From Pseudomonadota bacterium (GTDB lineage Bacteria > Pseudomonadota > Gammaproteobacteria > Burkholderiales > Thiobacillaceae), in the NCBI GenBank assembly GCA_021802945.1, contig JAJZRE010000010.1:1-51153 (forward strand): a stretch of 51,153 nt of DNA, read 5' to 3'. This document shows, piece by piece, positions 1 to 51,153 of this stretch. Position 1 is the first letter of the stretch. The number at the start of each line of letters is the position of its first letter. The position numbers and the translations under genes are program-made. Below the pieces are notes generated by a model. The model saw only the letters and a list, made by a program, of their open reading frames with translations. It was not told where the DNA came from and ran no database searches.

Positions 1-120
1 GGTCCTGATCTGGCGGCGCGCGGCATGGCCGGGCGCGTGCTGGACGGAGTCAATGTCGTGGATTACGGCGGTTTTGTGGATCTGGTCGCAGAGCACAGCA
101 ACTGTCAGTCTTGGCTGTAA
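1..120 (+). CDS. dsrH: DsrH, C-terminal part (gene runs off the left edge)
   Basis: The open frame enters from the left edge and ends at TAA 118-120. The last 39 residues include VDYGGFVDLVAEHS and end in CQSWL, which resembles the C-terminus of DsrH/TusB-family proteins. In the known family DsrH forms an alpha2beta2gamma2 hexamer with DsrE and DsrF that passes persulfide sulfur to DsrC in the cytoplasm. The position directly before dsrC matches the order dsrE-F-H-C of sulfur oxidisers and supports the call. The N-terminus and the conserved cysteine region lie outside the window. It probably shares a transcript with dsrC, whose start is 23 bases downstream. Confidence 0.8.
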   Translation, partial: GPDLAARGMAGRVLDGVNVVDYGGFVDLVAEHSNCQSWL

Positions 121-143
121 CTTTTAATCAAAGGAGTATTGCT

Positions 144-479
144 ATGCCCATGGTGAATATCGCCGGTAAGGAAGTCGAAGTTGACGAGGAAGGCTATCTG
201 GTCGACTTGTCGCAGTGGAACGAAGACATCGCCAAGTACATGGCGGTCGAAGAGAAGGTCGATCTGACCGACAGCCACTGGGAGGTCGTCAACTTCCTGC
301 GTGAATACTATGCCGAATACCAGATCGCGCCTGCAGTGCGCGTCCTGACCAAGGCCATCGGCAAGAAGCTCGGCCCGGAAAAAGGCAACAACAAGTACCT
401 GTACGAGTTGTTCCCCTACGGCCCCGCCAAACAGGCTTGCAAGATCGCTGGCCTGCCCAAGCCGACCGGCTGCATCTAA
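144..479 (+). CDS. dsrC: DsrC, sulfur-trafficking protein of the Dsr pathway
   Basis: A 111-residue protein starting MPMVNIAGKEVEVDEEGYLV, of typical length for DsrC. The C-terminal arm carries both functional cysteines of true DsrC: Cys99 (in QACKIAG) and the penultimate Cys110 (PTGCI), eleven residues apart. In the family these form a trisulfide with sulfur that DsrAB oxidises, and DsrMKJOP is thought to act on the trisulfide. The ATG at 144 is preferred because AAGGAG lies about 7 bases before it; a longer in-frame TTG at 111 would overlap dsrH and has no comparable site. A 182-base gap with a strong hairpin follows, which may let dsrC be expressed more strongly than the genes downstream. 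Confidence 0.97.
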   Translation: MPMVNIAGKEVEVDEEGYLVDLSQWNEDIAKYMAVEEKVDLTDSHWEVVNFLREYYAEYQIAPAVRVLTKAIGKKLGPEKGNNKYLYELFPYGPAKQACKIAGLPKPTGCI

Positions 480-493
480 GCTTTAATCCCGTC

Positions 494-521
494 GGGCCGC
501 CCCGAAGTTGCGGGGCGACCC
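494..521 (+). promoter_or_regulatory. GC-rich hairpin between dsrC and dsrM
   Basis: GGGCCGCCCCG (494-504) and CGGGGCGACCC (511-521) form an 11-position stem with one C/A mismatch and a 6-base loop. No run of T follows, so it is not a classical intrinsic terminator. It sits 15 bases after the dsrC stop in the longest gap of the dsr run (480-661). It could stabilise the dsrC transcript against 3' decay or cause partial termination. The role is inferred; the pairing is visible. Confidence 0.6.
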
Positions 522-661
522 TGATTCGGGTTGTGTTTCCCAATCGAATGCGTCTGGGCGGGGCCGGGCCTGCGTTCGATTTGTAAACCCAACGTTGGTA
601 GGGGATGCGGTTCCGCGCGCCTCAGTGCGTTGCGGAGCGGAATCCAATAGGAGATAAAGGT

Positions 662-1396
662 TTGTCTACTGTGACGATGATTTATGCCGGTGTCTTTTAC
701 ATCGCTGCCTTCCTTCTGGTGGCGGGCCTGGCCTACAAGATTTTTGATTACAGCCGCACGCCTGCGCCGCTGGTCATTCCGACTACGCCCGCACCCACCA
801 CGCGAACCGGCGTTGTTTACCGGATGGCGAAAGAGGTCGTCGTGTTCGAGTCCTTGTTCAAGTCGAACAAATGGATCTGGGTGTTCGGCTGGCTGTTTCA
901 TTTCGGTCTCTTCCTGGTCTTGGCCCGGCACCTTCGTTACTTCACGCAGCCCGTCTGGTTCTGGGTCGACATCGTGCAGCCTTTCGGCAAGTACGCCAGC
1001 ATCATGATGGTGCTTGGCCTGGCTGGCCTGCTGGCACGTCGTTTCGTCGTCGACCGGGTTCGCTACATCTCCACGCCCTCGGACTACCTCATGCTGGCGC
1101 TGCTGCTTGCGATCGGCGCGTCCGGCATGATGATGACCTTTGTTGCACATACCGACATTGTGGCGCTGAAAGAGTTCTTCATGGGCCTGATGTATCTGGA
1201 TATCCAGCCGCTTCCGCAGGATCCGGTCCTGCTGGTGCATCTGGCGCTGGTGGCTTCGTTGATGGTGATCTTCCCGATCAGCAAGCTGCTGCATGCGCCG
1301 GGCGTGTTCTTCAGTCCCACCCGCAACCAGGTCGATAATCCGCGCGAGCATCGCCACGTCGCGGCGTGGGCTGCACGACTGGATCAGAACGGCTGA
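662..1396 (+). CDS. dsrM: DsrM, membrane cytochrome b subunit of DsrMKJOP
   Basis: A polytopic membrane protein of about 244 residues related to NarI-type cytochrome b. Hydrophobic segments occur at the N-terminus (IYAGVFYIAAFLLVAGLAY), around WLFHFGLFLVLARHLRYF with two histidines, and near the C-terminus (VHLALVASLMVIFPISKLLH). The family binds haem b and passes electrons between membrane quinone and DsrK. The start is uncertain: TTG at 662 has AGGAG (649-653) 8 bases upstream and is preferred; GTG 671 and ATG 677 are alternatives. The frame stays open upstream to 605, but there it encodes an unlikely arginine-rich leader. dsrK follows after 50 bases. Confidence 0.9.
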   Translation: MSTVTMIYAGVFYIAAFLLVAGLAYKIFDYSRTPAPLVIPTTPAPTTRTGVVYRMAKEVVVFESLFKSNKWIWVFGWLFHFGLFLVLARHLRYFTQPVWFWVDIVQPFGKYASIMMVLGLAGLLARRFVVDRVRYISTPSDYLMLALLLAIGASGMMMTFVAHTDIVALKEFFMGLMYLDIQPLPQDPVLLVHLALVASLMVIFPISKLLHAPGVFFSPTRNQVDNPREHRHVAAWAARLDQNG

Positions 1397-1446
1397 TTCG
1401 TTGCCAACGATCGACGAACGCATAAGTACGGACAGAGGACTCACAA

Positions 1447-2988
1447 GTGGCAGCTGCTGAATTTGACATTCCAGAAATCAAAGACGATATCGAGATTCCC
1501 AAGCTCCGGGAAGGCGTCATGTCGCATGTCAAGTCCTTTCCTGCCCCCAAGGCGGTTCAGGATTTCATGGGCTATCCGCACGAGCTGGGCGAGGACTGGA
1601 AAGAGCGCGCCATCGACAAGATGGGGGACTTGCTCGGCAAGTACCGCTCGCTGAAGGTGTTCCTGGACGCTTGCGTGCATTGCGGCGCCTGCACCGACAA
1701 GTGCCATTACTACCTGGGCACGTCCGATCCCAAGAACATGCCGGTTGCGCGCCAGGACCTGATGCGCCAGGTCTACCGCCGCTACTTCACCACCGCGGGC
1801 AAGCTGTTCCCCAAGCTGGTGGGCGCCAAGGATCTGACCAGGGAAATCCTCGACGACTGGTACAGCTACTACCATCAGTGCTCGGAATGCCGCCGCTGCT
1901 CGGTGTTCTGTCCGTACGGCATCGACACCGCCGAAATCACCATGGCCGGCCGCGAGATTCTCAACCACGTCGGCATAGGGCAGAAGTATTCCAACGAGAT
2001 TCTGGGCAAGGTCCAGAAGATCGGCAACAACCTCGGCCTGCCCGGCCCCGCGCTGGAAGACACGCTGGAAGGTCTGGAAGAGGACATCGAGGCCGACACG
2101 GGTGTTCCGGTGAAAATGCCGATCGATGTGAAGGGCGCCGAAGTGCTGCTGGTCACGCCGTCCGCCGATTTCTTCTCCGAGCCGCACGTCGAATCGCTGA
2201 TCGGCTACGCCAAGGTGTTCCACGCTGCCGGCATCAACTGGACGCTGTCCTCGCACGCCTCGGAGGCCGGCAACTTCGGCCTCTTCAACGGCAACTACGA
2301 AACCATGCGCAAGGTCGCCATGCGCATCCGCGACGCCGCGCTGGAACTCGGCGTCAAGCGCATCGTGGTCGGCGAGTGCGGCCATGCCTGGCGTGTTGCC
2401 TACAGCTTCTGGAACACGCTGACCGGCATCGGCTACGGCGGCAATGACCCCTTCTCGATCGAACTGCAGAAGCAGCTCGACCCGGCTTATCCGCAACCGC
2501 AGCACATCTGCGAACTGACCAACGATCTGATCAAGTCCGGCAAGATCAAGGTCGATCCGTCGCAGAACGACGATCTGGTGGTGACCTACCACGACTCGTG
2601 CAACGTCGCGCGCGCGTCGCGCATGGGCACCGAGCCCGGCGGCCAGTTCACCATTCCGCGCGAGCTGATCAAGTCGGTGGCGAACAATTTCCACAACATG
2701 GCGGACGACACCATTTACGAGTCCACCTTCTGCTGCGGCGGCGGCGGCGGCCTGCTGACCGATGACCTGATGGAAGTGCGCGTCAAGGGCGCATTGCCGC
2801 GCGTCACGGCCCTGAATAATGTGGTCAAGGAATACCAGGTCAATTTCATGGCCACCATCTGCGCCATCTGCAAGGCGCAGTTCACGAAAGTTCTGCCCAA
2901 ATATGGCTTCGACATGAGCATGGTGGGCGGTGTCCATCAACTGGTCAGCAAGGCGATCAAGCTGGACGTGCCACCGCAGGCCGATTGA
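1447..2988 (+). CDS. dsrK: DsrK, heterodisulfide-reductase-like Fe-S subunit
   Basis: A 513-residue cytoplasmic protein. Two [4Fe-4S] motifs lie in the first third (CVHCGACTDKCHYY and CSECRRCSVFCPYG). CCG-type elements follow in the C-terminal half (GECGHAW, TYHDSCNVA and FCCGGGGG), the signature of the catalytic non-cubane cluster of heterodisulfide reductase HdrD/HdrB. By family knowledge DsrK is the catalytic subunit proposed to act on the DsrC disulfide or trisulfide and exchanges electrons with DsrM. The start is GTG 1447 with GAGG about 10 bases upstream. It is the second gene of the dsrMKLJOP block. Confidence 0.95.
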   Translation: MAAAEFDIPEIKDDIEIPKLREGVMSHVKSFPAPKAVQDFMGYPHELGEDWKERAIDKMGDLLGKYRSLKVFLDACVHCGACTDKCHYYLGTSDPKNMPVARQDLMRQVYRRYFTTAGKLFPKLVGAKDLTREILDDWYSYYHQCSECRRCSVFCPYGIDTAEITMAGREILNHVGIGQKYSNEILGKVQKIGNNLGLPGPALEDTLEGLEEDIEADTGVPVKMPIDVKGAEVLLVTPSADFFSEPHVESLIGYAKVFHAAGINWTLSSHASEAGNFGLFNGNYETMRKVAMRIRDAALELGVKRIVVGECGHAWRVAYSFWNTLTGIGYGGNDPFSIELQKQLDPAYPQPQHICELTNDLIKSGKIKVDPSQNDDLVVTYHDSCNVARASRMGTEPGGQFTIPRELIKSVANNFHNMADDTIYESTFCCGGGGGLLTDDLMEVRVKGALPRVTALNNVVKEYQVNFMATICAICKAQFTKVLPKYGFDMSMVGGVHQLVSKAIKLDVPPQAD

Positions 2989-3034
2989 TTGCGATTTATC
3001 TATCTTTAGTTACGTAGGCGTTAGGAGAACCAAC

Positions 3035-4993
3035 ATGGCTGTCACGACGAACAAAGCAAAAACCGAAGGCGTTACATGGCGTCGTTATAAGGATGGCGAG
3101 TCCGACCAGAACTACCGTTCTTCGCAGGACCGCATCTTCCAGTCGAGCTGGACGCACAAGTGCCCCGAGTACATGCTCTCCACGCCGCCTTGCCAGGGCT
3201 CCTGCCCGGCCGGCGAGGACATCCGTGGCTACCTCAACATCGCGCGCGGCATCGAGAAGCCGCCCGCGGGCGTGACCTGGCAGGAATACGCCTTCCGCCG
3301 CATCACCGAAGCCAACCCGTTCCCCGGCGTGATGGGCCGTGTCTGCCCCGCACCCTGCGAGTCCGGCTGTAACCGCAACATGGTCGAAGACCACGTCGGC
3401 ATCAACTCGGTCGAGCACTTCGTCGGCGACTGGGGCATCGAAAACAACATGACCTACACGTCGACCGCCGCCGAGACCGGCAAGAAGGTCGCCGTGATCG
3501 GCGCCGGTCCTGCCGGCCTGGCCGCCGCCTACCAGCTGCGCCTGCGCGGCCACGGCGTCACCATTTTCGACGAGCACGAAGAGCTCGGCGGCATGATGCG
3601 TTACGGCATTCCCGGCTTCCGCACCCCGCGTGAAATGCTCGACGCCGAAATCAAGCGCATCATCGACCTCGGCGTCGAAACCCGCCTGAAGACCCGTATC
3701 GGCTCCGACATCAGCTTCGAGCAGCTTGAAAAGGACTACGACGCCATTTTCATGGCGATGGGCGCCCAGGCCGGCCGCCCGCTGCCGGTTCCCGGCGCCG
3801 AAGCGCCCAACTGCGTGACCGCCGTTGCGTTCCTGCGCGCCTTCAACGAAGGCCGCCTGCAGCACGTCGGCGACCGCGTCGTGGTCATCGGCGGTGGCGA
3901 CACCTCGATCGACGTCGCGACCGTTGCGCGCCGCCTGGGCAATGTCACCAAGTCCGGATCGCACGACGACCGTCCCGAGAACGTCATCGCCGGCCACATG
4001 GCGTCCGACGTGGCCTCGATCTCCGCCCGTGAAGGCGCCGAGGTGGTGCTGGTTTCGCGCGCCACCATCGACAAGATGGCCGCCAACAAGCACGAAGTCG
4101 AACATGCCCAGCAGGAAGGCATCGAGATCATCGGCGGCGTGACCCCGGTGGCCGTGGTCGTCGACGCGAACGGCCGTGCCACCGCCCTGCGCGTGGCCGA
4201 CTTCGTGATGGAAGGCAAGGAAACCAAGATCGTCGAAGGCACCGAGCGTGACCTGCCGGCCGACCTGATCGTGTCCGCGATCGGCCAGGGCGTGGATTTC
4301 ACCGGCCTGGAGAAATTCAACAACAACAACGGCCTGATCAAGACCGACAAGAACTATCGCTTCCCCGGAAGCGAAAAGATCTTCGTCGGCGGCGACGTGA
4401 TCCGTCCGCACCTGCTGACCACCGCGATCGGCCACGCCTCGATCGCGGTCGACGGCATCGATGCCTTCCTCAAGGGCAAGGAGCTCGACAAGCGCCCGAA
4501 AGTGGACGTCCACCACTTCGACGAAATCCGCAAGTGGCTCGAATCCGGCCACGAGTACAGCGAAGTCAAGGGCCAGATCTGGGGCACCTCGGAGCGCAAG
4601 GACATCCTGCACAACTTCGAAGACCGTTCGGCGCGTCATATCATTCCGCACAACGAACTGTTCCTCGGCCACTTCCCCAACGTGCCGCGCAACATTCGCG
4701 AAGTCACCGTGCTCGACAAGCAGGGCGCGCTGGGCAACTTCGAAGAGCGTCTGCATGCGCTGTCCGAAAAGGCGGTCGTCGACGAAGCCAAGCGCTGCAT
4801 GTCCTGCGGCCAGTGCTTCGAATGCGACAACTGCGTGGTGTACTGCCCGCAGACCGCCGTGTTCAAGGTTAAGAAGAAGGACAACCCCACCGTGGGCCGT
4901 TACGTCGACACCGACTACGCCAAGTGCATCGGCTGCCACATCTGCGCCGACGTCTGCCCGACCGGCTACATCGTCATGGGTATGGGTGACTGA
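3035..4993 (+). CDS. dsrL: DsrL, NAD(P)H-linked iron-sulfur flavoprotein
   Basis: A 652-residue protein related to the small subunit of glutamate synthase. Order of parts: an N-terminal Fe-S region with cysteines at about 43, 53, 57, 104, 108 and 112; an FAD Rossmann fold at about 152-180 (VAVIGAGPAGLAAAY); a second dinucleotide fold (VVVIGGGDTSIDVA); and a C-terminal ferredoxin domain with CMSCGQCFECDNC and CIGCHICADVCPTG. In purple sulfur bacteria DsrL is the electron acceptor partner of oxidative DsrAB and reduces NAD(P)+. Its presence argues for a sulfur-oxidising, not sulfate-reducing, Dsr system. ATG 3035 has TTAGGAGAA just upstream; an upstream extension to 2930 would overlap dsrK and is rejected. 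Confidence 0.95.
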   Translation: MAVTTNKAKTEGVTWRRYKDGESDQNYRSSQDRIFQSSWTHKCPEYMLSTPPCQGSCPAGEDIRGYLNIARGIEKPPAGVTWQEYAFRRITEANPFPGVMGRVCPAPCESGCNRNMVEDHVGINSVEHFVGDWGIENNMTYTSTAAETGKKVAVIGAGPAGLAAAYQLRLRGHGVTIFDEHEELGGMMRYGIPGFRTPREMLDAEIKRIIDLGVETRLKTRIGSDISFEQLEKDYDAIFMAMGAQAGRPLPVPGAEAPNCVTAVAFLRAFNEGRLQHVGDRVVVIGGGDTSIDVATVARRLGNVTKSGSHDDRPENVIAGHMASDVASISAREGAEVVLVSRATIDKMAANKHEVEHAQQEGIEIIGGVTPVAVVVDANGRATALRVADFVMEGKETKIVEGTERDLPADLIVSAIGQGVDFTGLEKFNNNNGLIKTDKNYRFPGSEKIFVGGDVIRPHLLTTAIGHASIAVDGIDAFLKGKELDKRPKVDVHHFDEIRKWLESGHEYSEVKGQIWGTSERKDILHNFEDRSARHIIPHNELFLGHFPNVPRNIREVTVLDKQGALGNFEERLHALSEKAVVDEAKRCMSCGQCFECDNCVVYCPQTAVFKVKKKDNPTVGRYVDTDYAKCIGCHICADVCPTGYIVMGMGD

Positions 4994-4995
4994 GC

Positions 4996-5493
4996 GTGGC
5001 GGGCAAGATCAAACGCCTCCTGGCTTTGGGCGCGGTCGTCCTGACGACCGCGGCGCTGGCTTGGGCCGGGTCGGACGACCAGCCCAAGGCCGGTGGCGCG
5101 CCCAAGCCGGTAATTACGAAGGCCGCCAAGGGCGAACAGTGTGTCGAGCCCAACGACTTCATGCGGCGGAACCACATGAAGGTTTTGTTGCATCATCGCG
5201 ACGAAACCGTCCTTGAAGGTATCCGCACCAAGAAATACAGCCTCAAGGAATGCATCAACTGCCATGCCAGCGAAAAGACAGGCAGCGTTGCCGCTTCCAA
5301 GGACGATTTCTGCGTGAGCTGCCATAGCTATGCGGCGGTGAAAATTGACTGTTTCGACTGTCACTCCACCAAGCCGCAGGGTTCGATGGCGATGCATCCG
5401 CTGAATGCCGAGACGGCGCACTATGCGCACAAGCTTGCCGCCCAGGCCGATCGCAAGATCAGCGCGGAAGACATGGCTGGAATTGCACAATGA
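4996..5493 (+). CDS. dsrJ: DsrJ, periplasmic trihaem cytochrome c
   Basis: A 165-residue protein with an N-terminal signal/anchor (KIKRLLALGAVVLTTAALAWA) and three haem c motifs: CINCH, CVSCH and CFDCH. Cys49 in GEQCVEPNDF lies upstream of the first motif and fits the cysteine reported as an unusual axial haem ligand in Allochromatium DsrJ. It acts in the periplasm as part of DsrMKJOP. The start is GTG 4996, two bases after the dsrL stop, and the stop overlaps the dsrO start (ATGA), indicating translational coupling. The length and motif count match the family. Confidence 0.95.
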   Translation: MAGKIKRLLALGAVVLTTAALAWAGSDDQPKAGGAPKPVITKAAKGEQCVEPNDFMRRNHMKVLLHHRDETVLEGIRTKKYSLKECINCHASEKTGSVAASKDDFCVSCHSYAAVKIDCFDCHSTKPQGSMAMHPLNAETAHYAHKLAAQADRKISAEDMAGIAQ

Positions 5494-6266
5494 GCGATAT
5501 GAAACCAATGCCCGAGACTTCGCCCAACTCGCCTGAGCGGCGCCGGTTCATCAGTGCAGCCACCGTCGCGGCAGGGGTGACCCTGGTTCCTGGCGTGATG
5601 CTGATTGAAGTGGCCCATGGCCGCCCGGAAGATCAGCCCGCCAGCAGCGCCGTGCGCTGGGGCATGCTGGTGGACGCGACCAAGTGTGCCGCCGGCTGCG
5701 ATGAATGTGTGTCTGCATGCAGCACCGAAAACGGCTGGACGCCGGTTGCGGAAAGCAAGCACCCCAAACAGGCGCCGCAGTGGATTCGCAAGCTCGAACT
5801 GCAGGATCCGCTGACGCAGATGGAAACCAATCTGCCGATGATGTGCCAGCACTGCGCCGAGCCGCCGTGCGTGGACGTGTGTCCGACCGGCGCCTCGTTC
5901 AAGCGGGCCGACGGCATCGTGCTGGTCAACCGCCACACCTGCATCGGCTGCCGCTATTGCATGATGGCGTGCCCCTACAAGGCACGCTCGCTGGTGCACG
6001 AGCCGCTGAACGACACCCAGAAGCCTGATGTGCCGCGTGGCATCGGCTGCGTCGAGGCGTGTACCTTCTGCGTGCAGAAAGTCGATCGCGGCGACGGCAC
6101 GACAGCGTGCGTCGAGGCCTGCACGGCTGCCGGCCACAACGCCCTGGTGTTCGGCGACATGAATGACCCCGAAAGCGAGATTTCCAGGCGCCTGCGCGAA
6201 CTGCCCACCAAGCAGGTACGCGCCGACCTGAATCTCAACCTCGGCGTTCGCTATCACGGAATCTAA
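5490..6266 (+). CDS. dsrO: DsrO, periplasmic four-cluster ferredoxin subunit
   Basis: A 258-residue protein with a Tat-type signal (ERRRFISAATVAAGVTLVPG), so it is exported folded. Four [4Fe-4S] binding sites can be traced: CAAGCDECVSACS, CQHCAEPPCVDVCPTG, CIGCRYCMMACPYK and CTFCVQK with CVEACTAAG. By family it is the electron-transfer subunit between DsrJ and the membrane subunit DsrP, related to PsrB/HmeA. It overlaps dsrJ by four bases and lies 6 bases before dsrP. Confidence 0.95.
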   Translation: MSDMKPMPETSPNSPERRRFISAATVAAGVTLVPGVMLIEVAHGRPEDQPASSAVRWGMLVDATKCAAGCDECVSACSTENGWTPVAESKHPKQAPQWIRKLELQDPLTQMETNLPMMCQHCAEPPCVDVCPTGASFKRADGIVLVNRHTCIGCRYCMMACPYKARSLVHEPLNDTQKPDVPRGIGCVEACTFCVQKVDRGDGTTACVEACTAAGHNALVFGDMNDPESEISRRLRELPTKQVRADLNLNLGVRYHGI

Positions 6267-6272
6267 AACAAC

Positions 6273-7475
6273 ATGGCAAGCATTACCTTCCGCGAAGTAG
6301 AGGGCAGCAGCCTGAAATACTGGCTGTTGTTCGGGGGCATCGGCCTCTTTGTGCTGTTCGGCTTCCTGTCCTATCTGTACATGCATCATCACGGCCACGT
6401 GGTGACCGGCATGGACAACCAGATCGTCTGGGGTCTGCCGCACGTGTTCGCGGTGTTCCTGATCGTGGCCGCTTCGGGTGCCCTCAACGTCGCCTCGATC
6501 GCTTCAGTGTTCAACAAGCCGATGTACAAGCCGCTGGCGCCGCTGTCGGCCATTCTGGCATTGGCGCTGATGCTGGGCGGCCTGCTTGTGCTGGTCCTCG
6601 ATCTGGGTCGCTCCGACCGCCTGATCGTGGCGATGACGCACTTCAACTTCACCTCGATGTTTACCTGGAACGTGTTCCTCTACTCCGGTTTCTTCGCCCT
6701 GGTGGGGATCTATCTGTGGACCATGCTGGACCGCAACGTCAAGGCCTATTCCAAGGCGGCCGGCACGGCGGCATTCATCTGGCGCCTGATCCTGACCACC
6801 GGTACCGGCTCGCTGTTCGGCTTCCTGATCGCGCGTGAACTGTATGGTACGGCGATGCTGGCACCGATGTTCATCATCATGTCCTTCGCCTACGGCCTGG
6901 CCATCTACCTGATGGTGCTGGCTGCCGCCTATGCCTGGACCGGCCGTCCCTTGGGCGATGCGGTGATGTTGCGACTGAAGAGCCTGTTGGCTGTGTTCGT
7001 CGCCGCGGTGCTGTATTTTGTCGTGGTGTATCACCTGACAAACCTGTACTTCGCCAAGATGGGCAGCGTCGAAAGCTTCATCCTGCGCGATGGAGGCATC
7101 ATTACCACCTTGTTCTGGGTGGGCCAGATCGTGATCGGCTGCGTGATTCCGCTCGTGATTCTGCTGACCGGTCTCGGCAAGCAGCGGACGTGGATCATGA
7201 TCGCCTGCTTCCTCGTCGTGCTGGGCGGCATTGCGCAGATGTACGTCACGATCATCGGCGCTCAAGCCTATCCGCTGGACATGTTTCCGGGGATGACGAT
7301 GAAGAGTTCGTTCTACGACGGCGTGGTCCACGGCTATGCGCCGACCATGCCCGAGCTCTTCCTCGGTCTCGGCGGCGTGGCGATCGCACTGCTGGTGACC
7401 ACGTTTGCGGTAAAAGTGCTGCGTTTGCTGCCGGCAAATCTGGACGACGCAACGGTTGCCAAACTGGAACATTGA
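6273..7475 (+). CDS. dsrP: DsrP, NrfD/PsrC-type membrane subunit
   Basis: A 400-residue, very hydrophobic protein with about ten membrane helices, of the NrfD family found as quinone-interacting subunits of respiratory complexes. Clear helices include LLFGGIGLFVLFGFLSYLYM near the N-terminus and IMIACFLVVLGGIAQMYVTI in the C-terminal part. In DsrMKJOP it is the partner of DsrO and probably exchanges electrons with the quinone pool. ATG 6273 follows the dsrO stop closely with no strong Shine-Dalgarno, which fits coupled translation. It is the last of the membrane-complex genes; dsrN begins 45 bases later. Confidence 0.94.
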   Translation: MASITFREVEGSSLKYWLLFGGIGLFVLFGFLSYLYMHHHGHVVTGMDNQIVWGLPHVFAVFLIVAASGALNVASIASVFNKPMYKPLAPLSAILALALMLGGLLVLVLDLGRSDRLIVAMTHFNFTSMFTWNVFLYSGFFALVGIYLWTMLDRNVKAYSKAAGTAAFIWRLILTTGTGSLFGFLIARELYGTAMLAPMFIIMSFAYGLAIYLMVLAAAYAWTGRPLGDAVMLRLKSLLAVFVAAVLYFVVVYHLTNLYFAKMGSVESFILRDGGIITTLFWVGQIVIGCVIPLVILLTGLGKQRTWIMIACFLVVLGGIAQMYVTIIGAQAYPLDMFPGMTMKSSFYDGVVHGYAPTMPELFLGLGGVAIALLVTTFAVKVLRLLPANLDDATVAKLEH

Positions 7476-7520
7476 TCGCAGAAGCCTGTCAGGCGGGGGC
7501 CTGGCAGGCGGGCATCAGGC

Positions 7521-8939
7521 ATGAACCAGGAAGCCAATTCGACCGACTCTTGCAAGCGCGGGGCTCAAATGCCCCGCGTCTTCGTTTCTGCCGCACATAA
7601 ATCGTCCGGCAAAACCACTCTTACGCTCGGATTGTGCGCGGCGCTGCACGCACGCGGACAGACCGTTCAGCCCTTCAAGAAGGGCCCGGACTACATAGAC
7701 CCGCTGTGGTTGGGGATGGCGGCGCAACGTCCGTGCTACAACCTCGATTTCCACATGATGCATCGCGACGAGATCGCGCGGCAGTTCTGTCGCGCCGCAA
7801 GCAGCGCGCGACTCAGCCTGATCGAGGGCAACAAGGGGCTGTACGACGGGCTCGACCTGGATGGTAGCAACAGCAATGCGGCGCTTGCCAAACTGCTGGG
7901 CGCGCCGGTGGTGCTGGTGATCGACGCACGCGGCATGACGCGCGGCGTGGCCCCCCTGATCCTGGGCTATCAGGCATTCGATCCGGATATCCGCATTGCC
8001 GGCGTCATTCTCAACAATCTCGGCGGGAGCCGCCATGAATCCAAACTCCGCGCGGTGATCGAACACTACACCGACGTAGAGGTCGTCGGCGCGGTACAGC
8101 ATGACGCAAGCATGCAGATTGCCGAACGCCATCTGGGGCTGGTGCCGGCCAACGAACAGGAGGCCGCGCGCGCACGGATTCGGCACGTCGGCGAACGCGT
8201 GGCCGCGCAAGTCGATCTCGATCGGCTGCTGGCGATCGCGGATGGCGCACCGGCGCTGAACGTCCCCGCCCCGGTCGAAGCAGCCGCGTCTGTCGAACGC
8301 GTGCGCATCGGGATCGCGCGCGATCAGGCCTTCGGTTTTTACTACAGCGAGGATCTGGACAGCCTGCGTGCCGCCAACGTTGAGTTGATCGAGATCGATA
8401 CCTTGCATGCGCAGACGTTGCCGGACGTGGACGGCCTGATCATCGGCGGCGGTTTTCCCGAAATGTTCATGAGCGAACTCGAAGCCAACACCGCGCTTCG
8501 GACCCGGATTCGCAGTGCGATCGAGGCGGGCTTGCCGACCTATGCCGAATGCGGTGGCCTGATGTATTTGTCACGAAGCCTAAGCTGGCGGGGCGAGACG
8601 CGAAATATGGTCGGCGCCGTTCCAGGCGACACCGTCATGCATGAACGGCCGGTCGGGCGGGGATATGCCTGCCTGCAGCCGACGGGCGCCGACCGCTGGC
8701 GGGAATCGGCCAGCATTCCTGCGCACGAATTTCACTATTCCAGCTTGGAAAACCTGCCTGACGACTCCATATACGCCTACGAGGTCACGCGTGGTCACGG
8801 CATTGACGGCGTGCATGACGGCTATCAGCGGCACAATCTGCTGGCCGGCTACGTACATCGGCGCGGCAGCGGAGAGCAGGGCTGGATCGCGCCATTTCTG
8901 AACCAGGTGCGTGCGCACAAGGCGCGCGCTGCCGCTTAA
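7521..8939 (+). CDS. dsrN: DsrN, sirohaem amidase of the cobyrinate a,c-diamide synthase family
   Basis: A 472-residue protein with an N-terminal P-loop (AAHKSSGKTTLTLGL) and a C-terminal class I glutamine-amidotransferase-like domain with the cysteine in YAECGGLMYLS. This is the CbiA/CobB architecture. DsrN is known as the glutamine-dependent enzyme that amidates sirohaem for DsrAB. The start is ambiguous: ATG 7521 gives a 16-residue leader before the family-like start MPRVFVSAAHK at ATG 7569. Neither has a good ribosome binding site, and ATG 7569 sits in the loop of a strong hairpin (7557-7578), so 7521 is given here. It lies 19 bases before dsrR. Confidence 0.92.
   Translation: MNQEANSTDSCKRGAQMPRVFVSAAHKSSGKTTLTLGLCAALHARGQTVQPFKKGPDYIDPLWLGMAAQRPCYNLDFHMMHRDEIARQFCRAASSARLSLIEGNKGLYDGLDLDGSNSNAALAKLLGAPVVLVIDARGMTRGVAPLILGYQAFDPDIRIAGVILNNLGGSRHESKLRAVIEHYTDVEVVGAVQHDASMQIAERHLGLVPANEQEAARARIRHVGERVAAQVDLDRLLAIADGAPALNVPAPVEAAASVERVRIGIARDQAFGFYYSEDLDSLRAANVELIEIDTLHAQTLPDVDGLIIGGGFPEMFMSELEANTALRTRIRSAIEAGLPTYAECGGLMYLSRSLSWRGETRNMVGAVPGDTVMHERPVGRGYACLQPTGADRWRESASIPAHEFHYSSLENLPDDSIYAYEVTRGHGIDGVHDGYQRHNLLAGYVHRRGSGEQGWIAPFLNQVRAHKARAAA
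7557..7578 (+). promoter_or_regulatory. Terminator-like hairpin at the 5' end of dsrN
   Basis: CGCGGGGC (7557-7564) and GCCCCGCG (7571-7578) form a perfect 8-bp stem with the loop TCAAAT, followed by TCTTCGTTTCT. The possible dsrN start ATG 7569-7571 begins in the loop and ends in the stem. It resembles an intrinsic terminator with an interrupted T tract. It could lower expression of dsrN, dsrR and cysG relative to the structural dsr genes. The function is inferred. Confidence 0.5.
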
Positions 8940-8958
8940 CTTTCGCAAGGACACGCAC

Positions 8959-9294
8959 ATGATCAAGATCACCGACGCCGCCGCAGCGCAGATTCGCGTC
9001 GCCAACAACAACCCGGACGTGTTCGAGATGATCCTGCGTGTCGCCGCCTATCAGGAAGACGATGGCAGCGTGAACTACGGCATGGGCTTCGATATCGAAC
9101 GCGAGGCCGACGAACATCTCGTCATCAACGGCATCGAGGTCTTGATCGCGGCATCCAGCACCCCCTATCTGCAGGGCGTGACGCTCGACTTCGTCGAAAT
9201 GACGCCGGGCGACATGCGCTTCATTTTCATTCCGCCCTATTCGACAGAAGACGGACCCGTCGAGTCGGGCGGCGAAGCCGCCCCGACCGAGTGA
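8959..9294 (+). CDS. dsrR: DsrR, cysteine-free A-type scaffold-like protein
   Basis: A 111-residue protein starting MIKITDAAAAQIRVANNNPD. The N-terminal half resembles IscA/SufA A-type Fe-S carriers, but the protein has no cysteine at all, so it cannot bind a cluster in the IscA manner. This matches DsrR of Allochromatium, which has the A-type fold without the cysteines and has been linked to post-transcriptional control of dsr genes. The acidic, proline-containing C-terminal tail looks unstructured. ATG 8959 has AAGGA about 8 bases upstream; the longer frame into dsrN is not supported. cysG starts 4 bases after its stop. Confidence 0.88.
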   Translation: MIKITDAAAAQIRVANNNPDVFEMILRVAAYQEDDGSVNYGMGFDIEREADEHLVINGIEVLIAASSTPYLQGVTLDFVEMTPGDMRFIFIPPYSTEDGPVESGGEAAPTE

Positions 9295-9298
9295 CATC

Positions 9299-10738
9299 AT
9301 GAACTACCTGCCGATATTCCTTGATCTGCGCGACCGCCTCTGCCTGGTGGTAGGGGGATCCGAAACCGCCGCGCGCAAGGCCGAACTGTTGCTGCGTGCC
9401 GGTGCGCGTGTCGATGTCGTCGCGCCCGCCCTGCACGAAGGCTTCGAACGCCTGCCGCACGCCGAGCGCGTGACGCGCGTGGCGGATGCCTTCACCGTCG
9501 GCCTGCTCGACGGCAAGGACGCGGTGATCGTGGTCGAGGATGACGCGGCGGCCGCCAGGGCCATCGCCGATGCCGCGCGCGCGCGCCACATCCCGGTCAA
9601 CGTGGCGGACAAGCCCGCGCTGTGCAGTTTCATTCTGCCGTCCATCATCGACCGCTCGCCGATCATGGTGGCGGTATCCAGCGGCGGCGAATCGCCGGTG
9701 CTCGCGCGCATGCTGCGCGCGCGCCTGGAAACCCTGATCCCGGCTGCCTACGGCCGCCTGAGTGCCTTGGCGTCGCGCTACAAGGACCGCGTGCGCGCGG
9801 CGATCAAGCCGGAGCAGCGCCGCGCCTTCTGGGAGAAGGTGTTCCTCTCGCCGGTGGCCGAGATGGTGTTCTCCGGGCGTGACGTCGAGGCCGAGGCGCA
9901 GCTCGATGCCATGATCAAGGACGCCGCCTCCCACGACATCAGCCGCGGCGAGGTCTATCTGGTCGGCGCCGGACCGGGCAACCCCGACCTGCTCACCTTC
10001 CGCGCCCTGCGGCTGATGCAGCAGGCCGACGTCATCGTTTACGACCGCCTTGTGTCGCAGCCCATCCTCGACATGTGCCGGCGCGACGCCGAGCGCATCT
10101 ACGTCGGCAAGGAGCGCGACGACCACGCGGTGCCGCAGGAAGAGATCAACCTCATGCTGGTGCGCCTGGCCAAGGAAGGCAAGCGCACGCTGCGGCTCAA
10201 GGGCGGCGACCCCTTCATCTTCGGCCGCGGCGGCGAGGAGATCGAGACGCTGGTCGAACACGGCGTGCCGTTCCAGGTGGTGCCCGGCATCACCGCCGCG
10301 GCCGGCGTGGCGTCCTACGCGGGGATCCCGCTCACCCACCGCGACTACGCGCAGTCGGTCGCCTTCGTCACCGGCCATCTGAAGGAGAACACCTTCAACA
10401 TGAACTGGGAAGGCATCGCGCGCCGCGACCAGACCATCGTCATCTACATGGGGCTGAAGGGCCTGCCGCTGCTGTGCGAGGCGCTGATCAAGCATGGCCT
10501 GACTGCCGACACGCCCGCGGCCATCATTCAGCACGGTACGCTGCCGACGCAGCGCGTCATCACCGGCGATCTCTCCACGCTGCCTGCGCTGGCGGAGCAG
10601 GCCGGGCTCAAGGCGCCGACGCTCATCATCGTCGGCAATGTGGTCAAGCTGCGCGAGAAGCTCGGCTGGTACCAGCCTGAACTGCACGGCGAGCAGGCGC
10701 ACCGCACCCCGCTGGAGGCGGCAGATCACCTGCGCTGA
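9299..10738 (+). CDS. cysG: Sirohaem synthase, trifunctional CysG
   Basis: A 479-residue fusion. The N-terminal part (about 1-200) is the precorrin-2 dehydrogenase/ferrochelatase with the NAD motif LCLVVGGSETAARKAELLL. The C-terminal part (about 218-460) is uroporphyrinogen III methyltransferase with VYLVGAGPGNPDLLT, GGDPFIFGRGGEE and VVPGITAAAGVASYAGIPLT. It converts uroporphyrinogen III to sirohaem in the cytoplasm. Directly after dsrR in the same direction, it can be read as the cofactor supply for DsrAB, with dsrN amidating the product. Its length matches the E. coli type (457 residues), slightly longer. No clear terminator follows. Confidence 0.95.
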   Translation: MNYLPIFLDLRDRLCLVVGGSETAARKAELLLRAGARVDVVAPALHEGFERLPHAERVTRVADAFTVGLLDGKDAVIVVEDDAAAARAIADAARARHIPVNVADKPALCSFILPSIIDRSPIMVAVSSGGESPVLARMLRARLETLIPAAYGRLSALASRYKDRVRAAIKPEQRRAFWEKVFLSPVAEMVFSGRDVEAEAQLDAMIKDAASHDISRGEVYLVGAGPGNPDLLTFRALRLMQQADVIVYDRLVSQPILDMCRRDAERIYVGKERDDHAVPQEEINLMLVRLAKEGKRTLRLKGGDPFIFGRGGEEIETLVEHGVPFQVVPGITAAAGVASYAGIPLTHRDYAQSVAFVTGHLKENTFNMNWEGIARRDQTIVIYMGLKGLPLLCEALIKHGLTADTPAAIIQHGTLPTQRVITGDLSTLPALAEQAGLKAPTLIIVGNVVKLREKLGWYQPELHGEQAHRTPLEAADHLR

Positions 10739-10906
10739 CAGGAAACATGCGCCGCGCTGGAGGCGGCCGGACCTGGACCGGCGCGTCCAGCCCCCCGCCT
10801 CTGTTCGTTCTCATTTTCCCCAGGCCATGATCAGGCACCCCGCGCGCCTTGAGCATCCGCTGACCGCCTTGCCCAGGCGTGCCGTGCCCGCAGGCTGACT
10901 CGGGGG

Positions 10907-10934
10907 CTGGCATAGCCGCAATCGGGGCTAGAAT
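10907..10934 (+). promoter_or_regulatory. Possible sigma-70 promoter before nifJ
   Basis: The 227-base gap 10739-10965 holds CTGGCA (10907-10912) and TAGAAT (10929-10934) with a 16-base spacer, followed by an A/T-rich patch that is rare in this DNA. The rest of the gap shows only a direct repeat of GCTGGAGGCGGC (10711-10722 and 10756-10767, the first copy in the cysG end). The promoter match is moderate and is offered only as the best candidate for the nifJ unit. Confidence 0.3.
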
Positions 10935-10965
10935 ATAAAGATGATTATGTCCTGAAGAGTCCGCC

Positions 10966-13900
10966 ATGATTTCCACGCTCCACCCGCAAGGGGTAGGCCG
11001 GGGTTCCAAAGACGCCGTCCCAGGGGATCCCCCTTCGGATAAGGCGTCAGGAGCCACGCTCACCATCGACGGCAATGAAGCCGTTGCCCGCATGGCCTAC
11101 CTCGCCAACGAGGTGATCGCGGTCTACCCCATCACGCCCGCGTCCAGCATGGGCGAATGGGCCGACGAATGGGCATCGCAGGGCCGCCCCAATCTGTGGG
11201 GGGCGGTGCCGAAAATCATCGAGATGCAGTCGGAAGGTGGCGCCGCCGGCGCGCTGCACGGCGCGCTCACGTCCGGTGCGCTGGCGACCAGCTTCACTGC
11301 CAGCCAGGGCCTGCTGCTGATGATCCCCAACCTTTACAAGATCGCCGGCGAACTCACCCCCTTCGTCCTGCACGTTGCCGCGCGCGCGATCGCCACCCAC
11401 GCGCTGTCGATCTTCGGCGACCAGTCCGATGTCATGGCCTGCCGCGCTACCGGCTGCGCCCTGCTCGCAGCGAACTCGCCGCAGGAGGCGCAGGACTTCG
11501 CGGTCATCGCGCAGGCGGCAACGCTTGCCGGACGCATCCCGGTGATTCACTTTTTCGACGGCTTCCGCACCTCGCACGAAGTGGCGAAGATCGTCGCGGT
11601 CGAGGCCGCCACCGTCGCCGCCATGTTCGATGCCAGCCTGATCGCGGCGCACCGGGCCCGCGCGCTGTCGCCCGAGCATCCGGTGCTGCGGGGCAGCTCG
11701 CAGAACCCCGACGTGTTCTTCCAGTCGCGCGAGCGCGCCAACCCGTTCCACGACGCGTTTCCGCGGATCGTGCAGGGCGCGATGGCCCGCTTCGGCGAAT
11801 TGACCGGTCGCCGCTATCGGCTGTTTGACTATGTCGGCGCGGCGGACGCCGAGCGGGTGATCGTGCTGATGGGCTCGGGCGCCGAGACCGTGCACGAGAC
11901 GGTCGAGCATCTGCTTGCGCACGGCGAGAAGGTGGGGGTGCTGAAAGTGCGGCTGTACCGGCCGTTTTCGCCAAGCGCGCTGATCGATGCGCTACCGCAT
12001 GCCGCAAAATCGATCGCAGTGCTCGACCGCTGCAAGGAACCGGGCGCCGACGGCGAACCGCTTTACAAGGACGTGCTCGGCGCGCTGGCGCAGGCGGCGG
12101 CAGAGGGCGCGCGTGCCATGCCGCGCGTGATCGGCGGGCGTTATGGCCTCGCCAGCAAGGAATTCACGCCCGGCATGGTGAAGGCGGTGTTCGACGAATT
12201 GGGACGCCCCGCGCCCAAACGTGAATTCACGGTCGGCATCCACGACGACCTCACCGGGCTTTCGCTGCCGTGGGACGAAAGCTTCCGCACCGACGCGTCG
12301 CGGCAGCTTCAACATGCCGTGTTCTGGGGCCTCGGTGCCGACGGCACGGTGTCGGCCAACAAGAACTCGATCAAGATCCTCGGCGAGACCACCGACCTCA
12401 TGGCGCAGGGCTACTTCGTCTACGACTCGAAGAAGTCCGGTGCGGTGACCGTGTCGCACCTGCGCTTCGGCCCCGCGGCCATCCGCTCGAGCTATCTGGT
12501 CGAGGCGGGCATGGCCGGCTTCGTCGCCTGCCACCAGCCGATGTTCGTCGACCGCTACGAGCTGCTCGAGCACGCCGCGCCCGGCGGCGTCTTCCTGCTC
12601 AATACGCCGGCGCCGCCGGAGCAGGCATGGGCCACGCTCCCGGAAAGGCTGCGCGCACAGATTCTCGAGAAGCGCCTGCAGCTATGGGTGATCGATGCCT
12701 ACGCGGTCGCCGATGAAGCGGGCATGGGGCGGCGCATCAACACCGTCATGCAGACCTGCTTCTTCGCCATTTCCGGCATCCTGCCGAAGGAGGAAGCGAT
12801 CGCCGCGATCAAGCGGGCGGTCGACAAGACCTACGGCAGGAAGAGCAGGCGGCTGGTCGAGTTGAACTACAAGGCGATCGACACGACCCTGGCGAGGCTG
12901 CATCGGGTCGCCATGCCGCAGCCGGATGCCGGCCTTGAGAAGGCAGAATCCGTCCCCGCGCACGTGCAGGCCGTGCCCGACTTCGTGCGCGATCTCACCC
13001 TGCCGATCTACCACGGCCACGGCGATCGCCTGCCGGTTTCGCGCTTTCCCGTGGACGGCACCTACCCGCTCGGCACCGCGCAGTACGAGAAGCGCGGCAT
13101 CGCGCTGGACATCCCGGTCTGGGAGGCCGACCTCTGCACCCAGTGCGGCAAGTGCGTGTTCGTCTGCCCGCACAGCGCGATCCGCGCGCGTGCCTTCCGG
13201 GCCGAAGATGCGGCGATGGCGCCGGCGACCTTCAAACACGTTCCGGCGAAGAGCAAGGAGTTTCCCGTCGGCACCCGCATCAGCTACCAGGTGGCGCCGG
13301 ATGACTGCACCGGCTGTGGTGACTGCGTCGAGGCCTGCCCGATCCACGACAAGTCGAACGTCAGCCGGCGCGCGGTGAACATGGCGCCGATCGAGCCGCT
13401 GCGCGACCAGGAACGCGACAACCTCGCCTTTTTCCTCAAGCTGCCCGAATTCGACCGCAGCGCAATCAAGCACGGCACCATCCCGGGTTCGATGCTGCTC
13501 GACCCGCTGTTCGAGTTTTCCGGCGCCTGCGCCGGCTGCGGCGAGACGCCCTACATCCGGCTTGCGACGCAGCTGTTCGGCGACCGCATGCTGGTCGCCA
13601 ACGCCACCGGCTGCTCGTCGATCTACGGCGGCAACCTGCCGAGCACGCCCTACACGGTGAATGGCGCCGGACGCGGCCCGGCGTGGAGCAATTCGCTGTT
13701 CGAGGACAACGCCGAATTCGGCCTCGGCATGCGGCTCGCCGCTGACCAGCTGATGGATCATGCGAAGCAGCTGGTGCGTGAACTGGCGAACGACATCGGC
13801 GGCGATCTGGCCGAGGCACTGGTCAGCGCCGGGCAGCGCGACGAAGCCGGCATCGTCGAACAGCGCGCCCGCGTCGCGCTGCTGCTCGACAGGTTGTCAG

Positions 13901-14697
13901 CCTCGAGCCACCCCCGCGCCAAGGAACTCGCCAGCATCGCCGAATGGCTGATCCGCCGCTCGGTGTGGATCATCGGCGGCGACGGCTGGGCCTACGACAT
14001 CGGCTACGGCGGCCTCGACCACGTGCTGGCGCTGCCCTACGACGTCAACATCCTGGTGCTCGACACCGAGGTGTACTCCAACACCGGCGGGCAGACATCG
14101 AAGGCGACGCCGATCGGCGCCGTAGCCAAGTTCTCCGCCGGCGGCAAGGCCACGGCCAAGAAGGATCTCGTCAAGCTGGCTTCCGACTACGGCCATGTCT
14201 ATGTCGCGACGGCGGCCTACGGCGCCAAGGACGTGCAGACCCTGCGCGTGTTCCACGAGGCCGAGTCCTATCCCGGCCCCTCGCTGATCGTCGCCTACAG
14301 CCCGTGCATCGCCCACGGCTACGACATGCTCTACAACCAGCGCCAGCAGGAACTTGCGGTGAAGAGCGGGCACTGGCCGCTGATCCGCTTCGACCCGCGC
14401 CTGGCGGAATCCGGCGCCAATCCCTTCAAGCTCGATTCCGCCCCGCCGAGCCAGCCGATCAAGTCCTTCATGGAATCGGAGACCCGCTTCGCCATGCTCG
14501 CGCGCAGTCACCCCGAAGCGGCGCAACATTTCCTGGCACGGGCGCAGCAGGACGCCGAGCGGCGCTTCAAGGCCTACCAGGACATGGCGCTGCGCCAAGA
14601 CCGCCCGGAGGGCGTGCACCCTGAAGGGCATAAAGCTGTGGCGGCGTACCCCTCGCGGGCGCAGGGCCATGCCGACGAACCCGAATCCGGAGCCTGA
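10966..14697 (+). CDS. nifJ: Pyruvate:ferredoxin (flavodoxin) oxidoreductase, single-chain
   Basis: A 1243-residue single-chain 2-oxoacid oxidoreductase. Landmarks in order: DGNEAVARMAY and YPITPASSMGEW in the pyrimidine-binding domain; two [4Fe-4S] motifs CTQCGKCVFVCPH and CTGCGDCVEACPIHD; CAGCGETPY; and the thiamine diphosphate site GGDGWAYDIGYGGLDH with DTEVYSNTGGQTSKATP. It interconverts pyruvate plus CoA and acetyl-CoA plus CO2 with ferredoxin or flavodoxin. About 30 residues before the conserved start and a roughly 30-residue polar C-terminal tail go beyond the usual 1170-1200 residues. A GAAGAG site precedes ATG 10966. The next gene starts one base after its stop. Confidence 0.96.
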   Translation: MISTLHPQGVGRGSKDAVPGDPPSDKASGATLTIDGNEAVARMAYLANEVIAVYPITPASSMGEWADEWASQGRPNLWGAVPKIIEMQSEGGAAGALHGALTSGALATSFTASQGLLLMIPNLYKIAGELTPFVLHVAARAIATHALSIFGDQSDVMACRATGCALLAANSPQEAQDFAVIAQAATLAGRIPVIHFFDGFRTSHEVAKIVAVEAATVAAMFDASLIAAHRARALSPEHPVLRGSSQNPDVFFQSRERANPFHDAFPRIVQGAMARFGELTGRRYRLFDYVGAADAERVIVLMGSGAETVHETVEHLLAHGEKVGVLKVRLYRPFSPSALIDALPHAAKSIAVLDRCKEPGADGEPLYKDVLGALAQAAAEGARAMPRVIGGRYGLASKEFTPGMVKAVFDELGRPAPKREFTVGIHDDLTGLSLPWDESFRTDASRQLQHAVFWGLGADGTVSANKNSIKILGETTDLMAQGYFVYDSKKSGAVTVSHLRFGPAAIRSSYLVEAGMAGFVACHQPMFVDRYELLEHAAPGGVFLLNTPAPPEQAWATLPERLRAQILEKRLQLWVIDAYAVADEAGMGRRINTVMQTCFFAISGILPKEEAIAAIKRAVDKTYGRKSRRLVELNYKAIDTTLARLHRVAMPQPDAGLEKAESVPAHVQAVPDFVRDLTLPIYHGHGDRLPVSRFPVDGTYPLGTAQYEKRGIALDIPVWEADLCTQCGKCVFVCPHSAIRARAFRAEDAAMAPATFKHVPAKSKEFPVGTRISYQVAPDDCTGCGDCVEACPIHDKSNVSRRAVNMAPIEPLRDQERDNLAFFLKLPEFDRSAIKHGTIPGSMLLDPLFEFSGACAGCGETPYIRLATQLFGDRMLVANATGCSSIYGGNLPSTPYTVNGAGRGPAWSNSLFEDNAEFGLGMRLAADQLMDHAKQLVRELANDIGGDLAEALVSAGQRDEAGIVEQRARVALLLDRLSASSHPRAKELASIAEWLIRRSVWIIGGDGWAYDIGYGGLDHVLALPYDVNILVLDTEVYSNTGGQTSKATPIGAVAKFSAGGKATAKKDLVKLASDYGHVYVATAAYGAKDVQTLRVFHEAESYPGPSLIVAYSPCIAHGYDMLYNQRQQELAVKSGHWPLIRFDPRLAESGANPFKLDSAPPSQPIKSFMESETRFAMLARSHPEAAQHFLARAQQDAERRFKAYQDMALRQDRPEGVHPEGHKAVAAYPSRAQGHADEPESGA

Positions 14698-14698
14698 C

Positions 14699-15712
14699 AT
14701 GACCGACCTTTCCACCGACTACCTCGGCCTCAGGCTGAAGAACCCGCTGGTGCCCTCGGCCTCGCCGCTGTCGCGCAATCTCGACACGGCGCTGCGGCTG
14801 GAGGACGCGGGCGCCGCGGCGCTGGTGATGTATTCGCTGTTCGAGGAGGAACTGCATGCGGAAGACGCGATGCTCGACCGCTTCCTGCTGCACGCCGATC
14901 TCGGCCACGGCGAGGCGGACAGCTTCCTGCCCGGCCACGGCGAATTCCGCGGCGGGCTCGAGCGCTACCTGTCGCATCTGCACCAGCTCAAGCGGCGGCT
15001 GGAAATTCCGGTGGTGGCGAGCCTCAACGGCGTGTCGCCGTCGGGCTGGGTGGAACTCGGGCGCGCGCTCGAGCAGGCCGGCGCCGATGCGCTCGAACTC
15101 AACGTCTACCACGTGGCCGCGGACATGCATGCTGACGGCGAGGCGGTCGAGGCACGTTACATCGAACTGCTGACCGAACTGCGCCGCGTGGTGAGGCTGC
15201 CCATCGTGATGAAGCTGTCGCCCTTCTTCTCCTCGCTGCCGCACTTCGTGCGGCGGCTGGAGACGGCTGGCGCGCAGGGGGTGGCGCTGTTCAACCGCTT
15301 CTACCAGCCCGACATCGACCTCGACGAGATGTGCATGACCGACCAGCTGCATCTGTCGTCGGCCGAAGAGGCGCTGCTGCGCATCCGCTGGATCGCCATC
15401 CTGCATGGCCGAACCGGCCTGACGCTCGCCGCCACCGGCGGCGTCCACAGCGAGAGCGAGGCGCTGAAACTGCTGCTGGCCGGCGCCGACGTCGTGCATC
15501 TCGCCTCCTGCCTGCTCCAGAACGGCCCCGACAAGCTCACCGAAATCCTCGCGGCAATGCAGAACTGGATGGAGGAAAGGGAGTACGAGTCGGTCGCCCA
15601 GCTGAAAGGCAGCATGAGTCAGCAGAACCTGCCCGACCCTTCGCTTCTCGCGCGCGCCAGCTACCTGCGCGTGCTCGACAGTTATTCGCCGCGCCCGGGG
15701 GTGTGGTCATGA
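14699..15712 (+). CDS. Dihydroorotate-dehydrogenase-like flavoprotein
   Basis: A 337-residue TIM-barrel protein of the dihydroorotate dehydrogenase/FMN family (DYLGLRLKNPLVPSASPLSRN at the start, LELNVYH, PIVMKLSPFFSS, ATGGVHSESEALKLLLAGAD). The order of these elements follows DHOD, including the lysine strand and the phosphate-binding GG near the end. ATG 14699 lies one base after the nifJ stop with GGAG overlapping the nifJ end, so the two are co-translated. The tight link suggests a role tied to the oxidoreductase, not necessarily pyrimidine synthesis. The true substrate is not visible from sequence. Confidence 0.85.
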   Translation: MTDLSTDYLGLRLKNPLVPSASPLSRNLDTALRLEDAGAAALVMYSLFEEELHAEDAMLDRFLLHADLGHGEADSFLPGHGEFRGGLERYLSHLHQLKRRLEIPVVASLNGVSPSGWVELGRALEQAGADALELNVYHVAADMHADGEAVEARYIELLTELRRVVRLPIVMKLSPFFSSLPHFVRRLETAGAQGVALFNRFYQPDIDLDEMCMTDQLHLSSAEEALLRIRWIAILHGRTGLTLAATGGVHSESEALKLLLAGADVVHLASCLLQNGPDKLTEILAAMQNWMEEREYESVAQLKGSMSQQNLPDPSLLARASYLRVLDSYSPRPGVWS

Positions 15713-15763
15713 AGGCCTGCGTCGCATCAGGGGATTCCCGGCGCGGGGTGCGTCAGGGCGAAA

Positions 15764-16276
15764 CTAGCGCCTGAACACGGAAGTGTGGCGCTGGCGGCGG
15801 AGCCGCTGCCTGGCGACGCGGGTGGGCGGCACGTCCTCCAGGGCCTCGCCGTCGCCATCGCTCCAGAAGCGTTCCATCGCGATGTAGGTATAGGAAGCCG
15901 ACCAGCCGATCAGCAGCAAGCCATTGAGGGCTTCCGCGCCGGCGAGCATGCGCAGGTCGCCGCTCGGAATCACATCCCCGTAACCGAGGGAGGTAAAGGT
16001 TTCCGCCGAGAAATACATGACCACGCTCATGCTGAAGTGATGGACGTCGCCCAGCGACCCCAGGCCGATGTAGCGGGCGAGCACATAAATCGTCAGCGCG
16101 TAGAGGACGATCTCTGTCACGTGGGCGAAGAACGCGCAAAAAATGACGACAATGAGTTTGGTGCGGGGAGGGACGGCGATTGCCGGAAGACTGACGGTCA
16201 GCGTACGCAGGACTTCGTAGTGAATGAGGGTGGTCAAGACAAGCAGTGCGATGCAGAACGTGGCTACTATGATCAT
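15764..16276 (-). CDS. Small ion-channel protein with a K+-type selectivity filter
   Basis: A 170-residue membrane protein. It has an N-terminal helix (IIVATFCIALLVLTTLIHY), a second strongly hydrophobic segment (LIVVIFCAFFAHVTEIVLYA) that may span once or twice, then a pore loop with TSLGYGD and a final helix (ALNGLLLIGWSASYTYIAME). This is the Ion_trans_2 architecture; TSLGYGD is close to the TVGYGD potassium filter. The short C-terminal tail is basic with no ligand-binding domain. ATG 16276 is chosen over an upstream ATG at 16315 because the membrane segment begins right there. It stands alone, convergent with the gene ending at 15712. Confidence 0.82.
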   Translation of the reverse strand: MIIVATFCIALLVLTTLIHYEVLRTLTVSLPAIAVPPRTKLIVVIFCAFFAHVTEIVLYALTIYVLARYIGLGSLGDVHHFSMSVVMYFSAETFTSLGYGDVIPSGDLRMLAGAEALNGLLLIGWSASYTYIAMERFWSDGDGEALEDVPPTRVARQRLRRQRHTSVFRR

Positions 16277-16450
16277 CGTTCGATTCCCGGGCGCCGCCTG
16301 ACACCGGCGGCCCAACGGAAATCAGACAACAGGGGACGCTGGAAATTCAGTTTCCGGGTTACGAATCCTGCTTCTGCTGGACGGACCAACCAGCCGGAAC
16401 CGTATTCTGGCCCGAGGGCAGGCCGACTCACGCCGGCCGGGGCCTCGCGC

Positions 16451-17116
16451 CTATCGGCCCTCGCCGCGTCCCCCCGGCGCCACCCGATGCTCCACCGCGA
16501 ACACCGCCGCTTCCACCCGGGACGACAGGTTCAGCTTGGCCAGGATGTGGCGCACGTGCAGCTTGACGGTGTCGTGGCTGATGTCGAGGGTGCGGGCGAT
16601 GGCCTTGTTGCTTTCGCCGCGCGACAGGTGGGAGAGGATTTCGCGTTCGCGCGGCGTGAGCGCGTCGAGCAGGGAACCGGCGTCCTGGTCTTTCTTGTCA
16701 TACAGGTTGACCAGCTTGGCGGTCATGGCGGGGGCGACGACGGTTTCGCCGCGCTGGGCACGCAGGATGGCGTCGACCACCTCGTCGGGCTCCATGCTTT
16801 TCAGCAGATAGCCGTTGGCGCCGGCACGGAGCGCACGGGCGAGATCGTCCTCGGCTTCCGACAGGGTCAGGATGAGGATGGGCAGGTCGAAATCTGCCGC
16901 GCGCAGTTGCTGCATCAGCGTGATGCCGTCAGTGCCGGGCATGTTGAGGTCGAGGATGAGCAGGTCGGGACGGTGCGCCTTCAGCAGCATGGCGACTTCG
17001 TCCGGATTGCCGGTGAAGGCGGTGACTTCGATGCTGCCGCTTTGCTCGAGCAGCTCGGCCAGACCCTTGCGGAACAGGGTATGGTCGTCGACGAGGATGA
17101 TGCGGGTGAGGCTCAT
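16451..17116 (-). CDS. NarL/FixJ-type response regulator
   Basis: A 221-residue two-domain regulator. The receiver domain begins RIILVDDHTLFRKGL with the phospho-acceptor in LLILDLNMPGTDG. The C-terminal LuxR-type helix-turn-helix reads LTPREREILSHLSRGESNKAIA and ISHDTVKLHVRHIL. Its ATG overlaps the stop of the upstream kinase gene (ATGA), so the two form a coupled pair. By similarity to NarL it may control nitrate- or redox-responsive genes, but the target is not shown here. Between its stop and the channel gene (16277-16450) I see no gene or clear site. Confidence 0.93.
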   Translation of the reverse strand: MSLTRIILVDDHTLFRKGLAELLEQSGSIEVTAFTGNPDEVAMLLKAHRPDLLILDLNMPGTDGITLMQQLRAADFDLPILILTLSEAEDDLARALRAGANGYLLKSMEPDEVVDAILRAQRGETVVAPAMTAKLVNLYDKKDQDAGSLLDALTPREREILSHLSRGESNKAIARTLDISHDTVKLHVRHILAKLNLSSRVEAAVFAVEHRVAPGGRGEGR

Positions 17117-18330
17117 GCGGCGGGCTCGCTGTGTTGATGGGACGCGGCGCGTTGCGGGAAGACGAGACGGATGACGGTACCGCCGGCGGGACGGGATTCC
17201 ACGATGAGCCTGCCGTCCAGCCGGGCGGCGCGCTCGCGCATGATGGTCAGCCCGAAACTCTTGCCCATGGTGGACGACTCGTCCTTCTTCTTCTGCACGC
17301 CGACGCCGTCGTCGGCGACGTTGACGATGTACTGGCCGTTTTCCAGGTCGAAGGTGATGACGACGTGGCGTGCGCGGGCGTGCTTGGCGATGTTGTACAG
17401 CGATTCCTGGATGATGTGGAAGACCTGGATCTCCTCGTCGGGCGTGAGCGAGACGTCCTGCACCAGGTTGAGGAAATCGACGTCGGCATTGGCCTTCTTG
17501 CGGAAGCTCTTGGCGAGCTCCTGGATCGCCGGCACCAGGCCGCGCGGGTTGATGCGGTCGCGGTACTGGGTGATGAGGTCCCTGAGGTCGGCGTAGGCGA
17601 GGTCGACCGCCTCCTCGACGTCGCCGAGGTAGCGGTTGGCCTTGGGGTAGTCCTCGTGGCGCATGGCGTCGGAGAGCACGGTCAGCCGCATCTTGGCGTA
17701 GGCCAGCGTCTGCGCCAGCGAATCGTGGATCTGGTTGGCCAGCATCTGGCGTTCGTTCATCAGCGAGATGCGCATGTTCTCGCGCGTCAGCCGCGCGTTT
17801 TCCAGGGCGATGCCGAGATGTTCGCTGATCGAGCGGAACAGCAGGCGCACGTCTTCGGGCACGACGTGCCCTTCCTCCAGGAACAGGTTGTAGACGCCCA
17901 TCACCTGGTTCTTGTGCATCAGCGGCACCGCCACCACGGTATTGCAGGTGCCGCTGAAATAGGGGTCGTTGGCCTGGCGCTTGCAGAAGGCGACGTTGTT
18001 CCAGCTGCTCACCGTGACCTCGCGCGCGGCCTTGCCGCAGACGCCGCAATCGACGCTGACGATGTTCTCGTGCTCGATCAGCTCGGGCGGCAGGCCGACC
18101 GAGCCGATCAGCCGCAGGTGGGTGCGGTCGTCGGTGATGACGCGCACCGCGCCTGCCTGCGCGCCTGCCAGCCGGATCATGGTCGACAGGAAGCGCCCCA
18201 GCAGCTGTTCGACGTTGGCGTCGGTCGACAGGCTGGTGGTGATCTCCGACAGCACCCGCAACGCCGGGATGCTGACGTTGCCCGAGTCGGCGGGGGTGTG
18301 CTGGATCAGGGGGTGAATGTTGTCGCTCAT
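17113..18330 (-). CDS. Cytoplasmic NarX-like sensor histidine kinase with a four-cysteine GAF domain
   Basis: A 405-residue protein with no membrane segment: a GAF-like domain (about 25-180), a HisKA_3 dimerisation region with the H-box histidine at about 202 (ANQIHDSLAQTLAYAK), and a C-terminal HATPase (NIAKHARARHVVI, VADDGVGV, FGLTIMRERA). The GAF part carries Cys95, Cys98, Cys116 and Cys129. This resembles the cysteine-bearing central module of NarX/NarQ, here without the periplasmic sensor. Such a cluster could bind metal or Fe-S and sense redox state, which is inference. ATG 18330 is preferred; a GTG at 18372 would add 14 residues. It overlaps the regulator gene. Confidence 0.9.
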   Translation of the reverse strand: MSDNIHPLIQHTPADSGNVSIPALRVLSEITTSLSTDANVEQLLGRFLSTMIRLAGAQAGAVRVITDDRTHLRLIGSVGLPPELIEHENIVSVDCGVCGKAAREVTVSSWNNVAFCKRQANDPYFSGTCNTVVAVPLMHKNQVMGVYNLFLEEGHVVPEDVRLLFRSISEHLGIALENARLTRENMRISLMNERQMLANQIHDSLAQTLAYAKMRLTVLSDAMRHEDYPKANRYLGDVEEAVDLAYADLRDLITQYRDRINPRGLVPAIQELAKSFRKKANADVDFLNLVQDVSLTPDEEIQVFHIIQESLYNIAKHARARHVVITFDLENGQYIVNVADDGVGVQKKKDESSTMGKSFGLTIMRERAARLDGRLIVESRPAGGTVIRLVFPQRAASHQHSEPAA

Positions 18331-18404
18331 GGCGGTCAGAAGACGTGGCTTGTCAGCATATCCGATTTGCACGCGATTCCTAATGGGCTCCGGTCCTCGA
18401 TGCG

Positions 18405-21400
18405 CTACGGCGAAGCGTCGGCAGGCGGCGTGCCGGCAGGCGGCTGTGCCGGAACGGGTTTTGGCGCAGCTTCAATAGGGACCGGCAGCACCACGCTAGG
18501 TTCAAGATCCTCCGGGAAACCGCCCTGGGTCGCGGGCTCCTTGACTCTCGGATCGGCCTGGCTGGTGGAGCCGTCGGGCTTCTCCGTCACGGGCGCGCGC
18601 GGCGCAACGGGAGCCGGCTTCGGACGGGGGGGCGCCGCGGCTTCGGGCGCGGGTTTCGGCTGGCCGGCCGACCCCGAATACAGGTGGAGCTGCAGTTGCG
18701 GCAGCAGGGTTTTCAGCATCTGCGCGGTGAGCGAACTGGTGAAGCCATACTGGCCGGCCTGTTCGCCCTCCACCACCGCGGTCAGCGTGCCGAAATAGCG
18801 GTCGCCCAGATAGAACACGAAGGTGGCGGAGCGGCTGACCACGCGCGAATCGATCAGTTGGCCGCGCTTGCCGTAGGTCTCGAAACGGTGGTCGCCGGTC
18901 CCGGTCTTGCCGCCCATGGTGATGGGCCGGCCGGCAGGATCCTTGAGCGCGCCGGCCAGCCGCCCGGCGGTTCCGCCTTCCACCACGTGCGCCAGCGCGC
19001 GACGTACCGTCTGCGCCACCTCGATGGGCAACAGGCGTTCGCCCTTGGCCGGTTTGCGCGACAGGCGGGTGTCGTAGGGCGTGCCGGCCGCGAAGTGAAG
19101 ACCGGTGAGGCTGACCGTCGGTGCGCGCACGCCGTCGTTGACCAGAATGCCCATCAGTTCGGCCAGCGCGGCAGGGCGGTCGCCCGAGGCGCCGATGGCG
19201 GTGGCATACGATGGGGTGATGTTGTCGAACGGATAGCCAAGCCGTTTCCAGTCGCGCAGCACGCCCTCGAAGGCCTCGACTTCCAGCAGCGACTGGATGC
19301 GGATGTCCTGCGCGTTCTTGCGGCTGGTCTTGAACAGCCAGTTGTAGACCTCGCGGCGGACATCGGCGCCCTGGTCGTAGAGGGCGGCGAGCGTGGTCGT
19401 GGGGGCGGCGCGCAGCGTTTTCACCACCCACAGCTCGAGCGGATGGATCTGCGCGACGTAGCCGCGATCGGCCAGGTTGTAGGCGTCGGGCGCGTGGGTC
19501 TTGTAGAGCGATTCGAGGATCTTCGGGCTGAGGCCGGCGCTGGCGGGCACGTTGGCGCGCAGCGCGGCGACATAGGCATCGAACCCCGCCCGCGGCTCCA
19601 GATAGCGGTACACCGAGGTGAAGCGGCGCGGGTTCGCGCGGACGCGTGCGTAGAGATCGTCCGCCATCTGCGCGGGCGTCTGCTTCTGGTGATTCTGGTA
19701 GAAGCGGTGGGTGAACAGACGACCTTCCTGGTCGACGAAGCGCATCAGGTAGGTCTGGCGCAACGGATTGCCGGCGTCTTCCAGGATGCGTGCCGCCGCG
19801 CCCGGTGTGGCGCTGGCGTAGTGGCGCACGATGTCGCGCATGATGCGGATGTAGACGAGGTTGACCGAGTTCTTCGTGGCCTCCCATACGTCCATGATGC
19901 GGCTGTTGTCCTTGGGATCGAAGTTGACGAAATCGTGCAGGCCGCCGCCGGTGAAGAACATTTCGCGGGCCGCCGAGTACTTGCGGTCCATCGCGGCGTC
20001 GAGCAGGGCACCCCGCTTGATGCCGGGCTGGTCCAGCAGCGTCGCGGCAACCCACTGCGACAGCACGTCGCGCTGCGGCTGGGCCTTCTGCCTGAGCACC
20101 TTGGCGTCGAGCGTACGGTAGTCGTCGTACAGATTCGAGATGATCTGCAGATAGGTGACCAGGGTGCGCAGCTTGGCGGTGGAACCGAGATCCAGCCGCG
20201 CCTGGCTATTGATGTCGAACGGCTGGTTGAGGTTGTCGGCCTGGACGCGCAGCACATTGCCCAGCGGCGTTTTTTCATACAGCGTGAAGCTGTAGATCAC
20301 CTTGTCGAACGCATTGTCGGGCCTCAGCAGACGAAACCCGACCAGGCCCGATGCCGCGGCCGCCTCGGGTTTTGCAAGGCCCTGCAGGTAGCTGCTGACG
20401 ATTTTCTGCGCCGGCTGGTTGACGGTGGTGCTGACCTGCAGGTCGAGGCGGTCGAGGTCGTACAGACGTGATTCGCCCAGCAATTGCGCAATGCGGATGC
20501 GCTGGGCGTTGATGGCTTTCTGGTCGACGAAGCGCGGCGCCGGCGGGTCGATGCGCTCGTGCGTGCCGCGCAGTTTGACCCGTTTGGCGCGATCGGCGAG
20601 TTCGCGCGAAATCACGTTCGCATTGGCCAGCAGGTCGAGGTGGTCGTCGGTCAGGGCGTCGAGCGCCTTGCGGTTGGCGGCCAGGTAGTACGATGGGCGG
20701 CGTTCCGCGATGATCAGCGACAGCACGTGCTTCAGCGCGCTCGCATAGGCGGTTTCGCCGGCGTGCGGCTTCTTCTTCAGGGTCTTGTTGATCTCCTGGA
20801 AATCCAGTCCGTACCACGCCCACAGGCCGTCGGCGATGCCGTTGACCTCGCCGAAGCGCGGCGCCGCAGCAAGCGGGACGGTATTCAGGTACGCCATGAC
20901 GGTCTTTTTCCGCATTGCCAGCGTGTTGGGGCCGTCGAGATAGGCGCGCAGGCTGGCGGTGGCCATCTGGCGCAGCTTCTCGCTCATGCTGCCGGTCAGG
21001 CCCTCGGGCGAATGGCGGTATTTCTCGATCTGCGTCGGCAGCGTGCTGCCGCCGGGCACATTGCGGTTGGTGTCGATCAGGCTGATGCCTTTTTCCATCA
21101 GCGCTTCGGCGAGGCGGTCCCATTCCACTGCCGGGTTGCGGGTGGGGTACTGCTCGGTCAGCAGTTCGCGGTTTTCGATGTAGAGCAGGGCATCGACCAC
21201 GACCTTGGGAATCTCGTCAAAGTGCTGGTAGACCCGTGTCGGGTACCGTGCCTGATACAAGGGCTTGCCGTCGCTGTCGAGCAGGGTCAGGCCGGCCTGG
21301 TCCTTTTCGTGATACGGCAGGAACAGGCCGAGTTCGCTCGCACGCGCCATCTGAATGCTGATCCTGGCCTGCTGGTCGATCTGCCAGCCAGCCTTGTCGA

Positions 21401-21644
21401 GCCGGGTCAGAAAATGCGGCAGCGTGCTGTAGCCGAGCCGTACATCGTACGGGCCCTGACCCGGATAGCGGATGCGATCGGACGGTCCCGGCCGGATTTG
21501 CCAGGTCATTTTCTGCGCGGCCTTGGCGAGGTATTTCGCCTCCAGCGCCGACGACAGCAGTTCATAGGCGGTGAGGCCGATCAGGCCGACGACCAGCAGC
21601 AGGATGCCGAGGCCGATCAGGATGCGACGCGGGATCTTGTGCAT
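18405..21644 (-). CDS. Class A penicillin-binding protein (GT51 plus transpeptidase), long form
   Basis: A 1079-residue protein with one N-terminal membrane anchor (ILIGLGILLLVVGLIGLTAY). The glycosyltransferase-51 domain shows YIENREL (catalytic Glu region) and PGGSTLPTQIEKYR in place of the usual GGSTITQQ. The transpeptidase domain has STAK (SxxK), SVN (SxN) and GGKTGTGDHRF (KTG). A Pro/Ala-rich tail of about 85 residues ends the protein. It polymerises and cross-links peptidoglycan in the periplasm. It is longer than PBP1a/1b, with large insertions between the domains, so I give no gene symbol. ATG 21644 follows the hemF stop by 3 bases. Confidence 0.88.
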   Translation of the reverse strand: MHKIPRRILIGLGILLLVVGLIGLTAYELLSSALEAKYLAKAAQKMTWQIRPGPSDRIRYPGQGPYDVRLGYSTLPHFLTRLDKAGWQIDQQARISIQMARASELGLFLPYHEKDQAGLTLLDSDGKPLYQARYPTRVYQHFDEIPKVVVDALLYIENRELLTEQYPTRNPAVEWDRLAEALMEKGISLIDTNRNVPGGSTLPTQIEKYRHSPEGLTGSMSEKLRQMATASLRAYLDGPNTLAMRKKTVMAYLNTVPLAAAPRFGEVNGIADGLWAWYGLDFQEINKTLKKKPHAGETAYASALKHVLSLIIAERRPSYYLAANRKALDALTDDHLDLLANANVISRELADRAKRVKLRGTHERIDPPAPRFVDQKAINAQRIRIAQLLGESRLYDLDRLDLQVSTTVNQPAQKIVSSYLQGLAKPEAAAASGLVGFRLLRPDNAFDKVIYSFTLYEKTPLGNVLRVQADNLNQPFDINSQARLDLGSTAKLRTLVTYLQIISNLYDDYRTLDAKVLRQKAQPQRDVLSQWVAATLLDQPGIKRGALLDAAMDRKYSAAREMFFTGGGLHDFVNFDPKDNSRIMDVWEATKNSVNLVYIRIMRDIVRHYASATPGAAARILEDAGNPLRQTYLMRFVDQEGRLFTHRFYQNHQKQTPAQMADDLYARVRANPRRFTSVYRYLEPRAGFDAYVAALRANVPASAGLSPKILESLYKTHAPDAYNLADRGYVAQIHPLELWVVKTLRAAPTTTLAALYDQGADVRREVYNWLFKTSRKNAQDIRIQSLLEVEAFEGVLRDWKRLGYPFDNITPSYATAIGASGDRPAALAELMGILVNDGVRAPTVSLTGLHFAAGTPYDTRLSRKPAKGERLLPIEVAQTVRRALAHVVEGGTAGRLAGALKDPAGRPITMGGKTGTGDHRFETYGKRGQLIDSRVVSRSATFVFYLGDRYFGTLTAVVEGEQAGQYGFTSSLTAQMLKTLLPQLQLHLYSGSAGQPKPAPEAAAPPRPKPAPVAPRAPVTEKPDGSTSQADPRVKEPATQGGFPEDLEPSVVLPVPIEAAPKPVPAQPPAGTPPADASP

Positions 21645-21647
21645 GTT

Positions 21648-22574
21648 TCAGATCCAGTCGCGTGCGGTGAGGAAATCGGTGTAGAGCGTCGCCTCCGGCG
21701 TGCCCGGTTCGGGGCGCCAGTCGTAACGCCACTTCACGATGGGCGGCAACGACATCAGGATCGACTCGGTGCGCCCGCCCGACTGCAGGCCGAACAGGGT
21801 GCCGCGGTCGTACACCAGGTTGAATTCGACGTAGCGCCCGCGCCGGTAGGCCTGGAAATCGCGTTCGCGTTCGCCGTAGGCGCTGTCCTTGCGGCGTTCG
21901 AGGATAGGCAGGTAGGCGGCCAGGAAGGCGTCGCCCACGCTTTGCGTCATGCCGAACGCGTGGTCGAAGCCGCCTTCGGAGAAGTCGTCGAAGAACACGC
22001 CGCCGATGCCGCGCGGCTCGTTGCGGTGCCTGAGGAAGAAATAGCGGTCGCACCAGTCCTTGAAGCGCGGATGCAGGTCGGCACCGAACGGGTCGAGCGC
22101 GGCCCTGCAGGTGGCGTGGAAATGCCGCGCATCCTCCGCGAAGCCATAGTAGGGTGTGAGATCCATGCCGCCGCCGAACCACCACACGGGCGCCTCGCCG
22201 TCCTTCAGCGCCACGAAGCCGCGCACGTTCATGTGCACCGTCGGCGCGTAGGGGTTGCGCGGATGCAGCACGAGGGAGACGCCCATCGCCTCCCAACGCC
22301 GCCCGGCGAGTTCTGGACGGTGCGCGCTGGCCGAGGGCGGCAGCTGGCTGCCCGTCACGTGCGAGAAGTTCACCCCGCCGCGCTCGAATACCTGGCCTTC
22401 CTCGATCAGCCGCGAGATGCCGCCGCCGCCTTCGGGACGCTCCCAGGCATCGGTGCGAAAGGGCAGGCCGTCGGCCGCTTCCAGCGCGGCGACGATGCGC
22501 GACTGCAGGTCGAGCAGCCAGGTTTTGACGGCGTTTGTATCGAACGGGGTGGTGACGGGGGCGGGCTCAGGCAT
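21648..22574 (-). CDS. hemF: Oxygen-dependent coproporphyrinogen III oxidase
   Basis: A 308-residue protein with the HemF signatures [52 protein letters not shown] and [13 protein letters not shown]. It oxidatively decarboxylates coproporphyrinogen III to protoporphyrinogen IX in haem synthesis and needs O2, which implies at least periodic aerobic life. ATG 22574 shares one base with the tsaC stop (TGATG), so translation is coupled. The longer upstream frame lies inside tsaC and is rejected. It fits an operon tsaC-hemF-PBP. Confidence 0.96.
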
Positions 22575-23122
22575 CAGGGGCGAAGTATCGTTCCGGTGGC
22601 AAGGTCGATCAGGGTGGAGGGGCGTTTTCGCGTACCGATACGGCCGGCGATCACGCGCACCTGCGTACCGAATATTCTGCGGCATTCCGCCGCGGTTTTG
22701 GCGGGTTTTTTGCCACTCTGGTTGGCGCTGGTGGAGACCAGCGCCATGCGGAGGCTGCGGCACAGACGCGCGGCGCCGCGGTGGGCGGTGACGCGCACGG
22801 CAATCGTGGGGCGCCCGCCGGTGAGCAGGGGCGGGCAGGCGGAGGATGCCGGCACCACCCAGGTGACGGGGCCGGGCCAGCTCTGCTGCATGCGTGCGCG
22901 GTCCGCCGGGCTCAGCGGGCGCATGAAGGGCTGCAGGCGTTTGGAATGGTCGGCGATCAGGAGCAGGCCCTTGGCGGCGCTGCGGCCCTTCAGCCGGATG
23001 AGACGTTTCAGCGCGCGCGGATGGCGCGGGTCGCAGCCCAGGCCGTAGCAGGATTCGGTCGGGTAGGCGACGAGGCCGCCGCGCCGCAGGTAGGCCCGCA
23101 GCCCCGCCGCTTCACCCCTCAC
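22574..23122 (-). CDS. tsaC: Threonylcarbamoyl-AMP synthase (Sua5/YrdC/TsaC family)
   Basis: A 182-residue YrdC-domain protein without the Sua5 C-terminal extension. Motifs: [16 protein letters not shown] at the start, [17 protein letters not shown] (nucleotide/bicarbonate site), [11 protein letters not shown] and STSANQSG. It makes threonylcarbamoyl-AMP for the t6A37 modification of tRNA in the cytoplasm. The start GTG 23122 lies inside a heptanucleotide repeat array (23112-23136), so the exact start is uncertain; GTG 23129 is out of frame. It is 10 bases from the purD stop. Confidence 0.92.
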
Positions 23123-23136
23123 CCCTCACGCCTCAC
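23112..23136. repeat. Heptanucleotide tandem repeat at the purD/tsaC junction
   Basis: On the plus strand TCACCCC (23112-23118), TCACCCC (23119-23125) and TCACGCC (23126-23132) repeat in tandem, followed by TCAC. On the minus strand this reads GGCGTGA GGGGTGA GGGGTGA and overlaps the purD stop and the tsaC start, so the repeat also supplies the Shine-Dalgarno-like GAGG. The unit resembles the heptamers at 24427-24551. Confidence 0.8.
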
Positions 23137-24410
23137 TTTTTCCGGTCCAGCGCGCGCCAGCCGATGTCGCGGCGGTATTGCATGCCGTCGAAGTGGATGC
23201 CGGCGATCGCCTCGTAGGCACGCTTCTGCGCCATGCGCACGCTGTCGCCGAGCGCGGTCACCGCCAGCACGCGGCCGCCGCTCACCACGGTGCGGCCGTC
23301 CCGTTCGGCGGTGCCGGCATGGAACACGTGCAGGTCCTCGGCCGCCGCCGGCAGCGGGCCGATGACGGCGCCTTTTTGCGGGGCGTCCGGATAGCCGGCG
23401 GCGGCGAGCACCACCGCGAGCGCAGTGCGGCGATCCCATTCGGCTTCGACCTGGTCGAGCCGGCCGTTGACGGCGGCTTCCACCAGGCCGACGAGATCCG
23501 ATTTCAGCCGCATCATGATCGGCTGGGTTTCCGGGTCGCCCATGCGGCAGTTGAATTCGAGCACTTTGGGCGCGCCGTCCAGGCCGACCATGATGCCGGC
23601 GTACAGAAAGCCGGTGTAGCGGATGCCGTCGGCGGCCATGCCGTCGACGGTGGGGTGGATCACCTCGCGCATGATGCGTGCGTGCAGCTCGGGGGTGACC
23701 ACCGGCGCCGGCGAATAGGCGCCCATGCCGCCGGTGTTGGGGCCGCTGTCGCCGTCGCCCAGGCGCTTGTGGTCCTGGCTGGAGGCGAGCGCCAGCACAT
23801 GCTCGCCGTCGACCATGACGATGAAGCTGGCTTCCTCGCCGAGCAGGCATTCCTCGATCACCACGCGGTGTCCGGCGTCCCCCAGGGTATTGCCGGCGAG
23901 CATGGCATCGACGGCGGCGTGCGCTTCCTCGGCGGTCGCCGCCACGACCACGCCCTTGCCGGCCGCCAGGCCGTCGGCCTTCACCACGATGGGCGCGCCC
24001 TGCGCGTCGATGTAGGCGTGCGCCGCGGCGGCGTCGGTGAAGGTGCCGAAGGCGGCGGTGGGGATGCCATGGCGCGCCATGAACTGCTTGGCGAAATCCT
24101 TCGAGCTTTCGAGCTGGGCGGCCGCCTGGGTGGGGCCGAAAATCTTCAGGCCGGCGGCGCGGAAGGCGTCGACGATGCCGGCCGCCAGCGGCGCCTCGGG
24201 ACCGACCACGGTCAGCGCGATGTCCGGATCGCGGCGGACGAATTCGACCAGCGAGGGAATCGCCGTCAGCGGCACATTGACGAGCCCGTCCTCCGTCGCG
24301 GTGCCGCCGTTGCCGGGCGCGACGTAAACCTGCGAGACGCGGGACGATTGCGCGAGTTTCCACGCCAGGGCATGTTCGCGTCCGCCGGAGCCGATGACAA
24401 GAATCTTCAT
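23133..24410 (-). CDS. purD: Phosphoribosylamine-glycine ligase
   Basis: A 425-residue ATP-grasp enzyme starting [20 protein letters not shown]. Further landmarks are [66 protein letters not shown] and DIGWRAL near the end. It joins phosphoribosylamine and glycine in purine synthesis. The length equals that of E. coli PurD (about 429). It lies downstream of purH in the same direction, separated by an unusual repeat element of about 125 bases, and is flanked by heptamer arrays on both sides. Confidence 0.97.
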
Positions 24411-24426
24411 GTGTGTGAGGGACTGG

Positions 24427-24551
24427 TTAGGGGTTAGGGGCTAGGAGCTAGGGATTAGGGGGCCTTGTGCGGCTTCGCCGCGTGGAATGAATTCACGAGG
24501 TGCGGCGAAGCCGCTCATTCCCTAGCCCCTAGATCCTAGCTCCTAGTCCCT
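24427..24551. repeat. Inverted heptamer arrays flanking a GC hairpin pair, between purH and purD
   Basis: The 146-base gap 24411-24556 is nearly all repeat. Left arm: five heptamers TTAGGGG, TTAGGGG, CTAGGAG, CTAGGGA and TTAGGGG (24427-24461). Right arm: CCCTAGC, CCCTAGA, TCCTAGC, TCCTAGT and CCCT (24520-24551), the same type inverted. Between them GCGGCTTCGCCGC (24469-24481) and its exact reverse complement GCGGCGAAGCCGC (24502-24514) can pair with each other or fold separately. GAGGGACT borders both outer ends in inverted orientation. It could act as a transcript processing or attenuation site between purH and purD, or be a small mobile repeat. Confidence 0.88.
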
Positions 24552-24556
24552 CGCAA

Positions 24557-26116
24557 TCAATGCCTGAAATGCCGCGTTCCGGTGAACACCATGGCGATGC
24601 CGTGTTCATTGGCTGCGGCGATGACCTCGTCGTCGCGCATCGAGCCGCCGGGCTGGATCACCGCCTTGATGCCGGCGGCAGCGGCCTGGTCGATGCCGTC
24701 GCGGAACGGAAAAAAGGCGTCCGAGGCCATCACCGAACCCGGCACCGGCAGGCCGGCGTGCTCGGCCTTGATCGCGGCGATGCGGGCGGAGTTGACGCGG
24801 CTCATCTGGCCGGCACCGACGCCGACGGTCATGCGGTCTTTTGCATACACGATCGCGTTGGACTTGACGAACTTGGCGACGCGCCAGGCGAACAGCAGGT
24901 CGTCCATTTCCTTCTCGGTCGGTGTGCGCCGGGTGACGACCTTGAGTTCGGCGTTGAGCAGCACGTCGGCGTTCTGAACCAGCAGGCCGCCGGCCACGCG
25001 CTTCATGTCGAGCTGGGCCACGGGCCCCGACCATGCGCCGCATTCGAGCAGGCGCACGTTCTTCTTGGCGGCGACGGCGGCGGACGCTTCCAGGCTGACT
25101 TCGGGTGCGATGATGACTTCGACGAACTGGCGCTCGACGATGGCCTGTGCGGTCTCGCCATCCAGCCGGCCGTTGAAGGCGATGATGCCGCCGAAGGCCG
25201 ATTCGGGGTCGGTCTGGTAGGCGCGGTCGTAGGCCTCCAGCAGGCTGGTCCCGTAGGCGACGCCGCACGGGTTGGCGTGCTTGACGATGACGCAGGCGGG
25301 CGCGGCGTCGAACAGCTTGACGCATTCGAGCGCGGCGTCGGTGTCGGCGATGTTGTTGTAGCTGAGCGCCTTGCCCTGGATCTGGCGCGCCGTCGCGATG
25401 GTGCCCGCGGGCGCATCGGCCTCGACGTAGAACGCGCCGGCCTGGTGCGGGTTCTCGCCGTAGCGGCAGGTCTGCGCGCGGGTGAACTGCAGGTTGAGCT
25501 TCTCGCCGAAGGCCTCGCGTTCGCCCTTGTCGTTCAGCGCGGTGAGGTAGTTGCTGATGGCGCCGTCGTACTGCGCGGTGTGGGTGAACGCCTTTTTCGC
25601 CAGCGCGAAGCGGGTGGCGTCGGTCAGCGCGCCGCCTTGGGCCTGCATTTCGGCGACCAGCGCCGGATAGTCGGCGGGATCGGTGACGATCGCGACATGG
25701 CGGTAGTTCTTGGCCGACGAGCGCACCATCGCCGGGCCGCCGATGTCGATGTTCTCGATGGCCTCGTCCAGCGTGTGCGGCTTCGACACGGTGGCGACGA
25801 AGGGATAGAGGTTCACGCACACCAGGTCGATGGTGCCCATGCCGTGCGCGTCCAGGGTGGCGACGTGCTCGGGCAGGTCGCGCCGCGCCAGGATGCCGCC
25901 GTGGATTTTGGGATGCAGCGTTTTGACGCGGCCGTCGAGCATCTCCGGGAAACCGGTGTATTCGCTGACGTCGATCACCGTCAGGCCGGCGTCGCGCAGG
26001 GCCTTGGCGGTGCCGCCGGTGGACAGCAGTTCGACGCCGCCGGCGGCAAGCGCGTGGGCGAAATCGACGAGACCGGCCTTGTCTGAAACCGAGAGGAGGG
26101 CGCGTTGGATTTTCAT
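24557..26116 (-). CDS. purH: Bifunctional AICAR transformylase / IMP cyclohydrolase
   Basis: A 519-residue protein. The N-terminal IMP cyclohydrolase (MGS-like) domain has [29 protein letters not shown] and [17 protein letters not shown]. The C-terminal AICAR transformylase has LRYGENPHQ in the form [26 protein letters not shown] and [12 protein letters not shown]. It performs the last two steps of IMP synthesis. The length matches E. coli PurH (529). It follows fis by 7 bases in the same direction, so Fis and purine synthesis may share a transcript. Confidence 0.97.
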
Positions 26117-26123
26117 GGAAGAT

Positions 26124-26363
26124 TCAATCTGAGAGGCCGTGTTCGCGCATTTTCTTGCGCAGGGTGTTGCGGTTGATGCCGAGCATGTCGGCGGCGCGGG
26201 TCTGGTTGCCTTCGGCGCGGTCGAGGATGTAGGCCAGCAGGGGCTTTTCCACCGCGCCGATCACCATGTTGTAGATCTCGCTGGGCGTTTCGCCGTCGAG
26301 GTCCTTGAAATAGCGATTGAGCGACCGCCGCATGCACGCGGCTATTTCGTTTTCTTCTATCAT
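26124..26363 (-). CDS. fis: Fis-family nucleoid-associated DNA-binding protein
   Basis: A 79-residue protein, shorter than the 98 residues of E. coli Fis but typical of betaproteobacteria. The C-terminal helix-turn-helix [20 protein letters not shown] is nearly canonical. Fis bends DNA and adjusts transcription of growth-related genes. ATG 26363 has AAGGGGAA about 6 bases upstream; the longer frame to 26486 lies in dusB and is rejected. The dusB-fis arrangement is the conserved one known from enterobacteria and supports the call. Confidence 0.95.
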
Positions 26364-26376
26364 TTTGAAGTTCCCC

Positions 26377-27441
26377 TTATGCCGCAAGCCGCGAAGCAGG
26401 TGGCATGTTCTGCGCGGTATTGTTGTCGTGGCTGGCCTCGTAGCGCAGGCGGTTGTCTGCGCGCGCCGCCTGGGCAAAATACTCATTGACCACGGCGAGC
26501 TGCTCGGCCACCGAGTCGAGTTGGTTCATGGCGTGGCGGAAAGCGCTGCTGCCGACGAGTCCACGGGTGTACCAGGAGATGTGCTTGCGCGCCACGCGCA
26601 CTCCGGTGACGTCGCCGTAAAAAGCATACAGGTCGTGGATGTGCTCGAGCAGCACGGCGTGGATTTCCGCGACTTCAGGCTGCGGAAGATGAACGCCCGT
26701 GGCCAGGAAATGCTCGATCTCGCGGAAGATCCACGGCCGGCCCTGCGCGGCGCGGCCGATCATCACGGCGTCGGCGCCGGTGTATTCCAGCACGTATTGC
26801 GCCTTTTCCGGCGTGGTGATGTCGCCGTTGGCGATGACCGGAATCTTCGCTTCCGCCTTCACCGCGCGGAGGGTGTCGTATTCGGCCTCGCCGGTGTAGC
26901 CGCAGGCGCGGGTGCGGCCGTGCATCGCCAGCGCCTGCACCCCGGCGTTCTCGGCGATCTTCAGGATGTTCAGCGCATTGCGGTGCTCGCGATCCCAGCC
27001 GGTGCGGATCTTCAGCGTCACCGGCACCTCGGGCACGGCCTTCACCACCGCGCCGAGGATGCGGCCGACCAGCGCCTCGTCCTGCAGGAGCGCCGAGCCC
27101 GCCATCACGTTGCACACCTTCTTGGCCGGGCAGCCCATGTTGATGTCGATGATCTGCGCGCCGCGGTCGACGTTGTGGCGCGCGGCTTCCGCCATCATCG
27201 CCGGATCGGCGCCGGCGATCTGCACGCTGATCGGATCGACCTCCCCCTCGTGGTTGGCGCGCCGCGCGGTCTTGGCCGATCCGTACAGGAGCGAGTTCGA
27301 CGTCACCATCTCGGACACGGCCATCCCCGCGCCCAGCTTCTTGCAAAGCTGGCGGAAAGGCCGGTCCGTCACCCCGGCCATGGGGGCGACGATGAGGCGG
27401 TTCTTGAGGAGGTGGCGGCCGATACGCATAAGGGGGTGCAT
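26377..27441 (-). CDS. dusB: tRNA-dihydrouridine synthase B
   Basis: A 354-residue FMN TIM-barrel enzyme. Motifs: LIVAPMAGVTDRPFRQLCKK (FMN site), DINMGCPAKKVCNVMAGSAL with the catalytic cysteine region, PVTLKIRTGWD, MHGRTRACGYTGEAEY and ANGDITTPEKA. It reduces uridines in the D-loop of tRNA. The start ATG 27441 (MHPLMRIGRHL) has AAGGG close upstream; ATG 27429 would be 4 residues shorter. It is the first gene of the run dusB-fis-purH-purD-tsaC-hemF-PBP on this strand. Confidence 0.95.
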   Translation of the reverse strand: MHPLMRIGRHLLKNRLIVAPMAGVTDRPFRQLCKKLGAGMAVSEMVTSNSLLYGSAKTARRANHEGEVDPISVQIAGADPAMMAEAARHNVDRGAQIIDINMGCPAKKVCNVMAGSALLQDEALVGRILGAVVKAVPEVPVTLKIRTGWDREHRNALNILKIAENAGVQALAMHGRTRACGYTGEAEYDTLRAVKAEAKIPVIANGDITTPEKAQYVLEYTGADAVMIGRAAQGRPWIFREIEHFLATGVHLPQPEVAEIHAVLLEHIHDLYAFYGDVTGVRVARKHISWYTRGLVGSSAFRHAMNQLDSVAEQLAVVNEYFAQAARADNRLRYEASHDNNTAQNMPPASRLAA

Positions 27442-27561
27442 TTTACCCTTGCCTCGGGCCTCGACCAAGCGGGTCAGAATTTACATAAGGCACTGGTAGC
27501 ATGCCCTCGAAGCAACTACCATTTGTAGCGCATCATTTGACCAACGAAGGGGGAGGCACGC

Positions 27562-27984
27562 ATGAGTTTCATGTCGGAATTCAAGGAATTCGCGGTCAAG
27601 GGCAATGCCATGGACCTGGCGGTGGGCGTCATCATCGGCGCGGCCTTCGGCAAGATCGTCGACTCCATCGTCAACGACCTCATCATGCCGATCGTCGGCG
27701 CGCTATTCGGCGGCTTCGATTTTTCCAACAAGTTCATCGCGCTGAAAGCCGTGCCGGAAGGCGTGGCGATGACGCTGGCCGAAGTGAAGAAAGCCGGGGT
27801 TCCGGTGTTTGCCTACGGCAGTTTCCTGACCATCCTGCTCAATTTCATCATTCTGGCGTTCATCGTCTTCATCCTCGTCAAGCAGCTCAACCGCTTCAAG
27901 AAGGAAGCGCCGCCCGCCGCCCCGGCCGCTCCGCCTGAAGACGTCGTGCTGCTGCGCGAAATCCGCGACAGCCTGAAAAAATAA
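27562..27984 (+). CDS. mscL: Large-conductance mechanosensitive channel
   Basis: A 140-residue protein starting [20 protein letters not shown]. The first helix with [20 protein letters not shown] forms the pore; the second helix is [21 protein letters not shown]; a Pro/Ala linker and the charged C-terminal helix REIRDSLKK complete the MscL pattern. It opens under membrane tension to release solutes at osmotic downshock. GGGGGAGG precedes ATG 27562 by about 5 bases. A strong terminator follows its stop. Confidence 0.97.
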
Positions 27985-28003
27985 GACGGCCCGCTCGGCG
28001 TTC

Positions 28004-28038
28004 AAATGGCGACCCCGCCAGGCCGGGTCGCCATTTTT
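28004..28038 (+). terminator. Intrinsic terminator after mscL
   Basis: AAATGGCGACCC (28004-28015) pairs perfectly with GGGTCGCCATTT (28025-28036) across a 9-base loop and runs into a T tract (28034-28038). It lies 20 bases after the mscL stop. Reading in the other direction the stem also ends in A/T, so it may serve the convergent sulfur operon that ends at 28085. Confidence 0.9.
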
Positions 28039-28084
28039 CGTTCTGGCATGGCCGGCAATGGCGGCGTAACGGGCGGACGGGGTC

Positions 28085-28717
28085 CTATGGTTTGCCGGCG
28101 GAAAAATAGACCAGCAGGCTGGCGATTTCCTCGTCGGAGAACGGATTCTTCAGCGTGGTGCGGGGCACCCCGTGGATGCCCCCCAGCATTCGGGCTACGA
28201 ATTCCGCGGGCGGGGTCGATCGTGCCATCGCGAACAGATCCGGCGCGGGATTGGCAGCTTTCGGATCCGTGTACTGATGGCAGCCGATGCACAGCTGCCG
28301 GTAAATGCTTTGCCCTGTCCTGGCGCGCAGGGGCGTGGCGACGAGGGGGATGAAATAGGCGGTGTCCAGGGGAAAGGCCATCGCCAGGGACGTTGCGCGC
28401 CGCAGGAACAGGTCCGGCCTTTGGCGGTGGAAATCGGTCCGCAGGGCGGCGATGGAAGGCAGCAGGATTTGAGGGGAGGCAGGGCCGGGGTTCCCTGCCT
28501 CGCGGGCGGTCATCCCCAGCGTGCCCAGGGTACTGGCGATCCGGGCCCGCAGCCCGGCGCGGCGGACCGCGGGCGTCGCGGGGTCGGCGAGCAGTCGCGC
28601 ATCGCCCTGGAGAACGGCGACGTCGACTCGCAGCGCCCGGTCGTATTCTCCGGCGGCCAGCGCAGGCGCGCAGGCCGCCAGCAGCGTCAGGACCGTTATG
28701 CTGCGGCCGGGTCGCAT
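28085..28717 (-). CDS. Periplasmic monohaem cytochrome c, last gene of the sulfur cluster
   Basis: A 210-residue protein with a signal peptide (SITVLTLLAACAPALA) and a single haem c motif CIGCH at residues 143-147. Possible sixth ligands are Met164 or Met177; I do not see a typical loop. The roughly 120 residues before the haem motif are helical-looking and not recognised. It should act in the periplasm as an electron carrier or acceptor. It lies 7 bases downstream of the rhodanese gene and is the last of the eleven-gene run, which suggests that the pathway has an oxidative step. Confidence 0.85.
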   Translation of the reverse strand: MRPGRSITVLTLLAACAPALAAGEYDRALRVDVAVLQGDARLLADPATPAVRRAGLRARIASTLGTLGMTAREAGNPGPASPQILLPSIAALRTDFHRQRPDLFLRRATSLAMAFPLDTAYFIPLVATPLRARTGQSIYRQLCIGCHQYTDPKAANPAPDLFAMARSTPPAEFVARMLGGIHGVPRTTLKNPFSDEEIASLLVYFSAGKP

Positions 28718-28724
28718 GCCACCC

Positions 28725-29663
28725 TTATTGGACCTTGATCTTCTGCACCATGGGCAAGCTGGCGTTTGCCGACCATTGGCTCATCGAGCCGTCATAGACT
28801 TTGGCCGACTTGTTGCCCAGCAGTTCGCTGGAGACGAACCAGCCCAGGGACGCCCAGTGCCCCGTGTTGCAGAAGTTGATTTCCTCGCCCTTGAGCGGAA
28901 CGCCCGCTTCCTTGTACAAGGCCTTCAGTTCTGCCGGCGCGCGGAATGCGCCTCCGTTGTTGTCGGTGAACCAGCTCTCCGGCAGGTTCTTGGCGCCCGG
29001 GAGGGTGCCGTTGCGCGTCACTGCAGGGGTGTTCCGGTTGACCCCCAGATACTGATCGGCCGGACGGTTGTCCACCAGGACCACGCCACTTTTCATGGCC
29101 TTGGCCACGTCCGCCTCTCCCGGAACCATGTCCTTGCGGAAGCTGGCGGTGAAGGTCGCGGGCTTGGGCGTATTCGTGCCGGTCTCGATCTTGTTGCCCT
29201 TCACGGCCTCATAGGCGGCGTAGCCTCCGTCCAGGATGGAAACATTGTCGTCTCCCAGCACCTTGAAGGTCCAGTAGACGCGGGTGGCGCTGCCCATGTC
29301 GAGGCCGTTGAGGCCCGCCGAGTAGATCACCACATGGTCGCTGTTGCTGATGCCGAGGCTGCCGATCAGCTTCTCCAGAGCCGGCACCGGCGGCAGCATG
29401 CCCGGAATGTTGTTGACCTTGGTGCGCCAGCCGTCCTTCATGTAATCGCTGTATACGGCGCAGGGAATGTGGCCACGGAGATAATCCACCTTCGTGTGGC
29501 CGTCCAGCTGGTTGCGGATGTCCAGGATAACCACCCCGGGTTTGCAGGCATTTTCCTTGACCCACTGGACGTTCACCAGCGGGGTGGCCGAATCGGCCAG
29601 CGCCACGCCGCCGCCCAGGATCCATGCTGCGGTTATCGCGGTAGATACAGTCAGCTTCTTCAT
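28725..29663 (-). CDS. Periplasmic tandem-domain thiosulfate sulfurtransferase (rhodanese)
   Basis: A 312-residue protein with a signal peptide ending ALA before residue 24 (MKKLTVSTAITAAWILGGGV). Two rhodanese domains follow: the first has VVILDIRN and HIPCAVYSDY without a catalytic cysteine loop (VVIYSAGLNGLD); the second has VVLVDNRP and the active-site loop FCNTGHWAS. This is the classic tandem arrangement with activity in the second domain. It should transfer sulfane sulfur from a donor such as thiosulfate to an acceptor thiol in the periplasm. A Shine-Dalgarno GGAGGTTGAA precedes ATG 29663. Confidence 0.92.
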   Translation of the reverse strand: MKKLTVSTAITAAWILGGGVALADSATPLVNVQWVKENACKPGVVILDIRNQLDGHTKVDYLRGHIPCAVYSDYMKDGWRTKVNNIPGMLPPVPALEKLIGSLGISNSDHVVIYSAGLNGLDMGSATRVYWTFKVLGDDNVSILDGGYAAYEAVKGNKIETGTNTPKPATFTASFRKDMVPGEADVAKAMKSGVVLVDNRPADQYLGVNRNTPAVTRNGTLPGAKNLPESWFTDNNGGAFRAPAELKALYKEAGVPLKGEEINFCNTGHWASLGWFVSSELLGNKSAKVYDGSMSQWSANASLPMVQKIKVQ

Positions 29664-29687
29664 CAGTTCAACCTCCGTGTTATCGGA

Positions 29688-29873
29688 CTAAACAACAATA
29701 ATCCGGTCTGCTGCCAGCAGCGCGTGCAGCATCCGGTCCCACCCTTCTTCGTCGTCCGGCGAGGCCGGCATGGCCGGTTGCTGGACCGGGTGGTTCCGTG
29801 CAAGAACCGCCAGGGCCTCGACCAACATAATCCGATCGGGAAAAATCCCTGTTTCAAACACGACGAATTCCAT
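29688..29873 (-). CDS. Small unrecognised protein (61 residues) of the sulfur cluster
   Basis: A 61-residue protein starting MEFVVFETGIFPDRIMLVEA and ending LLAADRIIVV. It has no cysteine, no signal peptide and no membrane helix. Its start and length could fit a degraded or minimal DsrH/TusB-like or DsrE-fold subunit, because the two genes before it look DsrF- and DsrE-like, but the similarity is too weak to claim. GAGGGAA lies about 8 bases before ATG 29873, the gene lies between packed genes, and the reading frame is clean, so it is very likely expressed. Confidence 0.6.
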   Translation of the reverse strand: MEFVVFETGIFPDRIMLVEALAVLARNHPVQQPAMPASPDDEEGWDRMLHALLAADRIIVV

Positions 29874-29886
29874 TGCGTTGTTTCCC

Positions 29887-30165
29887 TCAGAAACTCATCA
29901 CCACGTCCGCCGAAAGGAGCGCATCGGCAAGGTGCGGCCTGTCCAGCAGCGGCAGGTCCGCATTGTCTACCGTGGTTTCGGGCGCAATTTCAGCCAGTTC
30001 CAGAAGCTCCGCCTGCTCGGCGTTTTCCTGCGTGTCGGCAACCGGCCGGTCCATGAACACCAGACGCACCTGGTGGCCGAAGATGGTCAGGCCTGCCGCT
30101 ACCCGCATGGCTTCCGCATGGTCCCGGCGCGCAAGCAGCAGTATCGATTTGATGTTTTCAGGCAT
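29887..30165 (-). CDS. DsrE/DsrF-fold protein without cysteine
   Basis: A 92-residue protein (MPENIKSILLLARRDHAEAM start) whose pattern of a hydrophobic first strand, a helix, AGLTIFGHQVRLVFMDRPV and a late SADVVMSF matches DsrE/F-like small proteins. It has no cysteine, so it cannot carry a persulfide itself. This fits a structural partner like DsrF/TusC. ATG 30165 with GAGG 6 bases upstream is preferred over GTG 30177, which overlaps the previous stop. It follows the cysteine-bearing DsrE-like gene closely. Confidence 0.7.
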   Translation of the reverse strand: MPENIKSILLLARRDHAEAMRVAAGLTIFGHQVRLVFMDRPVADTQENAEQAELLELAEIAPETTVDNADLPLLDRPHLADALLSADVVMSF

Positions 30166-30173
30166 GGGGCGCC

Positions 30174-30464
30174 TCACAGGGTCAGGATTTTTTCCGCAGC
30201 GCCGACCATGGCGCTGTGATTGGTCTGGCTGCCCAGTTCAACGGGACAGTCCGGCCGCCCCATGAAGCGGACCCAGGAATGGTCGCAAGCCACTTTTCGA
30301 GATGCGCCGTCCAACAGGGATACCAGCGCCGGGTCGCCCAGGAGTTTCACCCCGTCGTTGGTGAAGAAGCAGCCCCATTCCACGCGGTTTCTCGAACATG
30401 CCCGGGCCAGCGGCATCAGCAGGTGCCCGCCGAGGGCGGTGGATACCACGATCAGTAATTTCAT
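30174..30464 (-). CDS. DsrE-like cytoplasmic protein with four cysteines
   Basis: A 96-residue protein starting MKLLIVVSTALGGHLLMPLA, in the manner of DsrE-family sulfur carriers, with cysteines at 23, 32, 60 and 73 (WGCFFTNDGV, VACDHSW, RPDCPVEL). Cys60 or Cys73 could take the role of the persulfide cysteine of DsrE/TusD. No signal is present, so it should be cytoplasmic. It overlaps the upstream rhodanese-like gene by four bases. With the neighbouring cysteine-free proteins it could form a small DsrEFH-like complex, which is inference. Confidence 0.75.
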   Translation of the reverse strand: MKLLIVVSTALGGHLLMPLARACSRNRVEWGCFFTNDGVKLLGDPALVSLLDGASRKVACDHSWVRFMGRPDCPVELGSQTNHSAMVGAAEKILTL

Positions 30465-31435
30465 TTCTTGCTCAATCTCCCCAGGTACCAGCTGCCTGTC
30501 ATCAGAATCAGGAGCCCCAGGGCCGCGGCCCCGATACCCTTCGCCGGTATTGCCCCGGACCGGGGGACATGGCGGGTCTCGAGCGCCGTCATTGCCTTCA
30601 TGCCGTCCCGGTACGTCTCGGCGTCCACGGGCAGCCCCGGGTTGTTGGCCCAGGCTGCCCAGCCGTCCAGCAGCACCCGGGCATCGGCGCCTGCACCGGC
30701 CCGGGCCAGGGTGAAGTAGGCGACGGATTCGAACGGGTCGTGGCCGTACACCACGAAGGGTCCTGGCGGCAGATGTGCTTGCCCCTTGCTTATTTCCGCT
30801 CTCAGGTCCGTCATGGGCAGGGACTGGGCGCCAGGCAGGTGGCCGCCTCGCAGGGCACGTACGGTCTCGCCCCAGTAGGCTGCCGCGGGCCTGCCATCCA
30901 GCAGCACAGGGGCATGGGCGCGCTGAATCTCGGCGGCCAGTTCGCTGCGCAGCAGCATGGCGCCTTCCCTCGCCGTGCCCTCATAGATGGGCTGCCGGAG
31001 CATGCCTCGGGCCGCGCCAGGCCCCAGGCGGGATGCCGGAAGGCCGGCCCCGCCGGAGATCGGCTGGTTCAGCACCATGACCCGGGACTGCCCGGACAGA
31101 TACAGCATGCCGGCCACGAAATCGCGTTCGATGGGGTCGTCCCCCACCACCAGAACGGCATCCCGGGCGGCGATCCCGGCGGTTCCCAGCAGCCAGTAGA
31201 CATCCGGGAAGGCCGCCAGGCGGCCATGGGGCCCGAGAAAGTCCGCTGCCGGCAGGCACCGGGCACCCGCCACGGTGCGCTTGAGACAGGCGCTTTGGGC
31301 GCGCGCATCCACCACCGTGGAATGGTCGATGAATCCGCGGGCATCGGTCGTGTAGGCGAAATCCCCGCCCCAGGCCAGGCCGGACGCGGCGATGCCAAGC
31401 GACGACACCAACAACAGCGCCTTGGCCCGTTTCAT
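30461..31435 (-). CDS. Membrane-anchored rhodanese-like protein lacking the catalytic cysteine
   Basis: A 324-residue protein with an N-terminal signal (KALLLVSSLGIAASGLAWG), two rhodanese-like domains and a C-terminal membrane helix (GIGAAALGLLILMTGSWYLG) ending RLSKK. At the expected active-site loops the sequence reads VLVVGDDPIERD and FVVYGHDPFESVAY, with glycine where the cysteine should be. It keeps the fold markers DARAQSACL, LLDGRPAAAYW, GHLPGAQSLP and VLLDGWAAWANNPGLPV. Both domains should face the periplasm. A binding or scaffold role for sulfur proteins is likely; catalysis is not. ATG 31435 is preceded by AGGACGGGGAG. Confidence 0.82.
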   Translation of the reverse strand: MKRAKALLLVSSLGIAASGLAWGGDFAYTTDARGFIDHSTVVDARAQSACLKRTVAGARCLPAADFLGPHGRLAAFPDVYWLLGTAGIAARDAVLVVGDDPIERDFVAGMLYLSGQSRVMVLNQPISGGAGLPASRLGPGAARGMLRQPIYEGTAREGAMLLRSELAAEIQRAHAPVLLDGRPAAAYWGETVRALRGGHLPGAQSLPMTDLRAEISKGQAHLPPGPFVVYGHDPFESVAYFTLARAGAGADARVLLDGWAAWANNPGLPVDAETYRDGMKAMTALETRHVPRSGAIPAKGIGAAALGLLILMTGSWYLGRLSKK

Positions 31436-31445
31436 CTCCCCGTCC

Positions 31446-31718
31446 TCAGCAGCCCCCGAAACCGTGGGGCGCCTCATCCTGCGCGGCGGCGCTTCTGGAG
31501 GCGGGCGGGTTGGCTAAGTAGTAGTCGACAAGATCGCTCACCGACACGGTGCCGTACGCTTCGCCGAGGTCGAGATCGGCCATGGCTTCCACGGGCAGGG
31601 GCGTCCGCGCCCTTGACAGGGTGGCTGCCGGCACGGCGGCGTAGGGGTAGAGGGTCGCGCACAATCCCAGGGCGATGCCGAGGGAGACGGCCCAAAATGC
31701 CAGGACTTCTTTCTTCAT
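31446..31718 (-). CDS. Small membrane-anchored protein with C-terminal GGC tail
   Basis: A 90-residue protein: KK at the N-terminus, one hydrophobic segment (VLAFWAVSLGIALGLCATLY), a soluble part with DLGEAYGTVSVSDLVDYYL, a flexible Ala/Ser stretch, and the very last residues HGFGGC. By the positive-inside rule the C-terminus faces the periplasm. A free cysteine at the end of a glycine-rich tail resembles the substrate arm of SoxY (GGCGG) and, in principle, that of DsrC. No known family was recognised. AAGGATCC precedes ATG 31718 and overlaps the end of the next small gene. Confidence 0.75.
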   Translation of the reverse strand: MKKEVLAFWAVSLGIALGLCATLYPYAAVPAATLSRARTPLPVEAMADLDLGEAYGTVSVSDLVDYYLANPPASRSAAAQDEAPHGFGGC

Positions 31719-31730
31719 GGGGCGGATCCT

Positions 31731-31823
31731 TCAGAACACGTCATGGGCCAGGCAGAGGTAGGTGATGTAGAAGGCCACCACGAACATGACCAGCTGCACG
31801 ATGGTTTCGAAATCAAGCGTCAT
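31731..31823 (-). CDS. 30-residue single-span membrane microprotein
   Basis: ATG 31823 to TGA 31731 encodes 30 residues: an acidic start MTLDFETI, a membrane segment VQLVMFVVAFYITYLCLAH and the end DVF. The gene is supported by its ATGA overlap with the gene upstream, AAGGAAAGGA about 9 bases before the start, and an exact fit in the gap between two packed genes. Its size and design resemble small subunits of membrane complexes. It may stabilise the transporter or the anchored rhodanese; no family was recognised. Confidence 0.7.
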   Translation of the reverse strand: MTLDFETIVQLVMFVVAFYITYLCLAHDVF

Positions 31824-32041
31824 GGCCTGCTGTCCTTTCCTTCGAAATGGCGAACCAGCATGCCCACATCCAATGGCTTGCCGTCGACCGGGTTGATGAC
31901 GGAGGGTGTGAAATAGGGCACTCCGTCCCGGGTCGCGCGCAGATAGCCCGGTTCGGTGGCAAAGATGTAGGCAAGGCCGCCCACCGTGACCGCCGCGGAG
32001 ACGGCGGAGAACAGCACCATTTGTATCTTCCCGAATGTCAT
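31820..32041 (-). CDS. Small single-span membrane protein (73 residues)
   Basis: It starts MTFGKIQMVLFSAVSAAVTV with one membrane helix (about residues 8-28) followed by about 45 residues predicted in the periplasm, including VPYFTPSVINPVDGKPLDVG. No cysteine is present. I do not recognise the family. ATG 32041 has GAGGG about 10 bases upstream; a longer frame to 32080 would overlap the TusA-like gene. It overlaps the 30-residue gene (ATGA), so the two are coupled and probably act together. Confidence 0.7.
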   Translation of the reverse strand: MTFGKIQMVLFSAVSAAVTVGGLAYIFATEPGYLRATRDGVPYFTPSVINPVDGKPLDVGMLVRHFEGKDSRP

Positions 32042-32052
32042 GGCGCGTGCCC

Positions 32053-32361
32053 TCAGTCTTTTCTGACGAACACGCGCCAATGACGATCCGCCCGGACAGT
32101 GGCCAGATGCGTGCTGGCCAGGTCCTTCATCATGGGAGGAATGGCTTCCATGGAGGTCGGGTTGTCAACCATGACCTCGAACACCTCCCCTGGAGACGCG
32201 CCAGTCAAGGCCTTCTTCGTCATGAGCTGGGGACGTGGGCAGGAATCCCCGAGACAGTTGATTTGCTGTTTGATGCTGACGCGGCTTCCGTCAGGTAATG
32301 TGGCTTCTGTTGCCGTGGCGGCGCTGGCCGCAGGGTCTGCTTTCTTGCTGAAAAGTCCCAT
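32053..32361 (-). CDS. TusA-family sulfur carrier
   Basis: A 102-residue cytoplasmic protein. The TusA core starts near residue 32 (INCLGDSCPRPQLMTKKAL) with the CPxP motif at Cys41 and an extra Cys36; an Ala-rich N-terminal extension of about 25 residues precedes it. TusA proteins bind persulfide sulfur at the CPxP cysteine and hand it to partners such as DsrE or DsrC. It lies directly downstream of the two transporter genes, as TusA-like genes often do beside YeeE/YedE transporters (for example TsuB with TsuA). AGGAGAA precedes ATG 32361. Confidence 0.9.
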   Translation of the reverse strand: MGLFSKKADPAASAATATEATLPDGSRVSIKQQINCLGDSCPRPQLMTKKALTGASPGEVFEVMVDNPTSMEAIPPMMKDLASTHLATVRADRHWRVFVRKD

Positions 32362-32385
32362 CTTGTTCTCCTGTTCAGATCATGC

Positions 32386-33078
32386 CTATGCGGACTGCTC
32401 GGCGGCCACTCGGGCTGCCCCCTGTGGCACCGCCGTTTCATTGCCGGCCCAGGCATCGCAGGCCGCCGATTCGCGGGCGGCCGCCGCTTCCGAGGTTCGG
32501 GCGCCGGCGCGTTCCCGGCGCAGGATTGCCCGGTAGATGCCGAACAGCACCAGGGTCTGCACGGCGCCGAAGACGATCGCCGGAACATGGGTCTTCTCCT
32601 GCAGGGTGGCGGCGTTGGCAAAGCCCAGCTGCAGGCCCGCCAGGTTGTGGACGCCGGTCATGGTGTCCGGGGCCGGCGGCCAGTAGATGAAAGACCACAG
32701 CAGCGAAAACAGGAACATGCCGATAAATGTGAACATCAGGGCCCAGATGGCGCCGATGTTGCCCTCCCCGGCCTTGACCCAGGTGGAAACCGTGCATGCC
32801 CCGGCGAGCACCATGCCGATGCCGAACAGGAACAAGCCGGCGAAGGTGTTCAGCCCCACATCGAAGTGCATGGGCTTGCCTGCCCCCACGGTGATGAAGG
32901 CGGTAAAGCCCAGGGTGAGGATCATCATGGCGACCAGCAGCGCCTTGGTGTTGCGGTAGGTTTTGAACAGCATCGCATCCCGCAGGGCGGCCACGTTGCA
33001 GTAGCGGGAACGTTGCACCAGCAGGCCAACGACGGAGCCGAAGACAAAGGCGGTGAGGCATTGGGCAGTCGCGTTCAT
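32386..33078 (-). CDS. YeeE/YedE-type transporter, second half
   Basis: A 230-residue membrane protein. Conserved elements are QRSRYCNVAALRDAMLF (Cys27) and GIGMVLAGACTVSTWVKAGEGN (Cys95), which match the cysteine motifs of the C-terminal half of YeeE/YedE sulfur-transport proteins such as the thiosulfate importer TsuA. Several helices follow, then a polar Ala/Arg-rich tail of about 40 residues in the cytoplasm. It lies 7 bases after the gene for the other half. The substrate is likely a small sulfur oxyanion or sulfide species; it cannot be read from sequence. Confidence 0.88.
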   Translation of the reverse strand: MNATAQCLTAFVFGSVVGLLVQRSRYCNVAALRDAMLFKTYRNTKALLVAMMILTLGFTAFITVGAGKPMHFDVGLNTFAGLFLFGIGMVLAGACTVSTWVKAGEGNIGAIWALMFTFIGMFLFSLLWSFIYWPPAPDTMTGVHNLAGLQLGFANAATLQEKTHVPAIVFGAVQTLVLFGIYRAILRRERAGARTSEAAAARESAACDAWAGNETAVPQGAARVAAEQSA

Positions 33079-33085
33079 GTGTCAG

Positions 33086-33577
33086 TCATCCCTCCAGGCT
33101 TTTCTTGTAGATCCACGTGCCCACCCAGGCGCCGGCCAGGATTCCGCTGATGGCCAGATAGCCTCCCAGGTTCATTTCAGGGGTGAGCCCATAGAAGGTG
33201 CTGACATTGCAGACGAAGGCCAGGCGGATGCCGATCCCCATGAGGAGGCCGCCGATGGTGATCATGACCCACTCGGACAGGCGGTGGGGCATGCGCCAGC
33301 TGAATTCCTTGCTCAGGACGGCACCGACCACCGCACCGAACAGCATGCCGAGGCTGATGTAGATCTTCCAGTAGCCCGGATCGGGCGGGAAAGCGACATT
33401 CCAGAACGGAATTCGGGAGAGGGACTCCCCCATGAAAAGCCGGGCGATGAGCCCGGTCATCATGGTTTCGCCGCCGCCTACGGTCCAGGAACCTACGATC
33501 TGAAAAAGAAAGATGTCCAGCACGGCGATCATGGCCATGGCGGACACCGGGCTAAGGGTTTTTTTGAATAGCGCCAT
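33086..33577 (-). CDS. YeeE/YedE-type transporter, first half
   Basis: A 163-residue membrane protein and the first gene after the sigma-54 promoter. It has membrane segments around SAMAMIAVLDIFLFQIVGSW, ISLGMLFGAVVGAVLS and GGLLMGIGIRLAFVCNVSTF, the last carrying Cys123 in the position of the conserved GGCNIG motif of the family. Together with the following gene it supplies the three conserved cysteines known to be important in TsuA. ATG 33577 has CGGAG about 8 bases upstream; the longer frame to 33640 crosses the promoter and is rejected. Confidence 0.88.
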   Translation of the reverse strand: MALFKKTLSPVSAMAMIAVLDIFLFQIVGSWTVGGGETMMTGLIARLFMGESLSRIPFWNVAFPPDPGYWKIYISLGMLFGAVVGAVLSKEFSWRMPHRLSEWVMITIGGLLMGIGIRLAFVCNVSTFYGLTPEMNLGGYLAISGILAGAWVGTWIYKKSLEG

Positions 33578-33602
33578 CCAGCTGCTCCGAGAGTGGGTTT
33601 GA

Positions 33603-33623
33603 AAACACCTGCAGAAGGTGTTT
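33603..33623. promoter_or_regulatory. Palindrome at the predicted transcript start of the sulfur operon
   Basis: AAACACCT (33603-33610) and AGGTGTTT (33616-33623) are exact inverted repeats separated by GCAGA. On the minus strand they begin about 13 bases after the -12 element, so they cover roughly +2 to +22. This could be an operator for a repressor or a 5' hairpin that protects the transcript. The pairing is visible; the role is inferred. Confidence 0.6.
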
Positions 33624-33635
33624 GCCCCTACCTTG

Positions 33636-33651
33636 AGCAACCGCTGTGCCA
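33636..33651 (-). promoter_or_regulatory. Sigma-54 promoter of the sulfur operon
   Basis: Read on the minus strand from 33651 to 33636 the sequence is TGGCACAGCGGTTGCT, matching the sigma-54 consensus TGGCAC-N5-TTGCW with the required GG/GC spacing. It lies 59 bases before the first transporter ATG (33577) and directly downstream of a gene for a sigma-54-dependent activator. The transcript start is expected near 33625. Confidence 0.88.
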
Positions 33652-33697
33652 GAATCGTTTAGTGTTGTTGTTTCATGGGCTTGGCGCGAGGATGGTG

Positions 33698-33717
33698 ACC
33701 CGGACGAAGCGCCGGGT
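33698..33717. promoter_or_regulatory. Dyad, candidate enhancer site for the sigma-54 activator
   Basis: ACCCGG (33698-33703) and CCGGGT (33712-33717) are inverted with 8 bases between. The centre is about 80 bases upstream of the predicted transcript start, the usual range for an NtrC-type upstream activating sequence. It lies just after the activator gene's stop. No T tract follows on the minus strand, so it is a poor terminator. Confidence 0.5.
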
Positions 33718-33728
33718 GGCTCATATCG

Positions 33729-35087
33729 CTACAGGTCTGTATCAGAATCGGCCAGAGCGGGAAGGTCCATTTCCTGGAGCTTGCGACGCAGTGTGGAGCG
33801 GCTGATATCAAGCCGCCGGGCGGCCGCCACCTGGTTGCCCTGGCAGGCATCGAGCGTTTCCCGAATGTAGTCCGCTTCCATCTCGGCGAGGGACTTCCGC
33901 TTGTCCGCGGAAGGCTTGGGCGCATGCATGGAAATGGCCACTTCGCCCGCATCCAGTACCGGTCCTGCGTAAAGGGCGAAGCTTCGCTCGATGACGTTTT
34001 TGAGTTCCCGGACATTGCCCGGCCAGTCGTAGTCCAGCAGCTTCTGCTTGGCTGCCGGGCTCAGGCCCAGGTCGCCGTTCTTCAGCCTTTGCCGTTCCAT
34101 GTCCAGGAAATGTTCCGCCAGAGGCAGGATGTCTTCCTGCCGTTCCCGCAGGGGGGGGATGTCGATGGGCAGGACGTCCAGGCGGAACAGCAGGTCGCTG
34201 CGGAAGCTGCCCTCCGTTGCCATCTGCTCCAGGTCCCGGTTGGTGGCCGCGATAATCCGCACATCCACCTTGACCGCCGTTTCGCTGCCCACGGGCCGGA
34301 CCTCGCCTTCCTGGAGCACCCGCAGCAGCTTGGCTTGCAGGCGGGGACTGATGTCGCCGATCTCGTCCAGGAACAGGGTTCCGCCATGCGCCTGCTGAAA
34401 CAGTCCCTTGCGGTTGCTGGTGGCGCTGGTGAAGGAGCCCTTGATATGTCCGAAAAGCTCGGAGTCCAGCAGGTCTTCGGGCAACGTGCAGCAGTTGATG
34501 GCGACGAAAGGGCCTTCGCTGCGGTTGCTGACGCTGTGGATGGCACCTGCGAGGATTTCCTTGCCGGTGCCGGTCTCCCCGGTGATCAGCACGGGAAGTT
34601 CCCGTTCCCGAATCCGTTCCACAATTTCGAGGATCTTGGCCATGCGCGGGCTGCGCGCGACGATGTGGCCAAGCTGGCTGCGCCCGAGCAGCTCGCCGCG
34701 CAGGCGGGTGACTTCTTCCCGCAGGGAATTGCGCTCCAGCACCTTGCGGATACGCAGCAGCAGCTCGTCCGGGTTGATGGGTTTGGTCAGGTAATCGTAG
34801 GCGCCCAGGCGCATGGCCTCGACTGCGGATTCGATCGAGGCGTAGGCGGTCATCATGATGCTTTCCGCCGGGTAGGCGCTTTCCCTGAGATAAGCCAGCA
34901 GGTCAAGGCCGTTTTCCGGGCCGATACGCATGTCGGTGATCACCAGGTCCACGATATGCCGGTCCAGATGAGCCCGGGCTTCCTCCAGAGTCGAGGCCTC
35001 CAGGGCTGCGTGGCCGTCGCCCTTGAGCAGCAGCCCCAGGGTCTTCCGGATGGAGAATTCGTCGTCAACAATCAGGATGGTCGCCAT
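33729..35087 (-). CDS. Sigma-54-dependent response regulator (NtrC family) of the sulfur cluster
   Basis: A 452-residue protein: a receiver domain with phospho-acceptor Asp52 (LVITDMRIGPENG), an AAA+ domain with Walker A GETGTGK (170-176), Walker B GGTLFLDEIGD and the arginine-finger region DLLFRLDVLPI, and a Fis-type helix-turn-helix at the end (NQVAAARRLDISRSTLRRKL). The loop that contacts sigma-54, normally GAFTGA, reads GSFTSA (217-222). It is the third gene of the sensor operon, 2 bases after the kinase gene, and the sigma-54 promoter of the sulfur operon lies right behind it. Confidence 0.95.
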   Translation of the reverse strand: MATILIVDDEFSIRKTLGLLLKGDGHAALEASTLEEARAHLDRHIVDLVITDMRIGPENGLDLLAYLRESAYPAESIMMTAYASIESAVEAMRLGAYDYLTKPINPDELLLRIRKVLERNSLREEVTRLRGELLGRSQLGHIVARSPRMAKILEIVERIRERELPVLITGETGTGKEILAGAIHSVSNRSEGPFVAINCCTLPEDLLDSELFGHIKGSFTSATSNRKGLFQQAHGGTLFLDEIGDISPRLQAKLLRVLQEGEVRPVGSETAVKVDVRIIAATNRDLEQMATEGSFRSDLLFRLDVLPIDIPPLRERQEDILPLAEHFLDMERQRLKNGDLGLSPAAKQKLLDYDWPGNVRELKNVIERSFALYAGPVLDAGEVAISMHAPKPSADKRKSLAEMEADYIRETLDACQGNQVAAARRLDISRSTLRRKLQEMDLPALADSDTDL

Positions 35088-35089
35088 GC

Positions 35090-36553
35090 TTATCCGCCAC
35101 TGTCCAGTTCAAAACTGATCTCGCTGCCTATCCCCAGTTCGCTTGAAACCGAAAGCTGGGAGCGGTGCTGGATCAGAATCCGTTGCACGATCGCCAGGCC
35201 CAGGCCGGTGCCGTCCCGGCGCCCGGTGACGAAAGGCTTGGTCATTTCCTTGATGAAATCCGGTTTTATGCCGCAGCCGGTGTCGGCCACGGTAACGACG
35301 ATCTTGTCGCCCCGGCGGGCGGTGCGAAGGGACAGCAGGCCGCCGTCACCCATGGCCTGCACCGCATTCAGGACCAGGTTCCACACGACTTGCCGCATGT
35401 GGTCGTGGTCGAACACCGCCAGCCGGGCGCCCGGTGGGCACGCCACGGCCACGCGGATGTTTTTTTCCTGGGGCAGGTCCTGGCGAAGCATGCCTGCGAC
35501 TTCTTCGATCAGTGCCGCCAGATTGCCTCGTGCCGGCTGGGACTCGCGAATCTTGGCGAAGTCGAGGAAGTCGCTGAGGATGCGATTCAGTCGGTGGGAT
35601 TCGCTGTTCAGGATGCTGATGACCTGGGACCGCTCGTCCCCGTGGAGGGCGTCGCCGCTCAGCAGGTTGACCGAATTGATCACCGCCGACAAGGGGTTGC
35701 GGATTTCGTGGGCGATGCTGGCGGACATCTCACCCACGCAGGCCAGGCGTTCCGCCTGGGTGCGCTGGCGATGCTCCCGCAGGGCTTCCTCCGATGCGTG
35801 TCTGAGGGACGCCACCATGTTGTTGAAGGCGATGGCCAGCATGCCAATTTCATCCCGTGACGTGATGGGCAACTGGACATCCAGATCCCCTTTGCCGATC
35901 TTGGCGGTGGCTTCCACCATGCCGCGCAGCTTCCGCGTGGTGGCCAGCGAGAGCGCCCAGGCGGCGAAGCTGCCGACTACCAGGGCGAGCAATATGAAGA
36001 AGATGCCGTCCCGCCAGGTCTTGTGCATGGCCGAGTCCATGCGGTACGTGGACAGCCCGAGGGTGACCGTGCCCACCACCTGGCCTGCGATCCGGATGTC
36101 CTCCCGCAGGTCCAGGGTGGGGTCGCCCGACGCGAGCGGAAACCTGTCGGAGTGGCTGACGCGCGGAGGGCGGCGCTTGCCGAGCCGGTCGGGCGTGGTG
36201 GTGCCGAGGATGTAGCCGCGCGAATCGGAGATTTCGCAGAAAGCCACGTCGGGCTGGCGTTCCACCTTCTGGATGATCTCCGCCAGGGCGCCAAGGTCTT
36301 CGGTAAGCAGCGCATTGGTGGAGGCCACGGCGGTCATGGAGATCAGGGCATGGCCACGGTTGAGCAGTTCCTGCTCGATCCGGTCGGCTTGCTCCCGGAC
36401 CGCTGCCGCCGCAAAGATGCCCATCAGTACAACATGTACCAGGGCCACCGACAGGATCAGACGGAAGCGCAGGGTTTGGAGCGGCGCAGTACGCAACGGC
36501 ACGGCGCCGGCAGTCGGCGTAGCAAGGGCGGTCTTGGCGGCTGCGGCAGTCAT
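35090..36553 (-). CDS. Membrane sensor histidine kinase of the sulfur cluster
   Basis: A 487-residue protein with two membrane helices (about 31-51 and 183-204) enclosing a periplasmic domain of about 130 residues, then HAMP, HisKA with His282 (MSASIAHEIRNPLSAV) and HATPase (NLVLNAVQAM, VADTGCGI, GTGLGLAIV). It is the usual partner of an NtrC-type regulator. Its ATG overlaps the stop of the PhnD-like gene (ATGA), so the binding protein and the kinase are made together, which suggests that the binding protein presents the ligand to the periplasmic domain. Confidence 0.94.
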   Translation of the reverse strand: MTAAAAKTALATPTAGAVPLRTAPLQTLRFRLILSVALVHVVLMGIFAAAAVREQADRIEQELLNRGHALISMTAVASTNALLTEDLGALAEIIQKVERQPDVAFCEISDSRGYILGTTTPDRLGKRRPPRVSHSDRFPLASGDPTLDLREDIRIAGQVVGTVTLGLSTYRMDSAMHKTWRDGIFFILLALVVGSFAAWALSLATTRKLRGMVEATAKIGKGDLDVQLPITSRDEIGMLAIAFNNMVASLRHASEEALREHRQRTQAERLACVGEMSASIAHEIRNPLSAVINSVNLLSGDALHGDERSQVISILNSESHRLNRILSDFLDFAKIRESQPARGNLAALIEEVAGMLRQDLPQEKNIRVAVACPPGARLAVFDHDHMRQVVWNLVLNAVQAMGDGGLLSLRTARRGDKIVVTVADTGCGIKPDFIKEMTKPFVTGRRDGTGLGLAIVQRILIQHRSQLSVSSELGIGSEISFELDSGG

Positions 36554-37410
36554 TCGCCGACGCCGTCGTATTGCCGGTCATTGGCGGCTACAAATCCCTG
36601 GGGCAGCGCCATGCCTTTAAGAATGGCGCGGCCGCGAGGCGTCGTGCCCAGTTCCGTGAGCACCTCCACGATGGCCTTCGTGTCGGCAGGGGGCATGTCG
36701 TTGCGCACGGCAATGGGCATCTGCGGCTCCGGCGGAGTTTCGGCAATCACCCGCAAATCGTCCCGCACTTCTCCGGGCATGGAGCGAAGGGAAGGCTTCC
36801 ATGTGCCTGCCACGTCCACCAGGCCGGAATACAGGGCCATCAGGACTGAATCCTGGGACCCGAAGTATTTGACCTGGAAGGCGCGGTCCACGTCGATGCC
36901 AAGCCGGGTGAGATAGCGCCGGGTCATGACCGTGGCCGCGTAAGCGCCCGGATCAGGAAAGCCGATGCGGAGGCGGGGTGGAAGCTGTGCCGGGTCCATG
37001 TCCTTCAGCCGACTGTCCCGGCGTACAACGAGAATGCCCGTGAAGGGCTCTCCCGCCACCTTGGCCACCACGTGATAGCCATCCGCCTTGGCCCGGGAGA
37101 AAAGGAGAGGATTAAGGTAGACGATGTCGAAGTTCCTGTCCGCGACACGGGCCATGAAGGTGGAAAAGCTCGGGGCCGTGACGAACTGCACCGGCCGTCC
37201 GAGGCGCTCGCTCAAGGCCTGGGTCAAGGGAAGGAACATGACGGCCAGTTTATTCGGGCTTTGAAGGGGCAGGACGCCGAATCGGTAAGCGCCCTGATCC
37301 GCCATCGCCGGCAAAGTGCCGGCGGATGCGGCCAGCAGCGACAGAGCCAGGCGGACTATTGTGCCGGCCAGCCCGGAAGGGGGAAAAAGGAGACGACTGC
37401 GCTTGCCCAT
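36550..37410 (-). CDS. PhnD-like periplasmic binding protein, probable input sensor
   Basis: A 286-residue protein with a signal peptide (IVRLALSLLAASAGTLPAMA) and the fold of phosphate/phosphonate-type ABC binding proteins (YRFGVLPLQSPNKLAVMFLP, FDIVYLNPLLFSRA, GILVVRRDS, RIGFPDPGAYAATVM, VDVAGTWKPS). No ABC permease or ATPase gene is nearby, and it is translationally coupled to the kinase. It is therefore best read as a ligand-binding sensor accessory of the two-component system, perhaps for a sulfur oxyanion. ATG 37410 is chosen; TTG 37419 and GTG 37413 are possible. Confidence 0.85.
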   Translation of the reverse strand: MGKRSRLLFPPSGLAGTIVRLALSLLAASAGTLPAMADQGAYRFGVLPLQSPNKLAVMFLPLTQALSERLGRPVQFVTAPSFSTFMARVADRNFDIVYLNPLLFSRAKADGYHVVAKVAGEPFTGILVVRRDSRLKDMDPAQLPPRLRIGFPDPGAYAATVMTRRYLTRLGIDVDRAFQVKYFGSQDSVLMALYSGLVDVAGTWKPSLRSMPGEVRDDLRVIAETPPEPQMPIAVRNDMPPADTKAIVEVLTELGTTPRGRAILKGMALPQGFVAANDRQYDGVGE

Positions 37411-37505
37411 CACGACCAATGGTATCCGAGTGGTGCCAGCACGTTAACCCTTCCACCTTCTTGCGCACAGGCAGCCACGCGGGAGCCGGCATCCAGGGAC
37501 GGCCC

Positions 37506-40232
37506 TTAGTGGGCGCGTTCCCAATTGGGTCCGATACCCACCTCGGCCCTGAGCGGTACTTCGAGCTGTGCGACGTTGCACATGAGCGCGGCGAGCGCTT
37601 CCTTGATACCGGGGAGTTCGCCTTCCGGCACTTCGAGCACCAGTTCGTCATGCACCTGCATCACCAGCCTGGTTTGCAGGCTGTGTCTGTCGAGATGATC
37701 CTGCACGGCGATCATCGCCAGCTTGATGAGGTCGGCGGCGGTGCCCTGCATCGGCGCGTTGATCGCGGCCCGCTCGGCGCCCTGGCGGCGCTGCGGATTC
37801 TTCGCGTTGATCTCCGGCAGGTAGAGCCGGCGGCCGAACACGGTCTCGACGTAGCCCTGGCTGCGCGCCGCCTCGCGCGTGCGCTGCATGTAGTCGGCCA
37901 CGCCGGGATAGCGCGCGAAGTAGCGGTCGATCCAGGCCTGCGCGGCGGCGCGTTCGAGGTTGAGCTGGCTCGCCAGGCCGAACGCCGACATGCCGTAGAT
38001 GAGTCCGAAGTTGATGACCTTGGCCATGCGCCGCTGATCGCTGTTCACGTCGGCCAGCGGCACGCCGAACACTTCGGCGGCGGTCGCGGTGTGGATGTCG
38101 CGGTTCTCGGCGAAGGCGGTCAGCAGGCCGGCGTCGCCCGAGAGGTGCGCCATGATGCGCAGCTCGATCTGCGAATAGTCGGCCGACACCAGCACGTGCC
38201 CGGGCGGGGCGATGAAGGCCTCGCGGATGCGGCGGCCCTCGGCGGTGCGTGCGGGGATGTTCTGCAGGTTGGGGTCGGAACTCGCCAGCCGCCCGGTCAC
38301 CGCGGTGGCCTGAGAATAGCTGGTGTGCACGCGCCCGGTGGCCGGGTTGATCATCTGCGGCAGCTTGTCGGTGTAGGTCGACTTCAGCTTGGCCATGCCG
38401 CGGTAGTCGAGAATCGCCCGCGCGATGGGATGGTCGAGCGCGAGCTGTTCCAGCGTTTCCTCGTCGGTGGACGGCGCGCCGCTCGGGGTCTTCTTGACGA
38501 CCGGCAGGCCTTTCTGCGCGAACAGGATGTCGCCGATCTGCTTGGGCGAGCCGAGATTGAACGGCTGGCCGGCCTCCTGGTAGGCGCGCTGTTCGAGCTC
38601 CAGCATCTTGCGGCCGAGTTCGCCGCTTTGCACCGCCAGCAGATTCCGGTCGATCAGCACGCCGGCGCGCTCCATGCGGAACAGGATCCCGGCCACCGGC
38701 AGCTCGATGTCGCGATACACGAAGCCCAGCTTGTCCGACGCGGCGATCCGCGGCGCCAGCGCATCGCGCACGCGCAGCGTGACGTCGGCATCCTCGGCCG
38801 CGTATTCGCTGGCGCGCTCGATCGCGACCTGTTCGAAGCCGATGCGGGCCGCGCCCTTGCCGGTGACGTCGTCGTAGCTGATCGTGGCGAGGCCCAGGTG
38901 GCGCGACGCCAGGTTGCCGAGCTCGTGCGGCTGGTGCGCTTCGAGCACGTAGGACTGCAGCAGCGTGTCGTCGACGACGCCGCCGAGCGCGATGCCGGCG
39001 TTGGCGAACACGTGGCGGTCGTACTTGAGGTGCTGGCCGACGATCTTCGGCTCGCGGCTTTCCAGCAGCGGCTTCAGCTTCGCCAGCACGGCGTCGCGAT
39101 CCAGCTGCGCGGGCGCGCCGGCATAGTGATGCGCCAGCGGCAGGTAGGCGGCTTCGCCGTGGGCGGTGGCGAACGAGATGCCCACCAGTTCGGCCTGCAT
39201 GGCGTTGAGGCTGGTGGTTTCGGTGTCGAGCGCGAAGGCCGGTGCCGCGTTCAGTTTGGCGATCCAGGCGTCGAGCTGGGCTTCGTCGAGGATCGTCGCG
39301 TAATGCGCGCGGTGGCCGCCGCTGCAATCCTGCTCGGGCGCGTCGGGGCTCGCCGTCGCGGCGGCGTCGAGCTCGCGCAGCCAGGTGCGGAATTCGTAGC
39401 GCTCGAACAGCGGCCGCAGCACGTCGGCGTCGCGCGGCTTCAGCACGAGGTTGTCGAAATCGAAGGGCAGCGCCACGTCGGTCTTGATGGTGATCAGCAC
39501 GCGCGCTTGCGGCAGCCAGTCGCGGGCGGCGCGCAGGTTGTCGCCGACCACGCCCTTGATCTCGTCGGCGTGCGCCAGCAGGTTGTCGAGGGTGCCGTAT
39601 TCGGTCAGCCATTTGACCGCGGTCTTCGGCCCGCATTTGGCGACGCCCGGGACGTTGTCGACCGCGTCGCCGACCAGCGTGAGGTAGTCGACGATGCGCT
39701 CGGGCGGCACGCCGAACTTGGCGGCCACGCCTGCCGGGTCGAGCGTTTCCTCGCTCATGGTGTTGACCAGCGTCACATGGCCGTCGACCAGCTGCGCCAT
39801 GTCCTTGTCGCCGGTGGAGACGATGCTGCGGATGCCTTTCTGCGCGGCATGCCGCACCAGCGTGCCGATCACGTCGTCGGCCTCGACGCCGTCGATGACG
39901 ACGAGCGGCCAGCCTTCGGCGCGGATCGCCTCAAACAGCGGTTCGATCTGGCTGCGCAGATCGTCCGGCATCGGCGGGCGGTGGGCCTTGTAGTCGGGAT
40001 AGAGGTCGTCGCGGAAGGTCCTGCCCTTCGCGTCGAACACGCAGGCGATATAATCGGCCGCATGGTCCTTCCGCAGCCTGTGCAGCATGGAGAGCACGCC
40101 CTTGATCGCATTGGTCGGCTCGCCGGCCGAATTGCGCAGGTCGGGCAGCGCATGGAATGCGCGATACAGGTAGGACGAGCCGTCCACCAATAACAGGATT
40201 TTTCTGGGCTGGCTTACATTAGAATCGTTCAC
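37506..40232 (-). CDS. polA: DNA polymerase I
   Basis: A 908-residue protein with all three domains: 5' nuclease (LLLVDGSSYLYRAFHALPDL, VSTGDKDMAQLV), 3'-5' exonuclease with intact acidic motif (FALDTETTSLNAMQAE) and polymerase (SADYSQIELRIMAHLSGD, INFGLIYGMSAFGLA, LVMQVHDELVLEVPE). It fills gaps in repair and processes Okazaki fragments. GTG 40232 is the likely start because conserved sequence begins at once and no ATG is available; the longer frame to 40301 runs into the divergent gene. Only 13 bases separate it from that gene's ATG. Confidence 0.96.
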   Translation of the reverse strand: MNDSNVSQPRKILLLVDGSSYLYRAFHALPDLRNSAGEPTNAIKGVLSMLHRLRKDHAADYIACVFDAKGRTFRDDLYPDYKAHRPPMPDDLRSQIEPLFEAIRAEGWPLVVIDGVEADDVIGTLVRHAAQKGIRSIVSTGDKDMAQLVDGHVTLVNTMSEETLDPAGVAAKFGVPPERIVDYLTLVGDAVDNVPGVAKCGPKTAVKWLTEYGTLDNLLAHADEIKGVVGDNLRAARDWLPQARVLITIKTDVALPFDFDNLVLKPRDADVLRPLFERYEFRTWLRELDAAATASPDAPEQDCSGGHRAHYATILDEAQLDAWIAKLNAAPAFALDTETTSLNAMQAELVGISFATAHGEAAYLPLAHHYAGAPAQLDRDAVLAKLKPLLESREPKIVGQHLKYDRHVFANAGIALGGVVDDTLLQSYVLEAHQPHELGNLASRHLGLATISYDDVTGKGAARIGFEQVAIERASEYAAEDADVTLRVRDALAPRIAASDKLGFVYRDIELPVAGILFRMERAGVLIDRNLLAVQSGELGRKMLELEQRAYQEAGQPFNLGSPKQIGDILFAQKGLPVVKKTPSGAPSTDEETLEQLALDHPIARAILDYRGMAKLKSTYTDKLPQMINPATGRVHTSYSQATAVTGRLASSDPNLQNIPARTAEGRRIREAFIAPPGHVLVSADYSQIELRIMAHLSGDAGLLTAFAENRDIHTATAAEVFGVPLADVNSDQRRMAKVINFGLIYGMSAFGLASQLNLERAAAQAWIDRYFARYPGVADYMQRTREAARSQGYVETVFGRRLYLPEINAKNPQRRQGAERAAINAPMQGTAADLIKLAMIAVQDHLDRHSLQTRLVMQVHDELVLEVPEGELPGIKEALAALMCNVAQLEVPLRAEVGIGPNWERAH

Positions 40233-40245
40233 GAGGCGCTCGAAA

Positions 40246-40974
40246 ATGCACTTGGATAAATTGCCTGCCACCGCCGACCCGGGGCGCACCGCCGAGATCA
40301 ACTACTCGGCACGCGAGTCATGGCGGATGCTGGGAATTATGGCAGAGTTCGTCGAGGCGACCGAACGGCTGGCATCCATCCGGCCGGCCGTGTCGATTTT
40401 CGGCAGCGCGCGCACGCCGCCCGACCATGCGTACTACATGCTGACCGAAATCATCGCGCGCAAGCTGTCGGATGCCGGCTTCTCGGTCGTGTCCGGCGGC
40501 GGCCCCGGCATCATGGAAGCGGCCAACAAGGGCGCGTATTTCGGCAAGTCGCCGAGCGTCGGCCTCAACATCCAGCTGCCGCACGAACAGTCATCCAATG
40601 CCTACCAGGACATCAGCCAGACCTTCCAGCACTTCTTCGCGCGCAAGGTCATGTTCGTCAAATTCGCCGCCGCCTACGTCGTCATGCCGGGCGGCTTCGG
40701 CACGCTGGACGAACTGTTCGAGGCGCTGACCCTGGTGCAGACCGGGAAGATCGCCGGCATCCCCATCATCCTGGTCGGCTCGAAGTTCTGGGCGGGGCTG
40801 GCCGAGTGGGCGAAGGACAGGCTGGTCACCGAGGGCATGATTTCGCCTGAGGACGTTGATCTGTTGCGTATCATCGACACGCCGGAAGAGGTGGTCGAGG
40901 CCATCTTCAGCCATTATGAGAAACGCGGCTTCATGCCCTCGCTGGCCGAGCGCGAAATCCAGCTCAATCTTTGA
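40246..40974 (+). CDS. LOG-family protein (TIGR00730 type)
   Basis: A 242-residue Rossmann-like protein with SIFGSARTPPD, SVVSGGGPGIMEAANKGAY and VVMPGGFGTLDELFEALTL, the signatures of the LOG/lysine-decarboxylase-like family. Members with the PGGxGTxxE motif are nucleoside-5'-monophosphate phosphoribohydrolases (LOG, PpnN); this longer form has unclear substrate. It is cytoplasmic. The gene is divergent from polA with 13 bases between starts, so its promoter must lie within the polA coding region. Confidence 0.88.
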   Translation: MHLDKLPATADPGRTAEINYSARESWRMLGIMAEFVEATERLASIRPAVSIFGSARTPPDHAYYMLTEIIARKLSDAGFSVVSGGGPGIMEAANKGAYFGKSPSVGLNIQLPHEQSSNAYQDISQTFQHFFARKVMFVKFAAAYVVMPGGFGTLDELFEALTLVQTGKIAGIPIILVGSKFWAGLAEWAKDRLVTEGMISPEDVDLLRIIDTPEEVVEAIFSHYEKRGFMPSLAEREIQLNL

Positions 40975-41031
40975 GTTTTCGGGCATCCTTCATCTAAGCC
41001 AACCCTAAACCGCCATACTCTGGAGCCTGTC

Positions 41032-41358
41032 ATGCGCTATCCCGTTTTGTTGTTGACCGTGTTGTTGAGCGGTCTCGCCGTCGCCGCCAGCCCGTCCGAT
41101 CAGCCGCCCGGGCTGACCCCGGTCCCGGATGGCCCGCCGGGCCCCGGCGACGCGCCGCCCGTGACGATCAAGCCGAACAGCCAGAGGGGGCGCGTGATTG
41201 AATACCGCGCTCACGGCAAGCTCTACATGCTGAAAGTCATCCCCAGGGTCGGCAAGCCGTATTACCTGATCGACGAGAAGGGCGACGGCCAGTTTGCCCG
41301 CCAGGACAGCCTCGATTCCGGGATGCGGCCGCCGATGTGGGTGATCAAGGAGTGGTGA
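41032..41358 (+). CDS. DUF2782-type small exported protein
   Basis: A 108-residue protein with a signal peptide (RYPVLLLTVLLSGLAVA) and a Pro/Gly-rich linker, then a compact domain (GRVIEYRAHGKLYMLKVIPRVGKPYYLIDEKGDG) ending PPMWVIKEW. It resembles the DUF2782 family found near polA in betaproteobacteria; this family match is from memory of the pattern and has no known function. It should be periplasmic. It lies 57 bases downstream of the LOG-family gene. Confidence 0.7.
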   Translation: MRYPVLLLTVLLSGLAVAASPSDQPPGLTPVPDGPPGPGDAPPVTIKPNSQRGRVIEYRAHGKLYMLKVIPRVGKPYYLIDEKGDGQFARQDSLDSGMRPPMWVIKEW

Positions 41359-41405
41359 TCACGGCGTGCTGAATCTTTGCATGCGCGTCGGTTAAAATCG
41401 GCCGC

Positions 41406-42160
41406 ATGAATACTGCTTCCAATCAAGACGTCCCGCGCAAGGTCGCGGCCAGCCAGGGTTTCCAGTGGGTGGTCGCGGGCTTTCGCCTCTATCGCAGGAA
41501 TCCCCTGTTGTTGTCGGCCGCATTCGGCCTGCTGTTCGGCGTGGTGATGGCGCTCGGCCTGATCCCGGTCGTGGGCGGCTCGCTGTCGGATCTGGCCTCG
41601 CCTCTGATGGTGGCCGGCTTCATGGCGGCGTATCGCGCCCTCGACGCGGGCCGCGAACTCGAACTGCCGCATTTCCTGGCCGGCGTGCGCGGGCCGCTGA
41701 TCCCGCTGATGACCGTCGGGGCGGTGCAGTTGCTGGGCGCGCTGGTGATCGGCCAGATCATGCTCGCCATGGGCTTCGATCCGCAGGCGGTGATGGAGAC
41801 GGCAAGAAGTGGCAAAGCCACACCGGCCGAGATGCAGGCGTTGATGAACCAGTCCCTGCCCGCGGTGCTCGCCGGGATGGCGCTGTTCACTCCGCTGATC
41901 ATGGCGACCTGGTTCGCGCCGGCGCTGATCCTGTTCGGCGGCGCCCGTCCGGCCACCGCGCTGGGCGTGAGCCTCAAGGCCGTCGCCAGGAACTGGGCGG
42001 CGATGCTGACGAACAGCCTTGCGCTCGGCCTGCTGCTGTTCATCGCCGCGCTGGTGCCGATGCTGCTGGGCCTGCTGGTGGCGATGCCGGTGCTGTTCGG
42101 CTCGCTGTATGCCTCGTATCAGGCAATCTTCGCGGTGTGGAAAGACGACGCCGCGCCCGC

Positions 42161-42185
<25 letters not shown>
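41406..42185 (+). CDS. BPSS1780-type polytopic membrane protein
   Basis: A 259-residue membrane protein with about six helices; recognisable parts are ASQGFQWVVAGFRLYRRNPLL at the start, IPLMTVGAVQLLGALVIGQIM, and LLFIAALVPMLLGLLVAMPVLFG near the end. It matches the pattern of the BPSS1780 membrane-protein family of betaproteobacteria, whose function is unknown. The last 25 bases overlap the 3' end of the convergent helicase gene. The 47-base gap upstream shows no strong terminator. Confidence 0.75.
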
Positions 42186-44311
<2,126 letters not shown>

Positions 44312-44358
44312 ACAAGGGTAAAATCGGGCGGTCAATCGCAGATTATAAAGGGCTACCC

Positions 44359-44610
44359 ATGGTGAGAATTTTGTTTTTCGGCGACCTCGTGGACACGCTC
44401 GGCATGGCCTCCGACGAAATCGCCCTGCCGCCCGACGTGACCGACGTCGAGCGCCTGCTGTTCGTGCTGTCGAAACGCGGCGAGATGTGGAAGAAGATGC
44501 TGCTCGGCAACCCCAAGCTGAATGTCACGGTCAACAAGCAGTTCGCCGAAAAGTCGGCGCCAATCAAGGACGGCGACGAGGTGGCGCTGGTCGGTTTCTC
44601 GGTCGTCTGA
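44359..44610 (+). CDS. MoaD/ThiS-like beta-grasp protein without the diglycine tail
   Basis: An 83-residue protein starting MVRILFFGDLVDTLGMASDE with the MoaD pattern (LPPDVTDVERLLFVL, LNVTVNKQFAEKSAPIKDGDEVALVGF). MoaD proteins end in GG, which is needed for thiocarboxylate formation, but this one ends VGFSVV. It may be a MoaD-related protein with another role or one that lost sulfur-carrier function. No other molybdopterin gene is nearby. It is divergent from uvrD (47 bases between starts). Confidence 0.75.
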   Translation: MVRILFFGDLVDTLGMASDEIALPPDVTDVERLLFVLSKRGEMWKKMLLGNPKLNVTVNKQFAEKSAPIKDGDEVALVGFSVV

Positions 44611-44694
44611 CCGTGGGCTGGCGTGCTCACGCAGGATGCGATGGCAATCCAGAAGGCCTGATGCCCATTCTTCCGTGACGACGGGGTCATCATC

Positions 44695-47600
44695 ATGCGC
44701 GCTGCAACCATGCGCCGCCTGAAATTCCCGCAGATGGTGGGGAGCATCGTCTTCCTGCTCGCGGCCTTCGTGTCGGGCGTGATCGTCTGGCAGATCGAAC
44801 GGCATTTCCTCGAAAGCGAACGCGCGCGCGCTGCCCGTCTTGCCGCCGACCATGCGCATTCGATCGAGTACACCATCGTGCACGCGCTTTCTGCAAGCCA
44901 GGCCCTGGCCGCCCTGGTACGTCAGGGAAACGGCAATGTTCCCGGCTTCGAGTCCCTCGCCGGCACGATGCTTCCGTTTTATCCGGGCGCATCCGCGCTG
45001 GCATTGGCGCCAGGCGGGGTTGTCCGGGACATCGCGCCGATGCCGGGCAACGAGGCTGCCATCGGACTGGATCTGCTGAACACCCCCGCGCTTCGCAAGG
45101 AATCCCTGCTGGCCCGCGACAGCGGCGAGCTTACCCTTGCAGGGCCGCTTGAGCTCGCGATGGGGGGGGTGGGGGTGGTCGGGCGGTTGCCGGTGTTTCT
45201 TGAGGACGATGCGGGGCATGCGTCATTCTGGGGCTTCACCGTGGTCGTGATGCGCCTGCCAGAGGGGCTGGATATGGCGCACCTGGCCCGTCTGAAGGAA
45301 GAGGGACTGGCGTATGAGCTGTGGCGCATCCGACCGGACAGCGGACAGAAACAGGTCATCGCCCGCTCCTCGACGACGCCCCTTTCCGAGCCCATCGAAC
45401 AGGCCCTGCGGGTGCCCAACGCAACCTGGGTGCTGGGCGTGGCGCCGGTCGGGGGCTGGGCACAGCCGCTCAGATTCTTGGGGATGGCGGCGCTGGCGTT
45501 TGTTTTCAGCCTGATGCTGGGCTACATGGCCTGGCTTCTGGTTGCCCTGAGAGCCAGCAAGCAGCTGCTCGAGGCGCGCGTTGCCCGCCGTACCGACGAA
45601 ATCCTGGCGACGCAGCGCAAGCTGCGGGCCACGCTCGATGCCATCCCCGACCTGGTGTGGCTGAAGGATGCGGACGGGGTCTATCTGAGCTGCAACCCCA
45701 TGGTCGAACGCTTCTTCGGCGCCAGCGAGGCCGATATCGTCGGCAAGACCGATTACGACTTCGTCGACAGGGAGCTGGCGGACGCGCTTCGCGAGCACGA
45801 CCGCAAGGTTATGGCGGCCGGCAAACCCGGCATCGACGAGGAATGGCTGACCTTCGCCGACGACGGTGTCCGCAGGCTGTTCGAGACGGTCAAGACGCCC
45901 ATGTTCGACGCGAACGGCCGGCTCATCGGCGTGCTGGGCATCGCCCGCGACATCACCGCGCGCGTCGAGACGGAGCGCGCGCTGCGCGAGTCCCGGCAAC
46001 GGGCGCAGCAATACCTCAATGTCGCCGGCGTGATGCTGATCGTGCTGGACCCGGAGGGGCGTGTGCAGCTCGTGAACCGCAAGGGTTGCGAAATGCTGGG
46101 CGTGCCCGAAGCGGAGATACTGGGCAGGGACTGGATCGACAATTTTCTGCCCGAACGCATGCGAAAAGAAGCCAGGGATACGGTCGCCCAGTTGATGGCG
46201 GGCAACGTCGACCCCGCCGAGTACATGGAAAGCCCCATCCTGACCCGGACCGGCGGGGAGCGCATGGTGGCCTGGCATAACGTGCTTTTGCGCGACGAGA
46301 CGGGCAGCATCAGCGGCGTACTTGCATCGGGCGAGGACATCACCGAACGCAAGCGGGTCGAATCGCAGCTCAGCCTCGCCGCCGAGGTGTTCGAGCAAAG
46401 CGGCGAGGGCATTCTCATCACCGACGCCGACCTCAATATCGTCATGGTCAATCACGCATTCACCGCCATCACAGGCTACAGCGAAGCCGATGCGCTGGGG
46501 CGGACTCCGCGCATGCTGGCGTCGGGGCGCCACGATGCGGCGTTTTACCGGGCCATGTGGGCCGCCGTCAACACGGAGGGTCGCTGGCAAGGCGAGGTAT
46601 GGAACCGGCGCAAGGATGGCACCCTCTATCCGGAACAGCTTTCGATCATCCGGGTGCTGGATGCCAAGGGCGCGATAAGCCATTACATCGGCATTTCAAG
46701 CGACATCACCCAGCACAAGGAGGCCCAGGCGCATATCCAGCAGTTGGCGCATTTCGACCCGCTCACGGGATTGCCGAACCGGGTACTGCTCAGCGACCGC
46801 ATCAGCCACGAGCTCAGTGCGGCCCAGCGCAATCAAACGCAGCTGGCCACCCTGTTCGTCGATGTTGACCATTTCAAGAACGTCAACGATACGCTCGGCC
46901 ACCGCATCGGGGACGAATTGCTGGTTGCAATTGCCGCCCGCCTGAAATCCGCTGTACGAGAGGTCGACACGGTTTCGCGCCAGGGTGGCGACGAGTTCGT
47001 TCTGATCCTGCCCGGCACGGACGCCGACGGGGCGGCGCACGTGGCGGAAAAGCTCCTCGCGACAGTGGCGCAGCCTTGTCAGGTCGAGGGATCGGAACTC
47101 AGCGTGACGCTGTCCATCGGGATTGCGCTGTATCCGGGTGACGGCAGGGATTTCGAGACGCTCTCCAAATGCGCCGACGCGGCCATGTATCGCGCCAAGC
47201 ATGACGGCCGCAACACGTATCGTTTCTTCACCACCGAAATGCAGGCCCGCTCGGCCCACAACCTGCAGATGGAGAATGCGCTGCGCCGCGCGCTTGAACG
47301 CGACCAGTTGCAACTGCATTATCAGCCCCAGGTTTCCGTGCGGGACGGCAGCCTGATCGGTATCGAGGCGCTGCTGCGATGGCGGCACCCTGAACTCGGC
47401 ATGGTCGCGCCGGCCGAGTTCATTCCCGTTGCGGAAGAGAGCGGCCAGATCCTGAAGATCGGAGAATGGGCATTGCGCAGCGCGGTGCGCCAGATGAAGT
47501 TCTGGATGGACGGCGGCCTGGCGCCGCTGACGATGGCGGTCAACCTCTCGGCCGTGCAGTTCCGCCATCCGCACCTGCCGGAACTGGTTGCACAGATTCT

Positions 47601-48069
47601 CGATGAAGAGAATCTGCCGCCGCAGTGCCTGGAACTGGAGCTGACCGAAAGCGTGGCCATGGACGACGCGCCCGCGGCCATCGCGGTGATGGACCGGCTC
47701 CATGCGCGCGGCATCCGCATGTCGATCGACGACTTCGGCACCGGTTATTCCTCGCTGAGCTATCTGAAGCGCTTCAAGGTCCATCGGCTCAAGATCGACC
47801 AGTCCTTCGTGCGGGATATCGGCGAAGACCCGGAAGACCGCGCCATCGTCAGCGCCATCATCAGCCTGGCGGGCAGCCTGGGACTGCTCACCATCGCCGA
47901 AGGCGTCGAAACCGATGAGCAGTTGACGTTCCTGCGCGAACACGGATGCACCGAAGTGCAGGGCTATTACTTCAGCAAACCGCTGGCGGCCGAACCGTTC
48001 GAGGCGTTCGTGCGAGCGCGCTACCCGGCCGCCTGGCGGGATCGCATGCCGGATATGGGCATGGCTTGA
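44695..48069 (+). CDS. CHASE-PAS-GGDEF-EAL membrane c-di-GMP signalling protein
   Basis: A 1124-residue protein. An N-terminal helix (MVGSIVFLLAAFVSGVIVW), a periplasmic CHASE domain (ending near GNEAAIGLDLL and beyond) and a second helix (FLGMAALAFVFSLMLGYMAW) precede three PAS domains, a GGDEF domain (SRQGGDEFVLIL with inhibitory-site RxxD as REVD five residues before) and an EAL domain (GIEALLRWRHP, ELELTESVAM, DDFGTGYSSLSYLKRF, IAEGVET). Both catalytic motifs are intact, so it may make or break c-di-GMP depending on signal. The start ATG 44695 has only a weak GACGGGG site; ATG 44710 is possible. Confidence 0.92.
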   Translation: MRAATMRRLKFPQMVGSIVFLLAAFVSGVIVWQIERHFLESERARAARLAADHAHSIEYTIVHALSASQALAALVRQGNGNVPGFESLAGTMLPFYPGASALALAPGGVVRDIAPMPGNEAAIGLDLLNTPALRKESLLARDSGELTLAGPLELAMGGVGVVGRLPVFLEDDAGHASFWGFTVVVMRLPEGLDMAHLARLKEEGLAYELWRIRPDSGQKQVIARSSTTPLSEPIEQALRVPNATWVLGVAPVGGWAQPLRFLGMAALAFVFSLMLGYMAWLLVALRASKQLLEARVARRTDEILATQRKLRATLDAIPDLVWLKDADGVYLSCNPMVERFFGASEADIVGKTDYDFVDRELADALREHDRKVMAAGKPGIDEEWLTFADDGVRRLFETVKTPMFDANGRLIGVLGIARDITARVETERALRESRQRAQQYLNVAGVMLIVLDPEGRVQLVNRKGCEMLGVPEAEILGRDWIDNFLPERMRKEARDTVAQLMAGNVDPAEYMESPILTRTGGERMVAWHNVLLRDETGSISGVLASGEDITERKRVESQLSLAAEVFEQSGEGILITDADLNIVMVNHAFTAITGYSEADALGRTPRMLASGRHDAAFYRAMWAAVNTEGRWQGEVWNRRKDGTLYPEQLSIIRVLDAKGAISHYIGISSDITQHKEAQAHIQQLAHFDPLTGLPNRVLLSDRISHELSAAQRNQTQLATLFVDVDHFKNVNDTLGHRIGDELLVAIAARLKSAVREVDTVSRQGGDEFVLILPGTDADGAAHVAEKLLATVAQPCQVEGSELSVTLSIGIALYPGDGRDFETLSKCADAAMYRAKHDGRNTYRFFTTEMQARSAHNLQMENALRRALERDQLQLHYQPQVSVRDGSLIGIEALLRWRHPELGMVAPAEFIPVAEESGQILKIGEWALRSAVRQMKFWMDGGLAPLTMAVNLSAVQFRHPHLPELVAQILDEENLPPQCLELELTESVAMDDAPAAIAVMDRLHARGIRMSIDDFGTGYSSLSYLKRFKVHRLKIDQSFVRDIGEDPEDRAIVSAIISLAGSLGLLTIAEGVETDEQLTFLREHGCTEVQGYYFSKPLAAEPFEAFVRARYPAAWRDRMPDMGMA

Positions 48070-48135
48070 TTCTTGCCTATTCATCTCATGAAACGGGCGA
48101 ATGTCCGTAGCGCGGATTGACGGAGCTTGTCCTGC

Positions 48136-50187
48136 ATGCCCAACCAGAACGACTTTTCACCTTACAGTCCGGCCGAGATACGCGCTTTCACGCCACGCGT
48201 CATGCGCTGGGGGTTCGGCACGGTCATGGCCGTGATCGTGTTTATCGCGATGCTGGGGCTTTGGCGTATCGAACTGGATCACCGGGCGATGAATGAAATC
48301 GTTGCCAACGATCAGACGGCGGTGAAGATGCTTTTCCGGATGCAGCTTTCCGCACGCGATCGAATCCTGGCGCTGCTTGGCGCCGTGCACACGGAGGACC
48401 CGTTCGTGCGCGATAGCGGAATCCAGCGTTTCTACGGGCTGGGGGGCGATTTCGTCGCGGCGCGCGCGCAGTTGGCTGGGCTTGATCTGGATGGGACCGC
48501 GCGTGCCTTGCTGGCGCGGCAGAGCGAGCAGGTCGCGCGGATCAGGCCGCTGCTGGCTCGCGTGATCGAACACCTGGAATCCGGGCGCCGCGCCGAAGCC
48601 CAGCAACTGATGCTGGACCGGGTGGTGCCGGCGCAAAACCAGATGATCGAGACCCTGACCGCGTTGCAGGAGCATGAAATTCTGGAAATGTACAAACGTG
48701 TCGCGTCGGTGCGCGAGGCGCAGAAACGGGCCGGCCTGCTGTTTCTTCTCGTCGGACTGGCCGGGGTGCTGCTGACGTGGAGGATACTCCTTCAGATCAC
48801 GCGCAGGATGGGCGGTCTGATCGCGCATCTGTTAGACGCCAGCGAGCGTCTGCGCGAATCGAATCTGGATCTGAAATTCCAGAAGCTTGCCCTGGACGAA
48901 CACAACATCGTGAGCATCAGCGACGTGAACGGGAACATCATCTCCGTGAACGACAAGTTTTGCGAGGCGAGCCAGTATTCGCGCGAGGAACTGCTGGGGC
49001 GGAACCATCGCCTGCTCAAATCAGGCCGGCATTCGAGCGCTTTTTATGAAGACATGTGGAGCACGATCAGCACAGGCAAGGTGTGGCACGGTGAGATCTG
49101 CAATCGCCGCAAGGACGGCACGTTCTATTGGGTGGCGTCCACGATACTCCCCTTTGTCGACGAAGACGGCTTGCCCAGCCAGTATGTATCGGTGCGTACC
49201 GACATCACCGCAGTCAAAGAGGCACAGCGCGTGCTCGAGCGCAGCCGCGACGAGATGGAGCGGCTGGTCCAGGTGCGCACCATCGAACTGGCCGAGCGTG
49301 AGGAAATGCTGCGCAGCATCACCAATGCGGCGCAGGATGCCGTGGTGTTGATCGATCATGCCGGCCTGATCACGTACTGGAACCCTGCGGCGGCGAGCAT
49401 GTTCGGATACACCGAAGCCGAAGCGATGGGACAGAACCTGCACGACCTGGTCGTTCCCGAACGCTACCTCGGGCAGCACCGCACGGGATTTGCGCGCTTC
49501 ATCGAATCGGGTGAAGGACCCTTGATCGGCCGGGTGGTGGCAATCCAGGCGAAACGCAGAACCGGCGAGGAGTTCCCGGCGGAGATCGCGATCTCGGCCG
49601 TCAGGCTGCGTGGGCAATGGGGCGCGGTGGGCATCGTGCGCGATGCGACCGAGCACAAGCAAGCCGAAGAACGGCTCCAGCTGCTGGCCACCACCGATAC
49701 CCTGACCGGCATTTGCAACCGGCGCCGCTTCGATGAGGTGCTGGCGGACGAAATCAGGCGCGCGGCACGGTTTTCAAGTCCGCTGTCGCTCATATTGTTC
49801 GATATCGATCACTTCAAGCGCATCAACGACACCTTCGGCCACCAGGCAGGCGATCAGGTACTGATCGAGTTGGCCCGGGTGATTGGCGGTGCGATTCGGG
49901 CGACCGATCTGTTTGCGCGCTGGGGCGGCGAGGAATTCATGGTGCTGGCCCCGGGCTGCGACCTCAATGCCGCCCGACTGCTTGCCGAGAAGCTGCGCGT
50001 GTTGCTGGAAAATCGGCGCTTCGCCAATGTCGGCCAGGTGACATGCAGCTTCGGGGTGGCGGCGTATGTGCCTGGCGACGACGCGGATAGCCTGATGAGA
50101 AGCGTTGACCGCTGTCTGTACCGGGCGAAGGCGGCCGGCCGCAACCGGGTGGAAACCCATGCGCTGTCGCTAACCGTTGCCGGGTGA
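48136..50187 (+). CDS. Membrane PAS-GGDEF diguanylate cyclase
   Basis: A 683-residue protein with a first helix (WGFGTVMAVIVFIAMLGLW), a periplasmic four-helix-type sensor of about 150 residues, a second helix (AGLLFLLVGLAGVLLTWRIL), two PAS domains with PAC motifs (EICNRRKDGTFYW, VAIQAKRRTGEEFPAEI) and a GGDEF domain with RWGGEEFMVL and inhibitory-site RATD. No EAL domain is present, so it should be a cyclase only. ATG 48136 has CGGAG 10 bases upstream; TTG 48127 is too close to it. It follows the CHASE-EAL gene by 66 bases and may be co-transcribed. Confidence 0.92.
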   Translation: MPNQNDFSPYSPAEIRAFTPRVMRWGFGTVMAVIVFIAMLGLWRIELDHRAMNEIVANDQTAVKMLFRMQLSARDRILALLGAVHTEDPFVRDSGIQRFYGLGGDFVAARAQLAGLDLDGTARALLARQSEQVARIRPLLARVIEHLESGRRAEAQQLMLDRVVPAQNQMIETLTALQEHEILEMYKRVASVREAQKRAGLLFLLVGLAGVLLTWRILLQITRRMGGLIAHLLDASERLRESNLDLKFQKLALDEHNIVSISDVNGNIISVNDKFCEASQYSREELLGRNHRLLKSGRHSSAFYEDMWSTISTGKVWHGEICNRRKDGTFYWVASTILPFVDEDGLPSQYVSVRTDITAVKEAQRVLERSRDEMERLVQVRTIELAEREEMLRSITNAAQDAVVLIDHAGLITYWNPAAASMFGYTEAEAMGQNLHDLVVPERYLGQHRTGFARFIESGEGPLIGRVVAIQAKRRTGEEFPAEIAISAVRLRGQWGAVGIVRDATEHKQAEERLQLLATTDTLTGICNRRRFDEVLADEIRRAARFSSPLSLILFDIDHFKRINDTFGHQAGDQVLIELARVIGGAIRATDLFARWGGEEFMVLAPGCDLNAARLLAEKLRVLLENRRFANVGQVTCSFGVAAYVPGDDADSLMRSVDRCLYRAKAAGRNRVETHALSLTVAG

Positions 50188-50206
50188 GCCGCATGCCCGG
50201 CATGCA

Positions 50207-50237
50207 CGAAAAACGGAGCCAGCGGCTCCGTTTTTCG
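50207..50237. terminator. Bidirectional intrinsic terminator between the GGDEF gene and prk
   Basis: CGAAAAACGGAGCC (50207-50220) pairs exactly with GGCTCCGTTTTTCG (50224-50237) over a 3-base loop. The A tract on one side and T tract on the other give a T run in both directions, which fits the two convergent genes that end at 50187 (+) and 50252 (-). Confidence 0.93.
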
Positions 50238-50251
50238 TTGCGGGAAAATCC

Positions 50252-51139
50252 TTATTTGTTCTTGTTCGCGATCATGTCCTGGATGATCGGCGCCAGGATC
50301 AGTTCCATGGCGAAACCCATCTTGGCGCCCGGCACCACGATGGTGTTGCGGCGCGACATGAAGGAGTTGCAGATCATGTTCAGCAGGTAGGGGAAGTCGA
50401 CGCCCTTGGGCTCGCGGAAGCGGATGACGATGAAGCTTTCGTCCGGCGTGGGGATGTCGCGCGAGATGAAGGGATTGGAGGTGTCGACGGTGGAGACGCG
50501 CTGGAAGTTGATGTCGGTGCGCGAGAACTGCGGCGTGATGTAGTTCACGTAGTCCGGCATGCGGCGCAGGATGGTGTCGACGATGACGTCGGCGGAATAG
50601 CCGCGCTCGGCGCCGTCGCGGTGGATTTTCTGGATCCATTCGAGGTTGACGATGGGCACCACGCCGATGCCGAGGTCGACGTGCTTCGAGACGTCGACGT
50701 CGTCGGTTTTCACCAGGCCGTGCAGGCCTTCGTAGAACAGCACGTCGGAGCCGGCCGGCACGTCTTCCCACGGGGTGAATTCGCCGGGGTTGAGGCTGGT
50801 GTTGAGGCGCTTGTTGTGCTCGGCGGCTTCCTCGTCGCTGTGGATGTAGTAGCGCTTCTTGCCGCCGCCGGTCTTGCCATAGGTTTCGAACAGCTCGGCC
50901 AGCTTGTCGAAGCGGTTGGCGGCCGGGCCGAAGTGGCTGAACGAGAAATTGCCTTCGGCCTCGGCCTTTTTGACGGCTTCCTTGAACTCGACCCGTGTCA
51001 GGCCGTGGAAGCTGTCGCCCTCGATCACGGCGGCGTTGATCTTTTCACGGAAGAAGATGTGCTCGAACGCGCGCTTGACGGTGGTGGTGCCGGCACCGGA
51101 TGAACCCGTGACCGCAATGACGGGATGCTTCTTGGACAT
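50252..51139 (-). CDS. prk: Phosphoribulokinase, proteobacterial type
   Basis: A 295-residue protein starting MSKKHPVIAVTGSSGAGTTT (P-loop), with INAAVIEGDSFHGLTR, FSHFGPAANRFDKL, VLFYEGLHGLV and SRDIPTPDESFIVIRFREP. It phosphorylates ribulose 5-phosphate to ribulose 1,5-bisphosphate, the acceptor for Rubisco, in the cytoplasm. The length fits the octameric proteobacterial form (about 290 residues). GGGAG precedes ATG 51139. It is the clearest marker of CO2 fixation by the Calvin cycle in the window; no other cbb gene is beside it here. Confidence 0.96.
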   Translation of the reverse strand: MSKKHPVIAVTGSSGAGTTTVKRAFEHIFFREKINAAVIEGDSFHGLTRVEFKEAVKKAEAEGNFSFSHFGPAANRFDKLAELFETYGKTGGGKKRYYIHSDEEAAEHNKRLNTSLNPGEFTPWEDVPAGSDVLFYEGLHGLVKTDDVDVSKHVDLGIGVVPIVNLEWIQKIHRDGAERGYSADVIVDTILRRMPDYVNYITPQFSRTDINFQRVSTVDTSNPFISRDIPTPDESFIVIRFREPKGVDFPYLLNMICNSFMSRRNTIVVPGAKMGFAMELILAPIIQDMIANKNK

Positions 51140-51153
51140 GCTGGGACTCCCTG

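Follow-up and report, generated by a model that had tools for sequence, protein, structure and literature searches.

A conserved 12-gene cassette with a split YeeE transporter, TusA and a DsrE/F/H-like trio, associated with dsrA and soxB in proteobacteria

A 12-gene cassette that is conserved in gene order and in its cysteines and is associated with dsrA and soxB was identified on the minus strand of a Thiobacillaceae contig (JAJZRE010000010.1), of which the whole stretch of 51,153 nucleotides that was analysed is referred to as the window. The cassette is best read as being of the YTD / DsrEFH-type-II kind, equipped in the window with a sensor of the AioXSR type. Its probable role is that of a regulated trans-envelope relay that imports sulfane sulfur and feeds the reverse Dsr pathway (rDsr), with both the substrate and the direction being presumed.

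Gene content and conservation of the locus

The locus (28085-37410 of the window, all features on the minus strand) comprises 15 genes, namely a sensor trio followed by the 12-gene operon. The original prediction had counted 14 same-strand genes; its strand and position were correct, and the number is 15 after addition of a gene for 61 aa at 29688-29873. The family assignments made there were largely upheld by Pfam (Phosphonate-bd, HisKA/HATPase, Sigma54_activat, the Sulf_transp halves, TusA, two Rhodanese matches and a c-type cytochrome). Scans of the window for Rfam families, tRNAs and tandem repeats yielded nothing relevant.

Using DsrEb as query, 80 loci from alpha-, beta- and gammaproteobacteria were fetched, five of which are genomes that are also counted under G-handles. 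The gene order, counted over the genes that each locus has, is identical in 74 of the 80 loci, which is far beyond chance, and all 12 cassette genes are present in 55. The linkage of these genes in other genomes, on which the prediction had been staked beforehand, is thus very strong. In one comparison of the loci 71 rows were kept, loci with any of five genes missing being left out.

Invariant catalytic or relay cysteines were found in YeeA, YeeB, TusA, the GGC protein s3, mRhd, DsrEa and pRhd. All cysteine counts given below include the window as well as the five repeated genomes and are based on sequences of at least 40 bits (25 bits for s2 and s4).

Among the hosts of the cassette are Sulfuriferula multivorans, Sedimenticola selenatireducens, Thiorhodococcus mannitoliphagus, Magnetovibrio blakemorei, Rhodobium orientis and Maritimibacter; in S. 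multivorans (L029/L043) the sensor accompanies the cassette. A constant additional neighbour was not found: when flanking ORFs of at least 110 aa were grouped by single linkage, the most widespread group occurred in 15 loci. In two relatives without the cassette, polA and mscL are adjacent. No relative of mRhd or DsrEb was found on viral contigs and none of DsrEb on plasmids; for mRhd, one weak rhodanese match was obtained in a Sulfuricella plasmid.

Split YeeE transporter and TusA

The YeeE/YedE transporter is split into two genes in swapped order, with the C-terminal half YeeA (33086..33577, Sulf_transp 171-310) first and the N-terminal half YeeB (32386..33078, Sulf_transp 1-166) second. A TusA-family sulfur carrier with an N-terminal extension (32053..32361, TusA 2.7e-16) is adjacent, and its Cys41 is kept in 81/81 sequences. 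The Sulf_transp halves and TusA, found in 68, 70 and 71 of the 80 loci, show the yeeE/yedE-tusA synteny of YTD clusters.

The three transport cysteines of YeeE/TsuA/SoxT are all present, distributed here over two genes instead of a single full-length chain. Cys27 of YeeB aligns with residue 22 of 6leo, which is a cysteine, and is kept in 79/79 sequences, and Cys95 (80/80) aligns with the cysteine of the LAGGC motif of 6leo. In the alignment of YeeA to the S. thermophila YeeE (8j4c/6leo), FVCNVSTF lies over GGCNIGHF, and Cys123 of YeeA occurs in 77/77 sequences. With SoxT1A, TsuA (YeeE) and PmpAB, the transporter shares the YeeE family and presumably the import of sulfane sulfur or thiosulfate (PMC11582611). 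SoxT and TsuA are described as single chains, whereas PmpA and PmpB are half transporters too but have one cysteine each (PMC11582611); here both transport cysteines of the N-terminal half are present in YeeB, and one is present in YeeA.

The DsrE/F/H-like trio

The trio consists of the DsrE-like DsrEa (30174..30464), the DsrF-like DsrEb (29887..30165), which has no conserved cysteine, and the DsrH-like 61-aa protein s4 (29688..29873), which was found in 79 of the 80 loci. Direct Pfam searches with the window's DsrE/F-like proteins gave no DsrE match, and the family assignment made in the original prediction therefore relies on weak Pfam DsrE matches in 10 of 62 sequences, on an AF2 model with Foldseek and on profile comparison. 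The AF2 model of DsrEa (pLDDT 97) has DsrE/TusBCD proteins as its top Foldseek matches (best E 1.2e-3); four DsrE/DsrF/TusBCD chains from three entries are among the six best PDB matches, none of them below E 0.001. Its Cys60, the presumed active residue, is present in 88/88 sequences and is probably functional; a DsrE-like subunit with a conserved cysteine is also characteristic of YTD clusters.

By hhalign, the trio matches one-to-one, at 25-27% identity, the trio of L132, a YTD-like YeeE-TusA cluster found in this analysis. The probabilities are 93% for DsrEa with the DsrE-like protein, 95% for DsrEb with the F-like protein and 92.6%, over 39 columns, for s4 with the H-like protein. For comparison, the subtypes of type II DsrEFH are delimited at 40% identity (PMC13293266). 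Searches of PDB sequences with the three DsrE/F/H-like profiles returned nothing convincing, and the DsrE-like protein of L132 had no match at E <= 0.001 in 349 Pseudomonadota genomes, an empty result that is no proof of absence.

The trio has the DsrE fold and a presumed delivery to DsrC in common with canonical DsrEFH (type I), but the hhalign probabilities against the latter are 5.1% (E), 28.9% (F) and 0.4% (H), too low to call homology. Furthermore, canonical dsrEFH is additionally present in all four dsr operons read, which belong to cassette genomes (G286, G045, G095 and Thiorhodococcus). Therefore, a second DsrEFH needs a reason.

Small proteins, rhodaneses and cytochrome c

No family above cut-off was obtained for s1 (31820..32041), a protein of 73 aa with one hydrophobic segment recognised by eye that is present in 72 of the 80 loci, or for s2 (31731..31823), a hydrophobic protein of 30 aa found in 70 of the 80 loci at the low threshold of 12 bits. 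The 90-aa protein s3 (31446..31718), N-terminally hydrophobic as judged by eye, ends in Gly-Gly-Cys. Its C-terminal cysteine is present in 84/84 sequences, which end in xGC in 84/84 and in GGC in 74/84 cases. SoxY carries a GGCGG arm. The C-terminal Gly-Gly-Cys carrier tail of s3 is reminiscent of SoxYZ, but s3 stops at the cysteine, is matched by neither Pfam nor NCBIfam families and bears the N-terminal hydrophobic segment.

The first of the two rhodaneses, mRhd (30461..31435, Rhodanese 1.6e-8), is a membrane-anchored tandem rhodanese-like protein. Its fold is supported by Pfam, by the AF2 model (pLDDT 90.5), in which residues 2-18 and 301-323 form terminal helices, and by a Foldseek match to thiosulfate sulfurtransferases (1.4e-12). 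Contrary to its earlier description as cysteine-less, it has exactly two cysteines, Cys50 and Cys60, each in 85/85 sequences, and by inspection of the alignment neither lies in the usual catalytic loop. The second, pRhd (28725..29663, Rhodanese 5.6e-20), is a periplasmic rhodanese of the active type with a CNTGHWAS loop and a signal peptide recognised by eye. Its closest relatives are thiosulfate sulfurtransferases, with a match to bovine rhodanese 1rhd at 1.3e-29, and its Cys265 is kept in 80/80 sequences. In eight loci, all of one lineage, pRhd was not seen beside the cassette. The last gene encodes a single-haem c-type cytochrome (28085..28717, Cytochrome_CBB3 5.4e-8), with CxxCH in all 84 sequences that have residues there.

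Three-component sensor, promoter and candidate operator

The sensor trio is composed of a PhnD/ArrX-like periplasmic binding protein (36550..37410, Phosphonate-bd 3.3e-52), a sensor histidine kinase (35090..36553; HAMP, HisKA, HATPase_c and a weak sCache match) and a sigma-54-dependent response regulator of the NtrC/AtoC type (33729..35087; Response_reg, Sigma54_activat 2.5e-68 and Fis HTH_8). The claim that the system has its own three-part sensor applies to the window; as a constant part of the cassette it could not be retained, the trio occurring in 18 of the 80 loci, some of which end at contig ends.

With its periplasmic binding protein, its histidine kinase, a sigma-54 regulator of the AtoC type and an RpoN promoter in front of the operon to be controlled, the system resembles the three-component arsenite sensors AioXSR and ArxXSR (PMC5908839). 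It differs from them in its target operon, the sulfur cassette, in its putative operator core (GNNACA-N4-TGTNNC) and in the binding protein, where the probable arsenic-binding cysteine is replaced. The best solved relatives of this protein are ArrX (6x6b, 2.4e-12), the phosphite-binding HtxB and an entry whose incomplete name ends in Aio and which was taken as AioX. Asn100 aligns with the cysteine of ArrX, the probable counterpart of AioX Cys106; the window copy contains no cysteine, and none is conserved across 25 sequences.

The predicted sigma-54 promoter before the cassette (-24/-12 site TGGCACAGCGGTTGCT, 33636..33651) was confirmed as a site without mismatch to the consensus used, TGGCACN5TTGCW. 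Of 20 regulator-positive loci, 17 have a site with at most one mismatch, compared with 9 of 50 loci without any sensor gene and with 0.3% of single-base shuffles. The 20 loci include L098, which has the regulator alone, and several near relatives (L038-L040, L029/L030, L031/L032, L050/L054 and L083/L095). L103 and L114, which have kinase and binding-protein genes and no regulator match, were placed in neither group and each carry a one-mismatch site. From these counts, as well as from those for the palindrome and for dsrA and soxB in the window's order, five loci repeating genomes already counted were dropped (L042, L043, L045, L052 and L061).

A candidate regulator-binding (upstream activator) site with the core GATACAGACCTGTAGC (33722..33749) is a palindrome that overlaps the stop codon of the regulator gene. 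The motif was defined by 12 sites chosen by eye, and with it five more were recovered from loci closely related to the defining ones. The palindrome is thus present in 17 of the 20 regulator-positive loci and absent from L079, L084 and L098, while the best score among 52 other loci is 9.1 bits. In leave-one-out runs that also omitted the nearest relatives, 11 of the 12 sites were recovered; L075 failed (p 0.125) and L029 was borderline (0.05). Two sensor-less loci, L097 and L105, reached a shuffle p of 0.01 at low scores (9.1 and 4.8), and a palindrome guessed for sensor-less loci was not confirmed (2/52). Hence the putative promoter and the operator-like palindrome go with the adjacent regulator, which gives comparative support to the proposed sigma-54 control.

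Association with Dsr and Sox

In 63 of the 80 cassette genomes dsrA was detected above the family cut-off, and six more contain large dsrA fragments; the remaining 11 have no dsrA, or a sulfite-reductase-like or trace match only. Within the window's order, dsrA is present in 9 of 11 cassette-positive vs 52 of 289 other genomes (p 1.4e-5) and soxB in 11 of 11 vs 129 of 289 (p 1.8e-4), both p values ignoring kinship. This co-occurrence of dsrA supports the proposed delivery towards Dsr. The cassette is not required for rDsr, since 52 of the 61 dsrA-positive genomes of the order lack it. In G092 the cassette has broken frames and dsrA is absent. Several of the named cassette hosts are sulfur oxidisers.

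Proposed mechanism and alternative explanations

Sulfane sulfur would be accepted in the periplasm by pRhd and by the anchored mRhd (via Cys50/Cys60), with thiosulfate, polysulfide or Sox-bound persulfide as the donor. On its mobile C-terminal cysteine, the membrane-tethered s3 may then bring this sulfur to the split YeeE channel in a SoxY-like manner, with the cytochrome c removing electrons upon thiol oxidation. Sulfur would pass over the three conserved YeeE cysteines to TusA, from there to Cys60 of DsrEa in a DsrEFH-like trimer and finally to DsrC and rDsrAB. Transfer from TusA via DsrEFH to DsrC has been described in vitro for a cable-bacterial trio of YeeE-TusA clusters (PMC13293266). 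In the lineage of the window, the PhnD/ArrX-like protein would sense a periplasmic oxyanion and signal through the kinase to the regulator, which would activate the sigma-54 promoter.

An explanation that is considered unlikely, yet the least so of the alternatives, is that the split YeeE imports intact thiosulfate, which TusA cleaves like YeeD, with the rhodaneses processing the released parts, so that only thiosulfate sulfur is supplied and no sulfane sulfur is relayed from carrier proteins. Thiosulfate transport has been characterised for YeeE/TsuA (PMC11582611, PMC13047784), whose three cysteines recur here; likewise, the kinship of pRhd to thiosulfate sulfurtransferases fits. However, such a route has no need of s3, mRhd, the cytochrome c or the trio, all of which are about as frequent as the transporter, and cable-bacterial TusA, DsrEFH type II and DsrC are reported not to be loaded by thiosulfate (PMC13293266). 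Outward flow, with the cassette working in sulfur export, sulfur deposition or disproportionation, is improbable. YTD clusters have been proposed as markers of disproportionation and reported as overexpressed during it (PMC8780430, PMC12998232), but this direction has been argued against for YTD, and DsrEFH to DsrC transfer is reported as unidirectional in vitro (PMC13293266). The hosts, moreover, are proteobacteria, and all cassette genomes of the window's order carry soxB.

For the handling of selenium or tellurium oxyanions, which a YedE/YedF-like transporter and carrier and an ExtH-like rhodanese would reduce or move, the chances are very small. The nearest NCBIfam models are indeed selenium YedE/FdhT for YeeA and YeeB and YedF for TusA, and ExtH is second in rank for pRhd, but all are far below cut-offs; Sedimenticola selenatireducens is a host. 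The association with dsrA and soxB, the DsrEFH-like trio and the sulfur-oxidising habit of several named hosts speak against it. An arsenic or thioarsenic response, with an ArrX/AioX-type sensor and a cassette handling thiolated arsenic, is slightly more remote still. It would agree with ArrX and the Aio entry among the closest solved relatives of the binding protein, and AioR likewise is a sigma-54-type regulator, its system having an RpoN promoter (PMC5908839), but Asn100 stands in place of the ArrX cysteine in a protein devoid of cysteines, and the sensor trio was not seen in 62 of the 80 loci.

Relation to known systems and implications

The import relay towards rDsr remains the preferred reading. 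Weighing against it are the cassette genomes without clear dsrA, the additional canonical dsrEFH, the loci in which pRhd was not seen beside the cassette, the low identity of the trio to that of L132, the dsrA-positive genomes that lack the cassette and the sigma-54 sites of sensor-less loci. Like YTD / DsrEFH type II, the cassette unites a transporter of the YeeE family with TusA and a small trio resembling DsrE/F/H (PMC13293266, PMC13047784, PMC8780430), and the two have in common one invariant cysteine in the DsrE-like subunit and the dissimilarity of the trio to canonical DsrEFH. The cassette differs in that its transporter is split, in the addition of two rhodaneses, of s1, s2 and the GGC protein s3 and of a cytochrome c, and in the low identity of its trio to that of L132. 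Furthermore, type II is reported to occur with dsrAB of the reductive type in 73.9% and of the oxidative type in 4.7% (PMC13293266), whereas the hosts here are proteobacteria with dsrA, counted regardless of type. The statement that no such system had been described holds for the full 12-gene set, of which no description was found in the literature searched (most subscription papers and all bioRxiv preprints being outside its scope), but not for its kind, as YTD / yeeE-tusA-dsrEFH type II (PMC13293266, PMC13047784) and AioXSR (PMC5908839) are known.

More tentatively, the cassette could be a self-contained trans-envelope pipeline whose DsrEFH belongs to neither type I nor type II but to a third kind, loaded by a periplasmic arm of its own. 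A membrane-tethered GGC "swinging arm" might hand sulfane sulfur from the rhodaneses or SoxYZ to the split YeeE and thereby connect, in proteobacteria, the Sox chemistry of the periplasm with rDsr in the cytoplasm. The whole might move as a block between lineages, with the regulator being swapped between an XSR sensor plus operator and a ribbon-helix-helix protein.

The route of periplasmic sulfane sulfur into the cytoplasm has been called poorly understood (PMC11582611). With the cassette, the genes of a candidate route are delimited in named strains; their cysteines are clear targets for mutation, and one group additionally has a putative promoter and operator. The cassette also suggests a diversity of DsrEFH-like transferases beyond the two types.

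Gene content and conservation of the cassette

The window corresponds to contig C3 of a 2.55-Mb assembly with 83 contigs, which is 87.6% complete. On the minus strand, fifteen genes are located at 28085-37410 between polA (37506-40301, assigned by sequence reading) and mscL (27562-27984, assigned by Pfam). The genes of the PhnD-like binding protein, the histidine kinase and the sigma-54 regulator overlap or are 2 bp apart and are followed by a 151-bp gap holding the promoter and by twelve further genes with short overlaps or gaps of at most 24 bp. These encode the split YeeE/YedE transporter (YeeA, YeeB), TusA, the small proteins s1, s2 and s3, the membrane rhodanese mRhd, DsrEa, DsrEb, s4, the periplasmic rhodanese pRhd and a cytochrome c. 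The gene count of the original prediction was one short, the omitted gene likely being that of 61 aa at 29688-29873, and its description of the membrane rhodanese as cysteine-less was wrong, as Cys50 and Cys60 are present. The G + C content of the cassette (0.64) is the same as that of its flanks (0.65).

A search with mRhd resulted in matches in 51 of 300 genomes of the window's order (E ≤ 0.001). Besides the window's own, five matches were strong (E < 1e-60), four came from shorter relatives with E values between 1e-26 and 1e-21, and all others were weak. Around the nine better matches the gene order is identical; among these regions, L036 and L037 gave no s2. Locus L033 is truncated inside the cytochrome gene. 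With a DsrF-like profile, 109 relatives were detected in GTDB contigs; 80 loci were retained and annotated by HMM, five of them repeating genomes already in the analysis. The expected linkage was found, the order being kept in 74 of the 80 loci, counted over the genes that each has. All twelve genes are present in 55 loci, and a number of the incomplete ones stop at a contig end. In one lineage, pRhd was not seen beside the cassette (L081, L085, L088, L090, L092, L093, L106, L113). Among the hosts named in the titles are Thiobacillus, Sulfuriferula multivorans, Sedimenticola, Thiorhodococcus, Magnetovibrio, Rhodobium, Maritimibacter, Sulfuritalea and Acidiferrobacter. The cassette is real, widespread and strongly conserved.

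Conserved residues

Residues were counted in all sequences above a score threshold, including those of the window. Cys27 (79/79) and Cys95 (80/80) of YeeB and Cys123 of YeeA (77/77) coincide in an alignment with cysteines of the solved YeeE of S. thermophila. Fully conserved are also Cys41 of TusA (81/81), the last cysteine of s3 (84/84, as GGC in 74), Cys50 and Cys60 of mRhd (both 85/85), Cys60 of DsrEa (88/88), Cys265 of pRhd (80/80) and the CxxCH motif of the cytochrome (84/84). No cysteine column reaching 40% was found in DsrEb, s4, s1 and s2. Of the 85 mRhd sequences, 40 have fewer than 300 residues; in the four short proteins aligned (L034-L037), most of the second rhodanese domain is absent and the cysteine-bearing first domain is retained. 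In ten aligned sequences, the cassette TusA starts with MG(L/F/I)F followed by lysines, outside the TusA domain (32341-32361 in the window), which perhaps provides a membrane contact.

Regulation

The position of the sensor trio, found inside 18 of the 80 loci, varies: it precedes the cassette, which is the arrangement of the window, or follows the cytochrome gene. Allowing one mismatch, a -24/-12 site precedes YeeA in 17 of the 20 loci with the regulator versus 9 of 50 sensor-less loci (Fisher p 2.6e-7), with a chance level of 0.3% of single-base shuffles. Seven of these nine sensor-less loci belong to the lineage without pRhd, and in its kin L103 and L114 kinase and binding-protein genes are located nearby on the opposite strand. 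A short perfect hairpin, AAACACCT-TCTGC-AGGTGTTT, was seen by eye between promoter and YeeA (33603-33623) and is in part retained in L038.

Upstream of the promoter, a 28-bp element with the core GNNACA-N4-TGTNNC (window copy GATACAGACCTGTAGC) represents a candidate operator. It is present in 17 of the 20 regulator-positive loci, of which 12 define the motif and five near relatives score 20-28 bits; the top score in 52 other loci is 9.1. Its occurrence in L031 and L032 as well, where the trio is located downstream, shows that more than conservation of coding sequence is involved. Among solved structures, the PhnD-like protein is closest to ArrX, to HtxB, which binds phosphite, and to an Aio entry. 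AioXSR is, in the part of PMC5908839 covered, an established arrangement of three components whose regulator is of the sigma-54 type. The residue aligned to the ArrX cysteine, however, is Asn.

In eleven sensor-less loci (L051, L060, L064, L066, L068, L076, L086, L091, L097, L100, L110), a divergent RHH_4-type (ribbon-helix-helix) protein is encoded upstream of YeeA, which may regulate these cassettes and is possibly a thiol-based sulfur sensor. A separate neighbour grouping contained RHH_4-type proteins in eight loci, one in common with the eleven. Recurring cysteines, such as in FNAC, DQC and SSCLRVIC, were observed in the proteins of the eleven loci.

Relationship to the YTD cluster

None of the window's DsrEa, DsrEb and s4 was recognized by Pfam; among 62 DsrEa sequences, ten gave a weak DsrE match (best 4.7e-4). 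When the AF2 model of DsrEa (pLDDT 97) was compared with the PDB, the top six structures were 3pnx_A (DsrE), 2pd2 (from Sulfolobus, function not named), 2d1p (TusBCD), a designed cage, 2qs7 (DsrE/DsrF-like) and 3pnx_B, with E 1.2e-3 to 6.1e-3 and probability 1.00. For comparison, locus L132 of genome G145 was used, with one sequence per protein as a stand-in for the published type II proteins. It encodes F-, E- and H-like small proteins, a mannosyltransferase-like protein of 583 aa, YeeE in full length and TusA (8510-13211) and is YTD-like by this gene content. Its host is a proteobacterium of the window's order, and a PAS-LuxR type regulator adjoins the cluster. In profile comparisons, DsrEa paired with the E-like (probability 93.3%, 27% identity over 96 columns), DsrEb with the F-like (95.1%, 25% over 87) and s4 with the H-like protein (92.6%, 26% over 39), and the six remaining cross-pairings were all below 4%. 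Against canonical DsrE, DsrF and DsrH of four dsr operons, the like-named scores were 5.1%, 28.9% and 0.4%.

According to the parts of the published work covered here, DsrEFH type II occurs in 985 genomes, adjoins yeeE and tusA in bacteria and transfers sulfur in vitro from TusA via DsrEFH to DsrC; dsrAB of its genomes is reductive in 73.9% and oxidative in 4.7% (PMC13293266). With 21% Pseudomonadota in subtype 1, these genomes may already include some of the present loci. The type II trio was judged DsrEFH-like, not orthologous (PMC13047784), complete YTD was restricted to Desulfobacterota and Nitrospirota within the set of PMC12998232, and SoxT and PmpAB are treated in PMC11582611. In the covered parts of the literature, including PMC8780430, PMC12142623, PMC6397845 and PMC5908839, no description of the twelve-gene cassette was found. 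By its kind, the cassette belongs with the yeeE-tusA-dsrEFH (YTD) cluster, of which it is an elaborated relative. It occurs in proteobacteria, most of them dsrA carriers, and in the window's group it is equipped with a sensor.

History of the cassette

In a tree of five concatenated proteins from 71 loci, calculated with a quick method, the window's cassette is placed with Thiobacillus. The sensor label needs seven changes and the betaproteobacterial cassettes need at least three changes of group; one clade, of 36 rows (SH-aLRT 100), is without the trio. The Thiobacillus loci L038-L040 have the cassette at the window's site, flanked by polA and mscL; roughly 1.4 kb of additional sequence precedes mscL there. 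The L039 contig is binned as Rhizobium sp., with a Thiobacillus-type cassette and Thiobacillus-like flanks; this label is probably a binning error. Four members of the family were compared. In the same-genus or same-family members G167 and G231, mscL directly follows polA (about 70 and 54 bp apart) and the cassette is absent; G711 and G043 carry other genes at this site, and the stretch displayed is free of the cassette. The polA-mscL neighbours lacking the cassette are loci L145 and L147, in a same-genus and a same-family genome; the corresponding junctions of the window are 27984-28085 and 37410-37506. Gain of the cassette in part of the window's lineage is the simplest reading of these sites; its loss from the relatives without it would be the less simple one.

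Link to Dsr and Sox

The DsrF-like profile matched 13 of the 300 genomes of the order, eleven strongly (E 2.5e-36 or better) and two weakly. dsrA was above the family cut-off in 61 of the 300, namely in 9 of the 11 strong-match genomes versus 52 of 289 others (Fisher p 1.4e-5, ignoring kinship). The two below the cut-off have dsrA fragments (G161) or a sulfite-reductase-like match only (G092). soxB was above the cut-off in all 11 versus 129 of 289 (p 1.8e-4). Among the 80 named cassette genomes, dsrA was above the cut-off in 63 and present as large fragments in six more; in the other 11, no dsrA, a trace or a sulfite-reductase-like match only was found. At L129 (G092:C1:1289000-1307000), in a genome without dsrA, several cassette genes are frameshifted, possibly by decay or sequencing error.

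Because it is absent from 52 of the order's 61 genomes with dsrA, the cassette is accessory. With substrate, direction and handover order all inferred, an import relay is the mechanism best supported for it.
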